Under the pieces are notes generated by a model. It had not been told where the DNA came from. It worked only from the letters and a program-made list of their open reading frames with translations, and did not search any database. Below, piece by piece: positions 1 to 64,000 of a DNA stretch of 64,000 nt. How positions within the stretch are numbered: position 1 is the stretch's first letter; every line of letters starts with the position of its first letter. The stretch is from Neomelitea salexigens DSM 19753 (GTDB lineage: Bacteria > Pseudomonadota > Gammaproteobacteria > Pseudomonadales > Spongiibacteraceae), in contig NZ_AULP01000013.1 of assembly GCF_000422345.1 (NCBI RefSeq), positions 1 through 64,000 on the forward strand, in the 5' to 3' direction. A program made the translations under genes and the position numbers.

Positions 1-1218
1 AAGGAAAAATTTGAACGTAGTAAGCCCCACGTCAACGTGGGCACCATCGGTCACGTTGACCATGGTAAAACGACTCTGACTGCAGCGCTGACGCGCGTTT
101 GTGCAGAAGTCTTCGGCGGTGAAGCCGTTGCATTCGACGGTATCGATAATGCGCCTGAAGAGCGTGAGCGTGGTATTACCATCGCTACCTCTCACGTAGA
201 GTACGATTCAGACATTCGTCACTACGCACACGTCGACTGCCCAGGGCACGCCGACTACGTTAAAAACATGATCACTGGTGCCGCTCAGATGGACGGCGCG
301 ATCTTGGTATGTGGTGCAACTGACGGCCCAATGCCTCAGACGCGTGAGCACATCCTGCTGTCTCGTCAGGTTGGTGTTCCCTACATCGTTGTCTTCCTGA
401 ACAAAGCCGACCTGCTGGCTGAAGACTGTGGCGGCGTAGGCAGCGAAGAGTACAACGAAATGCTCGAGCTGGTTGAAATGGAGTTGCGTGAGCTGCTCGA
501 CACTTACGACTTCCCAGGCGACGACACGCCAATCATTGCGGGTTCTGCCCTGATGGCATTGAACGGCGAAGACGACAACGAGCTGGGTACAACTGCTGTT
601 GCCAAGCTGGTTAAAGCTCTGGATGAGTACATCCCTGAGCCCGAGCGCGCTATCGATCAGCCGTTCTTGATGCCAATCGAAGACGTGTTCTCGATCTCTG
701 GTCGCGGTACCGTAGTAACCGGTCGTATCGAGCGTGGTGTTCTGAACACTGGTGACGAAATCGAAATCGTCGGTATCAAAGACACCACCAAGACTACCTG
801 TACTGGTGTTGAAATGTTCCGCAAGCTGCTCGACGAAGGTCGTGCTGGTGAGAACGTTGGTGTTCTGCTGCGTGGTACTAAGCGTGACGAAGTTGAGCGT
901 GGCCAAGTATTGGCTAAGCCTGGCTCAATCACTCCGCACACTCGCTTCGAAGCCGAAGTGTACGTACTGAGCAAAGATGAAGGTGGTCGTCACACGCCAT
1001 TCTTCAAAGGCTACCGTCCACAGTTCTACTTCCGCACCACGGACGTAACGGGTGCGTGTGAGCTGCCAGAAGGTACAGAAATGGTAATGCCTGGCGACAA
1101 CGTGAAAATGGACGTGACATTGATTGCGCCTATCGCGATGGAAGAAGGTCTGCGTTTTGCAATCCGTGAAGGTGGCCGTACTGTTGGCGCCGGCGTGGTA
1201 GCGAAAATCGTAGAGTAA
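1..1218 (+). CDS. tuf: Elongation factor Tu (5' end outside window)
   Basis: EF-Tu is the GTPase that delivers aminoacyl-tRNA to the ribosomal A site. The frame is open from base 1 ([17 protein letters not shown]), so only the first one or two codons are missing. Visible GTPase motifs are GHVDHGKT (G1), DCPGHADY (G3) and NKAD (G4), followed by the beta-barrel domains and the usual C-terminus [10 protein letters not shown]. About 407 residues are predicted against 394 in E. coli; most of the excess is a ~10-residue insert directly after NKAD (nucleotides ~415-462). The position before rpsJ is the classical str/S10 junction. The family assignment is certain. Confidence 0.98.
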
Positions 1219-1252
1219 TGCTGGCGCGCGACGTTATTCGCGCAGCAGTGTG

Positions 1253-1278
1253 AGAGGGAGGCTTTGGCCTCCCTTTCT
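1253..1278 (+). terminator. Hairpin terminator after tuf
   Basis: A perfect 8-bp stem AGGGAGGC/GCCTCCCT (1255-1262 with 1267-1274) has a TTTG loop and is followed by TTCT. The T tract is short, so termination may be partial. It separates tuf from the S10 operon. Confidence 0.6.
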
Positions 1279-1351
1279 GGGTAACAATGGGTGCAATTGG
1301 CGCCCTAAAACGCGCGGTAGCGTCTTTAATTGCCTTTGTGTCGAATAGTTG

Positions 1352-1380
1352 TTGACACGGGGCGGTTAGGTCATTAATAT
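1352..1380 (+). promoter_or_regulatory. S10 operon promoter
   Basis: A perfect -35 TTGACA (1352-1357), a 17-bp spacer and TAATAT (1375-1380) lie about 80 bp before rpsJ. This would drive the S10 ribosomal operon. An ~75-nt leader follows. In E. coli the S10 leader is the target of L4 repression, but I could not confirm an equivalent fold here. Confidence 0.75.
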
Positions 1381-1461
1381 GCCGCTTCTTTTTTCGGGTT
1401 GTCTCGGCCAGTTGGCGCCGATAGTGGCTCGAAGGTATTTTCGGGATGGGAGTTTGATCAG

Positions 1462-1773
1462 GTGCAAAATCAACGGATTCGCATTCGTTTAAAAGCTTTT
1501 GATCACCGCCTTATCGATGCGTCTACGCAAGAGATCGTAGATACCGCTAAGCGCACTGGCGCGCAGGTTCGGGGTCCAATCCCGCTGCCTACTCGCAAGG
1601 AGCGTTACACGGTTCTGGTCTCTCCACATGTAAACAAGGATGCGCGAGATCAGTATGAGATCCGCACCCACAAGCGCATGTTGGATATCGTAGAGCCTAC
1701 AGAAAAAACTGTAGACGCTTTGATGAAGCTAGATCTGGCGGCTGGTGTAGAAGTTCAAATTAGCCTCGGCTAA
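1462..1773 (+). CDS. rpsJ: 30S ribosomal protein S10
   Basis: S10 is a 30S head protein that also acts as NusE in antitermination. The start is the GTG at 1462, giving [18 protein letters not shown] directly after the start as in E. coli and exactly 103 residues, the family length. A GGAG motif sits 9 nt upstream. A longer in-frame extension upstream is not conserved and overlaps the leader. It is the first gene of the S10 operon, behind the TTGACA/TAATAT promoter. Confidence 0.97.
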
Positions 1774-1884
1774 TTAAAATTTACTGAATATATTCAGACC
1801 CGCTCAGGGGCTGGCCCTGGGTTGTGTAACGCGTGAGAGCGCGGCCGTAGAGGGTTAAGCCCCGTACACTGAGAGGTTGGAGCA

Positions 1885-2529
1885 ATGACTATTGGTTTGG
1901 TCGGTCGTAAAAGCGGCATGACTCGCGTTTTTACAGACGACGGCGTATCTATTCCGGTAACGGTGATTGAGGTTGAGCCCAATCGCGTTACTCGTGTCAA
2001 AGCAGACGATGCTGACGGCTATCGCGCTATTCAAGTGACGGCTGGAGCTCGTAAGGCGTCACGTATTTCAAAAGCTGAAGCTGGGCACTTTGCTAAAGCA
2101 GGTGTTGAGGCTGGTCGCGGACTTTGGGAGTTTCGCCTTGAAGAAGGTGATGACGCTCCAGAGGTTGGTGCTGAGCTGACTGTTGCTGCATTTGAAGCAG
2201 GTCAGAAAGTTGATGTTACTGGGCAGTCTAAAGGTAAGGGCTTCCAGGGTGGTGTTAAGCGTTGGAACTTCCATATGCAAGACGCTACTCACGGTAACTC
2301 ATTGTCGCACCGTGCGCCGGGTTCTATCGGTCAATGCCAGACTCCTGGTCGCGTCTTCAAAGGTAAGAAGATGGCGGGTCACATGGGTGCTGAGCGTGTG
2401 ACTGTGCAGACGCTGGAAGTTGTACGTGTCGATGCAGAGCGCAACTTGATTTTGATCAAGGGTGCGGTTCCCGGTGCGCCAGGTGGTGACGTGTTTGTAC
2501 GTCCTGCTGTTAAAGCAAAAAAATCCTAG
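1885..2529 (+). CDS. rplC: 50S ribosomal protein L3
   Basis: L3 is an early-assembly 50S protein near the peptidyl-transferase centre. It has 214 residues (209 in E. coli). The conserved loop [19 protein letters not shown] carries the glutamine that PrmB methylates in E. coli, followed by [10 protein letters not shown]. The 111-bp gap after rpsJ is unusually long for this operon and contains a small CAGGG/CCCTG hairpin (1805-1819). The start is the ATG after GGTTGGAGCA. Confidence 0.97.
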
Positions 2530-2540
2530 GGGGCTAAGCA

Positions 2541-3161
2541 GTGGAACTGAATATTGCGAAACCCGGTAACGGTGCAGCGGCTGGAACTATCCAGGTTTCC
2601 GATGTCGCCTTTGCTCGTGAGTTTAATGAAGACCTGGTTCACCAGGTTGTGACTGCCTATCTGGCCGGTGCTCGTCAGGGTACTCGTGCACAGAAAACCC
2701 GCTCTGAAGTGAGTGGTGGTGGTAAGAAGCCATGGCGTCAAAAAGGTACTGGCCGCGCGCGTGCTGGTACCATCCGCAGCCCAATTTGGACTGGCGGTGG
2801 TGTGACCTTTGCGGCGAAGCCTCAAGATCACAGTCAAAAAGTAAACCGCAAGATGTACCGCGCGGCTCTGCGTTCTATTTTGTCGGAGCTGGCTCGTCAG
2901 GAGCGTCTGGTTGTCGTTGAAGAGATGGCGCTTGAAGCACCTAAGACTAAGCTGCTTGTTAAGTCGCTGGCTGAGCTGGATGTAAAAGGTGCGTTGATTG
3001 TTACTGAAGAAGTGACTGGCAATTTGTACCTGGCGGCGCGCAACCTTCACGATGTTGATGTTCGTGATGTGAACGGTGTCGACCCCGTGAGCTTGATCGG
3101 TTACGACAAAGTTGTGGTTACCGTTGCGGCATTGAAAAAGTTTGAGGAGATGTTGGGATGA
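2541..3161 (+). CDS. rplD: 50S ribosomal protein L4
   Basis: L4 binds 23S rRNA and, in E. coli, represses its own S10 operon. It has 206 residues (201 in E. coli). The tunnel-loop signature [17 protein letters not shown] and [13 protein letters not shown] are intact. The start codon is GTG and the end overlaps rplW by 4 bp (ATGA), implying translational coupling. Confidence 0.97.
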
Positions 3162-3454
3162 ATCAGGAGCGCATTTACAAAGTATTGCTCGGTCCTCACG
3201 TTTCTGAAAAAAGCGCAATGAGTGCCGAAGCAGGTAATCAGGTCGTTTTTCGTGTGCTGCCCAGCGCTACCAAGCTGGAAATTAAAAACGCAGTCGAAAA
3301 GCTGTTCAAGGTGGACGTTGTTGACGTACGCACCGTGAACATGAAAGGCAAAGTTAAGCGTAACCGTTTTGGCCTGAGCAAAAAGCCAAACTGGAAGAAG
3401 GCTTATGTAAGCCTGGTGCAGGGTCAAGATATCGACTTTGCAGTCGCTGAATAA
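3158..3454 (+). CDS. rplW: 50S ribosomal protein L23
   Basis: L23 lies at the peptide tunnel exit and docks trigger factor and SRP. It has 98 residues (100 in E. coli). Typical elements are [10 protein letters not shown] near the N-terminus and the [12 protein letters not shown] beta-hairpin. It overlaps rplD by 4 bp. Confidence 0.96.
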
Positions 3455-3471
3455 GTCTGGAGCTGAGTCAA

Positions 3472-4296
3472 ATGGCAATTGTAAAAAGTAAACCGACCTC
3501 TCCCGGACGCCGTCACGTCGTTCGAGTGGTTAATGCTGAGCTGCACAAAGGCGCTCCGCACAAGGCCTTGCTTGAGAGTCAGTCGCGCAATGGTGGTCGT
3601 AACAACAACGGGCGTATCACAACTCGTCACGTTGGTGGTGGTCACAAGCAGCACTACCGTATTATCGACTTCAAGCGCAACAAAGATGGCGTTCCTGCTG
3701 TTGTTGAGCGCTTGGAGTATGACCCTAACCGTACTGCGTATATTGCATTGCTTAAGTACGCGGACGGTGAGCGTCGCTACGTGATTGCACCTAAGGGTGT
3801 TGCCGCAGGTGATGAGGTGCTCTCTGGTGAGTCAGCGCCTATTAAGCCCGGTAACGCGCTGCCGCTGCGCAACATTCCAGTCGGTAGCACAATACACTGC
3901 ATCGAAATGAAGCCTGGTAAAGGCGCTCAGATCGCTCGTAGTGCAGGTGCATCAGTGCAGTTGGTTGCACGTGAAGGCCAATATGCCACTGTGCGTTTGC
4001 GCAGCGGCGAAATGCGCAAGATTCTTGCTGAGTGCCGCGCCACATTGGGCGAGGTTTCAAACAGCGAGCACAGCCTGCGTAAGTTGGGTAAAGCCGGTGC
4101 GGCGCGTTGGCGTGGTGTTCGTCCTACCGTTCGCGGTGTGGCTATGAACCCCGTTGATCACCCACATGGTGGTGGTGAAGGTCGTACCTCTGGTGGTCGT
4201 CATCCTGTAACTCCTTGGGGTGTTCCGACTAAAGGGTATAAGACCCGTAAAAATAAGCGTACAGATAAGCTGATTGTGCGTGATCGCAGAAAATAA
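3472..4296 (+). CDS. rplB: 50S ribosomal protein L2
   Basis: L2 is essential for subunit association and peptidyl transfer. It has 274 residues (273 in E. coli). The C-terminal signature [18 protein letters not shown], which contains the conserved histidine, is present, as is the usual basic tail. It begins 17 bp after rplW. Confidence 0.98.
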
Positions 4297-4324
4297 GCGC
4301 AGTCAGAGTAAAGAGGATTAGCTT

Positions 4325-4600
4325 GTGCCACGTTCATTGAAGAAAGGACCGTTTATCGATCTTCATCTTTTGAAGAAGGTAGAGACAGCGGTTGAGAAAA
4401 ACGATCGTCGTCCGATCAAGACTTGGTCGCGTCGTTCTATGATTCTCCCCGAGATGGTTGGTTTAACCATCGCGGTACACAACGGTCGTCAACATGTTCC
4501 GGTAATGGTTACCGAGGATATGGTTGGGCACAAATTGGGTGAATTCGCCGCGACTCGCACCTATAAGGGGCACGTGGCTGATAAAAAGGCCAAGCGTTAA
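4325..4600 (+). CDS. rpsS: 30S ribosomal protein S19
   Basis: S19 forms a head complex with S13 and contacts the A-site tRNA. It has 91 residues (92 in E. coli), with [17 protein letters not shown] at the N-terminus and [16 protein letters not shown] near the C-terminus. The start codon is GTG. It lies between rplB and rplV in the canonical order. Confidence 0.97.
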
Positions 4601-4625
4601 GCTTGGGCTGGGAGAGGCATAAACG

Positions 4626-4964
4626 ATGGAAGTAGCGGCACGTTTAAAAGGCGCACGTATCTCCGCCCAGAAGGCCCGTTTGGTTGCTGACCAGATTCGC
4701 GGCAAGGGTGTAGAAGAAGCGCTGGATTTGTTGACGTTTAGCTCCAAAAAGGCAGCCGGCATCATTAAGAAGGTGCTGAACTCTGCAATCGCCAACGCCG
4801 AGCACAACGAAGGTGCTGATGTTGATGAATTGCGAGTTTCGACAATCTTTGTCGACGAGGGTATGACGATGAAGCGTCTGCGCCCCCGTGCAAAAGGCCG
4901 GGCCGATCGCATCTTGAAGCGGTCTTGTCATATCACGATTAAAGTAGCCGACGGCGAAGGTTAG
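4626..4964 (+). CDS. rplV: 50S ribosomal protein L22
   Basis: L22 lines the exit tunnel; its beta-hairpin is the site of macrolide-resistance mutations in other species. It has 112 residues (110 in E. coli), with the hairpin region [19 protein letters not shown] intact. The start is the ATG at 4626 after GGGAGAGGCATAAACG. Confidence 0.97.
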
Positions 4965-4977
4965 TAGGAGAGACCAA

Positions 4978-5652
4978 ATGGGTCAGAAAGTACACCCGAC
5001 CGGCATCCGGCTCGGAATTGTAAAAGATCACAACTCTGTCTGGTATGCAGGCAGCAAACAGTACGCACAACAGCTGGTGACTGACATCCAAGTTCGCGAG
5101 TACTTGGAAGAGAAGTTGGCGCACGCTTCTGTTAGCCGCATTGTGATCGAGCGTCCGGCACAAACCGCACGCATTACTATTCACACTGCACGCCCTGGCA
5201 TTGTTATTGGCAAAAAGGGTGAAGACGTTGAGAAGCTGCGCAAAGAGCTCAGCAAGCGCATGTCTGTACCCGTGCACATTAACATTGAAGAGGTTCGCAA
5301 GCCGGATCTTGATGCGAAGCTGGTTGCACAGAATGTTGCACAGCAGCTTGAGCGCCGCGTTATGTTCCGTCGCGCGATGAAGCGTGTGGTACAGAATGCA
5401 ATGCGCCAAGGCGCGGAAGGCATCAAAGTACAAGTTAGTGGCCGTGTTGGTGGTGCTGAGATCGCACGTACTGAGTGGTACCGGGAAGGTCGTGTACCTC
5501 TCCACACTCTGCGCGCAGATATCGACTACGCCACATACGAGGCAGCGACTACCTACGGCATCATCGGTGTCAAGGTCTGGATCTTCAAGGGTGAAATCCT
5601 GGGGAACAGAAACGAAGCAGTCGAAGCCAAGGCTAAGAAAGGTTCAGAGTAA
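4978..5652 (+). CDS. rpsC: 30S ribosomal protein S3
   Basis: S3 sits at the mRNA entry channel and has ribosomal helicase activity with S4 and S5. It has 224 residues, slightly shorter than the 233 of E. coli. The KH-domain GxxG loop is visible in [20 protein letters not shown], and the C-terminal domain includes [20 protein letters not shown]. It begins 13 bp after rplV. Confidence 0.98.
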
Positions 5653-5663
5653 GGGTTACGCAC

Positions 5664-6077
5664 ATGTTACAGCCGAAGCGCACAAAGTTTCGCAAGGTAC
5701 AGAAGGGCCGCAATCGCGGTCTGGCAGAACGCGGCAGCCGGGTCAGCTTTGGTGATTTCGGCCTGAAAGCAGTCGGACGCGGTCGTATCACCGCTCGCCA
5801 GATCGAGGCAGCTCGTCGTGCCATGACTCGTCACATTAAACGTGGCGGTAAAATCTGGATCCGCGTTTTCCCGGATAAGCCAATTACTGAGAAGCCTCTC
5901 GAGGTTCGTCAAGGTAAAGGTAAGGGTAACGTTGAATATTGGGTTGCCCAAATTCAACCCGGCAAAGTGCTGTATGAAGTGGAAGGTGTGCCCGAAGAGC
6001 TGGCGCGCGAAGCCTTTGCACTGGCAGCAGCTAAGATTCCGGTAGCAACCCAATTTGTTAAGCGGGTGGTGATGTAA
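5664..6077 (+). CDS. rplP: 50S ribosomal protein L16
   Basis: L16 organises the A-site region of the 50S subunit. It has 137 residues (136 in E. coli), starting [19 protein letters not shown]. The PRMRxGKG-type motif reads [16 protein letters not shown]. The stop codon overlaps the rpmC start by one base (TAATG). Confidence 0.97.
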
Positions 6078-6268
6078 TGAACGCTATTGAATTACGCGAA
6101 AAGTCAGTAGACGAGCTCAATGCCCAGCTGCTGAAGTTGCTCGAAGAGCAGTTCAAGCTGCGCATGCAGAAAAGTACCGGCCAGTTGGCGCAGACGCATC
6201 TGCTGAAGCAGACTCGTCAAGAAATTGCGCGCATTAAGACTGTGCTCCAGGAAAAGGCAGGTAATTAA
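6077..6268 (+). CDS. rpmC: 50S ribosomal protein L29
   Basis: L29 is a small helical protein next to the tunnel exit. It has 63 residues, the same as E. coli, with the conserved segment [17 protein letters not shown]. It overlaps rplP by one base and ends one base before rpsQ. Confidence 0.96.
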
Positions 6269-6269
6269 A

Positions 6270-6536
6270 ATGTCAGAAGCAGCAAAGAGCGCTCGTACCG
6301 CCACCGGTAAGGTAGTTAGCGACAAGATGGATAAAACCATCACTGTACTGGTAGAGCGTCGTGTGAAACACCCAATCTACGGTAAGTACTTGACCCGTTC
6401 TTCTAAAGTCCACGCTCATGATGAGAATAATGAGTGCAAGACTGGAGACGTGGTAACAGTTTGTGAGACGCGTCCGCTGTCTAAGAGTAAGTCATGGACT
6501 TTGCTGCGCGTTGAAGAGACGGCTAAGCAGATTTAA
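6270..6536 (+). CDS. rpsQ: 30S ribosomal protein S17
   Basis: S17 is a primary 16S-binding OB-fold protein. The start is the ATG at 6270, just after the rpmC stop, giving 88 residues (84 in E. coli). An in-frame upstream ATG lies inside rpmC and is not used by homologues. Recognisable elements are [30 protein letters not shown] and [11 protein letters not shown]. Confidence 0.96.
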
Positions 6537-6595
6537 TTTGGCCGGCGGCCTGTGTTCAATGGCTTGATGCACAGTTGACTGCTTTGGAGTAAGAA

Positions 6596-6964
6596 ATGAT
6601 TCAAACAGAAAGCTATTTGGAAGTTGCAGATAACAGTGGCGCGCGTCGCGTTATGTGCATCAAAGTGCTTGGCGGCTCACACCGTCGTTACGCTCGTGTC
6701 GGCGATCTGATCAAAGTCACTGTCAAAGAGGCAATTCCTCGTGGCAAAGTGAAAAAAGGTCAGGTAATGACAGCGGTCGTAGTTCGCACCAAGAAAGGCG
6801 TTCGTCGCGGCGATGGTTCGCTGATTAAGTTCGACGACAATGCAGCAGTACTGCTGAACGCCAGTTTGGCTCCTATCGGCACTCGTATTTTTGGGCCGGT
6901 GACTCGAGAGCTGCGTGGTGAGAAGTTCATGAAGATTATCTCTCTGGCACCTGAAGTATTGTAA
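6596..6964 (+). CDS. rplN: 50S ribosomal protein L14
   Basis: L14 forms an intersubunit bridge and is the docking site of RsfS. It has 122 residues (123 in E. coli), starting [18 protein letters not shown], with [18 protein letters not shown] at the C-terminus. The 59-bp gap before it is where the spc promoter lies in E. coli, but I see no convincing -35/-10 pair here. Confidence 0.97.
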
Positions 6965-6998
6965 TTGGTTCGCTGAAGAGAAGACTGAGGTCAGCATA

Positions 6999-7316
6999 AT
7001 GCGCAAGATTAAACGTGAAGACGAAGTTATCGTCTTAACCGGTAAAGACAAAGGCAAGCGCGGCAAGGTACAAAAAGTACTGGACGAAAATCGCGTGCTG
7101 GTCTCCGGCATCAATATGATCAAGAAGCACCAACGTCCTAACCCACAGCTGGGTGTGGCCGGCGGTATCGTTGAGAAAGAGGCGCCTATCCAGGTGTCGA
7201 ACGTCGCGATTTATAATCCGTCTTCGAATAAAGCGGATCGGGTGGGCTTCAAAGTTGCTGAAGACGGCACTAAGACCCGCGTATTTAAATCCAGCGGCGA
7301 AGCGATCGACGCGTAG
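6999..7316 (+). CDS. rplX: 50S ribosomal protein L24
   Basis: L24 is an assembly-initiator protein with an N-terminal KOW motif ([18 protein letters not shown]). It has 105 residues (104 in E. coli). The conserved loop [18 protein letters not shown] follows. It is an spc-operon gene between rplN and rplE. Confidence 0.97.
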
Positions 7317-7329
7317 GGGTTATTAGAAA

Positions 7330-7869
7330 ATGGCACGATTAAGCGAACTGTATAACAACGAGTTGCGCGCCAAGCTTATTGAAGAGCTGGGTCTCGCTAA
7401 CGCGATGGAAGTTCCCCGTATTACCAAGATCACTCTGAACATGGGTGTCGGTGAAGCTGCGGGTGACAAGAAAGTATTGGAAGCTGCTCTGGCTGACCTT
7501 GAGAAAATCAGCGGTCAAAAGCCTGTAGTAACCAAAGCGCGTAAATCAATTGCGGGCTTTAAAATTCGTGACGGTTGGCCGATTGGCTGCAAAGTTACGC
7601 TGCGCCGCGAGCGCATGTATGAATTTCTGGATCGCTTGATCTCTGTTGCTATCCCACGTGTACGTGACTTTCGTGGTATCAGCCCAAAGTCATTCGACGG
7701 TCGCGGTAACTTCGCGATGGGTGTGACTGAGCAGATCATTTTCCCGGAAATTGATTACGATAAAGTCGATACCCTGCGTGGCTTGGATATTACTATCACT
7801 ACGTCAGCGCGTAACGATGATGAAGGTCGAGCGTTGTTAAAAGCGTTCAACTTCCCGTTCAAAGCTTAA
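7330..7869 (+). CDS. rplE: 50S ribosomal protein L5
   Basis: L5 binds 5S rRNA and contacts the P-site tRNA. It has 179 residues, identical in length to E. coli. The signature [18 protein letters not shown] and the loop [20 protein letters not shown] are present. Confidence 0.97.
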
Positions 7870-7881
7870 GGGGTTAGGGAT

Positions 7882-8187
7882 ATGGCAAAGCAGTCAATGA
7901 AAGCGCGCGAAGTAAAACGTGCTCGCGCAGTCGCCAAATACGCCGCTAAGCGTGCTGAACTTAAGGCTATTATCGCCAGCGTTGACGCCAGCGATGAGGA
8001 AAAGTGGGACGCCCAGGTTAAGCTGCAGAAGCTGCCGCGTGATGCGAGCCCTGTTCGTCAGCGCCGTCGTTGCCAGGTAACTGGTCGCCCTCACGGTGTT
8101 TACCGCAAGTTCGGCCTGTGCCGTAACCAATTGCGCCAAGCTGCGATGCGTGGTGATGTGCCTGGTCTGGTTAAGGCCAGCTGGTAA
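7882..8187 (+). CDS. rpsN: 30S ribosomal protein S14
   Basis: S14 is a 30S head protein. It has 101 residues and is the long, zinc-independent form: only two cysteines occur ([20 protein letters not shown]), not the CxxC pairs of the zinc form. The tail [18 protein letters not shown] is standard. Confidence 0.97.
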
Positions 8188-8239
8188 GATTGAGAATTTT
8201 GCTGTCGCGCGATAACGCGGCGATAAATGGGAGCAAAAC

Positions 8240-8635
8240 ATGAGCATGCAAGATCCTTTAGCGGATATGCTGACCCGCATCCGCAACGCTCAGATGGCTG
8301 GGAAAACAGAGGTTCAAATGCCTTCTTCCAAGCTGAAAAAGGCGGTAGCCAACGTACTTGAGCAGGAAGGCTACATCGCCGGTTCTCGTGTAGACGATAA
8401 CGCTGGTAAGGCCACTCTGAGTATCGAGCTGAAGTATTTTCAAGGTAAACCGGTTATCGCTGAAATCCAGCGTGTTAGCCGCCCAGGTCTGCGCGCTTAT
8501 GCGGGTAAAGAAGATCTTCCGGAAGTACGTGCCGGACTGGGTATTGCCATTGTCTCCACCAGCCGTGGTGTGATGACAGACCGCGCTGCACGAGCAGCGG
8601 GTGTTGGTGGCGAAGTGCTCTGCACTGTTTTCTAA
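8240..8635 (+). CDS. rpsH: 30S ribosomal protein S8
   Basis: S8 is a primary 16S-binding protein and the translational repressor of the spc operon in E. coli. It has 131 residues (130 in E. coli). The start [18 protein letters not shown] and the C-terminal [20 protein letters not shown] are diagnostic. Confidence 0.97.
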
Positions 8636-8661
8636 ATCGACGGTTAGAAGAGTTTTCTAAA

Positions 8662-9195
8662 ATGTCCAGAGTAGCGAAAAGTCCAGTGGCTCTCCCAAAA
8701 GGGGTTGAAGTCACACTCGGCGCCGACAGCATTGCGGTTAAAGGCAAGAATGGCAACATGTCTATGCCGCTGCACGAGTCCGTCGAAGTTAAGCAAGAAG
8801 ATGGTCAGCTTGTATTTGCTGCCCGTGAAGGTGCAAAAAATGGTTGGGCAATGGCGGGAACCACTCGCGCCTTGGCCAATAACATGGTGATCGGCGTCAG
8901 CGAAGGTTTTCAGCGTAAGTTGATCCTGAACGGTGTTGGTTATCGTGCCAAAGCAAGCGGTAAGTCTGTCAATTTGGTGCTGGGTTTCTCCCACCCCATT
9001 GACTACGATTTGCCCGAAGGGGTTAAAGCAGAAACTCCCTCTCAGACAGAAATTGTTCTGACAGGTAGTGATAAGCAGGTTCTCGGCAAGGTTGCCGCGG
9101 AAATCCGCGCCTTCCGTCCGCCCGAGCCCTATAAAGGTAAAGGTGTTCGCTACGAAGACGAAGTTGTTCGTCGTAAAGAAGCGAAGAAAAAGTAA
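8662..9195 (+). CDS. rplF: 50S ribosomal protein L6
   Basis: L6 is located near the GTPase-associated centre. It has 177 residues, as in E. coli, with two tandem L6 folds. The C-terminal signature [20 protein letters not shown] is present. It begins 26 bp after rpsH. Confidence 0.97.
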
Positions 9196-9205
9196 AGGCT
9201 AGCAT

Positions 9206-9556
9206 ATGAGCGATAAGAAAGTTTCAAGATTACGTCGTGCACGCCGAGCTCGCGCTAAAATGCGCGAACTGCGAGCGGTTCGTCTGTGCATTCATCGCAC
9301 TCCGCGCCATATGTATGCGCAATTGATTGCAGCAGAAGGTGATCGCGTTCTTGCCAGTGCTTCAACACTGGATAAAGAGTTGCGTAGCGCATCAAGTGGC
9401 AATATCGGTGCAGCGGCTGGCGTTGGCAAGCTGATTGCAGACCGTGCTAAGGCTGCGGGTGTAACAAAGGTCGCTTTTGATCGCAGTGGATTCCGTTTCC
9501 ACGGTCGAGTGAAGGCGCTGGCAGATGCTGCCCGTGAAGGCGGATTGGAATTCTAA
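9206..9556 (+). CDS. rplR: 50S ribosomal protein L18
   Basis: L18 binds 5S rRNA together with L5. It has 116 residues (117 in E. coli), with a basic N-terminus ([14 protein letters not shown]) and the C-terminal [20 protein letters not shown] signature. It lies 10 bp after rplF. Confidence 0.97.
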
Positions 9557-9566
9557 GGTTTAGGCG

Positions 9567-10079
9567 ATGGCGTACAACGAGCAGAAAGACAAAGCAAACA
9601 CAGAAGGCCTCCAGGAAAAACTGGTTCAGGTTAACCGTGTTGCCAAAGTGGTCAAGGGCGGTCGTATTTTCAGCTTCACCGCGCTGACCGTGGTAGGTGA
9701 CGGCAACGGCAAAGTGGGTTTCGGCCGCGGCAAGGCTCGTGAAGTGCCTGTCGCCATCCAGAAGGCAATGGAAGCGGCACGCCGCAACATGGTCCAGGTG
9801 GATATCAAGGGCGATACCCTGCAATACGCAGTGAAAGGTGTTCATGGGGCCTCTAAGGTCTACATGCAGCCGGCATCAGAAGGTACTGGTGTTATCGCCG
9901 GTGGTGCGATGCGTTCTGTGCTTGAAATTGCGGGTGTACACAACGTACTCGCCAAGTGCTATGGGTCTACCAACCCGGTAAACGTAGTGCGTGCAACGAT
10001 TAAAGCACTGCAAAGTATCTCTTCTCCTGAAGAAGTCGCAGCTAAGCGCGGCAAATCGGTAGAAGATATCCTGGGCTAA
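9567..10079 (+). CDS. rpsE: 30S ribosomal protein S5
   Basis: S5 contributes to decoding fidelity and the mRNA entry helicase. It has 170 residues (167 in E. coli). The double-stranded-RNA-binding N-domain shows [20 protein letters not shown], and the C-domain shows [18 protein letters not shown]. Confidence 0.97.
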
Positions 10080-10098
10080 AAAAGGGGCAGGATTCATT

Positions 10099-10275
10099 AT
10101 GAGCAAGATTAAAGTTACACAGGTCCGCTCAGTAGCGGGCCGATTGAAGGCTCACAAAGCCTGCGTTGCGGGCCTGGGTCTGCGTCGCATTGGTCACACT
10201 GTTGAAGTGGAAGACACTCCTTCAGTACGTGGCATGATCAATAAAGTTAACTATCTGATTCGTGTTGAGGGTTAA
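10099..10275 (+). CDS. rpmD: 50S ribosomal protein L30
   Basis: A 58-codon gene encodes L30 (59 residues in E. coli). It reads [20 protein letters not shown], then [15 protein letters not shown] and [13 protein letters not shown]. It lies exactly between rpsE and rplO, as in other gammaproteobacteria, with a GGGGCAGG stretch upstream. The rplO start follows after 3 bp. Confidence 0.97.
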
Positions 10276-10278
10276 AAA

Positions 10279-10722
10279 ATGAGCGAGTTGCGTTTAAACA
10301 CGCTGAGCCCCGCCCCAGGCCGTGTTAAAGAAGGCAAGCGGGTTGGACGCGGTATCGGTAGCGGTTTGGGTAAAACTGCAGGTCGAGGCCATAAAGGTCT
10401 GAAGTCTCGTTCGGGCGGTAGTGTACGTCCCGGTTTCGAGGGCGGCCAGATGCCTTTGCAGAAACGCCTGCCGAAGTATGGTTTTACTTCTCGCATGGCC
10501 TCTGTAACCGCGCAGATTCGGACTTCTGAGCTGAATGCTGTTGGCGAAGATGTTGTCGATCTGGATGCGTTGAAGCGTGCCGACCTGGTTTCAAACAACA
10601 TCGAGAGAGCGAAAGTCTTTCTGTCAGGTGATGTGACCAAGGCTGTTACAGTTAAAGGTTTGGCTGTGACTAAAGGCGCCCGCGAAGCTATCGAAAAAGC
10701 TGGCGGCAAAGTCGAAGAATAG
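10279..10722 (+). CDS. rplO: 50S ribosomal protein L15
   Basis: L15 is a late-assembly 50S protein with a long glycine/arginine-rich N-terminal extension ([18 protein letters not shown]). It has 147 residues (144 in E. coli). It sits 13 bp before secY, the usual spc order. Confidence 0.97.
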
Positions 10723-10735
10723 GGAACTATAACCC

Positions 10736-12064
10736 ATGGCGAAATCCAGTCCTTTGACAACTGGAAAGCAGTCCGGACTAGGCGAGCTTATGGCTCGCCT
10801 TCGTTTTCTGTTGTTGGCGATAATTGTCTATCGCATCGGCACCCACATTCCGGTGCCCGGCATCAACCCGGATCAACTCGCCGCCCTGTTTAATCAAAAT
10901 CAGGGTACGGTTCTTGGCCTGTTTAATATGTTCTCTGGTGGTGCACTAGAGCGCATGAGTATTCTGGCTTTGGGCATCATGCCTTACATTTCTGCATCCA
11001 TTATTATGCAGCTAATGTCCGCCGTGAGCCCGCAGCTGGAAGCCCTTAAGAAGGAAGGTGAGGCCGGTCGCAGACAAATCAGCCAGTACACCCGCTATTT
11101 GACGGTGGTGTTGGCCTTGTTGCAGGCGACGGGTATGACGGTTGGCCTTGCAAACCAAGGTCTCGCATTTAACGCGGATATTAGCTTTTATTTCACCGCA
11201 GTGGTCTCTTTAGTAACGGGCGCGGTCTTCATGATGTGGCTCGGTGAACAAGTAACCGAGCGGGGTATCGGTAACGGTATTTCTATGCTGATTTTCGCCG
11301 GTATCGTAGCAGGGCTGCCTTCGGCTGTTGGGCAATCTTTAGAGCAGGCTCGTCAAGGCGAGTTGAATGTACTGGTATTGCTGGCGATTTTGGTTCTGGC
11401 AGTTGCGGTAATCTACTTGGTTGTTTTCATCGAGCGTGGCCAGCGCCGCATCACGGTGAACTACGCTAAGCAGCAACGCGGCAACCGGATGTATCAGGCA
11501 CAATCCAGTCACCTCCCTCTGAAGGTGAACATGGCCGGTGTTATACCCGCTATTTTCGCTTCCTCGATACTGCTGTTCCCGGCGTCGATCGCGCAGTGGG
11601 TAGGGCAAAGTAATGAAGGTATGGAGTGGCTGCAAGAACTGGCATTGGCTATTGGTCCAGGCCAACCACTCAATATCATTTTGTTTACAGCCTTGATTGT
11701 CTTCTTCTGCTTCTTCTACACCGCGTTGATGTTTAACCCGGATGAAGTGGCGGATAACTTGAAGCGTTCAGGTGCTTTTTTACCAGGTATTCGCCCTGGT
11801 AAGCAGACGGCAAGTTACATTGATGATGTGCTTACTCGCCTGACAATGTTTGGTTCGCTATATATCGCTGGTGTCTGCCTCCTGCCACAGTTTTTGGTAG
11901 TTATGTGGAACGTTCCGTTCTACCTGGGTGGTACATCGCTGCTGATTGTGGTGGTCGTGGTTATGGACTTTATGGCGCAAGTACAGTCGCACATGATGTC
12001 TCACCAATACGACTCGGTGATGAAAAAAGCTAACCTGAAAAATTACGGTAGCGGCGCCCGCTAA
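10736..12064 (+). CDS. secY: Preprotein translocase subunit SecY
   Basis: SecY is the channel subunit of the SecYEG translocase in the inner membrane. It has 442 residues (443 in E. coli) and about ten hydrophobic segments. The signature [20 protein letters not shown] lies early, and the conserved cytosolic loop contains the [18 protein letters not shown] arginine cluster. It is encoded with the ribosomal proteins near the end of the spc operon. Confidence 0.98.
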
Positions 12065-12096
12065 TCGCGGCGCAGCAATTTGTTTGGAGTGTCGTC

Positions 12097-12213
12097 ATGA
12101 AAGTTCGTGCATCGGTAAAGAAAATTTGCCGCAACTGCAAAATCGTTCGTCGCAAAGGTGTTGTTCGCGTTATCTGTAGCGCAGAGCCACGTCATAAGCA
12201 GCGGCAGGGCTGA
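12097..12213 (+). CDS. rpmJ: 50S ribosomal protein L36
   Basis: A 38-codon gene encodes L36, starting [20 protein letters not shown] and ending [12 protein letters not shown]. It is the zinc-ribbon (C+) form, with CxxC followed by Cys and His ligands. It lies between secY and rpsM, as in E. coli. Confidence 0.97.
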
Positions 12214-12345
12214 GCAAAATTTGGTCGCTGGGCTTGAAACCCGGCCCGGTTGTAGATAGACTACTGCGCCTTTCGCGCGGGGTCTGTTCATCTGGCCAGA
12301 TTTTGTCAAGCGTTAAAAGTTAAAGCTTTAATTGGAGTAATCTGA

Positions 12346-12702
12346 ATGGCTCGTATTGCGGGTGTTAACATACCAGATAACAAGCATGCCGTTATTTCGT
12401 TGACTTATATCTACGGAATTGGTCGCACAACTGCTAAAAAATTGTGCGCGGGCAACAACATTGCGGAAGACGCTAAAATCGCTGACCTGACTGAAGAGCA
12501 GCTCGATTCACTGCGTAACGCAATTGCCAAAATGACGGTAGAAGGCGATCTGCGCCGCGAAGTATCTATGAACATCAAGCGTCTGCTGGACCTTGGCTGT
12601 TTCCGTGGGCTGCGTCACCGTAAGGGTCTTCCCCTGCGTGGTCAGCGTACGAAAACTAACGCGCGTACTCGCAAGGGTCCACGTAAGCCGATTCGCAAGT
12701 AA
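12346..12702 (+). CDS. rpsM: 30S ribosomal protein S13
   Basis: S13 is a head protein making bridges to the 50S subunit and P-site tRNA. It has 118 residues, as in E. coli, with a helix-two-turn-helix and the basic tail [18 protein letters not shown]. It opens the alpha operon after a 132-bp gap. In E. coli that leader carries the S4 repression pseudoknot; an equivalent here is not proven. Confidence 0.97.
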
Positions 12703-12726
12703 TTGCGGAGCAGCAAAGCGCCTTTA

Positions 12727-12751
12727 GTGTAGCTACACCACTAGTGTAGTG
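12727..12751 (+). other. Alternating hairpins in the rpsM-rpsK spacer
   Basis: The sequence GTGTAG-CTACAC-CACTA-GTGTAG (12727-12749) lets the central CTACAC pair with either flanking GTGTAG. The left pairing is a self-complementary 12-mer. The right pairing is a 6-bp stem with a 5-nt loop. The role is unknown. Confidence 0.5.
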
Positions 12752-12776
12752 TTGATATTAGAAGCAGGAAGTAAAC

Positions 12777-13169
12777 ATGGCTAAACCAGGCAAGCAAGCG
12801 CCTCGCAAGAAGGTCAAAAAGACCGTTGTCGATGGCGTCGCGCATATCCATGCGTCATTCAACAATACCATTATCACCATTACAGACCGCCAGGGTAACA
12901 CTCTGAGCTGGGCAACGGCTGGTGGTAGTGGCTTCCGCGGTTCGCGTAAAAGCACCCCCTTTGCGGCACAGGTTGCAGCAGAGCGCGCGGGTAATGCCGC
13001 GAAAGACTACGGTCTTAAAAATCTTGACGTAGAAGTTAAAGGTCCTGGACCTGGCCGTGAGTCGGCTGTTCGCGCTTTGAACAACTGCGGCTACAAGATC
13101 ACAAACATCACAGACGTGACGCCCATTCCCCATAATGGTTGCCGTCCTCCCAAGAAACGTCGCGTGTAA
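12777..13169 (+). CDS. rpsK: 30S ribosomal protein S11
   Basis: S11 is a platform protein near the E site. It has 130 residues (129 in E. coli). The [18 protein letters not shown] core and the C-terminal [20 protein letters not shown] are diagnostic. The 74-bp spacer before it contains alternating hairpins. Confidence 0.97.
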
Positions 13170-13192
13170 TTAACAGTTGAGGAATAGTTAAC

Positions 13193-13813
13193 ATGGCTAG
13201 ATATTTAGGCCCGAGCTGTAAATTAGCAAGACGGGAAGGCACTGACCTGTTTTTGAAGAGTGGCGTTCGTCCTCTGGATTCTAAGTGCAAAGCCGAAAAT
13301 GCTCCCGGTATGCACGGTGCGCGTCGCGGACGTCTGTCCGATTACGGCGTTCAGCTTCGCGAAAAGCAGAAAGTTCGTCGTATGTACGGTGTTCTGGAAA
13401 AGCAATTCCGTAGCTACTACAAGAAAGCGGCAAGCAAGAAGGGCGCAACCGGTGAAAACCTGCTGCAATACTTGGAAGGCCGTTTGGACAATGTTGTATA
13501 CCGCATTGGTTTCGGCTCTACTCGTGCCGAAGCGCGCCAGCTGGTATCACATAAAGGTATCCTCGTTAATGGTCAAACCGTTAACGTACCGTCGTATCAG
13601 GTTCAGCCTGGTGACGTGATTAGCCTGCGTGAAAAAGCGAAGAAGCAACTTCGCGTTCAGTCCGCACTTGCACTTGCAGCACAGCGCGGCGACGTGTCTT
13701 GGATTGATGTAAACAGCGACAAGATGGAAGCCGTTTACAAAAATGCACCAGACCGTAGCGACTTGTCTTCAGAGATCAACGAACAGCTGATCGTTGAGCT
13801 TTACTCGAAGTAA
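13193..13813 (+). CDS. rpsD: 30S ribosomal protein S4
   Basis: S4 is a primary 16S-binding protein and, in E. coli, the alpha-operon repressor. It has 206 residues, as in E. coli. The N-terminal [19 protein letters not shown] and an S4 RNA-binding domain around [18 protein letters not shown] are present. Confidence 0.97.
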
Positions 13814-13846
13814 GTTATTTCCGGACATTCTCACTACAGGTGATCT

Positions 13847-14848
13847 ATGCAAAGTGCAGTGAATGAATTTTTAACACCGCGAGTGATCCAGGTTGAAGAG
13901 CAGGGTCAAACTCGCGCGAAAGTCACCTTGGAACCGCTTGAGCGTGGTTTTGGGCATACCCTGGGTAATGCCCTGCGCCGTATTTTGCTGTCTTCAATGC
14001 CTGGTTGTGCGGTGACCGAAGCTGAAATCGACGGTGTGTTGCACGAATACAGTGCTATGGAAGGTGTCCAGGAAGACGTTATCGAAATCCTGCTTAACCT
14101 GAAAGAAGTGGCTGTGATTCTTCACGGCAAAGACCAAGCTGTATTAACGCTGAGCAAAAAGGGCGAAGGCCCGGTAACTGCTGGTGATATTCAGACTGAT
14201 CATGAAGTTGAAATCGTCAATCAGGATCACGTCATTGCCAACCTGAACTCAGGTGGTGAGTTGAATATGCGCCTGACTGTTGCTCGCGGTCGCGGCTATG
14301 TTCCTGCCGACGTTCGCAACGGTGGCGAGGAAGAGACGCGCTCCATCGGTCGTTTGCAGTTAGATGCTAGCTACAGCCCAATCAGCCGCGTTAGCTACGT
14401 TGTAGAAAATGCGCGGGTAGAGCAACGCACTGACCTCGATAAGTTGGTATTGGATCTCGAAACCAACGGCACGATTGATCCTGAAGAAGCTATCCGTCGC
14501 GCGGCGACCATTCTTCAGCAGCAGCTGGCGGTATTCGTTGATCTTGAAAGCGAAGGTGAGAAAGAGCCATCGCGTGAAGAGAACGAAGTCGATCCTATCC
14601 TGCTTCGCCCAGTCGACGATCTCGAGTTGACCGTGCGCAGTGCGAACTGTCTGAAAGCGGAAAATATTTACTACATCGGTGACTTGGTACAGCGTACCGA
14701 AGTTGAGCTTCTGAAAACGCCGAACCTCGGCAAGAAGTCTCTGACTGAGATCAAAGATGTATTGGCTTCTCGTGGCTTGTCTTTGGGCTTGCGCCTAGAC
14801 AATTGGCCACCGGCTAGCCTGAGAAACGACGACCGGGTTCTTGCGTAA
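13847..14848 (+). CDS. rpoA: RNA polymerase alpha subunit
   Basis: RpoA dimerises to start RNA polymerase assembly. It has 333 residues (329 in E. coli). The N-terminal assembly domain includes [21 protein letters not shown] flexible acidic linker leads to the C-terminal domain, which begins around the UP-element and activator-binding arginine in [19 protein letters not shown] and includes [16 protein letters not shown]. It is cotranscribed with rpsMKD and rplQ. Confidence 0.98.
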
Positions 14849-14904
14849 GCATTGAACCGAAGATTATTTTGCTGAGATAGCAACGTTTATTAAAGGAAAA
14901 AGCC

Positions 14905-15294
14905 ATGCGTCATCGTCATAGCGGCCGTCAACTGAACCGCAATAGCTCGCATCGCAAAGCGATGTTTCGCAATATGACGGCTTCATTGGTAGAGCACGAA
15001 TTGATTAAAACGACTCTGCCTAAAGCCAAGGAACTTCGCCGTCACGCGGAGCCACTGATCACTCTCGCAAAAACAGACAGTGTTGCAAATCGCCGTTTGG
15101 CCTTTGCACGTCTGCGCAGCGACGAGGCAGTGGGTAAGTTGTTCAACGAGCTTGGTCCGCGTTACGCGGCTCGCCCAGGCGGTTACATTCGCATTATGAA
15201 GTGTGGTCTGCGTACTGGCGACAAAGCTCCTATGGCTTACGTCGAGTTGGTTGATCGCCCAGTTGCGGATGAGATCGAAGACGACGAAGAGTAA
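14905..15294 (+). CDS. rplQ: 50S ribosomal protein L17
   Basis: L17 is the last gene of the alpha operon. It has 129 residues (127 in E. coli), beginning [20 protein letters not shown], with an acidic tail (EIEDDEE). It is followed 20 bp later by a strong bidirectional terminator. Confidence 0.97.
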
Positions 15295-15313
15295 GCTCTT
15301 CGCTGTTTCGAAA

Positions 15314-15350
15314 GCATAAAAAAAGCCGGCTACGCCGGCTTTTTTTATGC
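15314..15350. terminator. Bidirectional terminator between rplQ and uvrA
   Basis: A perfect 17-bp inverted repeat has arms 15314-15330 and 15334-15350 with a TAC loop. The GC core GCCGGC is flanked by A7/T7, so it yields a U-tailed hairpin on either strand and can end both convergent transcripts. Confidence 0.93.
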
Positions 15351-15382
15351 CCGTTGATTAGTGATAGTGATAGGGTGCAGCA

Positions 15383-18208
15383 TTACTTGAGCATGGATTT
15401 TAAAAAACGCCCGGTGTGGGACTCGGTAACTTGTGCAAGGGTTTCAGGGCTCCCCTCGGCGATGATTTGACCACCACCGCTGCCGCCTTCGGGTCCCAGA
15501 TCAATAAGCCAGTCGGCGGTTTTAATAACATCGAGATTGTGTTCGATGACCACCACGGTGTTGCCGTGGTCACGCAGCCGGTGGAGTACCGTCAACAGTA
15601 GTTGAATGTCTTCGAAGTGCAGGCCGGTGGTCGGCTCGTCAAGAATGTAGAGGGTTTTGCCGGTGTCGCGCTTGGAGAGTTCTTTAGCGAGCTTAACGCG
15701 CTGAGCTTCACCACCCGACAGGGTCGTTGCCGCCTGACCCAGGCGAATATAGCTTAGGCCGACGTCCATCAGCGTTTGGAGTTTTTTTGCAATAGCTGGC
15801 ACGTTTTCGAAGAAGCTGTTGGCGTCTTCAACGGTCATCTCTAGCACTTCGTGGATATTCTTTCCTTTATATAGAATGTCCAGTGTCTCGCGATTATAGC
15901 GCTTGCCCTGGCAAACCTCGCAGGCGACGTAGATGTCTGGCAGGAAGTGCATTTCTACCTTAGTGACGCCGTCACCTTGGCACGCTTCGCAGCGGCCACC
16001 CTTGACGTTAAAGCTGAAGCGCCCAACTTTGTAGCCTCTGGATCGCGCCTCCTGAGTGCCGGCAAAAAGTTCTCGGATGGGGGTAAATATTCCGGTATAG
16101 GTTGCTGGGTTAGAACGAGGCGTTCGGCCTATTGGACTCTGGTCAATGTCGATGCATTTGTCGACGAGATCCAAGCCCTTGATGTCGCTATAAGGCGCAG
16201 GTTTCAGGGTGGTAGCGCCGTTCAGTGCGGTCGCTGCAATCGGGTACAGGGTGTGGTTAATTAATGTTGATTTCCCTGAGCCTGAAACACCAGTAATGCA
16301 GGTCATCAAGCCCAAGGGGATATGCAAGTCGACGTCTTGCAGGTTGTTGCCTATGGCGCCTTCTAGGTGAATGTAACGATCGGGGTCCGGTTGGTGACGC
16401 TCTGTGGGGATGGCGATGCAGCGTTTCCCGGACAAATAATCTCCTGTTAGGGATTGGTTGCTGTTTAGTATGTCGTCCAAGTTTCCCTCTGCCACGACTT
16501 GTCCGCCATGAACACCAGCCCCGGGCCCGATATCGATAATGTGGTCGGCAGTACGTATCGCATCTTCATCGTGTTCGACAACAATGACGGTATTTCCAAT
16601 ATCGCGCAGGTGGCGAAGGGTGTTGAGAAGTCTTTCGTTGTCGCGTTGGTGTAGGCCTATCGACGGCTCATCCAGGATATACATTACGCCCACGAGGCCA
16701 GCACCGATCTGGCTGGCGAGGCGGATGCGCTGTGCTTCACCCCCCGAAAGGGTATCGGCGCTGCGGTCGAGGCTAAGGTAATTCAGGCCAACATCCACTA
16801 GAAAGCGCAGGCGGTCGTTGATCTCTTTCAATATTTTTTCAGCAATTTGTGCCTGGCGACCGCTCAGAGCTAAGTTTTCGAAATACTGCTTGGCGGCGCC
16901 TACCGGCATCGATGCTATATCGGGCAGTGTTTGCTCTTCGATAAAGACATGCCTGGCTTCCTTGCGCAAGCGCGTACCCTTACAGTCCGGGCAGGCGTGG
17001 GTGCTCAAAAATTTACTCAGGTCTTCGCGCACCGTCTGCGACTCGGTGTCTCGGTAGCGGCGTTCCATATTGGGAATAACCCCTTCGAAACGGTGCTTGC
17101 GTTGGAAGCTGTCGCCGCGATCATTGATATAGGTGAAGCTGATCTCGTCGTCACCGCTGCCGTGCAAAATGCGCTGTTGATTGGCTTTTTCCAGTGATTC
17201 AAAGGGTGCGTCAATGTCGAAATCGTAGTGTTCGGCCAGTGACTTCAGCATATGAAAATAATAAACGCTGCGCCGGTCCCAGCCGCGGATCGCCCCTGTG
17301 GAGAGGCTAGCCTCGGGATGTTGCACAATGCGTGACTCATCGAAGAATTGTTTTACGCCGAGCCCGTCGCAGCTGCCGCATGCGCCTAGCGGGCTGTTGA
17401 AGGAAAACAGCCTGGGCTCTAATTCGCTTAAGCTATAGCCGCAGTGAGGGCAGGCAAATTTAGCGGAAAAGCTAAGCTCTGCTTTGCTCGGGTCATCCAT
17501 GTCGGCAACGCTGGCGATACCGTCGGTGAGCTCCAGGGCGGTCTCAAAAGACTCGGCCAGACGTTGGGCTAAATCACTGCGCACTTTGAAACGGTCAACC
17601 ACCACGTCGATAGAGTGTTTCTTTTTCTTGTCGAGCGTGGGGGCGTCATCTAAATCGACGACAATGCCATCGATGCGCGCGCGCACAAAACCCTGGCTGC
17701 GCAGCTTGTCCAGCACGTGAAGGTGTTCGCCTTTGCGGTTTTTTATCACGGGGGCGAGCATCATCATCTTGCTGCCCTCGGGAAGGGATAAAACGGTGTC
17801 GACCATTTGGCTAACTGTCTGTGCGGCCAGTGGCGCGTCGTGATCGGGGCAGCGCGGCTCGCCGGCGCGGGCGAACAGCAGGCGCAAGTAGTCGTAGATC
17901 TCAGTGATGGTGCCTACGGTCGAGCGCGGGTTGTGAGAGGTCGACTTTTGCTCAATAGAAATGGCTGGCGACAAGCCGTCGATGTGGTCGACATCGGGCT
18001 TTTCCATCATGGATAGAAACTGGCGCGCATAGGTCGACAGTGACTCTACATAGCGTCGTTGGCCTTCAGCGTATAGCGTGTCAAAGGCGAGAGACGATTT
18101 GCCAGAGCCAGACAAGCCTGTGATCACAACCAGCTTGTCACGGGGAATCTCCAGGTCGATATTCTTCAGATTGTGGGTGCGAGCACCGCGAACGATAATC
18201 CGATCCAT
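15383..18208 (-). CDS. uvrA: Excinuclease ABC subunit A
   Basis: UvrA recognises DNA damage and loads UvrB in nucleotide excision repair. The start is the ATG at 18208 ([20 protein letters not shown]), giving 941 residues (940 in E. coli); an upstream in-frame ATG has no homology support. Visible are Walker [10 protein letters not shown] and GVSGSGKST, two LSGGEAQR signatures, and zinc-binding cysteines in CPHCGYS...CGSCDG and CEACQGDG...[16 protein letters not shown] box lies close upstream. No clear LexA box was found between uvrA and the divergent MFS gene. Confidence 0.97.
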
Positions 18209-18235
18209 TACAAACCCCGATAAAACAAACCGAGC

Positions 18236-18241
18236 ATTATA
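18236..18241 (-). promoter_or_regulatory. -10 box of uvrA
   Basis: On the minus strand a perfect TATAAT lies ~28 bp before the uvrA ATG. The -35 region is poor: TTTGCG at 19-bp spacing is the best candidate. The promoter would give a very short leader. Confidence 0.45.
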
Positions 18242-18361
18242 CGGGGCTGAATCCAGGCGGCGCAAAGGCCAACTGGTTTTTTAGGGGGCGGCAAACTGGT
18301 AGACTACGGGTCGTTACTTCTTTGATCACCGCTCGGGAATTTTCCGCACTTGAACTCCTCC

Positions 18362-19711
18362 ATGTCTGCGCTGGAGCGTCGCGCTGTTGCAGCGTTGGCC
18401 TGTTTATACGTATTCCGCATGCTCGGCTTATTCATGCTGCTGCCGGTTTTACCTCTCTATGCTGCGGACTATGCTTTTAGCACACCGGTTTTGGTTGGTC
18501 TTGCGCTAGGTATCTATGGCCTCGGGCAGGCTGTGCTGCAAATTCCGCTCGGTATGCTGTCGGACCGGATCGGTCGCAAGCCCGTTATCGTGGCGGGCTT
18601 GCTGTTGTTCGCCGCTGGCGGTGTGCTTGCAGCATCTGCTGAATCGATATTTACGGTGATATTTGGTCGGCTTATGCAGGGGGCGGGGGCAATAGCCAGC
18701 ACGCTTACTGCGACCGTTGCCGACTTAACGCGAGAGCAGCACCGCAGTAAGGCGATGGCCGCAATCGGTGTCAGTATTGGGGTGTCCTTCGCCGTAGCAA
18801 TGGTGGTTGGCCCCGGCGTCGCGGCCAGCTTTGGTGTTCCGGCGTTATTCTTGTTGACCTCGGCGCTCGCCATACTTGGCGTGGTGGTCGCCGTCTTTGT
18901 GGTGCCGTCCTCGCGCATCCAGTCTCGCGACCCGAGCGCCCGGCCATTGGCAAGCTTGTTGTTGCGCTGTATTCGCAGTCCGTCTTTGATGCGTTTGAAT
19001 GTGGGAGTCTTCGTCCTGCATATGGCCATGATGGCACTATTTCTGGTGTTGCCAGCCCGCCTTACCGAACTGGGGCTGGCGCCTGCCGAGCATTGGATGG
19101 TGTACTTGCCTGTTATGGCCGCCGCGTTCGTGTTGATGGTTCCGGCATTAATTGTTGCCGAGAAAAAGTCATGGCAGGCATTGATTCTGCGCCTTGCGGT
19201 CGCCCTCCTGGCGGGAGTATTGCTGCTCGCGTCGGTATTGCCGTTTTCTTTGGCTTCTGTATTGGCAGTATTGCTGCTGTTCTTTACGGCTTTTAACTAC
19301 CTCGAAGCATCGTTGCCAGCGTTGTTGAGTCGCAGCGTATATGCGGGCGGCAAGGGCACGGCGATGGGTGTTTTTGCCAGCTTCCAATTTATGGGCGCGT
19401 TTTGTGGCGGCGCGCTCGGGGGGGGGGTGCTGGGACACTGGGGGGAAGCTGCGGTATTTCTTGCCGCGGGCCTTGCCGGTTTGCTTTGGCTGGTGTGTAC
19501 AATCGGCATGGTACTTCCCGTTCAGAATGTTAGCGTTACCCTAAGCTGGCCGCAGGGCGGCTGGGGGTATGAGCGTTTGCGAAATGAGGTGTTATGTCTG
19601 CCGGGCACACTAGACGTGACGGTCATTGAGGACGAGCGCCAGGCCTATCTGCGAGTATCCAAGGGCTTTGATTTAGCCCAGTTGCCCGCGGAGCTTTACC
19701 GCCGAGACTAA
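18362..19711 (+). CDS. YajR-like MFS transporter
   Basis: This is a major facilitator superfamily proton-coupled transporter of the inner membrane with ~12 hydrophobic segments. Motif A between helices 2 and 3 reads GMLSDRIGRKPVI. After helix 12, the last ~55 residues (LPGTLDVTVIEDERQAYLRV...) form a soluble ferredoxin-like tail resembling the YAM domain of E. coli YajR, and the length (~449 residues) matches YajR. The ATG at 18362 is preferred; an in-frame TTG at 18350 would add four residues. The order uvrA/MFS/ssb is also found in Pseudomonas. The substrate is unknown. Confidence 0.85.
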   Translation: MSALERRAVAALACLYVFRMLGLFMLLPVLPLYAADYAFSTPVLVGLALGIYGLGQAVLQIPLGMLSDRIGRKPVIVAGLLLFAAGGVLAASAESIFTVIFGRLMQGAGAIASTLTATVADLTREQHRSKAMAAIGVSIGVSFAVAMVVGPGVAASFGVPALFLLTSALAILGVVVAVFVVPSSRIQSRDPSARPLASLLLRCIRSPSLMRLNVGVFVLHMAMMALFLVLPARLTELGLAPAEHWMVYLPVMAAAFVLMVPALIVAEKKSWQALILRLAVALLAGVLLLASVLPFSLASVLAVLLLFFTAFNYLEASLPALLSRSVYAGGKGTAMGVFASFQFMGAFCGGALGGGVLGHWGEAAVFLAAGLAGLLWLVCTIGMVLPVQNVSVTLSWPQGGWGYERLRNEVLCLPGTLDVTVIEDERQAYLRVSKGFDLAQLPAELYRRD

Positions 19712-19740
19712 TGACGGGTTCCGGCAGAATCCGGTATAGT
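19711..19740 (+). promoter_or_regulatory. Candidate ssb promoter
   Basis: ATGACG (19711-19716, 4/6 match) and TATAGT (19735-19740, 5/6 match) are 18 bp apart, beginning at the MFS stop codon and ~50 bp before ssb. Confidence 0.5.
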
Positions 19741-19789
19741 GGTGGCTGTCATTTGGCAGGCCGCAGACAGTAATAATAGGAGAGTGCGC

Positions 19790-20317
19790 ATGGCGCGAGG
19801 TATCAACAAAGTTATCTTGGTGGGGAATCTTGGCCAAGACCCAGAGACTCGGTATATGCCTTCTGGGGGAGCCGTGACAAATGTCACCATCGCGACCAGT
19901 GAGACGTGGAAGGATAAGCAAACTGGCCAGCCGCAGGAGCGTACAGAATGGCACCGGGTGGTGTTCTTCAATCGGTTGGCTGAAATTGCGGGCGAATATT
20001 TGAAAAAAGGTTCAAAGGTCTACGTCGAGGGGTCTCTGCGCACTCGCAAATGGCAGGATCAAAGTGGCCAAGACCGTTACACCACCGAGATTGTTGCCGC
20101 TGAAATGCAAATGCTCGACAGCCGCAGCGGTGGTGGCATGTCCGGTGGCTATGGCGACGACGGCTACTCTCAGGCGCCGGCGCCTCAGCAGCGTCGCCAA
20201 GCAGCGCCGGCTCCGTCAGCGCCGCAGCGTCAAGCTCCTCCGCAACAGCAAGCACCCGCTCAGCAAAACGCCCCTGCTCCTGGCTTTGACGACTTTGATG
20301 ACGATATTCCATTCTGA
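19790..20317 (+). CDS. ssb: Single-stranded DNA-binding protein
   Basis: SSB protects single-stranded DNA in replication and repair. It has 175 residues. The OB fold covers about residues 1-110 ([38 protein letters not shown]). A low-complexity Q/A/P-rich linker leads to the acidic tip DDDIPF, which docks partner proteins. The start is the ATG at 19790 after AGGAGA; the in-frame ATG at 19739 precedes the conserved N-terminus and overlaps the promoter. Confidence 0.96.
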
Positions 20318-20396
20318 GAAGTGTCTTCGCAGTTGGTGAGCGCCGATGGGGCGGCGGCGGGATTAACGTCCCTGAAAAGGGTTGTGCAATGTCTAG

Positions 20397-21257
20397 GTGA
20401 AGGCGGCAGTGGGCGAAACGGTGAGCGTGTTACTACTCTGTGAAGACTCCGCGTTAGCGGCGGCCCTGAAAGCGCAGCTGAACTCCCGGGGCCGAGAATT
20501 GATGCAACTAAAGCCCTCGGAGTTATTGGCGCAGCCGCACTTGGCTGACGGTGCGATTCTCGTTAATGCCCTTTTAATACCGGGTGAACCCGTCACCGAC
20601 GCCGTCGTTGATATTCAGGCGGAGCTAATAAGCGCTGTAGGCTCGAAACTGCGGTGTTATTTGGGGCTGAGTGATGCCCGGGTTGTCGCGGCGTTGGATC
20701 GCGAAGAGCCGGTAGCAGAAAATGCTACCCCAGCCCCTCAAGGTCAGGATGCTATTCCTTTGGCGGCAATGGAAGAGCAGCTGCTATCCGCGCCGTTGCA
20801 GGCGCTTATCCTGCGCACCGGACCGCTTATCGCGACCGACGGTGATAATTTACTGTCCGCCTTTATCAAAGCGCTTAAAGCGGGCCAAGCGCTCGGTCTT
20901 GATGATTCTCAGCAGAGTGCTCCGACGCCGGTTGGTGACCTTGCCCGGGTGTTGTCGGCAATGATTGACCAGCTTTCCTGTGGCGCGCTATGCCGGGGCA
21001 TCTATCACTACCAAAGCAGCGGCGCCACGAGTGCCTATGCGTTCGCCGAAGTGGCCTACGCCCATGCTGGGCAATATCTGGCGACTCCCCCCGATATTTC
21101 AATTGATGGCGATGGCTGGGGGTGGGTGACGGGTTCGCGAGTGCTCCGCTGTGAGCGTTTATTGCGTAATTTCGGCATTAAGCAATTAGCGTGGCGATCC
21201 TGGTTGCCCAAAATGATTAAAACCCTTTGTGAGGATGATTGCGATGAGCGCCTCTGA
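20397..21257 (+). CDS. RmlD-like protein lacking catalytic motifs
   Basis: This 286-residue protein resembles RmlD/sugar-nucleotide-binding extended SDRs in its second half: LILRTGPLI, LDDSQQSAPTPVGDLARVL and RGIYHYQSSGATSAYAFAEV align with RmlD landmarks. The N-terminal glycine-rich NAD(P) motif is missing (VSVLLLCEDSALAAAL), and the YxxxK site appears replaced by LAAMEEQLL. It is therefore probably not an oxidoreductase. The start is uncertain: GTG at 20397, with in-frame GTGs at 20409 and 20421. It overlaps moaB by 14 bp, suggesting co-expression with the molybdopterin genes. Function unknown. Confidence 0.7.
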   Translation: MKAAVGETVSVLLLCEDSALAAALKAQLNSRGRELMQLKPSELLAQPHLADGAILVNALLIPGEPVTDAVVDIQAELISAVGSKLRCYLGLSDARVVAALDREEPVAENATPAPQGQDAIPLAAMEEQLLSAPLQALILRTGPLIATDGDNLLSAFIKALKAGQALGLDDSQQSAPTPVGDLARVLSAMIDQLSCGALCRGIYHYQSSGATSAYAFAEVAYAHAGQYLATPPDISIDGDGWGWVTGSRVLRCERLLRNFGIKQLAWRSWLPKMIKTLCEDDCDERL

Positions 21258-21765
21258 CGCGTTTTCAGCTCTGTCGATCGCGGTGCTGACTGTATCGGAT
21301 ACTCGAGATGAGGCTTCTGATAGTTCTGGGCACTACTTATGCAACGCTCTGCAAGAGGCCGGTCACCGGCAGGCGGATAAGCAGATCGTGAAAGACGATA
21401 TTTATCAAATTCGCGCTGCACTATCCGCTTGGATCGCTGATGAAAACATTGACGCAGTGCTGGTGACTGGTGGCACTGGATTCTCAGGGCGGGACTCCAC
21501 GCCAGAGGCGGTATCGGTGCTTTTTGACAAGCACATTGAAGGCTTTGGTGAGGTCTTTCGCGCCGTGTCATACGAAGAAATTGGTTCGTCGACAATCCAG
21601 TCGCGAGCCCTTGCCGGCTTTGCCAATGATACCGTGATATTTTGCATGCCAGGTTCTACGGGGGCATGCCGAACTGCGTGGACGCGGCTTATCGCGGAGC
21701 AGCTCGATAGTCGTCATCGCCCCTGCAATTTTGTGGGTGTGTTAAATACTCGCAGAGGTCACTAA
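21244..21765 (+). CDS. moaB: Molybdenum cofactor biosynthesis protein B
   Basis: A MoaB/MogA-family protein that adenylylates molybdopterin in many bacteria. It has 173 residues (170 in E. coli MoaB). The signature LVTGGTGFSGRDSTPEAV and the C-terminal FCMPGSTGACRTAW are present. The ATG at 21244 has GAGG 9 nt upstream. It overlaps the preceding gene by 14 bp and is 2 bp before moeA. Assignment to MoaB rather than MogA rests on the adjoining moeA and overall similarity. Confidence 0.9.
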   Translation: MSASDAFSALSIAVLTVSDTRDEASDSSGHYLCNALQEAGHRQADKQIVKDDIYQIRAALSAWIADENIDAVLVTGGTGFSGRDSTPEAVSVLFDKHIEGFGEVFRAVSYEEIGSSTIQSRALAGFANDTVIFCMPGSTGACRTAWTRLIAEQLDSRHRPCNFVGVLNTRRGH

Positions 21766-21767
21766 TA

Positions 21768-22958
21768 ATGGCGCTGCGCCCGGTGGCGGAAGTACAGGCT
21801 GAGTTACTGGCAGATGCGAGTCTGTGTGGGGATGAGTGCTGTGAGCTGAATGCCGCATTTGGGCGCATTCTTCGCGAGGATATTGTCGCGGCAACAGATG
21901 TGCCGCCGGCGGCCAATAGCGCGATGGACGGCTATGCGTTGCGGGTCGCTGATCTTGCAGAAGGGCGGCCATTGCCTGTCAGCCAGCGTATAGCGGCAGG
22001 CCATGCCCCCGATGCCCTGCTGCCTGGAACCGCGGCGCGAATTTTTACCGGTGCGTTTATCCCGCCGGGGGCAGACTGTGTTGTTGCCCAGGAGGATTGC
22101 CAGCGATCCGACGAGGGCGTTGAGGTTGCGATAACGCCAGTATCTGGCCAGCATATTCGCCCGCGTGGACAGGACATCGCGAAGGGGGCTGTTGTTGTAG
22201 CGCGCGGTCGCAAGCTAGGCGCAGCGGACCTCGGCTTATTGGCCTCCGTTGGGGTGCCGGCGTGTCGTGTTGCCAAGCGCTTAAAAGTTGCCCTGATGTC
22301 GACCGGGGATGAATTGCGAGAGCCCGGGCAGGCGCTAGGCACTGCGCAAATTTATAACTCCAATCGCCCCATGTTAGCTGCGTTGATTTCAGCTATGGGC
22401 GGTGAGCTTATCGACCTGGGTATTGTCCCCGATACGGCAGAGGCGACCGCGAAGGCCTTGGCTCAAGCGGCTGAGTTAGCCGATGTGGTAATAAGCAGCG
22501 GTGGTGTCTCTGTCGGTGAGGAAGATCATGTTAAAGCGCAGATAGAGCGCTTGGGTGAGCTCAAGGTGTGGAAGCTGGCGATTAAGCCGGGTAAGCCCTT
22601 GGCCTACGGCCGAATTGCCGGCGTGCCGTTTTTTGGCTTGCCGGGCAACCCGGTGTCGAGTTTTGTCACGTTCTGCCTGCTCGTCAGGCCGTACTTGTTG
22701 GCCATGCAAGGCGTCACCGACCCGATGCCCAGCGTGGTTAAGGCGAAGGCGGACTTCGAATGGCCCAAGGCGGGTCGTCGCCAGGAGTATCTGCGTGTGC
22801 GACTGAAGGGCGGCGTACTGAGTTTGCATCCGCAGCAAAGCTCTGGGGCGCTAAGTTCAGTGGCGTGGGCGAATGCATTGGCAATTGTGCCGCCGGGTAC
22901 CACCTTTGCGCGCGGTGAGCTCATCGATTGCCTTTCTTTCGACGAGTTGGGTGCCTGA
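21768..22958 (+). CDS. moeA: Molybdopterin molybdenumtransferase
   Basis: MoeA inserts molybdate into adenylylated molybdopterin. It has 396 residues (411 in E. coli). Landmarks are NSAMDGYAL near residue 45, GTAARIFTGAFIPPGAD, the MoaB-like domain with SGGVSVGEEDHVK, and LPGNPVSSFVTF. The C-terminal domain IV follows. It forms a unit with moaB and ends 23 bp before a bidirectional terminator. A molybdoenzyme must be encoded elsewhere. Confidence 0.95.
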   Translation: MALRPVAEVQAELLADASLCGDECCELNAAFGRILREDIVAATDVPPAANSAMDGYALRVADLAEGRPLPVSQRIAAGHAPDALLPGTAARIFTGAFIPPGADCVVAQEDCQRSDEGVEVAITPVSGQHIRPRGQDIAKGAVVVARGRKLGAADLGLLASVGVPACRVAKRLKVALMSTGDELREPGQALGTAQIYNSNRPMLAALISAMGGELIDLGIVPDTAEATAKALAQAAELADVVISSGGVSVGEEDHVKAQIERLGELKVWKLAIKPGKPLAYGRIAGVPFFGLPGNPVSSFVTFCLLVRPYLLAMQGVTDPMPSVVKAKADFEWPKAGRRQEYLRVRLKGGVLSLHPQQSSGALSSVAWANALAIVPPGTTFARGELIDCLSFDELGA

Positions 22959-22981
22959 TGCTAAAAGACTAACCGTCCCTG

Positions 22982-23021
22982 GCGCACAAAAAAGCCCGCA
23001 GAAGCGGGCTTTTTTGTGCGC
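22982..23021. terminator. Bidirectional terminator between moeA and fabB
   Basis: A perfect 18-bp inverted repeat has arms 22982-22999 and 23004-23021. The GC core GCCCGC is flanked by A6/T6 and outer GCGCAC/GTGCGC. The hairpin serves both convergent transcripts. Confidence 0.93.
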
Positions 23022-23036
23022 AAGTGCTTTTGGGGG

Positions 23037-24260
23037 CTAGTCGTTAACTCGACTAAATACCAGGCTCGCGTTAGTACCACCAAAACCAAAACTGTTAGAC
23101 ATAATGGTATTGAGTGTCACGTTTTCGCGCTTTTCCGTCGCAATTGGAATGCCGGCAGCTTCCGGGTCCAGCTCCTCGATATTGGCGGAAGCGGCGATGA
23201 AGTTATGTTGCATCATCAGCAGCGAGAAGATGGCTTCTTGAACACCGGTAGCCCCCAGAGAGTGCCCTGCGAGTGACTTAGTTGAGCCGATAACGGGGAT
23301 GGGGTGCTCGCCGTAAGCCTGTTTGATGGCTTTTAGTTCCTGCATGTCGCCGGCTGGTGTCGAGGTGCCATGTGAGTTGATGTAGTCGACCTCACTGCTG
23401 ACGTTTTGCAGGGCCAGGCGCATGCATCGCGCCGCGCCTTCGCCGCTGGGGGCAACCATGTCATAGCCGTCGGAGGTGGCGCCGTAGCCGACTAATTCGC
23501 CGTAAATTTTCGCGCCGCGTGCTTTGGCGTGCTCGAGTTCTTCCAGAACGATCATGCCGGCGCCGCCAGCAATAACAAAGCCGTCGCGGTTAGCGTCATA
23601 GGGGCGGGAGGCCTGCTGCGGGGTGTCGTTGTACTTCGTAGACAGCGCGCCCATGGCATCAAACAGGCAGCTCAGCGACCAGTGCTCTTCTTCGCCGCCG
23701 CCGGCAAAAACAACATCTTGTTTGCCCAGCTGGATGAGCTCAGCCGCGTTGCCAATACAGTGTGCGCTGGTGGCGCAAGCTGAAGAGATAGAGTAGTTCA
23801 CACCTTTAATTTTAAAGGGGGTGGCCAGGCAGGCAGATACGGTGCTACCCATGGTTTGGGTAACTCGGTAGGGCCCAATGCGTTTTACGCCGCGCTCGCG
23901 CAGTGTATCGGCAGACTCAATGAGGTTGGCGGAAGAGGCGCCACCAGAGCCCGCAATAATGCCGGTACGCTCGTTGTCGATATCCTTGTCTTCAAGCCCG
24001 GAGTCGGCAATGGCTTCTTGCATGGCGATGTAGGCATAGGCCGCCGCGTCGCCCATGAAGCGCAGTTGCTTGCGATCAATGTGGGCTTTTAAATCCAGAT
24101 CTTTAATGGAGCCTGAAATATGGCTGCGAAAGCCCATTTCTTTGTAGGTGTCGTTATGTGTGATGCCGGATGCACCATTTTGGAGCGAAGCCAAAGCTTG
24201 TTTGATGTCGTTGCCAATGCTGGAGACGATACCCATCCCCGTAACTACAACACGTTTCAT
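23037..24260 (-). CDS. fabB: Beta-ketoacyl-ACP synthase I
   Basis: FabB elongates acyl-ACP and is required for unsaturated fatty acids. The start is [13 protein letters not shown] at 24260, giving 407 residues (406 in E. coli); an upstream in-frame ATG is not conserved. The catalytic triad is Cys162 ([11 protein letters not shown]), His297 ([11 protein letters not shown]) and His333 ([11 protein letters not shown]), with Lys328. It lies 65 bp downstream of fabA, forming the fabAB operon. Confidence 0.97.
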
Positions 24261-24325
24261 GTCTACCTCGTAGCGTATGTTTGTTCTGTCAGTGAGTCTT
24301 GTTTGCCACGCTAGTGGCATTGTTA

Positions 24326-24850
24326 TTACGCGAAGCTGGCGTCGTCTTTGAACAGGCCAACCCGCAGATCTTTAGCGGTGTAGATAACTTTCCCGTCGAC
24401 AGCGACCTCTCCGTCGGCGATACCCATAACCAGTTTGCGTTCAATGAGTCGCTTGAAGTTGAGTGTGTAGGTAACGAGTTTGGTGTCGGGTAAAATTTGC
24501 CCGGTGAACTTAATTTCGCCGGCACCCAGCGCGCGGCCTTTGCCACTGTTGCCGCGCCATCCGAGAAAAAAGCCCACTAGCTGCCACATGGCATCGAGCC
24601 CCAGGCAGCCGGGCATGACTGGGTCGCCAACAAAGTGGCAGTCGAAAAACCATAGGTCGGGGTTGATATCGAGCTCGGCGATCAGTTGGCCTTTGCCATA
24701 TTCGCCACCTTCGTCGCTAATATGAGTGATGCGGTCTAACATGAGCATATTGTCGATGGGGAGGCGGGGGTTGCCCGGGCCAAAGAGTCGGCCATGGCCA
24801 CAATCAATGAGTTCTTCTTTTGTAAAGCTATTTTTATGGGTAAGAGACAT
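24326..24850 (-). CDS. fabA: 3-hydroxydecanoyl-ACP dehydratase/isomerase
   Basis: FabA makes trans-2- and cis-3-decenoyl-ACP, the branch point to unsaturated fatty acids. The start at 24850 ([20 protein letters not shown]) gives 174 residues (172 in E. coli). Catalytic His72 and Asp86 sit in [20 protein letters not shown]. No clear Shine-Dalgarno is visible before this ATG. A long upstream in-frame extension has no homology. It is the first gene of fabAB, divergent from galU. Confidence 0.96.
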
Positions 24851-24919
24851 AAGAAAAAGACTTGCCAGTGAGAAATTTGTAGCGCGCATAGTAGCATAAG
24901 GGCCTGCTGAGCACACAAA

Positions 24920-24931
24920 AATGTCAACATT
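24920..24931. promoter_or_regulatory. Small palindrome upstream of fabA
   Basis: The inverted repeat AATGT-CA-ACATT lies 70 bp upstream of fabA in the fabA/galU divergent region and contains a TTGACA on the minus strand. No well-spaced -10 was found with it. An operator role is speculative. Confidence 0.25.
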
Positions 24932-25077
24932 GGCCTGATCATTGCTGTAATAATTTGGTAAGCAGGGCAAAGTAGGCTGCGTGGTGATTGCGAATCTGCG
25001 GCACTGCTGGGAAAATTCGTTCACAAGGCTCGCTACGGACTGAGCTATTTTAAAAAAACACAGGATGCACAAGTAAT

Positions 25078-25914
25078 ATGATCAGGAAATGTCTCTTTCC
25101 GGTTGCCGGCTACGGTACCCGCTTCCTACCCGCGACGAAGTCGATGCCCAAAGAAATGCTGCCGATCGTCAACAAGCCACTGGTTCAGTACGGTGTTGAG
25201 GAGTCTATTGAGGCGGGACTTAAGCAAATTGCACTGGTGACAGGTCGCGGCAAGCGCGCCATTGCTGATCACTTTGATATTAGTTTTGAGCTTGAGAACC
25301 AAATCGCGGGTTCCAGCAAAGAGTCTTACCTGACCAGTATTCGAAAAGTGTTGAGCGAAGGCACTTTTATGATGACGCGCCAGCGCGAAATGAAAGGCTT
25401 GGGGCACGCCATTCTTACCGGTGAAAGCCTGGTAGGCAACGAGGCCTTCGGCGTTATCCTTTCTGATGACCTGTGCGTGAATCCGGGCGAAGATGGTGTG
25501 ATGGCGCAAATGGTGAAGCTGTATAACCAGTTCCGCTGTAGCATTGTCGCCATCCAGGAAGTGCCAATGGAGAACATCGAGAAATACGGTGTTATTGCCG
25601 GCGATGATATGGGTGGTGGCCTCTACCGAGTAAAAGATATGGTTGAGAAGCCCAAAGCTGAAGACGCGCCGAGTAACCTGGCCGTTATTGGTCGCTATAT
25701 TCTAACGCCCGATATTTTTGACATTTTGCGCGACACTCCTCCGGGTAAAAACGGCGAAATTCAGCTGACAGATGCACTGATGACCCAGGCGCAAAACGGC
25801 TGCGTGCTGGCGTATAAATTCCAAGGCCGCCGATTTGACTGCGGCAGCGTGCCCGGATTTATCGAAGCGACAAACTACGTCTACGAAAACATCTATCAAG
25901 ACGGGCAGGGTTGA
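25078..25914 (+). CDS. galU: UTP-glucose-1-phosphate uridylyltransferase
   Basis: GalU makes UDP-glucose for LPS core and other glycans. It has 278 residues, the usual proteobacterial length. The nucleotidyltransferase signature [20 protein letters not shown] is at the N-terminus, with the sugar-binding VILSDDLCV motif in the middle and [15 protein letters not shown] near the C-terminus. It lies 3 bp before manB, so the two sugar-phosphate genes are coupled. Confidence 0.96.
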
Positions 25915-25917
25915 TTC

Positions 25918-27267
25918 ATGGTTCAAGAACTAAGCTGTTTTAAGGCCTACGATGTTCGCGGTCGCATACCCGATCAGCTCAACGAAGATATTGCCTACCG
26001 CATTGGTCGGGCCTTTGCTGAGGTGATCAAGCCAAAGAAGGTTGTCGTTGGGCACGATATTCGCCTGAGTAGTGAGGCAATAAAAGCAGCCGTTTCTAAC
26101 GGCTTGCGCGATGCCGGGGTCGATGTGTACGACATTGGCCTGTGTGGAACAGAAGAAATTTACTTTGCCACGTCGCATGCAGAAATGGATGGCGGTATTG
26201 CCGTCACCGCGAGCCATAATCCTAAAGATTATAACGGCATGAAGTTCGTGCGTGAGGAGTCGAAGCCAATCAGCGGCGACACTGGCCTGTTGGATATTAA
26301 AGCCCTTGCTGAGAAGAACGAATTTTCAGCCCCGGCAGCGGTGCGTGGCCAGCTTCAGTCGCTTGATACGAGTGCGGCCTATGTCGAGCACTTGTTGAGC
26401 TACGTAGATGTATCTGCCCTCAAGCCGCTCAAAATCGTCGTCAATGCCGGCAATGGTGGCGCTGGGCGCGTGGTTGACCTGCTGGAACCGCATTTGCCGT
26501 TTGAATTTATTCGTGTTCATCACGAAGCCGATGGCAACTTCCCGAACGGCGTGCCGAACCCTCTGCTGGTGGAGAACCGTCAACCCACAATTGATGCCAT
26601 TAAGGCGCACGGTGCTGACCTGGGTATTGCCTGGGACGGTGACTTTGATCGCTGTTTCTTTTTCGATGAGCGCGGTGAGTTTATTGAAGGCTATTATGTT
26701 GTGGGCTTGCTTGCCGAGACCTTCCTGCTGAACTCTCCAGGCGAAAAAGTGGTTCACGACCCGCGTTTAACCTGGAATACCGTCGATATTGTTCAGGCGC
26801 GCGGCGGTGAGGCGGTGCAGAGCAAGACCGGTCACGCCTTTATTAAAGAGCGAATGCGCAAGGAAAATGCGGTTTACGGCGGTGAAATGAGTGCCCACCA
26901 CTATTTCAGAGATTTTGCTTACTGCGATAGTGGCATGATCCCCTGGTTGTTGGTTACTCAGCTCATGTCAGTGAGGTCGGCGGCGTTGTCGTCGCTCGTT
27001 GAGGAGCGCGTTGCCAAGTATCCGTGCAGTGGTGAAATTAATCGCGAGGTCGCGGATGCGCGTGCCAGTATTGCTGCCATTGAAGCAAAATACGCGAAGC
27101 AAGCTAGCAGCGTTGACTATACTGACGGTCTGAGTATGGACTTTGACGGCTGGCGGTTTAATGTGCGCATGTCCAACACCGAGCCGGTTGTACGCTTGAA
27201 TGTTGAGAGTGAAGCGGATATGGCACTGATGAAGCAGAAAACAGAGGAGCTGCTAACCCAGCTATAA
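25918..27267 (+). CDS. manB: Phosphomannomutase (CpsG/ManB type)
   Basis: Converts mannose-6-phosphate to mannose-1-phosphate for GDP-mannose. It has 449 residues and resembles E. coli CpsG throughout. The active-site phosphoserine lies in [12 protein letters not shown], the metal site is WDGDFDRCF, and the C-terminal phosphate-binding loop is [12 protein letters not shown] phosphoglucomutase side activity (AlgC-like) is possible. It follows galU directly and ends at an intrinsic terminator. Confidence 0.93.
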
Positions 27268-27288
27268 GCGCGATCTCTGTTGCTTGTT

Positions 27289-27317
27289 AAAAAAGCCGGG
27301 CTTAGCTCGGCTTTTTT
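27289..27317 (+). terminator. Intrinsic terminator after manB
   Basis: A stem of A6-GCCGGGC pairs with GCTCGGC-T6 (one G-U pair) across a TTA loop, with T6 downstream. The flanking A tract means it can also act on the minus-strand pgi transcript. Confidence 0.88.
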
Positions 27318-27340
27318 GTTTCTGTGGAGAGTATGTCCGG

Positions 27341-28978
27341 CTAGCTATTGGCTTGCCGGGCTCGCTCGATCAGTTGTGCTGTGGAGCTGTCGGGGGTGGT
27401 GTTGCTGTCTGTGTCGCCTCGAAGGCTTCCGAGCAGCTGGTGGCTCAACTGCTTGCCAAGCTCTACCCCCCATTGGTCAAAGGGGTTGATGTCCCAGATA
27501 AAACTCGCGCAGATCAGGCGATATTCGTACAGCGCGATCAAATTGCCGAGTGCGCGGGGGCTGAGCTCGTCCATCAAAATTGTGGTGCTGGGGCGGTTGC
27601 CTGGCATGGCTTTATGTTTGGCAAGTTGTGCGGCCTCGTCAGGGCTGAAGCCGTCTCGGAGTAGCCCTTGCTCTACCTCTTTGGCGGACTTGCCCTGCAT
27701 AAGCGCCAGGCTTTGCGCAAAGCAGTTCGCCAGTAAGGCTTGCTGCTGGTCGAGAGCTTTGCCGCTGTTTTTGAGCGCGGCAATGAAGTCGCAGGGAATG
27801 ATGTCGCTGCCCTGGTGGAGTAATTGGTGGAAGGAGTGCTGGCCATTGGTGCCTTCGCTACCCCATATTACGCCGCCGCTCTGTTGCGGCAGTGCATTGC
27901 CGCTGCGGTCCACCGTTTTCCCGGCGCTTTCCATAAATAGTTGCTGGAGATAGTCGGGGAGCTGCTTGAGGCGGTTGCAGTAGGGCAGGATGGCGTGAGA
28001 ACTGATATCCCAGCTGTTGCGATACCACACATCCAATAGCGCGAGTGTAGCGGGCAGGTTGTTCTCAAGGCTGCTGCTGGCCATGTGCTCGTCAACTTCT
28101 GCGCCGCCTCGCAATATTTCCGAGAAGCAGGGCCAGCCGTAGTTGGCGGCGACGATAAGGCCAAAGCCAGACCAGACGGAAAAGCGACCACCTACCCAGC
28201 ACGGCACGGCTAGAGTGAGGTCAGGTGCGACCCCCAGTTTAGTGGCGGCGTCGGAGTTGGCGGTTATGGCAATAAAATGCCTGCCGATATCCTGCCCCGG
28301 TAGACCCTGTTCCAGCCAGAGCTTTGCCGCTGCGGCGTTGGCTAAGGTTTCTTGTGTGCCGAAAGATTTCGAGGCAACGATGAAGAGGGTGCTTTCGGCG
28401 GGCAAGTCGGCGAGGGTCTCGTTGGCGCAGCTCGGATCAATGTTGGCTAAAAAGCGGCATTCAAAAGCGGCTTCTGCGCTTTCTTTCAGGGCTTCGGTAA
28501 ACAGGCGCGGGCCAAAGTCAGAGCCACCAATGCCGATGTTGACGATATGGCTGTAGCGTTTGCCGGTGCAGCCGCGCAGCTCGCCACTGCGCAGGCGTGC
28601 GCTGATCGCCGCCATGTTTTCGTACATTGTGTGAATCGCGGGGTCGCTGCTGTGTTGGGAGTGCGCCCAGTTTCGCAGTGCGGCGTAATTTGCACGGCGT
28701 TGTTCGGTGTTGTTGCACAGCGCGTCACTGCGCATAGCGCTAAGCTTTTCGGGTAGGCCTGCATCGAGGGCTAGGGTGTGCAGGGCTTTGGCAATATCGC
28801 TATCAATATGCTGCTTTGAGTAATCGATAAACAGGGCGCCCAACTCTGCGCTGAATTGTGTGCTGCGATCTGCGTGTTCGGCGAAGCGTTGCTTTAATGG
28901 TTGCTTTGAGCACGCACTCTTGAGTGAGGCGAGTGTTTGCCAGATTTCGCCTCGGCGACTTGGTGTTGCTGGTGTCAC
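27341..28978 (-). CDS. pgi: Glucose-6-phosphate isomerase
   Basis: Pgi interconverts glucose-6-phosphate and fructose-6-phosphate. The GTG at 28978 is chosen because GGGAG lies 7 nt upstream and the result (545 residues) matches the family (~549); in-frame ATGs at 29050 and 29017 would add 24 or 13 unaligned residues. Signatures are CWVGGRFSVWSGFG and FDQWGVELGKQL. The sugar-phosphate-binding SIS domains are intact. It is convergent with manB. Confidence 0.94.
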   Translation of the reverse strand: MTPATPSRRGEIWQTLASLKSACSKQPLKQRFAEHADRSTQFSAELGALFIDYSKQHIDSDIAKALHTLALDAGLPEKLSAMRSDALCNNTEQRRANYAALRNWAHSQHSSDPAIHTMYENMAAISARLRSGELRGCTGKRYSHIVNIGIGGSDFGPRLFTEALKESAEAAFECRFLANIDPSCANETLADLPAESTLFIVASKSFGTQETLANAAAAKLWLEQGLPGQDIGRHFIAITANSDAATKLGVAPDLTLAVPCWVGGRFSVWSGFGLIVAANYGWPCFSEILRGGAEVDEHMASSSLENNLPATLALLDVWYRNSWDISSHAILPYCNRLKQLPDYLQQLFMESAGKTVDRSGNALPQQSGGVIWGSEGTNGQHSFHQLLHQGSDIIPCDFIAALKNSGKALDQQQALLANCFAQSLALMQGKSAKEVEQGLLRDGFSPDEAAQLAKHKAMPGNRPSTTILMDELSPRALGNLIALYEYRLICASFIWDINPFDQWGVELGKQLSHQLLGSLRGDTDSNTTPDSSTAQLIERARQANS

Positions 28979-29095
28979 TGATTTCTCCCGTTCTTCCGTG
29001 GTGGGCGCTCTTCGCATTATCGCAGCCCATTTCTGCCGATAATAACGCAATATTCATACCGTTATATGAAATCGCCGTCCTTTTGCGACCGCTGC

Positions 29096-30055
29096 TTAGC
29101 TTTTTCTTTGAAGTGCCAGTTCGCACAGTTTGCTAAGGGCGTCTTTGTGAGCGCTCGGCGGAAGGGATTGTAGTGCATGAACGGCAGCCTGGCTGTACTT
29201 CTGGGCGGCATCCCGGCAATAGTTCAGGGCGCCGCTTTGCTTGACGGCCGCAACAATGCTGTCAAGCTCCTCCGCCGATTTTTCACTGATGGCGCGTTGA
29301 ACTTGCTGCTTTTGTGTCGCGCTGCCGTTCTGCAGTATGAAGATCAGTGGCAGGGTCGGTTTGCCCTCTGCCAGGTCGTCGCCGACATTCTTGCCGGTCT
29401 CGGCGGGGTCGCCTTCGTAGTCCAGAATGTCATCAATCAGCTGGAAGGCAATGCCGAGATTTAAGCCGTAGTCATACAGTGCTTGTTGTTGGCTATCTTG
29501 TTCTGACAGCAGTGCGGCGCCCGAGCAAGCGGCTGCGAATAACACGGCGGTTTTACTGCGAATGACATTGAAGTATGTGTCTTCGTCGGTGTCGGGGTTG
29601 CCTGCCCTCGCCAGCTGAAGCACCTCGCCCTCGGCCACGGTGTTGGTCGTGTCAGACAGCAGTGCCATGAGCGGCATATTGCCAATGCTAACCAGTACCT
29701 GGAACGCGCGCGAGTAGAGGAAGTCGCCAACAAGCACGCTGGGCGCATTGCCGAATTCAGCGTTGGCCGTTGGTCTGCCCCGGCGCAGTGCAGAAAGGTC
29801 TACAACGTCGTCGTGCAGCAAGGTCGCTGTGTGGATAAATTCAATAACGGCTGCCAGGCGAATGTGGTCGTGATCAATTTTGCCGAGCGCGCCGGCGCTC
29901 AGCAGGCTGAGAAGGGGGCGCAGGCGCTTGCCGCCAGCATCAATAATGTAGTGGCCAATGTTCTCCACAAGGGCGACTCGGGAGTGCAATTGCTCGACGA
30001 TAAAATCGTTGACGGAGTTGAACTCGCTATCTACGACCTGGCGGATATGTTGCAT
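29096..30055 (-). CDS. ispB: Octaprenyl diphosphate synthase
   Basis: A trans-polyprenyl synthase making the ubiquinone side chain. It has 319 residues (323 in E. coli). The two aspartate-rich motifs are LLHDDVVD and QLIDDILDYEGD; GGKRLRPLL precedes the first. Its position divergent to rplU-rpmA-obgE is conserved in gammaproteobacteria. The exact chain length (C40 to C45) cannot be read from the sequence. Confidence 0.94.
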   Translation of the reverse strand: MQHIRQVVDSEFNSVNDFIVEQLHSRVALVENIGHYIIDAGGKRLRPLLSLLSAGALGKIDHDHIRLAAVIEFIHTATLLHDDVVDLSALRRGRPTANAEFGNAPSVLVGDFLYSRAFQVLVSIGNMPLMALLSDTTNTVAEGEVLQLARAGNPDTDEDTYFNVIRSKTAVLFAAACSGAALLSEQDSQQQALYDYGLNLGIAFQLIDDILDYEGDPAETGKNVGDDLAEGKPTLPLIFILQNGSATQKQQVQRAISEKSAEELDSIVAAVKQSGALNYCRDAAQKYSQAAVHALQSLPPSAHKDALSKLCELALQRKS

Positions 30056-30156
30056 GGACTAATTGACTTGCGGCGGTGGAATCGGCTGGCATCGTATGGG
30101 GGGTAGGCTAGGCTGTCAAGTTGAGCGTAGCTGTGGCTGAGCGCTGGATAAAGCAC

Positions 30157-30185
30157 TTGTGTTTGTTGGCTGGAGCCAGTAAAAT
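30157..30185 (+). promoter_or_regulatory. Candidate rplU promoter
   Basis: TTGTGT (30157-30162), a 17-bp spacer and TAAAAT (30180-30185, 5/6 match) lie in the 269-bp ispB/rplU divergent region. The implied 5' leader is ~130 nt, long enough for regulation, but I recognise no known element in it. Confidence 0.5.
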
Positions 30186-30324
30186 TCGCGCCCCTGAAGC
30201 AAAACCGCCCGGCCCAGCTGAAAAGTAAGGCTGTAGCGGTGCCTGGACTTGTCCCACGGCCGGTAAGCCGGTGGTGGCCAAACACTCAATATGCATTGCA
30301 AGCAGGCTCTTGGAGATTATGCCC

Positions 30325-30636
30325 ATGTACGCAGTTATTGAAAGCGGTGGTAAGCAGCACCGTGTAGTTGAGGGTGAAACCCTCAAGTTGGAAAAAATTG
30401 AAGTCGCCACTGGTGAAGCCATTACTTTTGATAAAGTACTGATGGTTAAGAACGGTGAAGAACTCAAAATCGGTGCGCCCTATGTTGAGGGTGGTAAAGT
30501 GACTGCAGAGGTTATCTCTCAAGGTCGTCACGCTAAGGTGAAAATTGTTAAGTTTCGCCGCCGTAAGCACAGCATGAAACAAGCCGGTCACCGCCAGTGG
30601 TTCACGGAAGTGAAAATCACTGGTATCAGCGGCTAA
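30325..30636 (+). CDS. rplU: 50S ribosomal protein L21
   Basis: L21 is a 23S-binding 50S protein. The start at 30325 ([14 protein letters not shown]) gives 103 residues, as in E. coli, with GGAG 9 nt upstream; the ATG at 30319 is too near this site. The C-terminus [20 protein letters not shown] is typical. It forms an operon with rpmA 18 bp downstream. Confidence 0.97.
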
Positions 30637-30654
30637 GAATACGAGGAGAGACTC

Positions 30655-30912
30655 ATGGCTCACAAGAAAGCTGGTGGTAGTACCCGTAACGGACGCGATT
30701 CCGAGAGTAAACGCCTTGGTGTTAAGCGCTACGGTGGTCAGGTTGTTAGCGCAGGTAGCATCATCGTGCGTCAGCGTGGCACCAAGTTCCACGCGGGCGA
30801 AAATGTAGGCTGCGGAACAGACCACACGTTGTTTGCAAAAGCAGACGGTGTAGTGAAGTTTGAAGTTAAAGGCCCTAAGAACCGCAAATTCGTCAGCATC
30901 GTCGCTGCGTAA
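30655..30912 (+). CDS. rpmA: 50S ribosomal protein L27
   Basis: L27 reaches the peptidyl-transferase centre with its N-terminal tail. It has 85 residues, as in E. coli, starting [20 protein letters not shown]. There is no Firmicutes-type cleaved extension. A terminator follows 21 bp after the stop. Confidence 0.97.
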
Positions 30913-30933
30913 TTTCCGGCTCTACTGGTTCGC

Positions 30934-30962
30934 AAAGCCTCGTCGGTTGACGGGGCTTTTTT
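30934..30962 (+). terminator. Terminator between rpmA and obgE
   Basis: An 11-bp stem AAAGCCTCGTC/GACGGGGCTTT (one G-U pair) with a GGTT loop is followed by T6. It probably attenuates read-through from rplU-rpmA into obgE. Confidence 0.85.
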
Positions 30963-30981
30963 GTTTCTGTACACAACATAA

Positions 30982-32214
<1,233 letters not shown>

Positions 32215-32223
32215 GGTGATGGC

Positions 32224-33354
32224 GTGACAGAAGGGCGGCAGCAGCTCTCGCGTGCGACGCGTATTGTTGTAAAGATTGGTTCGGCATTGCTGACCAACGA
32301 TGGCCAAGGGCTCTGCGTGGAGGGCTTGGACGCCTGGGTGGCACAAATAGCGGGCCTGCGAGCAAAAGGCTGTGAGATTGTGCTGGTGTCTTCCGGGGCA
32401 GTGGCAGAGGGAATGACCCGCCTCGGGTGGTCGCGTCGCCCAGAAGACCTGCATCATCTGCAGGCAGCGGCGGCTGTGGGGCAGATGGGCCTGGTTCAGG
32501 CTTACGAGGCGCGATTCCGTGAGCACGGCTTACAGACGGCGCAAATCCTGCTGGGGCATGATGATATTTCTGCGCGGGACCGCTACTTGAATGCTCGTGG
32601 CACCTTGTTGACCTTGCTGGGGCTATCCGTGCTGCCGATCGTCAACGAAAATGACAGCGTGGTGACCGATGAGATCCGTTTTGGCGACAATGACACCTTG
32701 GCGGCGCTTGTTGCCAACCTGATTGATGCTGATGCGCTGCTGATCCTGACGGACCAGAGCGGCCTGTATAGCAGTGACCCCCGCTACAACCCCGAGGCTG
32801 AGCTTGTCAGTGAGGCCGATGCTGCTGATAAGTCTCTGGATGCGATGGTCGGTGGCAGTGCCGGCAGTTTGGGGCGTGGCGGTATGATGACCAAGTTGCG
32901 GGCGGCTCGTTTGGCGGCTCGCTCGGGTGCAAATACTCTGATAGCGGGCGGACGTGAACCCAATGTGCTGTCCCGCGCCTTGTCGGGGGAGGCGCTGGGT
33001 ACTTTGTTGCTTGCCAAGGAGCCGCCAATGACGGCGCGCAAGAAGTGGTTGGCGGGGCAGTTGCGGTTACGCGGCAGTGTTGTGGTGGATGACGGCGCGG
33101 CGCGGGTATTGCGCCAACAGGGGCGCAGTCTCCTTTCTGTCGGGGTGGTTGCTGCTAGGGGGCAGTTTGAGCGTGGTGATTTGGTAAGCTGTGTTGACGC
33201 GGAAGGCCGGGAAGTTGCGCGGGGCTTGGTTAATTACCGTGCGGACGAGGTTACTCGAATTGCTGGCAAGCCGACTGCCGAGATCGCCGGTATTTTGGGT
33301 TACCTGGCTGAGCCGGAGCTGATCCACCGCGATAATATGGTCGTGATGTCGTAA
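32224..33354 (+). CDS. proB: Glutamate 5-kinase
   Basis: The first enzyme of proline synthesis, phosphorylating glutamate. It has 376 residues (367 in E. coli). The amino-acid-kinase domain has [20 protein letters not shown] and [16 protein letters not shown]-terminal PUA domain starts near residue 280 ([20 protein letters not shown]). The start codon is GTG. Linkage to obgE is common in proteobacteria. Confidence 0.95.
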
Positions 33355-33362
33355 GCGTAAAC

Positions 33363-33409
33363 GCCAGGCATAAAAAAACCCGCGTAAAGCGGGTTTTTTT
33401 ATGCCTGGC
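33363..33409. terminator. Bidirectional terminator between proB and rpsT
   Basis: A perfect 21-bp inverted repeat has arms 33363-33383 and 33389-33409 with a GTAAA loop. The core CCCGC is flanked by A7/T7 and outer GCCAGGCAT/ATGCCTGGC. It is the longest such hairpin in the window, and the 3' arm ends 9 bp before the rpsT stop. Confidence 0.94.
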
Positions 33410-33418
33410 TTGCTGGTT

Positions 33419-33691
33419 TTAAGCAGCTTCGCCCATGGCTTTAATGCGAGCATTCAGGCGGCTCTTATGGCGAGCTGCTTTGTTCTTGTGAAAAATGCCT
33501 TTGTCGGCAGTGCGGTCAAGAACAGGTACTGCTGCTGCGTAAGCTGCTTTTGCCGCTTCTTGATCGCCAGACTCGATCGCAGTGATGACCTTTTTCAGGT
33601 AGGTGCGAACCATTGAGCGCAGACTGGCGTTATGAGTGCGACGTTTCTCCGCCTGACGTGCGCGTTTTCTTGCTTGCGGGGAATTTGCCAC
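33419..33691 (-). CDS. rpsT: 30S ribosomal protein S20
   Basis: S20 is a helical 16S-binding protein. It has 90 residues, with the typical start [20 protein letters not shown] and tail [20 protein letters not shown]. The start codon is GTG with GAGGAG upstream; E. coli likewise uses a non-ATG (UUG) start for rpsT. A near-consensus promoter precedes it. Confidence 0.97.
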
Positions 33692-33735
33692 CCTACTTAC
33701 TCCTCTAGAACTTGCGCTGAAAATTTAGGCCGTGG

Positions 33736-33764
33736 ATTATTCAGTTTTGTGTCCCGTATGTCAA
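33736..33764 (-). promoter_or_regulatory. rpsT promoter
   Basis: On the minus strand a perfect TTGACA (33764-33759), a 17-bp spacer and AATAAT (33741-33736, 5/6 match) lie ~45 bp before the rpsT start. Confidence 0.72.
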
Positions 33765-33822
33765 GGGTGTGCCGGGCTTAGGTGGTGATTATTTACGCCT
33801 GTTTGGGCGGAGGGGCGAGCTC

Positions 33823-34197
33823 TTAGCTCAGTCGCTCAAATATCTGCAGGCCCCAGCAGGACAAACACAGCAAAAGGCTGATCATTACGGCGGCTGAGCC
33901 GATATCTTTGGCCTGCCCGGAGAGCGGATGGCGATCGGTGCCAATACGGTCTATTGCTGCTTCGATCGCCGAGTTTATAAGCTCGACGATCAATACCAGC
34001 AAAACCGGGATGATGAGTAGGCTGCGCTCGATCGCATTTTCCCCCAGCCAAAACGCTGCGGGTAGCAGAATGGCGGCCAGCATGCACTCTTGTCTGAAGG
34101 CCTCTTCATGGCGCCACGCGGCGGTGAGCCCCTTACGAGAATAGAGAGTGGCGTCAATCAGTCGCCAGAGGCCGTGTCGGCCGGGTTTATTCATCAT
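33823..34197 (-). CDS. dgkA: Diacylglycerol kinase
   Basis: A small inner-membrane kinase that recycles diacylglycerol released by periplasmic glycan modification. It has 124 residues (122 in E. coli) and three hydrophobic segments. The catalytic signature VELINSAIEAAIDRIG and the downstream LSGQAKDIGSAAV are intact. Two adjacent ATGs (34197 and 34194) are possible starts. It is divergent from the lipid A acyltransferase gene. Confidence 0.95.
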   Translation of the reverse strand: MMNKPGRHGLWRLIDATLYSRKGLTAAWRHEEAFRQECMLAAILLPAAFWLGENAIERSLLIIPVLLVLIVELINSAIEAAIDRIGTDRHPLSGQAKDIGSAAVMISLLLCLSCWGLQIFERLS

Positions 34198-34345
34198 GGT
34201 AATTTCACAGCTGTTAGCCAGGTCTGTGTCTCAATCGGTGTACAATACTCAGCGCTATGCTTATGCAGGGCTGTTATATAAAGGCGTAGGCGCGCGAGCT
34301 CCGGTAGAACCGCCTGCCGAGAAGACACAGTGTAATAGCAGGACG

Positions 34346-35236
34346 ATGACAATTCAGAGACAACTCTTACATCCGCGCTACTGGCCAACCTGGCTGGGTG
34401 TGGCATTTATGTTCGTGCTGGCAAAGTTGCCTCAGCGATTGAACTACCTTGTCGGCAAGCTGCTGGGCAGTTTGTTTTACTATTTTGCCAGTGGTCGACG
34501 CCATGTTGCCGCGCGAAATCTGGCGCTGTGTTTTCCCGAACTTACCGAGACGGAACGTCGTCGCCTGCTTAAAAAAACCATGCAGGATCAGGGTATCGGT
34601 TTGCTCGAAATGCTGCGAACGTGGTTTACCCCAATTGACAAGCTGGGCGTTGAGTTGGAATTCGTCGGTGAAGAGCACCTCGACGGCGACGGCCAGGGTG
34701 TCATCGTATTGGGCGCGCATTTCACCTTTATCGACTTGAGTGCAGCCTTAATTGCGCGCAGTAAGCGTTCTGACTCGTTCTATCGCAAGCAAAAAAACCC
34801 GGTGGTCGAGTGGATTTTGAGTCGAGCGCGCGGGCGTTATGGCGAGCCGATTCACCGGCGTGATTTTAAGCGCGCATTAAAATCCCTTCGCAAGGGCAAC
34901 CGGCTGTTTTACCTGCCGGATCAAGACTACGGCCGCAAATCGGCGGCATTTGTGACGTTTTTCAATAACCTTGCCGCCACTACCGTGGCGACGTCTACCC
35001 TGGCGAAGGGGGGGCGCGCGAAAGTGGTATATATCGACCAACAGCGCTTAGAGAAGGGGCGCCGAATTCGCTTGGAGGCTATTCCGCTGGAAAATATTCC
35101 CAGTGGCGATCCCGATGCCGATGCGCGGGCGGTGAACGCCGTGATTGAAGAGAATATTCGCCGAGCGCCGGAGCAGTATATGTGGGTCCATCGCCGTTTC
35201 AAAACGCGCCCCGAAGGCGCTGCGAAGGTGTATTGA
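34346..35236 (+). CDS. lpxL: Lipid A biosynthesis acyltransferase (LpxL type)
   Basis: A membrane-anchored enzyme adding a secondary acyl chain to Kdo2-lipid A. The start at 34346 (MTIQRQLLHPRYWPTWLG) gives 296 residues (306 in E. coli LpxL); the frame extends upstream without homology. An N-terminal hydrophobic anchor is followed by the catalytic HX4D in LGAHFTFIDLS, then PDQDYGRKSAAFVTFF, and the terminal WVHRRFKTRPEG matches LpxL. It opens the surface-glycan locus and is 6 bp before the ELM1-family gene. Acyl specificity cannot be predicted. Confidence 0.92.
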   Translation: MTIQRQLLHPRYWPTWLGVAFMFVLAKLPQRLNYLVGKLLGSLFYYFASGRRHVAARNLALCFPELTETERRRLLKKTMQDQGIGLLEMLRTWFTPIDKLGVELEFVGEEHLDGDGQGVIVLGAHFTFIDLSAALIARSKRSDSFYRKQKNPVVEWILSRARGRYGEPIHRRDFKRALKSLRKGNRLFYLPDQDYGRKSAAFVTFFNNLAATTVATSTLAKGGRAKVVYIDQQRLEKGRRIRLEAIPLENIPSGDPDADARAVNAVIEENIRRAPEQYMWVHRRFKTRPEGAAKVY

Positions 35237-35242
35237 GGCCCT

Positions 35243-36166
35243 ATGGCGACGACTTTGCGATTGTGGTTTATCACTGACGGGCGCCCCGGCCACCTCAACC
35301 AGTTGCGTGGGCTTGCCGAGCGGCTCGAGGCAAAAGTGCCGTGCCAAATTCACTGGCTGGATATTTCTCAGCACGGGTTTCGCAAGGCTGGCCGCAGCGG
35401 GCTGTGCGAGCAATTCGCTGCCAGTTCGCCCCCTGATTGGGTCGTGGCCGCCGGCAGTCGTTGTCACCTGCCCCTGCTGTGGACCGCGAAGGTGAGTGGC
35501 GCTCGCTCTTTAGTGTTAATGAAGCCCAGTCTGCCGCGATGCTTGTTTGATGCCGCGATTATTCCCGAGCATGATGCGCCGCCGGTGTCACCGAAAATAC
35601 TGGTTACCAGAGGCGTGCTCAATGTCATGCAGCCGACCCTTGAAAACAGGGATAAGCGGCGTGGCTTGATTGTGTTGGGCGGGGTAAACAAACACTTCGC
35701 TTGGGATAACGACGCAGTATTAGAGCAGGTGCTGGCGATTGCCAACGCGCGCTCAGACTTACATTGGACCGTATCAGACTCGCCGCGTACACCGCCCGGC
35801 CTACTAGAAGCATTGGCGTTAGAGGCTGTGGCCAACATAGATACCCTGCCCTTCGGCGATTGCCCGCCCGGGTGGCTGAGAGAGCAGTTAGCCTCAGTTG
35901 CCGAGGCCTGGGTCAGTCGCGACAGCGTGTCGATGGTCTACGAGAGTATTACCTCGGCGGTGCCGACCGGCTTGTTAGCGCTTCCACCATTGCGAGATTC
36001 ACGGGTAACGCGAAGTATGGCGAGCGTGCTGGCGGCAGGCCTGGCCAGGGGGTACGAGTCTTGGCCCGCTGGTGAGCCATTGCCACCCCCTGCTGAGCAG
36101 GTTTGGGAAGCAGATCGTGCCGCCGATTGGCTGCTCAACACCTTAGAAGGAAAAAGACATGCTTGA
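35243..36166 (+). CDS. ELM1/GtrOC1-family protein
   Basis: This 307-residue protein has the hallmarks of the bacterial mitochondrial-fission-ELM1 family (PF06258): WFITDGRPGHLNQLRGLAERL at the N-terminus, PDWVVAAGSRCHLPLLW, VLGGVNKHFAWD and AWVSRDSVSMVYESITSAVP. The fold resembles a GT-B glycosyltransferase, and bacterial members often sit in LPS-core loci, as here between lpxL and a GT4 gene. The biochemical role is unproven. It overlaps the next gene by 8 bp. Confidence 0.8.
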   Translation: MATTLRLWFITDGRPGHLNQLRGLAERLEAKVPCQIHWLDISQHGFRKAGRSGLCEQFAASSPPDWVVAAGSRCHLPLLWTAKVSGARSLVLMKPSLPRCLFDAAIIPEHDAPPVSPKILVTRGVLNVMQPTLENRDKRRGLIVLGGVNKHFAWDNDAVLEQVLAIANARSDLHWTVSDSPRTPPGLLEALALEAVANIDTLPFGDCPPGWLREQLASVAEAWVSRDSVSMVYESITSAVPTGLLALPPLRDSRVTRSMASVLAAGLARGYESWPAGEPLPPPAEQVWEADRAADWLLNTLEGKRHA

Positions 36167-37307
36167 TGCTGTTAACGAGACTGAGGCGAGCCCTCGCGTG
36201 TTAAAGGTCGTGCAGTTGCTGCCCGCGCTGAATTCCGGCGGCGTTGAGCGTGGTACCGTCGAATTTGCGCGAGAGCTCGTTCGTCTGGGCCATCAATCAG
36301 TAGTGATTTCTCACGGTGGCCGCATGGTTGAGCAGCTAGAGGCCGAAGGTAGTCAGCATATTGCCATGCCCATTCATCGCAAGTCCCTGAGCTCGCTGTG
36401 GCAGGTTCGCCCCCTGCGGCGATTGCTGGAAACACTGCAGGCGGATGTGATCCATGTACGCTCGCGTGTGCCGGCCTGGATAGCCTGGTTGGCGTGGCGA
36501 AAGATGGACCCGGCTAGCCGCCCCCGCTTAGTGAGCACGTTTCACGGTATGTATTCGGTAAACGCTTACAGTGCCATTATGGCAAAGGCGGAGCATTGCA
36601 TTGCCATCTCACATTGCGTTAAAGGCTACATGGTTGATAATTACCAGATTCCCGAAAGCAAGATTACGCTGATTCCGCGGGGCTTGGATGCCGAGGCCTT
36701 CGTTCGTCAGGATGCCGACAGCCAGTGGTTGGAGGCGTTGTTTTCGGAGTATCCGCAGCTCAGTGGTAAGCCAATTATTTTAATGCCAGGCCGGCTGTCG
36801 CGGTGGAAGGGACAAGAGGCCTTCCTGCAAATGATGGCCCGCTTAGTGAGTTTGCGTCCGGATATCCACGGGGTGGTGGTGGGAGATGCCGAGCCCGGCA
36901 AGCAGCACTATTTGGAAGAACTGCTTGCCATGCGTGAGTCGCTGGGCCTTACCGAGGCGGTCACCTTTGTTGGTCACCGCAGTGATATTGCGAATTTCTA
37001 TCGCTTGGCTGCTGTCACGTGTCATCTTTCTAACAAAGAAGAACCCTTCGGTCGCACGGTGCCAGAGTCCCTCGCCTGCGGTACGCCGGTGGTAGCCTAT
37101 GACCGCGGTGGCGCAAGTGAGTCACTGAATGCCGGCTTTCGTCAGGGCCTCGTCCCCGCCGACGATGTGGTGGCATTTGCGGCACGTGTTGCCGATTTGT
37201 TGGAGGCTGACAATCAGATTAGCCTGCCGCCTGAATACTATTTGGATCACCAAGTGGCCAGTACCCTGAATGTGTACGAGCAATTACTTGGCAATTCTGC
37301 CCACTAA
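36159..37307 (+). CDS. GT4-family glycosyltransferase
   Basis: A 382-residue GT-B enzyme. The N-terminal acceptor domain starts LKVVQLLPALNSGGVERGTV. The donor domain starts near residue 200 with IILMPGRLSRWKGQEAFLQM, and the EX7E motif region reads EPFGRTVPESLACGTPVVAY. It is probably a cytoplasmic or membrane-peripheral LPS-core sugar transferase. The donor sugar is unknown. It overlaps the ELM1 gene and is followed by a 100-bp gap with its own promoter. Confidence 0.88.
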   Translation: MLDAVNETEASPRVLKVVQLLPALNSGGVERGTVEFARELVRLGHQSVVISHGGRMVEQLEAEGSQHIAMPIHRKSLSSLWQVRPLRRLLETLQADVIHVRSRVPAWIAWLAWRKMDPASRPRLVSTFHGMYSVNAYSAIMAKAEHCIAISHCVKGYMVDNYQIPESKITLIPRGLDAEAFVRQDADSQWLEALFSEYPQLSGKPIILMPGRLSRWKGQEAFLQMMARLVSLRPDIHGVVVGDAEPGKQHYLEELLAMRESLGLTEAVTFVGHRSDIANFYRLAAVTCHLSNKEEPFGRTVPESLACGTPVVAYDRGGASESLNAGFRQGLVPADDVVAFAARVADLLEADNQISLPPEYYLDHQVASTLNVYEQLLGNSAH

Positions 37308-37313
37308 CGCGCC

Positions 37314-37342
37314 CTGACGCCGCGAGGTGGTGGTGATATAGT
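37314..37342 (+). promoter_or_regulatory. Internal promoter of the glycan locus
   Basis: CTGACG (4/6 match), a 17-bp spacer and TATAGT (37337-37342, 5/6 match) carry an extended -10 TG at 37334-37335. A CCAGGG/CCCTGG hairpin follows before the next gene. Confidence 0.5.
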
Positions 37343-37407
37343 CGGCCGCTCCAGGGCGGCACTCCCTGGCAGCAATGCCGCGCAACAATGACAAGAACGA
37401 GATAACT

Positions 37408-38448
37408 ATGAGAGTACTGCACATCGCCTATCAACAGCTGCGCCGCTACGGCCAGACTCGGGTGAGTTGGGCGCAGAAACTCAGCTTTGGTCTGATTAAG
37501 AACGACCACTACCTGCAAACGTTTAGCGACCGAGATATCGCTGCCTTTGAGGCGCCCCTGGGCATTCGCGATTTGGGGGTGGGCAAGGCCAACAAGCGCT
37601 TGCTGGAGATGGTCGATGCGATGGAGCCCGATCTTGTCATTGCCGGTCATTGCGACATGATCAGTAACGACACTCTGCGAGAGGTGAAAAAACTCGCTCC
37701 GAATTGCTTTATTGCCCACTGCAATAATGACCCGCTGTTTGTGCCCAGCAATGTTGAGCGTATCGCTTCGCGCGCCTCGGTTAGCGATGCCGTTTTCGTC
37801 TCAACGGGTCGGCGCGAGCTCAAACAATTTGAAGGCATTGGTGCGCGGCTTTATCACATGCCTAACCCCGTAGAAGCTTCCGTTGAGGTGTTGGATAACT
37901 CGCGGAAAACTGATCTGCCCATCGATTTGTTGTTCTGTAGTAATGCCACCAAATTTACCCAGCGCCTGGAAATGGTCGGCCGTATAAAAGAGGCGGTAAA
38001 AGACCAAATGAATTTCAAAACCTATGGCAGTTTTGGCGAGGCGCCGGTGTGGGGGCGCGACTACGATCGCGCCTTAGCCGAAACAAAAATGGGGCTAAAC
38101 CTGAACCGCCAAGAGGGCGACTATTGGTATTCGTCCGCGCGAATGGCGCAGTTGGCGGGCAATGGCATTTTGCAGTTCACCCACAGTGGCCCGCGCTTCG
38201 ACGAGCTTCTTCCCGAAGAGTCCGCTGTTTATTTTAATGATGAAGATGATCTGCTGGCGAAAATTCGCGAGTTTCATTTTGACGATGCTAAACGGCAGCA
38301 CTGGGCATCACGGGCGCGGCAGTTCTACCACCAGGAAATGAATTCACGGCTCTATGCTCAATATATCGTTGAAGCCAGTATGGGAATCCCCTTCAGCCAT
38401 GACTATGTGTGGGCGCGGGATATCCACCTCGACGGATCGATGAAATGA
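37408..38448 (+). CDS. CgeB-like glycosyltransferase
   Basis: A 346-residue protein starting MRVLHIAYQQLRRYGQTRVS at the ATG 37408. The C-terminal half has the layout of the group-1-like family seen in CgeB/spore-maturation proteins (PF13524): MGLNLNRQEGDYWYSSARMA then QLAGNGILQFTHSGPRFDEL and a FNDEDDLLAKI segment. Glycan-locus context supports sugar transfer. Donor and acceptor are unknown. Its stop overlaps the next start (ATGA). Confidence 0.72.
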   Translation: MRVLHIAYQQLRRYGQTRVSWAQKLSFGLIKNDHYLQTFSDRDIAAFEAPLGIRDLGVGKANKRLLEMVDAMEPDLVIAGHCDMISNDTLREVKKLAPNCFIAHCNNDPLFVPSNVERIASRASVSDAVFVSTGRRELKQFEGIGARLYHMPNPVEASVEVLDNSRKTDLPIDLLFCSNATKFTQRLEMVGRIKEAVKDQMNFKTYGSFGEAPVWGRDYDRALAETKMGLNLNRQEGDYWYSSARMAQLAGNGILQFTHSGPRFDELLPEESAVYFNDEDDLLAKIREFHFDDAKRQHWASRARQFYHQEMNSRLYAQYIVEASMGIPFSHDYVWARDIHLDGSMK

Positions 38449-39191
38449 CAATTGCGCTTAGCTCGCAGAAACCTTTTGCACAGGGCGGGAATCGACTGTG
38501 CTTTATCGACCCCGCTGATGCCGATCGCTGTATCAAAGTAAGGCGCCCCGACTTCACGCTCGAGGATTGTCGTCGAAAAAAGGGTTTTCCCAAGAACCTC
38601 AAGCCACTGTCTAGTTTTGATGACAGTTTGGAAGAATTTCACGTTATGCAGGGCTTTGAGCGCCACTATCCGGATAGTATTTTCGACCACGTTAGTCGCT
38701 GCTTTGGCTTTGTCGACACCGATATGGGGCGGGGCCTTAGCTCGGAACTCATTCGCGACAGTGATGGGCGCATTTCCATCACCCTGAAACAATATGTCTG
38801 GGAGCGTGGTTATACGCCAGACTGCCAGGCCGCGGTTGACGTGCTCTGCAAGCATTGGCTCGCGCATTGCGTGCCGTCGCGGGATATTCTTGTTCACAAT
38901 GTTGTCGTGCAGCGCGACGTTAGCGCGGCCGGCGAGAATATTCGCCGGCTGGTTGTGATTGACGGCCTCGGTAGCTCCAACGTGATTCCGCTGTGGTGGC
39001 AGCCAAGAGCGCTGCAGCAGAAAAAGACGCAGCGGAAAATCGATAACTTCCACCAGAGAATAGACACTCTGATTCAAACCCGAAGTCGAGATAGCTTCCC
39101 TGGCACCCATGGCTTGCTGTTTCACGATGGGCTTAGCCAGAACGAGGCTGTGCCCTCGTCGACAAACATGAAGGACCCTGACGCATCATGA
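38445..39191 (+). CDS. YrbL-family kinase-like protein
   Basis: A 248-residue protein of the PhoP-regulated YrbL family (PF10707). It carries kinase-fold landmarks: GGNRLCF then Lys31 in CIKVRR, a catalytic-loop-like SRDILVHNVVVQ (Asp147, Asn152), and VIDGLG (Asp173) in the DFG position. Embedded between glycosyltransferases with 4-bp overlaps on both sides, it could phosphorylate a core sugar, as WaaP-type kinases do. That is inference. The start is the ATG at 38445. Confidence 0.75.
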   Translation: MTIALSSQKPFAQGGNRLCFIDPADADRCIKVRRPDFTLEDCRRKKGFPKNLKPLSSFDDSLEEFHVMQGFERHYPDSIFDHVSRCFGFVDTDMGRGLSSELIRDSDGRISITLKQYVWERGYTPDCQAAVDVLCKHWLAHCVPSRDILVHNVVVQRDVSAAGENIRRLVVIDGLGSSNVIPLWWQPRALQQKKTQRKIDNFHQRIDTLIQTRSRDSFPGTHGLLFHDGLSQNEAVPSSTNMKDPDAS

Positions 39192-40231
39192 GTGGATCCC
39201 TGCGCATCGCCCAAGTCCTAGCGGGCGCCGAGCACGGCGGTGCCGAAAACTTTTTTGTACGCTTGAGTGCCGCACTGCAGGCATCGGGCAGTATTCACGA
39301 GCGCGCTTTTATTCGTCGCCATGCTCACCGCCTGGACGCCCTGCGTAGCCAGGGAGTGGAAGCAGAGGGCTTTCGCTTTGGCGGTAAATTCGATTTTTAC
39401 GACGCCTGGGTGTATCGCCGTCGTCTGCGTGCTTTCAAGCCAGACGTGGTCATGACCTGGATGGGGCGCGCCAGTGACGCAACGCCAAAGGGTGATTACG
39501 TACTGGTGAACCGGCTCGGCCATTATTACAAACTGAAGTATTACCAGCAGGCTGACTACTGGGTGGGGATCAGCAAAGGAATTTGCCAGCACCTGATCGA
39601 GGGGGGAATGCCCGAGGAGCGTGTGGTTCACATTCCCAATTTCGCCGATGAAACCCCGGTCGAGCCTCTGCCGCGAGACAGCTTTGACACGCCTGCTGAT
39701 GTTCCACTGTTACTCGCTGCAGGGCGTCTCCACGTAAACAAGGGCTTTGATACCCTGCTGCGCGCATTGGTCAATGTGCCCGACGCAGTCTTGTGGCTGG
39801 CTGGCAGCGGCCCGGAAGAGCAGGCCTTAAAGTCGCTGTGCAGTGAACTGGGGCTGGATAAGCGTGTTCGCTTTTTGGGCTGGCGGAATGATGTTACTGC
39901 GCTTATGCGCAGCGTCGATGCCTTTATTTGCCCCTCGCGACATGAAGGTCTGGGCTCAATCGTGATGGAGTCTTTTGCCCATCGCTGCCCAATTATTGCC
40001 ACCCGCTCTCAGGGCCCCGGCGAGGTAATTGAACATGACTACTCGGGCTTGCTGACGGATATTGACGATGTCGGCCAGCTTAGTGAAGCGATGAACCTTG
40101 CGCTGACAGATGCAGCGCTTCGCGAGAGGCTGGTAGAAAATGCGACGCAGGTTTATGCCACAACATACAGCCGCCAGGTCATCGTGGATGCCTACCTCGA
40201 TTTTTACCGCCGCATTGCTGAGCAGCGCTAA
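39188..40231 (+). CDS. GT4-family glycosyltransferase
   Basis: A 347-residue GT-B enzyme. The N-domain begins LRIAQVLAGAEHGGAENFFV. The donor domain has LLAAGRLHVNKGFDTLLRAL, the typical LAGSGPEEQALKSL, and the EX7E region SRHEGLGSIVMESFAHRCPI. It is the second GT4 in the locus and differs clearly from the one at 36159. It overlaps the kinase-like gene by 4 bp. Confidence 0.88.
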   Translation: MSGSLRIAQVLAGAEHGGAENFFVRLSAALQASGSIHERAFIRRHAHRLDALRSQGVEAEGFRFGGKFDFYDAWVYRRRLRAFKPDVVMTWMGRASDATPKGDYVLVNRLGHYYKLKYYQQADYWVGISKGICQHLIEGGMPEERVVHIPNFADETPVEPLPRDSFDTPADVPLLLAAGRLHVNKGFDTLLRALVNVPDAVLWLAGSGPEEQALKSLCSELGLDKRVRFLGWRNDVTALMRSVDAFICPSRHEGLGSIVMESFAHRCPIIATRSQGPGEVIEHDYSGLLTDIDDVGQLSEAMNLALTDAALRERLVENATQVYATTYSRQVIVDAYLDFYRRIAEQR

Positions 40232-40242
40232 CAGGCTTGCAG

Positions 40243-41178
40243 ATGATGACTGACACCAGCGTAGTGCGAATTAATATTGCCATCTGCAGCTGCCAGCGGC
40301 CAAAGCTGCTGGCGAAGGCGTTGGCCAGTATTGCGGCGATGGCTTCTCCCGAGGGGACAGAGGTTATCGTCAGCGTTATTGATAACGACCCTCAGCAGTC
40401 TGCAAAAACGGTATGTCGCGATTGGCAAACCAAACTGGGTGTTGCGCTGCATTATGAGCACGAGCCTCGGCGGGGTATCCCGCTTGCTCGCAATCGAGCT
40501 ATAGATGTTGCCCATCAGCTCGGTGCCCACTATTTGGTATTTATCGACGATGACGAATGGGTGGAGCCCGATTGGCTATGTGAGCTTTACCGCTATGCGC
40601 AGTCGCTCGGTGGCAAAGCCGTTGTGCACGGCGCGGTAGTGCCCGAGCTACCGCAAGGGGCGCCCCAATATATGGGTGAGATCTTTTTTGATAAAGGACG
40701 CCCAACGGGTACAGCGTTGGGTAGCTGCGCCACAAACAATGTGCTGATACCGATTTATGTAACTCAAGAGCTAGGCCTGCGGTTTGACGAGAGCCGCCCG
40801 CTGGCAGGCGGCACCGATACCTTGTTTTTTTGTGCAGCGGTAGAGCGTGGCGTGGAAATTTTTGAATGCGCAGAGGCGCGTGTTCACGAAGAAATCCCTA
40901 CATCAAGGCTGAGCAGTCGTTGGTTAGCGAAACGAAAATATCGCGCGGGTATCACCTTGTCTCGGCGAAAACGCGAAGCCGGCCGTTCGGCGGTGGGTTT
41001 GTTGCTGTCGGCGGCTTTCCAAGTCGTGCTAAATGGCCTGCTGGCATTGCTGTCCGCTGTATTGTTTCAGCGCGTGGCGTACTACAAAGCGCTGATGAAG
41101 ATGTCGCGCAATGCAGGGGTGTTGAGTGGGCTGATGGGGGCAACCACCGACAGCTACCAAAAAATTGAAGGGGCATAG
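40243..41178 (+). CDS. GT2-family glycosyltransferase
   Basis: A 311-residue GT-A enzyme. [20 protein letters not shown] opens the fold, [12 protein letters not shown] binds the nucleotide, and the DXD-type metal motif is [11 protein letters not shown] hydrophobic stretch near residues 245-275 suggests membrane association. The ATG at 40243 is preferred over the in-frame TTG two codons earlier. The second ATG at 40246 is equally possible. It precedes rmlB by 20 bp. Confidence 0.87.
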
Positions 41179-41198
41179 GCCCTAAACGAGAAACGACG

Positions 41199-42275
41199 AT
41201 GAAAATAATAGTCACCGGCGGCGCTGGTTTTATTGGTTCCGCTGTTGTGAGGCACCTGCTAGCAAACACTGATCACAGCGTCGTCAATGTCGATAAGCTA
41301 ACTTACGCGGGAAATCTAGAATCACTGCCCGGTGCAGAACAAAATCCGCGTTACCAGTTTGAAAAACTCGATATTTGTGATGGCCAGGCGATGGCGCGGG
41401 TGCTTCGTGAACATCAGCCTGACGCGGTAATGCACTTGGCGGCGGAGAGCCATGTCGACCGTTCAATAGATGGCCCTGCAGCGTTTATCGAAACCAACAT
41501 CGTTGGTACATACCAGCTGCTCGAGGCCGTGCGCGGCTATTGGTCTGGCCTAGACGAAGAACGCAAGTCGGCGTTCCGTTTCCATCACATCTCTACTGAC
41601 GAGGTTTACGGCGATCTCGATGGGCCAGAAGAGTTGTTTACAGAACAGACGCCCTATGCCCCTAGCTCGCCCTATTCAGCGAGTAAGGCGAGCTCTGATC
41701 ACTTGGTGCGCGCGTGGGGGCGCACATACGGCCTGCCCGTTATGCTGACGAATTGCTCCAATAACTACGGCCCTTATCACTTCCCAGAGAAATTGATCCC
41801 GCTGGTGATTCTTAACGTGCTTGAGGGAAAGGCGCTACCGATATACGGCAAGGGCGATCAAGTTCGGGACTGGTTGTATGTTGAGGATCACGCCCGGGCA
41901 CTGGTGACGGTGCTCACAAAAGGAGCGGTTGGCCAGACTTACAACATCGGTGGCCACAATGAAAAAACAAACCTTGAGGTGGTGGAGCGTATTTGTGATT
42001 TGCTTGATGCAAAGTGCCCGCAACACCCCCCAGGTATCGCGAGTTATCGCCAGTTGATTTGTTTTGTTGCCGACCGTCCTGGTCATGATAAGCGCTACGC
42101 CATCGATGCAGGAAAAATCGAGCGCGAGTTGGGCTGGGTGCCGGTAGAGAGTTTTGAAAGTGGCCTGAACAAGACTATAGCTTGGTACTTGGAAAATACG
42201 CAGTGGTGCCAGCGTGTTCAGGACGGTAGCTATCAGAGGCAGCGCCTAGGCGTTGGAGACGGAGACGTTTCATGA
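41199..42275 (+). CDS. rmlB: dTDP-glucose 4,6-dehydratase
   Basis: Makes dTDP-4-keto-6-deoxyglucose from dTDP-glucose. It has 358 residues. The NAD-binding motif is [12 protein letters not shown], the catalytic region [11 protein letters not shown], and the active-site YxxxK is [12 protein letters not shown]. It overlaps rmlA by 4 bp. No rmlC or rmlD follows, so rhamnose is not the product; the wecE downstream diverts the intermediate to an amino sugar. Confidence 0.96.
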
Positions 42276-43141
42276 AGGGTATTGTATTAGCCGGGGGCAG
42301 CGGCACCCGATTGCACCCGATTACCAAAGGGGTGTCTAAGCAGCTGTTGCCAGTCTATGACAAGCCGATGATTTATTATCCGCTATCGGTGTTAATGCTG
42401 GCGGGAATTCGTGACATCTTGATCATCACCACCCCTGAGGATCAATCATCATTTCAGCGCTTGTTGGGCGATGGCAGTGATTTTGGCATTCACCTGAGCT
42501 ATGCAGTACAGGCGAAACCCGAGGGCTTGGCGCAGGCGTTTATTATTGGCGAGCAATTTATCGGCAATGACAGCGTATGCTTAGTGCTCGGGGATAATAT
42601 TTTCTATGGCCAAGGGTTTCGGCCAATGCTTGAGTCCGCGGCTGCGCGAGGCAAAGGCGCAACCGTATTTGGCTATCAAGTTAAAGACCCTCAGCGTTTT
42701 GGTGTTGTCGAGTTTGATGAGCAGCGACGGGCGTTGTCGATAGAAGAAAAGCCGCAAAAGCCGAAGAGTCACTTTGCGGTTACCGGCTTGTATTTTTACG
42801 ACAATGATGTGGTGGATATTGCCAAGCAGATAGAACCTTCCGAACGCGGTGAACTGGAAATTACCTGCATCAACAATGCTTACCTTGAGCGTGGTGATCT
42901 TCAAGTCGAGTTATTGGGGCGAGGCTTTGCCTGGCTAGACACCGGTACTCATGACAGCCTGTTGGCGGCGGCGCACTTCGTTGAAACCATTGAGTCGCGG
43001 CAGGGCTACAAAATCGCCTGCTTAGAAGAAATTGCGTATTTTCGCGGCTGGCTGAACAGTCAGGATATTGAACGCTTGGGGCAGTCTCTAGGTAAAAGTG
43101 GATATGGTGACTACCTGCTGTCGCTGCTGGAGCATGAATGA
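42272..43141 (+). CDS. rmlA: Glucose-1-phosphate thymidylyltransferase
   Basis: Forms dTDP-glucose from dTTP and glucose-1-phosphate. It has 289 residues. The signature [20 protein letters not shown] and the metal-binding [11 protein letters not shown] are intact, as is [13 protein letters not shown]. It is the first enzyme of the dTDP-sugar branch and overlaps both neighbours by 4 bp. Confidence 0.96.
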
Positions 43142-44202
43142 ACACGGCTAGTGGCGCAGTGCGCATCGTTCACTGTATGAATGCTCAGAAGTTTACCGAG
43201 CCTTTCATCGATTTCGTTGAGCAGCATTTCGATAGCAGTGAGCACCGATTTATAATTCGGGAGGACGATAAGTTCGCCGTCAAAACGCGTGAAAATGTTG
43301 TCCTAGTGCCTAAATCGATAGGCCGCATTGCCTTGCTTAAACTCTATTACACTGAGTTCAAGTCTGCCGAGAAGATATTTCTACACGGTTTGTTTGCCAA
43401 AGACCTCGTTAAAATACTGGCACTGCAATATTGGGTGCTCAAGAAGTGCTATTGGATTATGTGGGGGGCTGACCTCTATCATTTTATTTTCCGCAAGCGC
43501 AGCTTACGTGCAAATATTTTTGAGCGCGTACGGGCGTTTGTTATTCGTCGCATCGGCCACCTCGTTAGCTATATTGATGGCGATATTGCATTGGCCAGGG
43601 AGTGGTATGGCGCTTCAGGGCAGGCGCATCGTTGCTTCATGTATTCAAGTAATTTGTATAAGCCCCTACCTGAAGTCAGCGCTGGAGAAAGCTCCACACA
43701 GACTGTGATATTGGTGGGTAATTCCGCTGACCCGCGCAATGAGCATATGGAGATCCTCGAGCGCATTGCGCCTTTTGCTGGGGAAAATATTCGTGTGGTT
43801 GCGCCGCTGTCCTATGGTCGTAAGCGCTATGCCGATGCGGTAATTGCTGAAGGGCAGAGGATATTCGGCGATAAATTCGAGGCGCTCACGGGCTTCATGC
43901 CCCTCAATGACTATGTTCGTTTGCTGGGTGAGGTGGATATCGCGGTGTTTAATCACCGTCGCCAACAGGCTATGGGCAATAAAATCAGTTTGTTGGGCTT
44001 GGGTAAAAAGGTGTACATGCGCAGCGACATAACACCTTGGGCATTGTTCGCGGAAGAGGGCATCAAAGTCTTTGATATAGAAGGTTTCGACCTCACCCAC
44101 ATTGCGCCCGAAGTCGCGCAGCGCAATAAGCAGCGGGTTGCGAGCGTGTTCTCCGAGGATAACTTGGTCTCGCAATACCGGGAGATGTTTGAGCCGTCAT
44201 GA
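43138..44202 (+). CDS. WecF-like GT56 4-amino-4,6-dideoxygalactose transferase
   Basis: A 354-residue protein resembling WecF/RffT (PF07429, GT56), which adds Fuc4NAc to the enterobacterial common antigen intermediate. Shared features include [35 protein letters not shown] and [19 protein letters not shown]. The neighbouring dTDP-Fuc4N genes fit a Fuc4N-derived donor. Because a formyltransferase follows instead of WecD, the donor may be the N-formyl form. The acceptor is unknown: no wecA, wecB, wecC, wecG or wzx is in the window. Confidence 0.82.
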
Positions 44203-45092
44203 AAGTAGGGTTTCACATTATTGGCGCTAAGGGGCTGCAGTCTCTGAAAGCGTTTTTCGAGACATTTGGCGGCGAAGCGGTCGGCTATGTTATGGCGGCT
44301 CGCGATGCCGCGATTGAGTACGATGCGTTTGATGATATCGAAGATTATTGCAAAGCCTCGTCGCTGACGTTTTGTGCGCGTGGCGGGGCATTGGATGGTG
44401 TTGACGAGCAGTGTGACGCAATTTTTGCTATCGGCTGGCGTTGGCTGATCGATGAGACGGACAAGTTGGTCGTCTTTCACGACTCGCCGCTGCCCAGATA
44501 TCGCGGCTTTGCGCCCCTGGTCAATATGCTTATTGATGGCTGTGATGAAATTGCCGTTACGGCGTTATTGGCGGCTGATCAGTATGATCGCGGCGATATC
44601 GTTGCGCAGGCCACTATGCCTATTACTTATCCACTTAAAATTGCCGACGCCATTGATCAGGCAGCTTCGTTGTACGCCAAACTGGTGGTCGAGGTGGGCG
44701 GTGCCATTCTCACGTCAGGCAGCCTGCAAGGGGAGGCGCAGGATGAGGCCAATGCCAGCTACAGTTTGTGGCGTGATGATGCAGACTACCGGGTAGATTT
44801 TTCCCGTTCTGCTATTGAGGTGCGGCGGTTTATCGATGCGGTGGGTTATCCCTATAAAGGGGCCTCGGCATTGGTGGGAGGGCTTTCTGTACGCCTGCTA
44901 GACGCTGTCGCCTTGGCTGATGTCAACGTTGAAAACCGCCAGGCCCACTTGGGGAAAGTCATCTTTATGGAAGGGAATTGCCCAGTGATAGTGTGTGGCA
45001 GTGGCTTGCTAAAAATTACGGAGTTGCGCGATGAGCAGGGGGCGTCCTTGCTGGGCAAATTGAAATTTCGTACGCGCTTTGAGGGCTGTTGA
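44199..45092 (+). CDS. Sugar N-formyltransferase (Fmt-like)
   Basis: A 297-residue protein with the formyltransferase fold shared by methionyl-tRNA and sugar-nucleotide formyltransferases. The core VVFHDSPLPRYRGFAPLVNM contains the catalytic-type His94, and DQYDRGDIVAQ contains Asp130. The Asn two residues before His in classical Fmt is Val92 here. A C-terminal Fmt-C-like domain covers about residues 205-297. Between the GT56 gene and wecE it most likely N-formylates dTDP-4-amino-4,6-dideoxygalactose using N10-formyl-THF. It overlaps both neighbours. Confidence 0.83.
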   Translation: MKVGFHIIGAKGLQSLKAFFETFGGEAVGYVMAARDAAIEYDAFDDIEDYCKASSLTFCARGGALDGVDEQCDAIFAIGWRWLIDETDKLVVFHDSPLPRYRGFAPLVNMLIDGCDEIAVTALLAADQYDRGDIVAQATMPITYPLKIADAIDQAASLYAKLVVEVGGAILTSGSLQGEAQDEANASYSLWRDDADYRVDFSRSAIEVRRFIDAVGYPYKGASALVGGLSVRLLDAVALADVNVENRQAHLGKVIFMEGNCPVIVCGSGLLKITELRDEQGASLLGKLKFRTRFEGC

Positions 45093-46231
45093 TGAAAGAT
45101 TTTCTTAGCTTTAACCGCCCGCCGCTCACAGGCAATGAGCAGCAGTATGTGATGCAGGCAATGGCCAGCGACAAAATATCGGGCGATGGCCAGTTTGGTA
45201 AGCGGTGCCAGCAATGGTTTGAAGAGCGCTTGGCCGTGCCAAAGACGCTGCTTACGCCGTCTTGTACGCATGCTCTGGAAATGGCGGCGCTGCTAATCGA
45301 TATCCAGCCAGGTGATGAAGTTATTATGCCTAGCTACACGTTCGTTAGTACCGCGAATGCTTTTGCCCTGCGTGGCGCTAGAATCGTCTTTGTCGATGTG
45401 CGCCCAGATACCATGAATATTGACGAGACGCTGATCGAAGCCGCGATTACGGAAAAAACGCGGGCGATTGTCCCCGTCCATTATGCCGGTGTTGCCTGTG
45501 AGATGGATGCCATTATGGATCTGGCGGCGCGATATCAATTGTATGTGGTTGAGGACGCGGCTCAAGCCGTGCAGTCGCGCTTCTGCGGCCAAGCTGTCGG
45601 TACCCACGGGCATCTATCTGCTTTCAGTTTCCACGAAACCAAGAATGTGACGAGCGGTGGCGAGGGTGGCCTACTTATCATTAATGACGAGAAATTTGCG
45701 CAACGCGCGGAAATTATTCGAGAAAAGGGGACTAACCGCAGTCAATTTTTTCGTGGAGAGGTCGATAAGTATTCCTGGGTAGATGTCGGCAGCAGTTATT
45801 TGCCCAGTGAGCTGCAGGCTGCCTACCTGTGGGGGCAATTAGAGCGCGTTGAGCAGATCATCGAACATCGCTTGCAAAGTTGGCAGCGATATTACGAACG
45901 GCTAGCGCCGCTGGCCCAGAAGGGGGTGGTCAGTTTGGCGACGATTCCTTCTCATTGTGATCACAACGCCCATATGTTTTATCTTAAGGTGGCTGACTTG
46001 GCGCAGCGCGGGCAACTGCTGTCACATTTAAAGGCTCAAGGCATCCTCGCTGTTTTCCACTATGTGCCGCTGCACTCTGCCGATGCCGCCAGTCAATACA
46101 GCCGTTTTCATGGCGCTGATCGCTATACTACCAGCGAGAGTGAGCGCCTATTGCGCCTGCCGCTGTACTACGGAATGTCGGTAGCGGATATTGACCGGGT
46201 CTGCCAAGCGGTGAATGACTTCTTCGCATAG
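45092..46231 (+). CDS. wecE: dTDP-4-amino-4,6-dideoxygalactose transaminase
   Basis: A PLP enzyme converting dTDP-4-keto-6-deoxyglucose to dTDP-Fuc4N. It has 379 residues and is extremely similar to E. coli WecE/RffA, for example PGDEVIMPSYTFVSTANAFA and IREKGTNRSQFFRG. The PLP lysine is Lys184 in SFHETKN. The ATG at 45092 overlaps the formyltransferase stop by one base; an in-frame TTG precedes it. It is the last gene of the overlapping dTDP-sugar module. Confidence 0.95.
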   Translation: MKDFLSFNRPPLTGNEQQYVMQAMASDKISGDGQFGKRCQQWFEERLAVPKTLLTPSCTHALEMAALLIDIQPGDEVIMPSYTFVSTANAFALRGARIVFVDVRPDTMNIDETLIEAAITEKTRAIVPVHYAGVACEMDAIMDLAARYQLYVVEDAAQAVQSRFCGQAVGTHGHLSAFSFHETKNVTSGGEGGLLIINDEKFAQRAEIIREKGTNRSQFFRGEVDKYSWVDVGSSYLPSELQAAYLWGQLERVEQIIEHRLQSWQRYYERLAPLAQKGVVSLATIPSHCDHNAHMFYLKVADLAQRGQLLSHLKAQGILAVFHYVPLHSADAASQYSRFHGADRYTTSESERLLRLPLYYGMSVADIDRVCQAVNDFFA

Positions 46232-46302
46232 CTGCGCCCGCTGTCGCCGCTGGCTGCGACATTTCCCCACAATGATCGGAGGAAGCCCTCGGTCAATCTC
46301 TG

Positions 46303-46308
46303 TATAAT
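46303..46308 (+). promoter_or_regulatory. -10 box before the SulP gene
   Basis: A perfect TATAAT lies 101 bp before the SulP start in the 178-bp spacer after wecE. No convincing -35 is visible, so an activator may be needed or the box may be coincidental. Confidence 0.35.
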
Positions 46309-46409
46309 CGCCGAAAATTCTTCGCCGGAGCTGGCTTGATGCCTCTTCGGCTCGCTGTGGCTATTGTGTCGACGGCTCTGAAATTACCCCCAAAGAAATC
46401 GAGTTTTTC

Positions 46410-47903
46410 ATGTTACTACTGTCGAAAAAAGAAGACTGGCTCGGCAATATCCGCGCCGATATCCTCGCTGGTTTAGTGGTTGCGCTGGCGCTGATTCCCG
46501 AAGCGATCGCTTTTTCCATCATCGCAGGTGTAGACCCCAAAATCGGCCTGTATGCGTCGTTTTGTATCGCGGTGGTCATTGCCATTGTCGGCGGCCGTCC
46601 GGGGATGATCTCGGCGGCCACGGGGGCGATGGCGCTGCTGATGGTTACCCTCGTTAAGGAGCACGGCTTGCAGTATTTGCTAGCCGCGACCTTGCTTTGC
46701 GGAGTATTGCAGATCATTGCAGGCTACCTAAAGCTGGGGCAGCTGATGAGCTTCGTGTCGCGCTCGGTGGTCACCGGCTTTGTGAATGCCCTGGCCATTT
46801 TGATCTTTATGGCGCAGTTGCCCGAACTCACTAACGTGACGTGGCATGTCTACGCTATGACGGCGGCGGGTCTAGGGATTATTTACCTGTTCCCGCTACT
46901 GCCTAAAGTGGGCAAGGTTATCCCGTCGCCGCTGGTATGTATCCTGACGCTCACCGCATTTAGCCTCATTGTCGGTTTGGATATTCGCACAGTAGGCGAC
47001 ATGGGTGAGCTGCCCGACACGCTGCCTATGTTCCTGTGGCCAGACGTGCCGCTGAACTGGGAAACACTGCAGATCATCTTTCCTTACTCGGCCGCGTTGG
47101 CGGTGGTGGGTTTGCTGGAGTCGCTGATGACGGCGACGATCGTCGACGACCTCACCGACACGGGCAGCGATAAGAACCGCGAGTGTAAAGGCCAGGGTAT
47201 TGCCAATATTTTCTCGGGCTTGCTCGGTGGTATGGCGGGCTGTGCCATGATCGGTCAGTCGGTTATCAATGTTAAGTCGGGTGGCCGAGGCCGTTTGTCG
47301 ACCTTCTTTGCTGGGGCGATGTTGCTGACAATGGTGGTATTTCTCAGCGATTGGGTATCGCGTATTCCGATGGCAGCACTGGTGGCGGTAATGATTATGG
47401 TGTCGATCGGCACCTTTAACTGGTCCTCGATCAAGGGGCTGAAGACTAACCCGCTGTCGGCCAACATTATTATGCTTGCCACGGTGGCAGTGGTGGTATG
47501 GACCCATAACCTGGCTTTCGGGGTGCTGACGGGTGTGCTGCTCGCGGCGCTGTTCTTTGCTAATAAGGTCAGCCACTTCATGTACGTGGACAGCGTGCTC
47601 AAAGAGGACGGAGGTCAGCGTAACTACCGCGTCGTCGGTCAGGTGTTCTTTAATTCAGCGGATCGCTTCGCGGCAAACTTTGACTTTAAGGAAGCCCTTG
47701 ATAAGGTGGTGATAGACCTGAGCCGCGCCCATTTTTGGGATGTTTCTGCCGTTGCCGCTTTGGACAAGGTGGTTATTAAATTTCGCCGAGAGGGTGCAGA
47801 GGTTGAGTTGATCGGCTTAAACGATGCCACGGCAACCATTGTTGATCGCTTTGGTATTCACGATAAACCCGAAGAAATTGAAAAAGTGCTGGGAGCCCAC
47901 TGA
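46410..47903 (+). CDS. SulP-family anion transporter with STAS domain
   Basis: A 497-residue inner-membrane transporter of the SulP/SLC26 family. The N-terminal ~390 residues contain the repeated hydrophobic segments, starting [20 protein letters not shown]. The last ~90 residues form a cytosolic STAS domain ([20 protein letters not shown]). Members carry sulfate, bicarbonate or dicarboxylates; the substrate here is not evident. Its stop overlaps the start of a universal stress protein gene by one base, so the two are coupled. Confidence 0.9.
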
Positions 47904-48751
47904 TGACGGATAACTATGTCTTGGCCTGCATTGATGGCGCCGCACTTAGCACTGCCGTGTGCGACTACGCGGCGTGGATCGCCAGCCGCGTTCAGGCGCC
48001 GGTTAAGTTGCTGCACAATCTTGAACATCGCCCGCAGGCGGCGGTAGCCGATTTAAGCGGCAGTATTGGCCTTGGCAGTCAGGAAGAGCTGCTGGAAGAG
48101 CTCACCCGAGTTGAGCAAGAGCGCAGCCGTCTGTTGATGCAGAAGGGCAAATTGATGCTCAAGGCAGCCGAAGAACGGGTGCATGCAGATGGCGTGGAGC
48201 AGGTTGAGTGCTGGCAGCGCCATGGCAGTCTGCAGGAGTCGCTGATTGAAAACGAGCAAGATATCCGCGTGCTGGTGATGGGCGTACGCGGTGAGGAGCA
48301 CCACGCGGGGCAATTGGGCGCCCATTTGGAAAGTGTTATTCGCGGCTTGCACCGGCCAGTATTGGTGGTGAACAGCGCGTTTAGTGCACCGAAGAACGTC
48401 ATGCTTGCCTACAACGGCACCGAGGCGTCTCAGAAGGCCCTGGACATGGTGGCCGCCAGTCCGCTTTTCAAAGATATTCCCTGCAAGCTGGTTTACGTTG
48501 GCGACGACAAACGGGCGGCGGAGATTTTAGCTGATGGCAGTCGCCGGCTCGCGGCGGCGGGCATAGCGCACGAGAGTGTGCGGCTGCAAGGAAAGATCGA
48601 CGAGGCGCTCATCAGTTATCAGGCGAAAGAAGGGATCGACCTCACCGTAATGGGGGCGTACAGCCACCACCGCATTCGCGATGTGCTGCTGGGCAGCTTT
48701 ACGGCGAAAATGCTCAGCAAGACCCAAAAGCCGCTGCTGCTATTACGCTAG
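47903..48751 (+). CDS. Tandem universal stress protein
   Basis: A 282-residue protein with two UspA folds. The first starts NYVLACIDGAALSTAVCDYA. The second starts NVMLAYNGTEASQKALDMVA and ends GAYSHHRIRDVLLGSFTAKM, which resembles the ATP-binding GxxGH(9)GS region with changes. Coupling to the SulP gene suggests regulation of, or response to, anion transport; this pairing is seen in other proteobacteria. The function is inferred only. Confidence 0.85.
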   Translation: MTDNYVLACIDGAALSTAVCDYAAWIASRVQAPVKLLHNLEHRPQAAVADLSGSIGLGSQEELLEELTRVEQERSRLLMQKGKLMLKAAEERVHADGVEQVECWQRHGSLQESLIENEQDIRVLVMGVRGEEHHAGQLGAHLESVIRGLHRPVLVVNSAFSAPKNVMLAYNGTEASQKALDMVAASPLFKDIPCKLVYVGDDKRAAEILADGSRRLAAAGIAHESVRLQGKIDEALISYQAKEGIDLTVMGAYSHHRIRDVLLGSFTAKMLSKTQKPLLLLR

Positions 48752-48809
48752 GCGGGCTGAATCTGTCCGCTCTTCACATCGCCTAGCGGTGTGTTCGGCG
48801 GTAACATCG

Positions 48810-48843
48810 CCCTCAAGTGATGATTTCGGTCGCACTTGGAGGG
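48810..48843 (+). other. Hairpin in the leader of the aldehyde dehydrogenase gene
   Basis: CCCTCAAGTG (48810-48819) pairs with CACTTGGAGGG (48833-48843) with one bulged G. No T tract follows. It may be a leader structure or a weak terminator for the Usp gene. Confidence 0.35.
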
Positions 48844-48909
48844 TGAAAACTCGCCGCCAAGCGTTGTGCGATCGCCAAACCTGATAAAACGATAAACAAG
48901 GGGAAGGCT

Positions 48910-50346
48910 ATGAACGCAATACAACCCGCCGTCAATGAGATTGCTGCACCACTTCACCAGGCATTCGACCTACAGCGCCAGGCCTATCTGGCCGCGCCAG
49001 TGCCCAACTACAGCGAGCGCAAACAAGACCTTCAGCGCTTGAAGAGCATGCTTAGCGACAACCGCGAAGCGATTATTGATGCGATCTGTCAGGATTATGG
49101 CAATCGCTCACGTCACGAGAGTTTGTTTGCGGAAATCATCGCAGTAACCGATGCCATCAACGATGTGATCAAGCATCTAAAAAAATGGATGCGCGTACAA
49201 AAACGCCACGTTGATCACACCATGTTTCCCGGCGGTCGCAACCGTGTCATTCCCCAGCCCTTGGGCGTGGTGGGAATCATCGTACCGTGGAATTTTCCGG
49301 TAAACCTCAGCTTTGTGCCTATTGCCCAAGCCTTTGCTGCGGGCAACCGCGCCATGGTGAAAATGTCTGAGAACTCGCGCGCACTGAGCGCCTTGCTTCG
49401 CGCGTTGACCGCCAAGTACTTCGCTGAAGACAAGCTGCAGTTTTTCGATGAAACCGGCGGTGTGGGCATCGAATTTTCGAAGATCCCCTTTGACCTGCTG
49501 GTGTTTACCGGCTCAGGCCAGACCGGCAAGTCGGTGATGGCCGCCGCGGCGCAAAATCTGACACCGGTGGTGTTGGAGCTCGGCGGCAAGGCCCCTGCGG
49601 TGATTGATCCAGACTACCCGATTGAAAAAGCCGTTGGACGAATCATGTTCATCAAGCAATTCAATGCCGGGCAAATTTGCACCAACGTCGACTATGTCTT
49701 CGTGCACAGCAGCCAACGAGAAGCCTTTGTGAACGAGGCCAAACGCTACGTTGCCAAGCACTGCCCTGATATTAATCATCAAGACTACACCTCAATTATC
49801 GACGACCGCTCGATGCAGCGTTTACAGGCTACCCTTGAGGATGCGCGTTCAAAGGGTGCAACGGTCATTAACCTGAGTGAGCAAGAAGCCAATGTCGAGG
49901 CGCGAAAACTGCCGCTGCACCTAGTGTTGGACACCACGCCCGAAATGACCATCCGCCAGCGCGAAACTTTCGGCCCGCTGTTAATGGTGTTGGAGTACGA
50001 CAGCCCGTCCGAGGTGGTCGACTACGTGAATGCCCATGACCGCCCGCTGGCGTTTTACCCTTTCACCAAGAAGCGCGAGTTGGCCGACATGTATATTGAG
50101 CGGGTCATGTCGGGTGGCGTAACGGTTAACGATGCGCTATTCCACCTTGCTCAGCACGATCTGCCCTTTGGTGGTGTGGGCGGTAGTGGCATGGGTCACT
50201 ATCACGGCTATGAAGGGTTTATCACCTTCAGCAAGCTGCGTCCGATCTACTATCAGCCCGGTTTCTCACCGATGGAGTGGTTGCGTCCACCCTATGGCAA
50301 TTTCGCCACGCGCTTCTACAACCTGCTGCTAAAACTCAAGGGCTGA
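48910..50346 (+). CDS. calB: Coniferyl-aldehyde-type dehydrogenase
   Basis: An NAD(P)-dependent aldehyde dehydrogenase of 478 residues. The catalytic Glu223 is in PVVLELGGKAP and Cys257 in FNAGQICTNVDY. The C-terminus continues past the catalytic core with YYQPGFSPMEWLRPPYG, as in CalB and fatty-aldehyde dehydrogenases with a C-terminal tail. Physiological substrates may be aromatic or medium/long-chain aldehydes. It lies 83 bp before a PQQ alcohol dehydrogenase gene, suggesting sequential alcohol to aldehyde to acid oxidation, although in different compartments. Confidence 0.8.
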   Translation: MNAIQPAVNEIAAPLHQAFDLQRQAYLAAPVPNYSERKQDLQRLKSMLSDNREAIIDAICQDYGNRSRHESLFAEIIAVTDAINDVIKHLKKWMRVQKRHVDHTMFPGGRNRVIPQPLGVVGIIVPWNFPVNLSFVPIAQAFAAGNRAMVKMSENSRALSALLRALTAKYFAEDKLQFFDETGGVGIEFSKIPFDLLVFTGSGQTGKSVMAAAAQNLTPVVLELGGKAPAVIDPDYPIEKAVGRIMFIKQFNAGQICTNVDYVFVHSSQREAFVNEAKRYVAKHCPDINHQDYTSIIDDRSMQRLQATLEDARSKGATVINLSEQEANVEARKLPLHLVLDTTPEMTIRQRETFGPLLMVLEYDSPSEVVDYVNAHDRPLAFYPFTKKRELADMYIERVMSGGVTVNDALFHLAQHDLPFGGVGGSGMGHYHGYEGFITFSKLRPIYYQPGFSPMEWLRPPYGNFATRFYNLLLKLKG

Positions 50347-50429
50347 TCGCTCGTCATTTAGCCAGCGTCTCAATAGGGGAGCGTAGCTGCTCCCCGTGCT
50401 CCCCAGAAAACCAATAAATAGGAATTGCT

Positions 50430-52580
50430 ATGAAGACTGCAATGCGCCTGTTGAGCAGTACTGTGCTGCTCGCGATGACCCTAAGCGGCTGTAGCCGCGA
50501 TGTTGACACGCAGGTCAACGCTGATAGCCAGCCTGTTAATGCTGAACGAATCATTGCTGCCGCGCCCGGTGAGTGGGTGAGCCACGGCCGTGATTATGCC
50601 GAGCAGCGTTTTAGTCCGCTCAAGCAGATCAACGATGAAACCGTAAGCGAGCTGGGCTTGGCGTGGTATGCCGACTTGCCCACGCGTCGCGGTATTGAGA
50701 GCACGCCGCTAATGGCAGACGGCGTGCTATACGTAACGGCGTCGTGGGGCCACGTGCTCGCCTTTGATGCACGTAACGGCTCGCTGCTTTGGCACTTTGA
50801 CCCCAAGGTTCCCAAGGACTACGGCGTCAATGGTTGCTGCGACGGGGTTAACCGCGGCGTGGCACTTTGGGGCAACGCTGTTTACGCCGCCAGTTACGAC
50901 GGCCGCTTGAGTGCCCTCGACAGACACACAGGCGAGCTGCAATGGCAGGTGGATACCCGAATAAACCAGCAAGACCCCTACACCGTTACCGGTGCGCCGC
51001 GTATTGTCGACGGTCGCGTCATTATTGGTAACGGCGGTGCCGAACTTGGCGTTCGCGGTTATGTGAGTGCCTATGACGCGAAGACCGGAGAGTTGGACTG
51101 GCGTTTTTACACGGTGCCCGGTAATCCGGCAAAGGGTTTTGAAGACGACACCCAGAAAATGATCGCCAAAACGTGGCATGGTAAGTGGTGGGAAAATGGC
51201 AAGGGCGGCGGTACTGCTTGGGACTCTTTCGCCTATGATCCCGAGCTGAACCTGCTTTACATCGGTGTTGGCAATGGCTCGAGCTGGAACCGCAAAGCGC
51301 GCAGTGATGGCAAAGGCGATAATTTATTTCTGTCGTCAATAGTGGCCGTGAAAGCCGACACTGGAGACTATGTCTGGCACTACCAAACGACCCCCGGCGA
51401 CAGTTGGGATTACACGGCGACACAGCACATGATTCTCGCCGAATTAGAGATTGATGGCGTCGAGCGTAACGTCATTATGCAAGCGCCGAAGAATGGCTTC
51501 TTTTATGTGCTTGATCGCCGCACTGGCGAATTATTGTCGGCTGAAAAATACATGCCCGTTAATTGGGCAAGCCATGTGGATATGGAAACGGGACGGCCGG
51601 TGGAGGCACCGGGGCTGCGCGATGGCACTTTCCCGGGCATGGTCCGACCCGCGCCCAGCGGTGCCCATAATTGGCAGCCCATGTCCTATAGCCCGCAGAC
51701 GGGTTTGGTATACATTCCGGCAATGAGCTCGGGGGCAATCTATTCAGACGACTTTTCCGCGAAAGACCGCAAGGGCACCTGGAATACCAACTACGCTGTT
51801 GAAGCAATGCTCGAGGTGCCCGACCAGGTGACTGTAGAGCAACGCAAGGCAATGGGTGAAATGCTGCTGCAGTCGGTGCTGATCGCCAGGGACCCGGTCA
51901 CCAATACCGATGCGTGGCGAATTGAGGGCGGCTACTTTTCGGCCAGCGGCTTGCTGTCCACGGCGGGGAACTTGCTGTTTCAAGGAGACTTGGACGGCCA
52001 GTTTCGCGCCCGCGCGGCCGATACCGGGAAGTTGCTTTGGCAAAAAGATGTACAGGGCGGTTTGATGGCGGCGCCGATGAGCTATGAGCTTGATGGTGAG
52101 CAGTATATTGCCATTGCCCAGGGCTGGGGCGGTATCAGTGGCCTGCCCTATGGCGCAGTGTCTGGCCCGAGGAATATGATCAATATCAGCCGCGTGCTGG
52201 TCTTTAAGCTCGGTGCCAATACCGAGCTGCCGCGCATCCCGGTTGTTGAGCAAGCCCTGCCAAAACCTGCATTGGCGGCGGCAAGCGATGAAGAAATTGC
52301 GAAAGGGCGTGAGCTTTTCAATCTCTACTGCGCGGTCTGTCACGGTGGCAATGCCATTAGTGCGGGGCTGATTTCCGATTTGCGTTATCGCATTAATGAC
52401 CTCGACGAGGCGTGGCTTGCGATTGTGCGCGACGGGGCGTTGGCTTCCATGGGCATGCCCGCGAGAGGTGAGTTCATCGATAAAGAAGAAGCCATCGCGA
52501 TCAAGCACTATGTTGTCGAGCAGGCGCGCTTAGGGCACGAGCGTGGCGAGAAGCGCTTGATAAGGGGCGCTGCGCAATAG
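50430..52580 (+). CDS. PQQ-dependent quinohemoprotein alcohol dehydrogenase (lipoprotein)
   Basis: A 716-residue periplasmic type II quinohemoprotein ADH. The N-terminus carries a lipobox (LSGC, Cys21). The beta-propeller contains the vicinal disulfide Cys136-Cys137 (NGCCDGVNRG) and catalytic Asp327 in GDSWDYTATQ. The position occupied by Asp in lanthanide enzymes is Thr329, so Ca2+ is expected. A C-terminal cytochrome c domain has Cys634-Cys637-His638 (CAVCHG) and a likely Met ligand in MGMPARG. PQQ synthesis genes are not in the window. Confidence 0.9.
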   Translation: MKTAMRLLSSTVLLAMTLSGCSRDVDTQVNADSQPVNAERIIAAAPGEWVSHGRDYAEQRFSPLKQINDETVSELGLAWYADLPTRRGIESTPLMADGVLYVTASWGHVLAFDARNGSLLWHFDPKVPKDYGVNGCCDGVNRGVALWGNAVYAASYDGRLSALDRHTGELQWQVDTRINQQDPYTVTGAPRIVDGRVIIGNGGAELGVRGYVSAYDAKTGELDWRFYTVPGNPAKGFEDDTQKMIAKTWHGKWWENGKGGGTAWDSFAYDPELNLLYIGVGNGSSWNRKARSDGKGDNLFLSSIVAVKADTGDYVWHYQTTPGDSWDYTATQHMILAELEIDGVERNVIMQAPKNGFFYVLDRRTGELLSAEKYMPVNWASHVDMETGRPVEAPGLRDGTFPGMVRPAPSGAHNWQPMSYSPQTGLVYIPAMSSGAIYSDDFSAKDRKGTWNTNYAVEAMLEVPDQVTVEQRKAMGEMLLQSVLIARDPVTNTDAWRIEGGYFSASGLLSTAGNLLFQGDLDGQFRARAADTGKLLWQKDVQGGLMAAPMSYELDGEQYIAIAQGWGGISGLPYGAVSGPRNMINISRVLVFKLGANTELPRIPVVEQALPKPALAAASDEEIAKGRELFNLYCAVCHGGNAISAGLISDLRYRINDLDEAWLAIVRDGALASMGMPARGEFIDKEEAIAIKHYVVEQARLGHERGEKRLIRGAAQ

Positions 52581-52595
52581 CCGATCAGCAGAGGG

Positions 52596-52626
52596 AAAAA
52601 CAGCGGCTGTTGCCGCTGTTTTTTTT
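52596..52626. terminator. Terminator after the PQQ dehydrogenase gene
   Basis: CAGCGGC/GCCGCTG (52601-52607 with 52612-52618) with a TGTT loop, preceded by A5 and followed by T8. It can also serve the convergent cytochrome c peroxidase transcript. Confidence 0.9.
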
Positions 52627-52631
52627 GTGCG

Positions 52632-52673
52632 CTTATTTCGCTGAACTTATTTCGTTGAGCTTATTTCACTGAA
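52632..52673. repeat. Three tandem 14-bp repeats
   Basis: CTTATTTCGCTGAA, CTTATTTCGTTGAG and CTTATTTCACTGAA follow each other without spacing, and a partial fourth unit CTTAAGG continues. The third copy spans the stop codon of the cytochrome c peroxidase gene, so the array is a duplication of its last codons into the intergenic region. Confidence 0.85.
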
Positions 52674-53668
52674 CTTAAGGTCACTGGCCGGGTATTTTCC
52701 AATGCGTTCAGGAAGGTGACAATGCTCGCCGTGTCAGCGTCGCTGAGTGAGCGGCCAAGTTGTAACCACGCCATCTGTTTTACCGCTTCGTCCAACGTTT
52801 TGGCAGCGCCATCGTGGAAGTAGGGCGCGGTGCGTGAAATATCGCGCAGGGCTGGCACCTTAAACACAAAGCGGTCGCTCGCCTTGCCGGTCACTTCCTG
52901 ACGGCCAATGTCGCTGGTATTGGCATAGGCGTTCACCACCCCCATTTTTTGGTACATGGTGCCGCCCAGGGTCGCGCCGCTGTGGCAGGCGATGCAGCCC
53001 GTGCTAATGAAGGTTTTTAAGCCCTGCTTTTCTGCTGCGCTCAGCGCTTGGTCGTCGCCGCGCAAGAAATCGTCAAAACGGTCGCGGGTGATCAAGGTGC
53101 GCTCGAAGGCGGCAATCGCCTCGGCCATATTGTCGTAGCTCAGTGCAGGCTCAGCATTGGGGAAGGCCTTGGCGAAGGCTTTTGTGTAACCCGCGTCACG
53201 CAGTCGCTGTTCGGCAGTTACCTCATCGGGCATGGCCATTTCTACCGGGTTGAGAATGGGGCCCTTTGCCTGGGCTTTCAGGTCGGCGGCGCGGCCGTCC
53301 CAGAACTGTGCAACATGAAAGCCGGCGTTAAACGAGGTGGGCGAGTTGCGACCGCCGCGTTCGCCGAGCGCGCCTAGCGAGGTGGGCTCGTTGTCGACAC
53401 CGGCACCGTTGTTGTCCACTTGGTGGCAGCTGTTGCAAGACTGGCTACCATTGGTCGACAGCGCCGTTTCAAAATAGAGCTGTTCACCGAGGGCAATGCG
53501 CTCGGGCGTGTCATTTTCGCTGCCAGGCATTGTGGCGGGCAGTGGTTTGAAAAAGGCTTGTGCCTGGGCGCGAAGCGCGGCATCGGCGTTGGCTGTTGCG
53601 CTGGTAGCGAGGCCGCCAAGGCACAGGCCGACGACCGCGAGGGTATTTTTAACGCTGTTGTTAAGCAC
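52661..53668 (-). CDS. Diheme cytochrome c peroxidase
   Basis: A 335-residue periplasmic peroxidase of the CcpA/MauG family that reduces H2O2 with electrons from cytochrome c. A cleavable signal peptide ends near residue 28 (ATANADA). Heme sites are Cys78-Cys81-His82 (CNSCH) and Cys225-Cys228-His229 (CIACH). The GTG start has AAGGAAG upstream. It is convergent with the PQQ dehydrogenase gene, and both use cytochrome c. A palindrome overlaps the putative promoter. Confidence 0.92.
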   Translation of the reverse strand: MLNNSVKNTLAVVGLCLGGLATSATANADAALRAQAQAFFKPLPATMPGSENDTPERIALGEQLYFETALSTNGSQSCNSCHQVDNNGAGVDNEPTSLGALGERGGRNSPTSFNAGFHVAQFWDGRAADLKAQAKGPILNPVEMAMPDEVTAEQRLRDAGYTKAFAKAFPNAEPALSYDNMAEAIAAFERTLITRDRFDDFLRGDDQALSAAEKQGLKTFISTGCIACHSGATLGGTMYQKMGVVNAYANTSDIGRQEVTGKASDRFVFKVPALRDISRTAPYFHDGAAKTLDEAVKQMAWLQLGRSLSDADTASIVTFLNALENTRPVTLSSVK

Positions 53669-53699
53669 GGGATTACTTCCTTGGGTAAATTAAGGACGC

Positions 53700-53733
53700 A
53701 TCATACGTGCTCGAATCACTAAGATTAAATCTT
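53700..53733 (-). promoter_or_regulatory. Palindrome and -10 box upstream of the peroxidase gene
   Basis: The perfect palindrome AAGATTAAATCTT (53721-53733) overlaps the -35 position (TTAATC, 17-bp spacing) of a minus-strand TATGAT at 53705-53700. It could be a repressor or activator operator. It is not a recognisable OxyR or Fnr site. Confidence 0.45.
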
Positions 53734-53783
53734 AAAAATCTATCGGTCTCATAGGATTTGGCAATAGCTGTTAGTGTCGCTGC

Positions 53784-56147
53784 CTACCACTGGTAGCTCA
53801 TGCTGGCGAATACGCTCCGGCCCGGGTTTTGGCTTGGGTTATAGGTGCTGGGGAACATCGCGGTATCAATCACTTGGTTGAGGCTGCGCTCGTCACTTAA
53901 ATTTTTGCCGCCAACCGTCAGCGCCCAGCCTTGCTCGTCACTGCGCAGTGTCAGGTTTGCTGCGACGGTTGTGGTGTCGGGAATACGGGTGTTTTCGTCC
54001 AGGTCGGTATCCGTGTAGTGCTCGCCCTGGTGCTGAATATTCATGGCCGCGCGAAGCAGCAGGCTACCGAGCTGATATTCCAAAGTCGGGCTGATGGTTG
54101 CCGTGAATTGTGGTGCGAAGGCTAGGGTTTCACCGCTGAGATCTTGTTTGGCGCCGATACCGTCACTGATCGGGGCCGGGCCATTTTCATATTCTTTGTA
54201 GCGAGCCCGCAGGTAACCCAGTGAGGCGTTAATACTGAGCGGCGTGTAGGGTGTTAGCCATTGAAGCTCAGTTTCGACCCCCTCGGAAAAGGCCGCCGCA
54301 GCATTGGTTACGTCGAACAGGAGGCCATTGAAAGCCAGTACTTGAAGGTCGTTAAAGTCCATGCGGTAGGCGGTCATATTTAATTGCAGGCTGTTGTCTA
54401 GCCACTGACTGCGCAAGCCAAGTTCTATAGAGCTGGCTTTTTCGGGTTCAAACTCCAGCTGCTCGCCAGTAAATGAAATGGCATTTACACCGCCACTTTT
54501 AAAACCGCGAGATACGCTGGTGTAGAATGAGATGTCCTCATTTAAAAAATAACTTAGGGTCAGCTTAGGCGACAGCTGCGTTTCGCTGCGATCTATTTGG
54601 CCTGGGGCATAGTCTTGTCCGCCGATAAGGGTCGCGGTAATGCAGGGCAGCAATGGGTTACTGCATTTACCTTCGCCAGTGGGGGTGGATTTTTTGGTTT
54701 CATGGTTTAGGCGCAGCCCGGGTGTGAGTACCCACTTCTCGCTTAGATCCCAACTCACCTGACCAAATAGGGCGGTGGCCTCAGTGTTTTGGCGGTAGTC
54801 GAATCGGTAGTAGTCGCTTTCCTGGAGCGTGCTTGTCAGTTGGGGTAACAGCGTGGCTAAGGTGCCTGCGAGTGGGTTGCCCGGTGCATTGCTGTTGCCA
54901 CCTAACAGTTGCTGGGCGTCTTTAGTGAGCGCGTAGGAGGCAATGTCTTGCCCGACAATAACGTCGGCAACAATACGAAAATCACTGTTGAAGTAGTAAA
55001 GCCCACTAATAAATTCGACATTGCCACCCAGGCCGAATAGCGACTCAGCGGCGCCACTGAATCGCCATTCCACACTTTGCTGGCTGTAGTCGTCGACTTC
55101 ATTTAAGTTAAGTAAATCAGCAGGGGATACATCCAGGTCTTGTCGCTGCTCAACGTCGAGCCAGGAGAGCCCCACAACCACGGTAGAGTCAAGGCGAGAC
55201 AGTCCACCCACTTCGCCAAAATCGTAGCTGCCGCGCAGTGCGACACTGTCGGAGCGCTGGTAGAGCTTCCCGTCCTCATTAAAACTGGTTTGGAAATTAA
55301 ACGGGTCGTCCTCAATTTCGGGGTCAAAGGTCTGTAGATAGTCCCGAGTATCGTCGTCGAGCTTCATTAACTGCCGTGGCCAGAAGTTAACGCGGGTGAC
55401 GGATTGCTGCGCAATAAACTCCAGTTCACTGCGATCACTCGGTTGCCAATTGAGCTTTGCTCGCAGTGCGTCTTGGTCTCGGTCGTCCTCTTTTCGCTCG
55501 AGTTTAGTGTTTTCCAGGCGGCCGTCGCGCTGCCACTTCATGGCGGACAAGCGCAGTCCGAGACTGGGGCTAAAGCGATACCCGACGCCTGCCTCAAGAC
55601 GTTGTTCGCCGTATTCTTCGTCGCGGTAGCTCAGCTTCCCTTCACTGTCCTCTTCGGCGGGGACAGTTTGGCTGCTGACATTGAAAACACCGGCGATCGT
55701 ATTTTTACCGAACAGCGTGCCTTGTGGTCCACGCAGCACTTCCACCCGCGCAAGGTCATACATCGACTCGCTGAAGTAGCTGGGGCGACCGTAGAACACC
55801 TCATCCTGAACCAGCCCTACCGCAGGCTCGAAGCTGGGGTTAAAACTGTTGGTGCCAAAGCCGCGAATGAATACCTGAGGTGAGGACGGGCTGGTGAATT
55901 CGACTCTGACATTGGGTACGTAGGCAGACACGGCGACCAAATCGCCGATGGCGTTGTCCTGCATAAAGTCGCCAGACAGGGCGCTGATTGAAATTGGAAC
56001 GTCCTGCAGACTTTGCTGGCTCTTCTGCGCGGTGACGACCACCTCCTCTAAAACGCGGGGGCGGTTTTCGGCTTCGGCGTTGGGGCTGAGCAGGGCCAAG
56101 GCAAGGATGCCTAGGGCGGTCGTTCTACTATTGTTGTGCGTTGTCAT
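53784..56147 (-). CDS. TonB-dependent outer-membrane receptor
   Basis: A 787-residue receptor. The signal peptide ends near residue 26 (SPNAEA), and a TonB box-like EEVVVTAQK follows. The plug domain has DVPISISALSG, VFIRGFGTN and VEVLRGPQGTLFGKNTIAGV. A long beta-barrel ends in an aromatic residue (SMSYQW). It is of the broad-substrate type common in marine bacteria for polycyclic or terpenoid compounds. It lies 49 bp after the TSUP gene, so it is probably the last gene of the six-gene cluster. The ligand is unknown. Confidence 0.9.
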   Translation of the reverse strand: MTTHNNSRTTALGILALALLSPNAEAENRPRVLEEVVVTAQKSQQSLQDVPISISALSGDFMQDNAIGDLVAVSAYVPNVRVEFTSPSSPQVFIRGFGTNSFNPSFEPAVGLVQDEVFYGRPSYFSESMYDLARVEVLRGPQGTLFGKNTIAGVFNVSSQTVPAEEDSEGKLSYRDEEYGEQRLEAGVGYRFSPSLGLRLSAMKWQRDGRLENTKLERKEDDRDQDALRAKLNWQPSDRSELEFIAQQSVTRVNFWPRQLMKLDDDTRDYLQTFDPEIEDDPFNFQTSFNEDGKLYQRSDSVALRGSYDFGEVGGLSRLDSTVVVGLSWLDVEQRQDLDVSPADLLNLNEVDDYSQQSVEWRFSGAAESLFGLGGNVEFISGLYYFNSDFRIVADVIVGQDIASYALTKDAQQLLGGNSNAPGNPLAGTLATLLPQLTSTLQESDYYRFDYRQNTEATALFGQVSWDLSEKWVLTPGLRLNHETKKSTPTGEGKCSNPLLPCITATLIGGQDYAPGQIDRSETQLSPKLTLSYFLNEDISFYTSVSRGFKSGGVNAISFTGEQLEFEPEKASSIELGLRSQWLDNSLQLNMTAYRMDFNDLQVLAFNGLLFDVTNAAAAFSEGVETELQWLTPYTPLSINASLGYLRARYKEYENGPAPISDGIGAKQDLSGETLAFAPQFTATISPTLEYQLGSLLLRAAMNIQHQGEHYTDTDLDENTRIPDTTTVAANLTLRSDEQGWALTVGGKNLSDERSLNQVIDTAMFPSTYNPSQNPGRSVFASMSYQW

Positions 56148-56196
56148 GGCGTTTTCTCGTTTTTATTATGTATCGTTTTTTTGTGTTCTGGTGTGC

Positions 56197-56928
56197 TTAA
56201 AAGCCGGTAATGATCAGCAAGCTACCGGTAAAAAGCAGCAGGGCGTAAACCACATTGCGAAAACGTTGCTCGTCTACTCGGTGGTGGAGATATTCACCTA
56301 CGACGACGCCAGCGACTAACACCGGGGCAATTGCGGCGACCTTGGGTAGCGCGGGGTAGAGGCTTCCATCGATGGCGAAGACGACGGTGAGTAAGCTGTT
56401 TAAGCTGAACCACACGGTGATTAGTGTGGCGCGAAAAGCCGCTTTATCAAGTTGGGTGCCCGTCAACGCATAGACCAGCAACGGGCCGCCAGAGGCGTAG
56501 AGGCCGTGGGTAATCCCGGCGCCCAGCATCCAGCCCCGTGTCCACAGCGCGCCGTGACGGCGGCTGCTCAGACCGCGATAGGCGCGCAGCAGCTCGCGCC
56601 CCGCAAACCAGACGACCAGGGCGCCAAATAATAATTGCAAAAGCTGATCGCCGAGCCAGGGCCTCAACAGATAGCCCGCCAAGGTGCCACTAACCATTAA
56701 CGGCAGAATCAGCTTTAGTAAGGTGGGCCAATGAATGTGCTGGTGGTGGCGGGCCAGTAGGTAGCCCGTCATACAGATATTCAGCGGTACCAGCACGGGT
56801 AGCATGGCCTCAATGGGTAGCAACAACGCGCCCAGTGATAGGGCGATAACAATGCTGCCAAAGCCGGTGATCGCTTCAATGCTGTAGGCAACAAAAACGA
56901 AAATCGCCAGAAGAATCCAAGGGTCCAT
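56197..56928 (-). CDS. TSUP-family (TauE/SafE) exporter
   Basis: A 243-residue inner-membrane protein with about eight hydrophobic segments, starting MDPWILLAIFVFVAYSIEAI. The family-typical GITHGLYASGGPLLVYALTG lies in the centre. TSUP proteins move sulfite, sulfoacetate or organic acids; the substrate here is unknown. The start overlaps the SDR stop by one base (TAATG). A longer in-frame start inside the SDR gene is not supported. Confidence 0.85.
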   Translation of the reverse strand: MDPWILLAIFVFVAYSIEAITGFGSIVIALSLGALLLPIEAMLPVLVPLNICMTGYLLARHHQHIHWPTLLKLILPLMVSGTLAGYLLRPWLGDQLLQLLFGALVVWFAGRELLRAYRGLSSRRHGALWTRGWMLGAGITHGLYASGGPLLVYALTGTQLDKAAFRATLITVWFSLNSLLTVVFAIDGSLYPALPKVAAIAPVLVAGVVVGEYLHHRVDEQRFRNVVYALLLFTGSLLIITGF

Positions 56929-57713
56929 TAATGCTGCTCCAGTTCCACGGCAAATTTGCGCCGCATTAGGCGGTGGAAGGTTGTTGGCGCAATGCGCCAC
57001 AGCAAGCTTGCCAACCAAATTCCGCGGTGGGGAAACAAGTGTGGTTTGCGCCGTTCGGCGGCCTGTAAAATTGCCGCGGCCAGCGGTTCGGGCTCGCCAA
57101 TGCCGCCGAGGGTGGAGCGTGCGTGCCGCGCAGCGTTGCCATCGGCACCGAGGGCATTTTGTTCGATATTGGTGTTCACAAAGGCGGGATACACCATCAG
57201 TATGTGCACGCCATTGTCCCGTTCTTCGCCACGCAGTACCTCAAAAAACTGGCCTAGGGCGGACTTTGCGCTGCAATACGCGGCTCGGCCGAGCACGGGC
57301 ATCCAACCCGCCATTGAGCCGATGTTGATGATACTGCCGCGACTGCGTCGCAGCAGCGGGAGCAAGGCCATGCTGAGGGATACAGGGGCTTGCCAGTCGA
57401 TGGCCATCACTTTTCTAAACACCGCTGGGTCAGTGTGGCCGGCGAGAGAGCGGTGGGTAATACCCGCGTTATTCACCAGGATATCTAAGCGTCCGCTTGC
57501 GGTGATGGCGCGAGCGACAGCGTTGATGGCGGCGGTATCGGCAAGGTCGGCAACAACGGTGTGCACACGCTCGTTGCCGAGTGCCGCGCTGCGTTGCTGC
57601 AGTCCCTCGGCGTCGCGGTCGACGAGCCACACGCAGTCACCGCGTTGATAAAACTGTTGCGCCATCGCCCAGCCTAGACCGCTGGCGGCACCAGTAATGA
57701 GTACTGTCTTCAT
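56928..57713 (-). CDS. Classical short-chain dehydrogenase/reductase
   Basis: A 261-residue SDR with NAD(P) motif TGAASGLG, the NNAG motif in ILVNNAGITH, and the catalytic Ser/Tyr/Lys in NIGSMAGWM and AAYCSAKSA. A C-terminal extension ending MRRKFAVELEQH may bind the membrane. It is the fourth gene of the overlapping cluster: it overlaps the epimerase-like gene by 4 bp and the TSUP gene by 1 bp. The substrate is unknown. Confidence 0.9.
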   Translation of the reverse strand: MKTVLITGAASGLGWAMAQQFYQRGDCVWLVDRDAEGLQQRSAALGNERVHTVVADLADTAAINAVARAITASGRLDILVNNAGITHRSLAGHTDPAVFRKVMAIDWQAPVSLSMALLPLLRRSRGSIINIGSMAGWMPVLGRAAYCSAKSALGQFFEVLRGEERDNGVHILMVYPAFVNTNIEQNALGADGNAARHARSTLGGIGEPEPLAAAILQAAERRKPHLFPHRGIWLASLLWRIAPTTFHRLMRRKFAVELEQH

Positions 57714-58642
57714 AGCTGCCCCCGGGCGCGGGCGTGGTCGATAAACAGCTCCAATACTTGCGCTGAACTCAACTGCGGTTGATAGCCAAATTCTTCTTTC
57801 AAGCGGCGATTGCTCAGTACCGGGCGATAGCGCAAGAAGTTAATCTGCTCGGGCCGGTAGCGGCTTAGGCCGAGTCGATGGCCCACCGCGAGAGCGGTTT
57901 TAAGCAGCGCCGCAGGTAAGCGCAACAGGGGTTTATTTAAACGCTCTGCCACTTCATCAATGCGCAGGGCGCCGTCACCGGCGAGATTAAACACGCCCAC
58001 TTGGGATTCAATAATGCCTTTCTCCACAATCCGGAGCAGGTCTTCGTCCCAAATAAAGACAAAGGGCGAGTCAGAGCCGCGAATAGCCAATAGGCGTTTC
58101 TTTTCAAAGAGCTGGGTAATCTGATTGCGGGTTTGGCGCCCCAGTACGGTGCCAGGGCGCAAAATGAGCTGCTTGAGCTCCGGGTGCACGCGGCGCTGCT
58201 CGGCTAAGTACTCTTCAACCAGCCGCTTGTGGCGGGCATAGGCAAATTCGTCATTGCCGCGCAGCGGGTCGCTTTCATCGATCCAGCTGGGGTTATCGGG
58301 ATGGTAGCCATAGGCTGCGCCGGAGCTGGTGACGGTGAGGTGTTGTACACCGGCCTTCAAGCAACATTGCACAACATTACGCGTGCCGTTTACGTCGATG
58401 TCGTAGTCGCGCTGCTCGTCGCCGCTGGCTTCGAGTACCGAGGCGAGGTGCACAACGTGGCTGACCTGGTGCTCGCTCAGAATATCAGCCAGCTTCGGGT
58501 CGCGAATATCGCACTGGATGTAATTCGCGTCGTCAGTAGGGCGAATGTCTACGCCAATCACGGCGTAATCTTTACTGAGTCGCTCGCTGAGTTGGCGGCC
58601 GATATAGCCGCCGGCGCCGGTAATGAGAATACGTTTAGGCAT
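57710..58642 (-). CDS. NAD-dependent epimerase/dehydratase-family protein
   Basis: A 310-residue extended SDR with ILITGAGGYIGRQLSERL and the catalytic-type YxxxK in FAYARHKRLVEEY. The TSSGAAYGY segment supplies the Ser/Thr. Enzymes of this family may act on sugar nucleotides or on steroid-type hydroxyls (3-beta-HSD-like). The neighbours (flavin monooxygenase, SDR, transporters) favour small-molecule catabolism. It overlaps the BASS gene by 8 bp. Confidence 0.85.
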   Translation of the reverse strand: MPKRILITGAGGYIGRQLSERLSKDYAVIGVDIRPTDDANYIQCDIRDPKLADILSEHQVSHVVHLASVLEASGDEQRDYDIDVNGTRNVVQCCLKAGVQHLTVTSSGAAYGYHPDNPSWIDESDPLRGNDEFAYARHKRLVEEYLAEQRRVHPELKQLILRPGTVLGRQTRNQITQLFEKKRLLAIRGSDSPFVFIWDEDLLRIVEKGIIESQVGVFNLAGDGALRIDEVAERLNKPLLRLPAALLKTALAVGHRLGLSRYRPEQINFLRYRPVLSNRRLKEEFGYQPQLSSAQVLELFIDHARARGQL

Positions 58643-59537
58643 GGACAGTCTCCGCGCTGCGCGACCAGTAAAAAGCCAAACAAAGGCCGGCAGCCAAATG
58701 CCAGAAGCTCCAGAAGCCTGCGATAAGCATCATGCCGCCCGCCTCGGGGAAAAAGGTGAAAATGATCGACAAGCCGAGTGCTGAATTTTGTATGCCGACC
58801 TCCATGGTGACGGCGCGGCGCTCGGCCTGGGGAAGTTTGATAACGCGGCCAGCCAAGTCGCCAAGCAGCAGCGCGCCGGCGTTTTGCAGGGCAACAAGCA
58901 GCAAGATGCGGTCGGCGTACTCCATAAATAGCTGCTGATTGCGGGAGAAGGCGATCACGACAAAGCACAGAAACACCAGCAGGGTGACCGCGCGCATGGG
59001 CTTTTCGGCACGGGTGGCCCATTCCGGGTGGCGTTTACCAACGGCCATGCCCAGCAGCATGGGTAGCACTAATACCAATGCGACCAGCAGCAAAATGTTC
59101 ATTGGCTCCAGAGAAATGCCGCGCAGTAACTCTCGGGTGGCGGGGTTAAGCTGCGCGTACAGGCCGAAATTAAGGGGAGTCATCACGATGGCCGCCAAGC
59201 TGGAAACGGCGGTCATGCTGACCGAGACGGGCACACTGGCGCGGCCCAGCCAGGTCATAATATTGGAGAACGTCCCGCCTGGGCAGGAGGCGATGAGTAT
59301 CATGCCCAGTGCTAATTCTGCCGGCACATCGAAGGCGATTGTCGCCAGGCAGGTCGCCGCTGGCAGCAGAAGAAACTGTGCCACCAAACCGGCAGCGGGC
59401 GCGTGGGGTTGCCGTAATACGCGAACGAAGTCGTCACGGCGCAGGCCCATGGACACACCAAAGATCATGCCCGCTAGAATCCCGTTAAGCAGGATCAGGC
59501 TCTGGGGGCTAAACGCGACTTGAATATCAGCGTACAT
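58635..59537 (-). CDS. BASS-family (bile acid:Na+ symporter-like) transporter
   Basis: A 300-residue inner-membrane protein with 8-10 hydrophobic segments (SBF-like, PF01758). The ASCPGGTFSNIMTWLGRASV stretch is typical, and EVGIQNSALGLSI is the second crossover motif. The start is MYADIQVAFSPQSL at 59537, overlapping the monooxygenase stop by 11 bp. Family members import organic acids, sterol conjugates or pyruvate with Na+. The substrate is unassigned. Confidence 0.87.
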   Translation of the reverse strand: MYADIQVAFSPQSLILLNGILAGMIFGVSMGLRRDDFVRVLRQPHAPAAGLVAQFLLLPAATCLATIAFDVPAELALGMILIASCPGGTFSNIMTWLGRASVPVSVSMTAVSSLAAIVMTPLNFGLYAQLNPATRELLRGISLEPMNILLLVALVLVLPMLLGMAVGKRHPEWATRAEKPMRAVTLLVFLCFVVIAFSRNQQLFMEYADRILLLVALQNAGALLLGDLAGRVIKLPQAERRAVTMEVGIQNSALGLSIIFTFFPEAGGMMLIAGFWSFWHLAAGLCLAFYWSRSAETVHA

Positions 59538-60849
59538 ATGCGGCGTCGCTCTGCGGCAGATCGCGCTGCAGTTGCTGTATATGCCGTTTGACGCTGCGGC
59601 GATAGCTGTCTTTGTGCACGTAATAGGCCATGCGCTCGAGCTGTAAGTAGCGATAGCCGCCGTCGAGGCGCTGGCCGCAGTGGCGGGCAATGTCGCGTTC
59701 GAGTTGCAGCGCGGCTTTGCCGCCGGCTAATTGCTGACGAATATACAGAGCGACCATCTCCGCCTGCTCGCTACGACCTTCCCAGCCAAGCCCCGTTGCT
59801 TCAATCATGCCCATCACAAACAAATTGCGGTGCTCGGGATGGAACACATTTAAATACAGTGAGGGTGCACCGCCGTCTTGCCAGTTGAGGTGCTTTCGGT
59901 CGATAAATGGATAGTGGAGCTGGTAACCGGTCGCCTGCAAAATCAGGTCGTAGTCGGCGTATTCGCCATTGCTGAACTCGACGCTTAGGTCGTTAGTGTT
60001 GGCAATGTCGCCACGGGCCGTGATGTCGCCATGACCAAGGTGGTGCAGCATCTGTGAATTGATCACCGGGTGTGACTCATACATTTTGTAGTCGGGATCG
60101 GGCAGGCCGTAGTCCGAGGGTTTGCCCACCGCAAGGCGAATCATCAATGCGTCAAGGCGCTGTTTTATTGGCCTCGGTAGCGGAATCAGTCCACCCAGCG
60201 TATCGGTGGGGCGACCCGCGATAAACTTGGGAAGAAAGTAGTAGCCGCGGCGCACCGATACGTCCACGGATTTGGCGCGGTGCACGGCATCCACGGCAAT
60301 ATCGCAGGCGGAGTTGCCGCAACCGACAATTAATACCCGCTTGCCGGCAAAGACCTCGGCATTGCGGTAGTCTGCGGAGTGCATTAGTTCACCAGAGTAA
60401 TTACCGGGCAGTTTGGGGGCATTGGGGTGGTGCAAGGTGCCATTGGCGATTAGCAGGCCGTCGAAGTCTTCGATATGACGCTTACCATTTTGCTCGCTAA
60501 CAATCCGCCAGCCACCGTTATCCAGCGGGCTGGCATCGATCACTTTGGTGTTAAATCGGTAGTGCGGGTAGAGGCGAAAGTGCTGGGCGAAATCTCGGAA
60601 ATACTGGCGCAGTTCGCTGTGATGCGGATAAGGCGCGCCGCTTTTCGCCATGGGGAACTCTTTGAACTCGGTCATTCCTCGTGACGAAATCAGGTGAGCA
60701 GAGTCGTACATTGTGCTGTGTGGATTGTCGATGTCCCACAGGCCGCCAACATCGCTGTGCAGCTCAAATCCGGTAAAGGGGATGTCGTACTTTTGTAAAT
60801 TCCGAGCCGCCGCCAGGCCCATTGGGCCAGCGCCAATTAATGCGTACAT
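59527..60849 (-). CDS. Class B flavin-containing monooxygenase
   Basis: A 440-residue FAD/NADPH monooxygenase. The FAD motif MYALIGAGPMGLAAARNL is at the start, the NADPH motif LIVGCGNSACDIA near residue 180, and the FMO fingerprint reads YSGELMHSADYRN. Family enzymes do Baeyer-Villiger or heteroatom oxygenation. The ATG at 60849 is chosen by this motif; upstream sequence in frame runs into the divergent regulator. It is the first gene of the cluster. The substrate is unknown. Confidence 0.88.
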   Translation of the reverse strand: MYALIGAGPMGLAAARNLQKYDIPFTGFELHSDVGGLWDIDNPHSTMYDSAHLISSRGMTEFKEFPMAKSGAPYPHHSELRQYFRDFAQHFRLYPHYRFNTKVIDASPLDNGGWRIVSEQNGKRHIEDFDGLLIANGTLHHPNAPKLPGNYSGELMHSADYRNAEVFAGKRVLIVGCGNSACDIAVDAVHRAKSVDVSVRRGYYFLPKFIAGRPTDTLGGLIPLPRPIKQRLDALMIRLAVGKPSDYGLPDPDYKMYESHPVINSQMLHHLGHGDITARGDIANTNDLSVEFSNGEYADYDLILQATGYQLHYPFIDRKHLNWQDGGAPSLYLNVFHPEHRNLFVMGMIEATGLGWEGRSEQAEMVALYIRQQLAGGKAALQLERDIARHCGQRLDGGYRYLQLERMAYYVHKDSYRRSVKRHIQQLQRDLPQSDAAYVR

Positions 60850-60916
60850 AGCACATACTCTTGTTATCTTTATTGCTTTACAGCTTAATTGAACAGCTAT
60901 TGCGCGTAACGGCTTT

Positions 60917-60945
60917 TTCAGGACGGCAATCTGCCAATTCAGGAC
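60917..60945 (+). promoter_or_regulatory. Direct-repeat operator candidate for the AraC-type regulator
   Basis: Two exact copies of TTCAGGAC (60917-60924 and 60938-60945) are 21 bp apart start to start, two helical turns, with an inverted GGCA-ATC-TGCC between them. The site lies in the 97-bp divergent region, immediately before the regulator ATG. Such spacing is typical of AraC-family half-sites. Confidence 0.6.
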
Positions 60946-60946
60946 T

Positions 60947-61906
60947 ATGACCGAACCCACCGTCACATTGCGGTTTACACAGGGCTTGCTGCAGGCCGCC
61001 GAGCGCCGGGGTATTGAGCTTCCTCCCGCGTTGAGTCGTCGTGTGCCGGAAACCGGGCGCACGCCTTTGGCGGTGCAAGATCAATTGTGGCAGGTCTACT
61101 GCGATGCTGTTGATGACCCCCTAGTCGGTTTGCAGCTCGGCCTGGGGCTGCAGGTTGGGCACCTGGACCTTGTCGGTATGCTGCTAATGAGCTGCGAAAC
61201 GCTGGGCGAGGCACTCGACCTGCTACTGGAATATCACCCCATTGTGGGCGAAGGGGGCGACTTTGCTCTGCGTCACGCTGGTGGCAACTGCCTGTTAATC
61301 TATCAGCCCCACTATCAAACTTGCCGCCGCCAGCGAGTGGAAGCGGTGCTGGCCTGTGTACTGAATTTAGCGCGCTGGGTCAGTGGTGGGGAGTTTGCGG
61401 TGCGATGTCTGCAATTTACCTCGGCCGCTGCCGCGCCGATGGCCGACTATCGGCGCATGCTGGGCGCATCGCTGCAGTTTGACGCCCCCGAGGATGCGCT
61501 GGTTTTCGACCCCGCCTTAGTCGCCACGCCGCTTATCCAGGCAAATACCGAGATTCGAGACCAGCTAAAAAAGCTGGCCGATAAACTGCTGCAGGACATG
61601 GAGCGGGGCGAATACAGCATGGCTGTGCAGCGAATGCTTCGCCAGCAGCCTCAGTGGGGTAAGGAGCGAGTGGCCGAAGCATTGGGAATGAGTGGGCGCC
61701 ACTTGGTACGAAAGCTCCAGCATGAGGGCGTCACTTTCAAGCTGTTGCGCAGCAGCTTGTTACAAAAAATGGCGGAAGAGCGCTTGCAACGCGGTGAGCC
61801 GGTGTCGGGCATAGCCGAGGAGTTAGGTTTTTCCGATGAGAGTGCCTTTGCAAAGGCCTTTAAGCGCTGGTCGGGGCAAACCCCTTCACAGTATCGCGAG
61901 CAGTGA
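60947..61906 (+). CDS. AraC-family transcriptional regulator
   Basis: A 319-residue regulator. The N-terminal ~190 residues match the arabinose-binding-domain-like ligand module (PF12625) seen in regulators of lipid and steroid-related catabolism (e.g. OruR/ArgR-like). The C-terminal ~100 residues hold two helix-turn-helix motifs, ending GIAEELGFSDESAFAKAFKR. It is divergent from the monooxygenase cluster and probably controls it in response to its substrate. Confidence 0.9.
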   Translation: MTEPTVTLRFTQGLLQAAERRGIELPPALSRRVPETGRTPLAVQDQLWQVYCDAVDDPLVGLQLGLGLQVGHLDLVGMLLMSCETLGEALDLLLEYHPIVGEGGDFALRHAGGNCLLIYQPHYQTCRRQRVEAVLACVLNLARWVSGGEFAVRCLQFTSAAAAPMADYRRMLGASLQFDAPEDALVFDPALVATPLIQANTEIRDQLKKLADKLLQDMERGEYSMAVQRMLRQQPQWGKERVAEALGMSGRHLVRKLQHEGVTFKLLRSSLLQKMAEERLQRGEPVSGIAEELGFSDESAFAKAFKRWSGQTPSQYREQ

Positions 61907-61975
61907 CGGTAACTACGTATCAATCTGTTCCACTGCTTGTGTCTTCATAGGTGGCTATGACTGCGGAGACAAACG

Positions 61976-62317
61976 ATGTTTTTAGCGCGTTTAATCTATA
62001 CCAGTGAGGTTATTGAAGGCTTCGATCAACTCGACATTGAAAGTATCTTGAGCGTGGCTCGCGAGCGTAATAAAGAGCTAAATGTCACAGGGGTCCTGTT
62101 TTTTAACAGCCGTTATTTCTTACAGTGCTTGGAAGGCTCCCGCAGTAATATCAACGCAATCTACCACCGTATTCTCAACGACTCGCGCCACACAAACCCG
62201 GTTTTGCTCGATTATCGTGAAATTGCTGAGCGGGATTTCAGCGCCTGGCAAATGGGCTATATCGCAGAGACGCAAAAAAACACGCGACCTTTATCGACAG
62301 TTCTCACCGGTGAGTGA
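61976..62317 (+). CDS. BLUF blue-light sensor (frameshifted C-terminus)
   Basis: A short FAD-binding photoreceptor. The 113-residue frame carries every key BLUF residue at the same positions as cyanobacterial PixD (Slr1694): Tyr8 (RLIYTSE), Asn32, Gln50 (YFLQCLEG), Trp91 and Met93 (SAWQMGY). The frame diverges after an A7 run (62274-62280) and stops early. The usual C-terminal cap helices continue in the +1 frame to 62396. With six As the protein would be ~139 residues, the normal size for short BLUF proteins. The cause could be a mutation, a sequencing error or transcriptional slippage. No output domain is attached. Confidence 0.85.
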   Translation: MFLARLIYTSEVIEGFDQLDIESILSVARERNKELNVTGVLFFNSRYFLQCLEGSRSNINAIYHRILNDSRHTNPVLLDYREIAERDFSAWQMGYIAETQKNTRPLSTVLTGE

Positions 62318-62396
62318 CTTCAATGCTTATCGCATGTCCGGTGAAAGCTGCTATCGCCTGCTCAAACAGATGGCGGCATCCGCGCCAATGCTGTGA
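62277..62396 (+). other. Out-of-frame BLUF C-terminal tail
   Basis: In the +1 frame relative to the BLUF start, this stretch encodes TRDLYRQFSPVSDFNAYRMS followed by GESCYRLLKQMAASAPML and a stop. The sequence looks like the cap helices that follow the BLUF core. It has no start codon of its own. Confidence 0.75.
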
Positions 62397-62418
62397 ACCG
62401 CAAGCGAAGCCCACGTCC

Positions 62419-63549
62419 TCAAGGTTGAAACTGGTCAACCTGGCAGCTCTCTTCCGGAGCGCGATGGTCGACGATGCACTCGAAATAGGGCACTTCAGCG
62501 TTGTACTGTCCATCTAGCATTTTGCGCAACTGCTCAAAGGCGGTGCGCATGACAGGGTGGTTTGCATCGGCTTCGCTGCCATGACCTGCTAGATTTAGCG
62601 TGCTGTCCGCTTCCCCTGCGCCGAGGGTGCCGGTGCCGGTTGTGCCTGGGTTTTGCCCCTCGGGAATACCTACTACCGTGAAAAACTGCGTCGCAATGCC
62701 TGCTGTGGTGAGCGCCCCCGCCATTTCGCGCCCCTGATTGTGGGGCACCAAGCCATCGTTGACCGGGTGAATAACGGTTGCTGCTTGTATGCCGCCAAGC
62801 TGCATTTGAGCCGCGTGTAACGCGGGAGATCGGCGCTGGTAGGCCAGCGGGCATTCGACTGGCGTGCCACCGGTATCGCGTTCAATGCCCTCTGCTGCGG
62901 CCATTGCCGTGCTATTCCCGGTAGCTTCTGCAGCGGCTTTTGCTTCGCTGTAGGTTTCCGCAAGCTGGCTGACGCCCTCGGCGGTAATCCAATAATCGTA
63001 AAGGGCCTCGCCGTCTTCACTGAGGGCGGCCGACTCCACAATAGCAGTGCCCGAAACCGCACCGCCCATCGACACGCCAAACAGGTATACCGTGTCGATA
63101 GTTGGGAATTTTTCCAGGGCATACTCTGTAGCGGCAATAGTGTCATAAGCCCCGCGCAGGGTGGGAAAGCCCAGGTTGTCGCGGTAGTTGGTGGCGACAA
63201 ACGCAACACTGCCGGGGGCGTTTTCATAGTTTTGTGCAAGGCGGAGCTCGCGCCGCATATGGGGCAACCAGCTTGCCTGCACGGTGTGGCCGATACCGTG
63301 GCTAAACACCACCAGTCGCGTAGGCTGTTCGCCCTGCTTAAATACCAGTAGTCCCTCAGGTTGCGGCAAGTTGGACTCGCTGTCAGGAGCACACGAAGGG
63401 TTGATATCCAGGGGAGTTATTGTGTGCTGTGATGCTGTGACAAAAGTTTCGACAATGGCATTGTCACTTCGAGTTTGACTAACGCTGCCGTTGTTACAAG
63501 CACAGAGGGCAAGTGCAGCAAAAGCTGCGCTGCATCGAGAAAACGTCAT
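62419..63549 (-). CDS. Lipoprotein alpha/beta hydrolase
   Basis: A 376-residue secreted lipoprotein, probably outer-membrane anchored: the N-terminus has a lipobox-like LCAC (Cys18). The alpha/beta-hydrolase fold has VVFSHGIGHT (oxyanion region), a nucleophile elbow GVSMGGAV, a likely acid in HPVNDGLVP, and a candidate His in NLAGHGSEAD. It may be an esterase or lipase; the substrate is unknown. It is convergent with the BLUF gene. Confidence 0.78.
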   Translation of the reverse strand: MTFSRCSAAFAALALCACNNGSVSQTRSDNAIVETFVTASQHTITPLDINPSCAPDSESNLPQPEGLLVFKQGEQPTRLVVFSHGIGHTVQASWLPHMRRELRLAQNYENAPGSVAFVATNYRDNLGFPTLRGAYDTIAATEYALEKFPTIDTVYLFGVSMGGAVSGTAIVESAALSEDGEALYDYWITAEGVSQLAETYSEAKAAAEATGNSTAMAAAEGIERDTGGTPVECPLAYQRRSPALHAAQMQLGGIQAATVIHPVNDGLVPHNQGREMAGALTTAGIATQFFTVVGIPEGQNPGTTGTGTLGAGEADSTLNLAGHGSEADANHPVMRTAFEQLRKMLDGQYNAEVPYFECIVDHRAPEESCQVDQFQP

Positions 63550-63664
63550 AGGCGGCCACCATTGGTTGCCGAGCGTCTTTACGCTCGGCTTATTATTAAA
63601 ATGACTGGCCGTTGATTATTGCACAGTATATTTAAATTGTGCCAATGCTTGCCGCCACCTGATG

Positions 63665-64000
63665 TTAAGCCTGCTCGAGGGCTTGGCTTAAGTCGGCCTT
63701 CAGGTCGTCGATATGCTCAATGCCAATCGACAGACGCACCATATCAGCGCTAACACCGGCTTTTAGTAGCTCTTCGTCGCTGAGCTGGCGGTGAGTAGTC
63801 GAGGCGGGAATAGCCGCACAGCTCTTGGCATCGCCGATATTTACCAGCCGGATAATCAGTTGCAAGGCATCGTAAAAACGCGCGCCGGCTTCGCGGCCAC
63901 CGTCAATGCCGAAGCTGAGAATGCCTGACGCCTGCCCCTTCATATACTGCTTGGCCAGCGCGTGATCGCGGTGGTTGGGTAGGCCCGCGTAGCTAACCCA
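63665..64000 (-). CDS. metY: O-acetylhomoserine sulfhydrylase (5' part outside window)
   Basis: The last 111 residues of a PLP-dependent Cys/Met-metabolism enzyme. The frame is open to the window edge (WVSYAGLPNHRDHALAKQY). The motif GDAKSCAAIPASTTHRQLS and the C-terminal VRLSIGIEHIDDLKADLSQA identify the MetY family, which makes homocysteine from O-acetylhomoserine and sulfide. The PLP lysine lies outside the window. Confidence 0.9.
   Translation of the reverse strand, partial: WVSYAGLPNHRDHALAKQYMKGQASGILSFGIDGGREAGARFYDALQLIIRLVNIGDAKSCAAIPASTTHRQLSDEELLKAGVSADMVRLSIGIEHIDDLKADLSQALEQA

Follow-up and report, generated by a model that had tools for sequence, protein, structure and literature searches.

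Which sugar is made, and onto what acceptor, by five overlapping genes in which the enzymes of the dTDP-4-amino-4,6-dideoxygalactose (dTDP-Fuc4N) pathway are accompanied by a GT56 glycosyltransferase and an Fmt-like protein (FT), is the question raised by the end of the core-type gene cluster in the window (the whole stretch of 64,000 nucleotides analysed; see Table 1). The best reading is a new variation on the known Fuc4N pathway: RmlA and RmlB would convert glucose-1-phosphate into dTDP-4-keto-6-deoxyglucose, WecE would aminate the latter to dTDP-Fuc4N, FT, with N10-formyl-tetrahydrofolate as donor, would formylate the 4-amino group of dTDP-Fuc4N and so yield dTDP-Fuc4N-formyl, and the GT56 enzyme would deliver the Fuc4N-formyl residue to an LPS core oligosaccharide under assembly by the products of the genes immediately upstream; the stretch from ~40.07 to 46.26 kb would represent an exchangeable antigenic cassette ending the core-type cluster. 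That the five genes make and transfer this one sugar onto the LPS core, as an exchangeable cassette, is considered reasonably probable.

Table 1. Features of the core-type cluster and of the cassette that ends it (positions in the window).
Feature	Coordinates	Strand	Evidence
LpxL-like lipid A acyltransferase	34148..35236	+	PF03279 223 bits
ELM1-like protein	35243..36166	+	PF06258 185 bits
GT4 transferase	36159..37307	+	PF13439, PF00534
Glyco_trans_1_2 (GT1_2) glycosyltransferase	37375..38448	+	PF13524
YrbL-like protein	38409..39191	+	PF10707 106.6 bits
GT4 transferase, LPS-core-like cluster	39188..40231	+	PF00534
Exchange segment	40071..46257	.	apart from diverged rmlB and rmlA, nothing in the G063 stretches read aligns with it at the DNA level
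GT2 transferase	40237..41178	+	PF00535
rmlB, dTDP-glucose 4,6-dehydratase	41199..42275	+	TIGR01181 503 bits, cut-off 365
rmlA, glucose-1-phosphate thymidylyltransferase	42272..43141	+	TIGR01207 507 bits, cut-off 361
GT56 glycosyltransferase, predicted Fuc4N-acyl transferase	43138..44202	+	PF07429 98.6 bits, gathering score 25
FT, Fmt-like protein of an uncharacterised clade, predicted to N-formylate dTDP-Fuc4N	44199..45092	+	PF00551 and PF02911 above gathering score
wecE, dTDP-4-keto-6-deoxyglucose aminotransferase	45092..46231	+	TIGR02379 and NF008687 above cut-off

The original prediction placed rmlB, rmlA, a WecF-like GT56 gene, an Fmt-like gene and wecE in a row with overlaps of 1–4 bp, and both coordinates and overlaps proved correct: the rmlB/rmlA, rmlA/GT56 and GT56/FT junctions overlap by 4 bp each, and wecE more likely starts at the ATG at 45092 (TGATG, a 1-bp overlap with FT) than at the alternative TTG at 45089, which would give a 4-bp overlap. 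The Fuc4N pathway that it had recognised is likewise borne out by RmlA, RmlB and WecE, all of which, by sequence, score above the cut-offs of their family models. WecE, encoded by a single copy genome-wide (E 1e-10), reaches 645.9 bits with TIGR02379 (cut-off 434.85) and 633.7 bits with NF008687 (cut-off 375). It is very improbable that this aminotransferase yields dTDP-Qui4N instead of dTDP-Fuc4N and that the final sugar is the known formylated Qui4N; the name of TIGR02379 itself refers to the glucose form and a passage of PMC3210612 describes formylated Qui4N as a polysaccharide component, but NF008687 describes the galacto form, the closest solved structures are the WecE-type 6blg and 4piw (E ≤2e-165, the next at 3e-51; a passage of PMC7725333 gives WecE as the name of 4PIW), and the gene is associated with GT56, the family of Fuc4N transferases.

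By family models FT contains PF00551 (35.2 bits, gathering score 26.1, residues 89–145 only) and PF02911 (38.4 bits, gathering score 21.1, residues 194–283), and it falls short of the cut-off of the methionyl-tRNA formyltransferase model TIGR00460 (83 bits against 201.5); a second, distinct Fmt-type match is found at G000:C2:502077. The window protein lies far under the cut-off of every NCBIfam formyltransferase model that it matches, and neither of two members of its clade scanned reaches any NCBIfam cut-off; with NF005755, the model for the dTDP-Qui4N (dTDP-4-amino-4,6-dideoxyglucose) formyltransferase, it gives no match at E 0.01, the FT of genome G382 scoring 24.1 bits against 238. None of the solved structures searched scores as a member of the clade, and no assayed member was found.

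In the formyltransferases of the Formyl_trans_N family the active site consists of Asn-x-His ... Asp. The window FT reads V92-F93-H94-D95 instead of N-x-H-x, with His94 and Asp130 kept and the usual Asn replaced by Val92. Throughout 23 clade members, picked by a pattern requiring the HD motif (the viral scan being partly seeded on HD), position 92 is V or I and the usual Asn is absent, H94, D95 and D130 are invariant, and the S-x-LP-x-x-RG loop is nearly so (S96 and R102 in 22, L98, P99 and G103 in all 23); among the cellular homologues retrieved by homology searches, the HD motif is found in 15 of 16, the exception being that of G433 (28% identity). The solved sugar N-formyltransferases (ArnA, WlaRD, VioF, the TDP-3-aminoquinovose and GDP-4-amino-4,6-dideoxymannose N-formyltransferases and Rv3404c) share with FT the Formyl_trans_N family, the active-site His and Asp and the amino-sugar setting; ArnA and the canonical homologues read, however, carry Asn two residues before the His, where the FT clade has Val or Ile, with Asp after the His. 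A looser census of 42 motifs contains 27 without the usual Asn, 26 of which have D or N directly after the His, the sole exception (L035, in G433) having neither Asn nor Asp/Asn; the anticorrelation holds in 41 of the 42 motifs, with few independent clades behind them, and the exceptionless anticorrelation of a first census (41 motifs, Arg-Gly required) was dropped in view of this exception. FT is predicted from these sequences to belong to an N-formyltransferase clade with an altered active site, and to transfer formyl to dTDP-Fuc4N.

The same residues raise the alternative that FT has kept the fold but employs a different donor of acyl or one-carbon groups, or lacks activity, the sugar being an otherwise N-acylated or free-amine Fuc4N. 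The Asn lost in all 23 clade members and the scores below the cut-off of every formyltransferase model matched point in this direction, as does genome G837, where GT56 and wecE occur with no adjoining acyltransferase and a free-amine sugar is consequently possible; the alternative is nevertheless judged unlikely, given the conserved His, Asp and loop, the D or N following the His in almost all Asn-less motifs, which resembles compensation rather than decay, the linkage to wecE in two phyla and the occurrence of an acyl-type enzyme in the same slot elsewhere.

The preferred formyltransferase assignment can be followed across genomes. Sixteen cellular FT homologues were kept, and the removal of that of G433, which is without the clade motif, left 15 loci (the window, L002–L008 and L040–L046). 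A wecE gene (≥50% identity) adjoins FT in 11 of these, and GT56 is present as well in eight, which answers the suggestion that other genomes be searched for GT56 next to Fmt-like genes; the cassettes occur in Gammaproteobacteria and Bacteroidota. The GT56-FT-wecE linkage is conserved, and the grouping of rmlB, rmlA, GT56, FT and wecE is not due to chance, since other genomes carry the same set of genes. In the other four loci (L004, L044, L045 and L046) no wecE lies beside FT; since the FT neighbours scanned in L044 and L045 (three and two, respectively) are not sugar genes, the link of the clade is not exclusively with Fuc4N. Scanning viral sequences with WecE yielded no confirmed relative, and from the window genes compared with those of G192 no dS usable for dN/dS was obtained.

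What occupies the position of FT in related cassettes was read from a search of 390 genomes of the order, which at E 1e-8 yielded 13 GT56 loci: FT is present in four, a hexapeptide-repeat protein lies between GT56 and wecE in four (G020, G019, G979 and G941), a hexapeptide-repeat protein accompanies a 27–30% identical aminotransferase in two, and three have neither. The four cassettes of the second group consist of the same gene families as that of the window, with an acyl-type gene between GT56 and wecE, and differ in having the hexapeptide-repeat protein, presumably an acetyltransferase, in the place of FT; the one scanned (that of G020) reaches no curated NCBIfam cut-off. The cassette of G941 (L078) lies, like that of the window, among homologues of the core-type genes (GT4 64%, GT1_2 73%, GT4 64%, GT2 48%, YrbL 53%), which are rearranged, three of them on the opposite strand. 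Elsewhere in the window genome, hexapeptide matches are partial only (30–31% identity). E. coli WecD, used as query, found no relative in 174 ORFs of 12 loci. Comparison of these loci suggests that the cassette has an exchangeable N-acyl slot, filled by FT or by a hexapeptide-type enzyme; on another 4-amino sugar, passages of PMC5981137 indicate that an N-acetyltransferase could replace an N-formyltransferase. The original prediction of a formyltransferase replacing WecD holds insofar as the slot is occupied by an Fmt-family protein; the counterpart in the related GT56 cassettes read is, however, a hexapeptide-repeat transferase and not WecD, a GNAT enzyme. Independent swaps between the two enzymes are not claimed: the GT56 tree (20 rows) and the WecE tree (22 rows) need two changes each, but of their inner branches 11 out of 17 and 9 out of 19, respectively, are open, and a single gammaproteobacterial FT clade is neither supported nor rejected (AU p 0.20 and 0.24).

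The GT56 protein, the only match of its kind in the window genome at E 0.001, is WecF-like, as had been proposed, at the family level, but far from the WecF of the enterobacterial common antigen (ECA): it scores 98.7 bits against 525 with NF052570, is 22% identical to E. coli K-12 WecF over 333 columns, and is nearest to the PRK02797.1-5 model (NF002756, 446.9 bits, just under the cut-off of 457). It would use a formylated donor. That GT56 has co-evolved with the acyl enzyme was considered and rejected, as only one column discriminates five FT-linked from four hexapeptide-linked sequences and, out of 126 label splits, 6 do equally well, counting the real one; the two sets show no clear separation.

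The Fuc4NAc branch of ECA in E. coli K-12 (RffG, RffH, WecE, WecD, WecF) resembles the window in having RmlA/B, WecE and a GT56 transferase, and in the acyltransferase beside wecE (K-12 map; passages of PMC12212991); it differs in that the window has an Fmt-like protein instead of the GNAT acyltransferase WecD, a GT56 remote from ECA WecF, a genome without a WecA match, and a cassette set in an LPS-core-like cluster. No WecD homologue exceeds the cut-off anywhere in the genome (TIGR02382, best 23.2 bits against 195.1, E. coli K-12 WecD scoring 323.7), and WecA (TIGR02380) has no genome-wide match at E 1e-5, a threshold at which 10 of 14 control genomes match, one of them above the cut-off. With neither protein found at these thresholds, a role of the cassette in ECA is unlikely. 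The absence of wecA noted earlier thus holds genome-wide, and that of wzx and wzy among the 21 window ORFs scanned with Pfam (21768–46231).

As to the acceptor, for which the LPS core was first proposed, the cassette lies in LPS-core-like surroundings: the LpxL-like gene ties the upstream cluster, by sequence family, to LPS, and is followed by the ELM1-like gene, several transferases and the YrbL-like gene, whose product might, at a guess, be a sugar kinase. All 18 genomes searched within the genus contain the GT1_2 gene, and the GT4 gene at 39188..40231 has homologues in L040 (85%) and L078 (64%). That the sugar is as proposed and is added instead to an undecaprenyl-linked O-antigen unit seems improbable: these neighbours, the constancy of the GT1_2 gene, the lack of a WecA match in the genome and that of Wzx or Wzy among the 21 ORFs scanned tell against it. 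In its favour, the FT cassette of G382 is accompanied by wecA, a Wzz-type gene and wzx; the cassette of G019, which carries the hexapeptide protein, lies with homologues of the G382 wecA (48%) and wzx (47%) as well as a weak Wzz match of 32 residues; and Wzy_C-domain proteins are encoded at other loci of the window genome, one of them beside its own rmlB and rmlA. The LPS core is our best guess for the acceptor.

With the core as presumed acceptor, a wider proposition may be put forward more tentatively, falling somewhat short of an even call: that nature has a new donor in dTDP-4-formamido-4,6-dideoxy-D-galactose, that FT belongs to a new N-formyltransferase clade in which the Asp after the His does the work of the lost Asn, that its slot is an interchangeable part of an LPS antigen cassette that travels, and that GT56 enzymes tolerate different C4 groups. 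No report of Fuc4NFo, as sugar nucleotide or glycan residue, was found in the open-access literature searched; if true, the proposal would add both to those described there, extend the donors of GT56 beyond Fuc4NAc, and define a directly testable clade of formyltransferases whose active site is altered. The related core-type loci, from two families of one order, with an Fmt-type or a hexapeptide-type acyl slot, offer a natural comparison by which the acyl-group specificity of GT56 becomes testable.

That the cassette location is an antigen-exchange site is seen by comparison with G063, a genome of the same genus which matches the window closely on both flanks and has rmlB-rmlA-rmlC in between; the DNA match stops at 40071, within the second GT4 gene, the GT2 gene being the first inside the unmatched stretch, and the G063 rmlB and rmlA share 67–69% DNA identity with those of the window. 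The GC content of the five 1-kb bins at 41–46 kb (0.49–0.54, compared with 0.51–0.61 in the other bins of 28–54 kb) hints at transfer of the cassette.

Read from its sequence, the cassette is best understood as a modified form of the established Fuc4N pathway, in which the Fmt-like protein FT, a predicted dTDP-Fuc4N N-formyltransferase, holds the acyl slot occupied in related cassettes by a hexapeptide-repeat protein. The overlapping order of the five genes in the original prediction was borne out by coordinates and curated models (see table): RmlB, RmlA and WecE each exceed the cut-off of curated models, GT56 (the predicted Fuc4N-acyl transferase) is assigned at family level, and FT is recognised as Formyl_trans_N plus Formyl_trans_C; methionyl-tRNA formyltransferase, as an identity for FT, receives no support from the curated models. 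Genome-wide searches returned a single GT56 and a single WecE; a wecD homologue elsewhere in the genome was sought and none exceeds the cut-off (best score 23 vs 195 bits), E. coli K-12 WecD scoring 324 bits as a control. In E. coli K-12 it is WecD that lies beside wecE, whereas in the window it is FT. The predicted replacement of WecD by a formyltransferase, which would yield dTDP-Fuc4NFo, stands in outline; the formyl transfer itself is an inference.

Features of the window and of compared loci
Feature	Source	Coordinates	Strand	Remark
rmlB, rmlA, GT56, FT, wecE	window	41199-46231	same strand	each overlapping the next
GT56	window	43138-44202	+	
FT	window	44199-45092	+	
wecE	window	45092-46231	+	
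Diverged patch	window	37500-39250		inside otherwise close flank shared with G063
rmlB-rmlA-GT56, then 232-aa protein	L079 (G1005)	7856-9611		
GT56-type stretch	L049 (G600)	6195-9233		residues 681-1010 of 1012-aa protein
Clade FT gene	L052, viral contig	2591-3487		near tail-fibre-like gene
Clade FT gene	L054, viral contig	4995-5864		near capsid-type genes
Clade FT gene	L055, viral contig	4986-5864		then homologues of wecE (43%), rmlA and rmlB (41-42%)

Relatives of FT were drawn from a genome-contig scan (7 loci), from 194 genomes of the order (175 with some match at E 0.001), from 18 genomes of the genus (2 with FT) and from 349 phylum-wide genomes, where 6 reach E 1e-30 and G433, among these 6, lacks the clade motif. 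Within the order, four genomes, the window's included, carry a match of at least 43% identity at E 1e-72 or lower; the motif, read in 16 of the weaker matches, is the usual N-x-H in 12 and G-x-H-N in 4. Pooling gave 16 cellular homologues, 15 once G433 was left out: wecE adjoins FT in 11 (the window, L002, L003, L005-L008 and L040-L043), and in 8 of the 15 both wecE and GT56 accompany FT. No wecE lies beside FT in L004, L044, L045 and L046, the L004 stretch stopping 0.3 kb past FT. The cassette is a conserved one. In G382, from another order, rmlB-rmlA-GT56-FT-wecE recurs as in the window, adjoining wecA, a Wzz-type gene and wzx. The few neighbours scanned in L044 (peptidase, cation efflux, AcrB-type transporter) and L045 (GMP synthase, catalase), from G492 and G479, are non-sugar genes.

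GT56 itself is rare: at E 1e-10 it turns up in 5 of the 321 class genomes searched, and at E 1e-8 in 13 of the 390 genomes from the order. Four of these 13 loci carry FT; in four others (G020, G019, G979, G941) a hexapeptide-repeat protein of 191-194 aa lies between GT56 and wecE, and two (G990, G936) have a similar hexapeptide-type protein with an aminotransferase 27-30% identical. The G020 protein, the only one of the slot scanned against families, exceeds the cut-off of PF00132, its best NCBIfam match being NeuD/PglB/VioB (55.5 vs a cut-off of 160.8 bits); those of G019, G979 and G941 are 57-65% identical to it, and the acyl group is presumed to be acetyl. Among these loci L078 (G941, from another family) matters most: it contains counterparts of the core-type genes seen in the window (GT4 64%, GT1_2 73% and GT4 64%, these three on the opposite strand, GT2 48%, YrbL 53%) and, besides these, a GT56 (41%), a WecE (69%) and the hexapeptide protein, so that in this related, rearranged locus another acyl-type enzyme appears in the place of FT. 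According to PMC5981137, the role of a formyltransferase that acts on a different 4-amino sugar could be taken over by an acetyltransferase. The remaining three loci have neither protein: G837 has GT56 and wecE alone; G884 has wecE near a small GNAT-like protein that falls below every cut-off; in G1005 the 232-aa protein reads by eye like a short reductase, with no Pfam match at 1e-5 and no NCBIfam match at 0.01, and the 17 kb read contain no wecE, a combination which suggests that this GT56 uses a neutral dTDP-6-deoxyhexose. A GT56-type stretch also forms part of a longer protein in L049.

Asn, His and Asp are the catalytic residues of the Formyl_trans_N family, whose usual members, among those read here, show N-x-H, then A, G or another residue, then S/A-x-LP. 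The FT clade has instead [V/I]-x-H-D-[S/A]-x-LP, with V (19) or I (4) at position 92 and H94, D95 and D130 kept in all 23 members. The loci read gave 42 distinct motifs, which come from few clades and from search patterns that partly selected the members. In 15 of them Asn stands at -2, with neither Asn nor Asp at +1; in 26 the -2 residue is something other than Asn and the +1 residue is Asp (22) or Asn (4); one has neither. This alternation suggests a shift of a polar group inside the catalytic site. Among solved structures ArnA is the best profile match (79.7 bits) and none scores high enough to belong to the clade; the NCBIfam dTDP-Qui4N formyltransferase model does not match FT at E 0.01. 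Another formyltransferase-like group (L013, L014, L015, L019) has G-L-H-N-S-LLP, with Asn after, not before, His.

Upstream of the cassette lie LpxL-like, ELM1-like, GT4, GT1_2, YrbL-like, GT4 and GT2 genes. GT1_2 is present in all 18 genomes of the genus, FT in 2. The LpxL-like, ELM1-like, GT4, GT1_2 and YrbL-like genes are common to all 16 other loci read, some in stretches that end early; the downstream end is variable (within these stretches, an rmlB homologue in 13, rmlA in 7; among the few neighbours tested with Pfam, rmlC in L106, L111 and L114, rmlD in L114), and GT56 and FT are absent from all 16 stretches. Compared in 250-base bins with G063, a same-genus relative with rmlB-rmlA-rmlC at this site, the window shows 93-99% identity between 33.25 and 37.5 kb, apart from single bins at 79% and 88%; identity then drops to 63-73% as far as 39.25 kb and recovers to 92-93% up to 39.75 kb, followed by 84% and 72%, the match stopping at 40071; from there to 46257 only rmlB and rmlA align (67-69%). 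The match resumes at 46257, 26 bp beyond wecE, with bins of 94-99% to 50 kb and 93.9% identity as a whole to 59.4 kb. On these alignments the segment between 40071 and 46257 is a swapped cassette relative to G063; the diverged patch indicates a mosaic pattern of recombination in the flank shared with G063.

As for the acceptor, ECA is unlikely because the genome-wide search gave no WecA match; we take the LPS core as the most plausible acceptor. The sugar may instead be added to an O-antigen, a candidate in view of further loci in the genome that encode Wzy_C proteins.

No report of Fuc4NFo turned up among the open-access papers searched, and an earlier one may exist elsewhere. Fuc4NAc is described in PMC7725333 as confined to Gammaproteobacteria, whereas WecE, FT and GT56 occur together in Bacteroidota too (L005, L006, L008). 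Clade FT genes also lie on three viral contigs, and Fuc4N-type sugar chemistry may be carried by phages.
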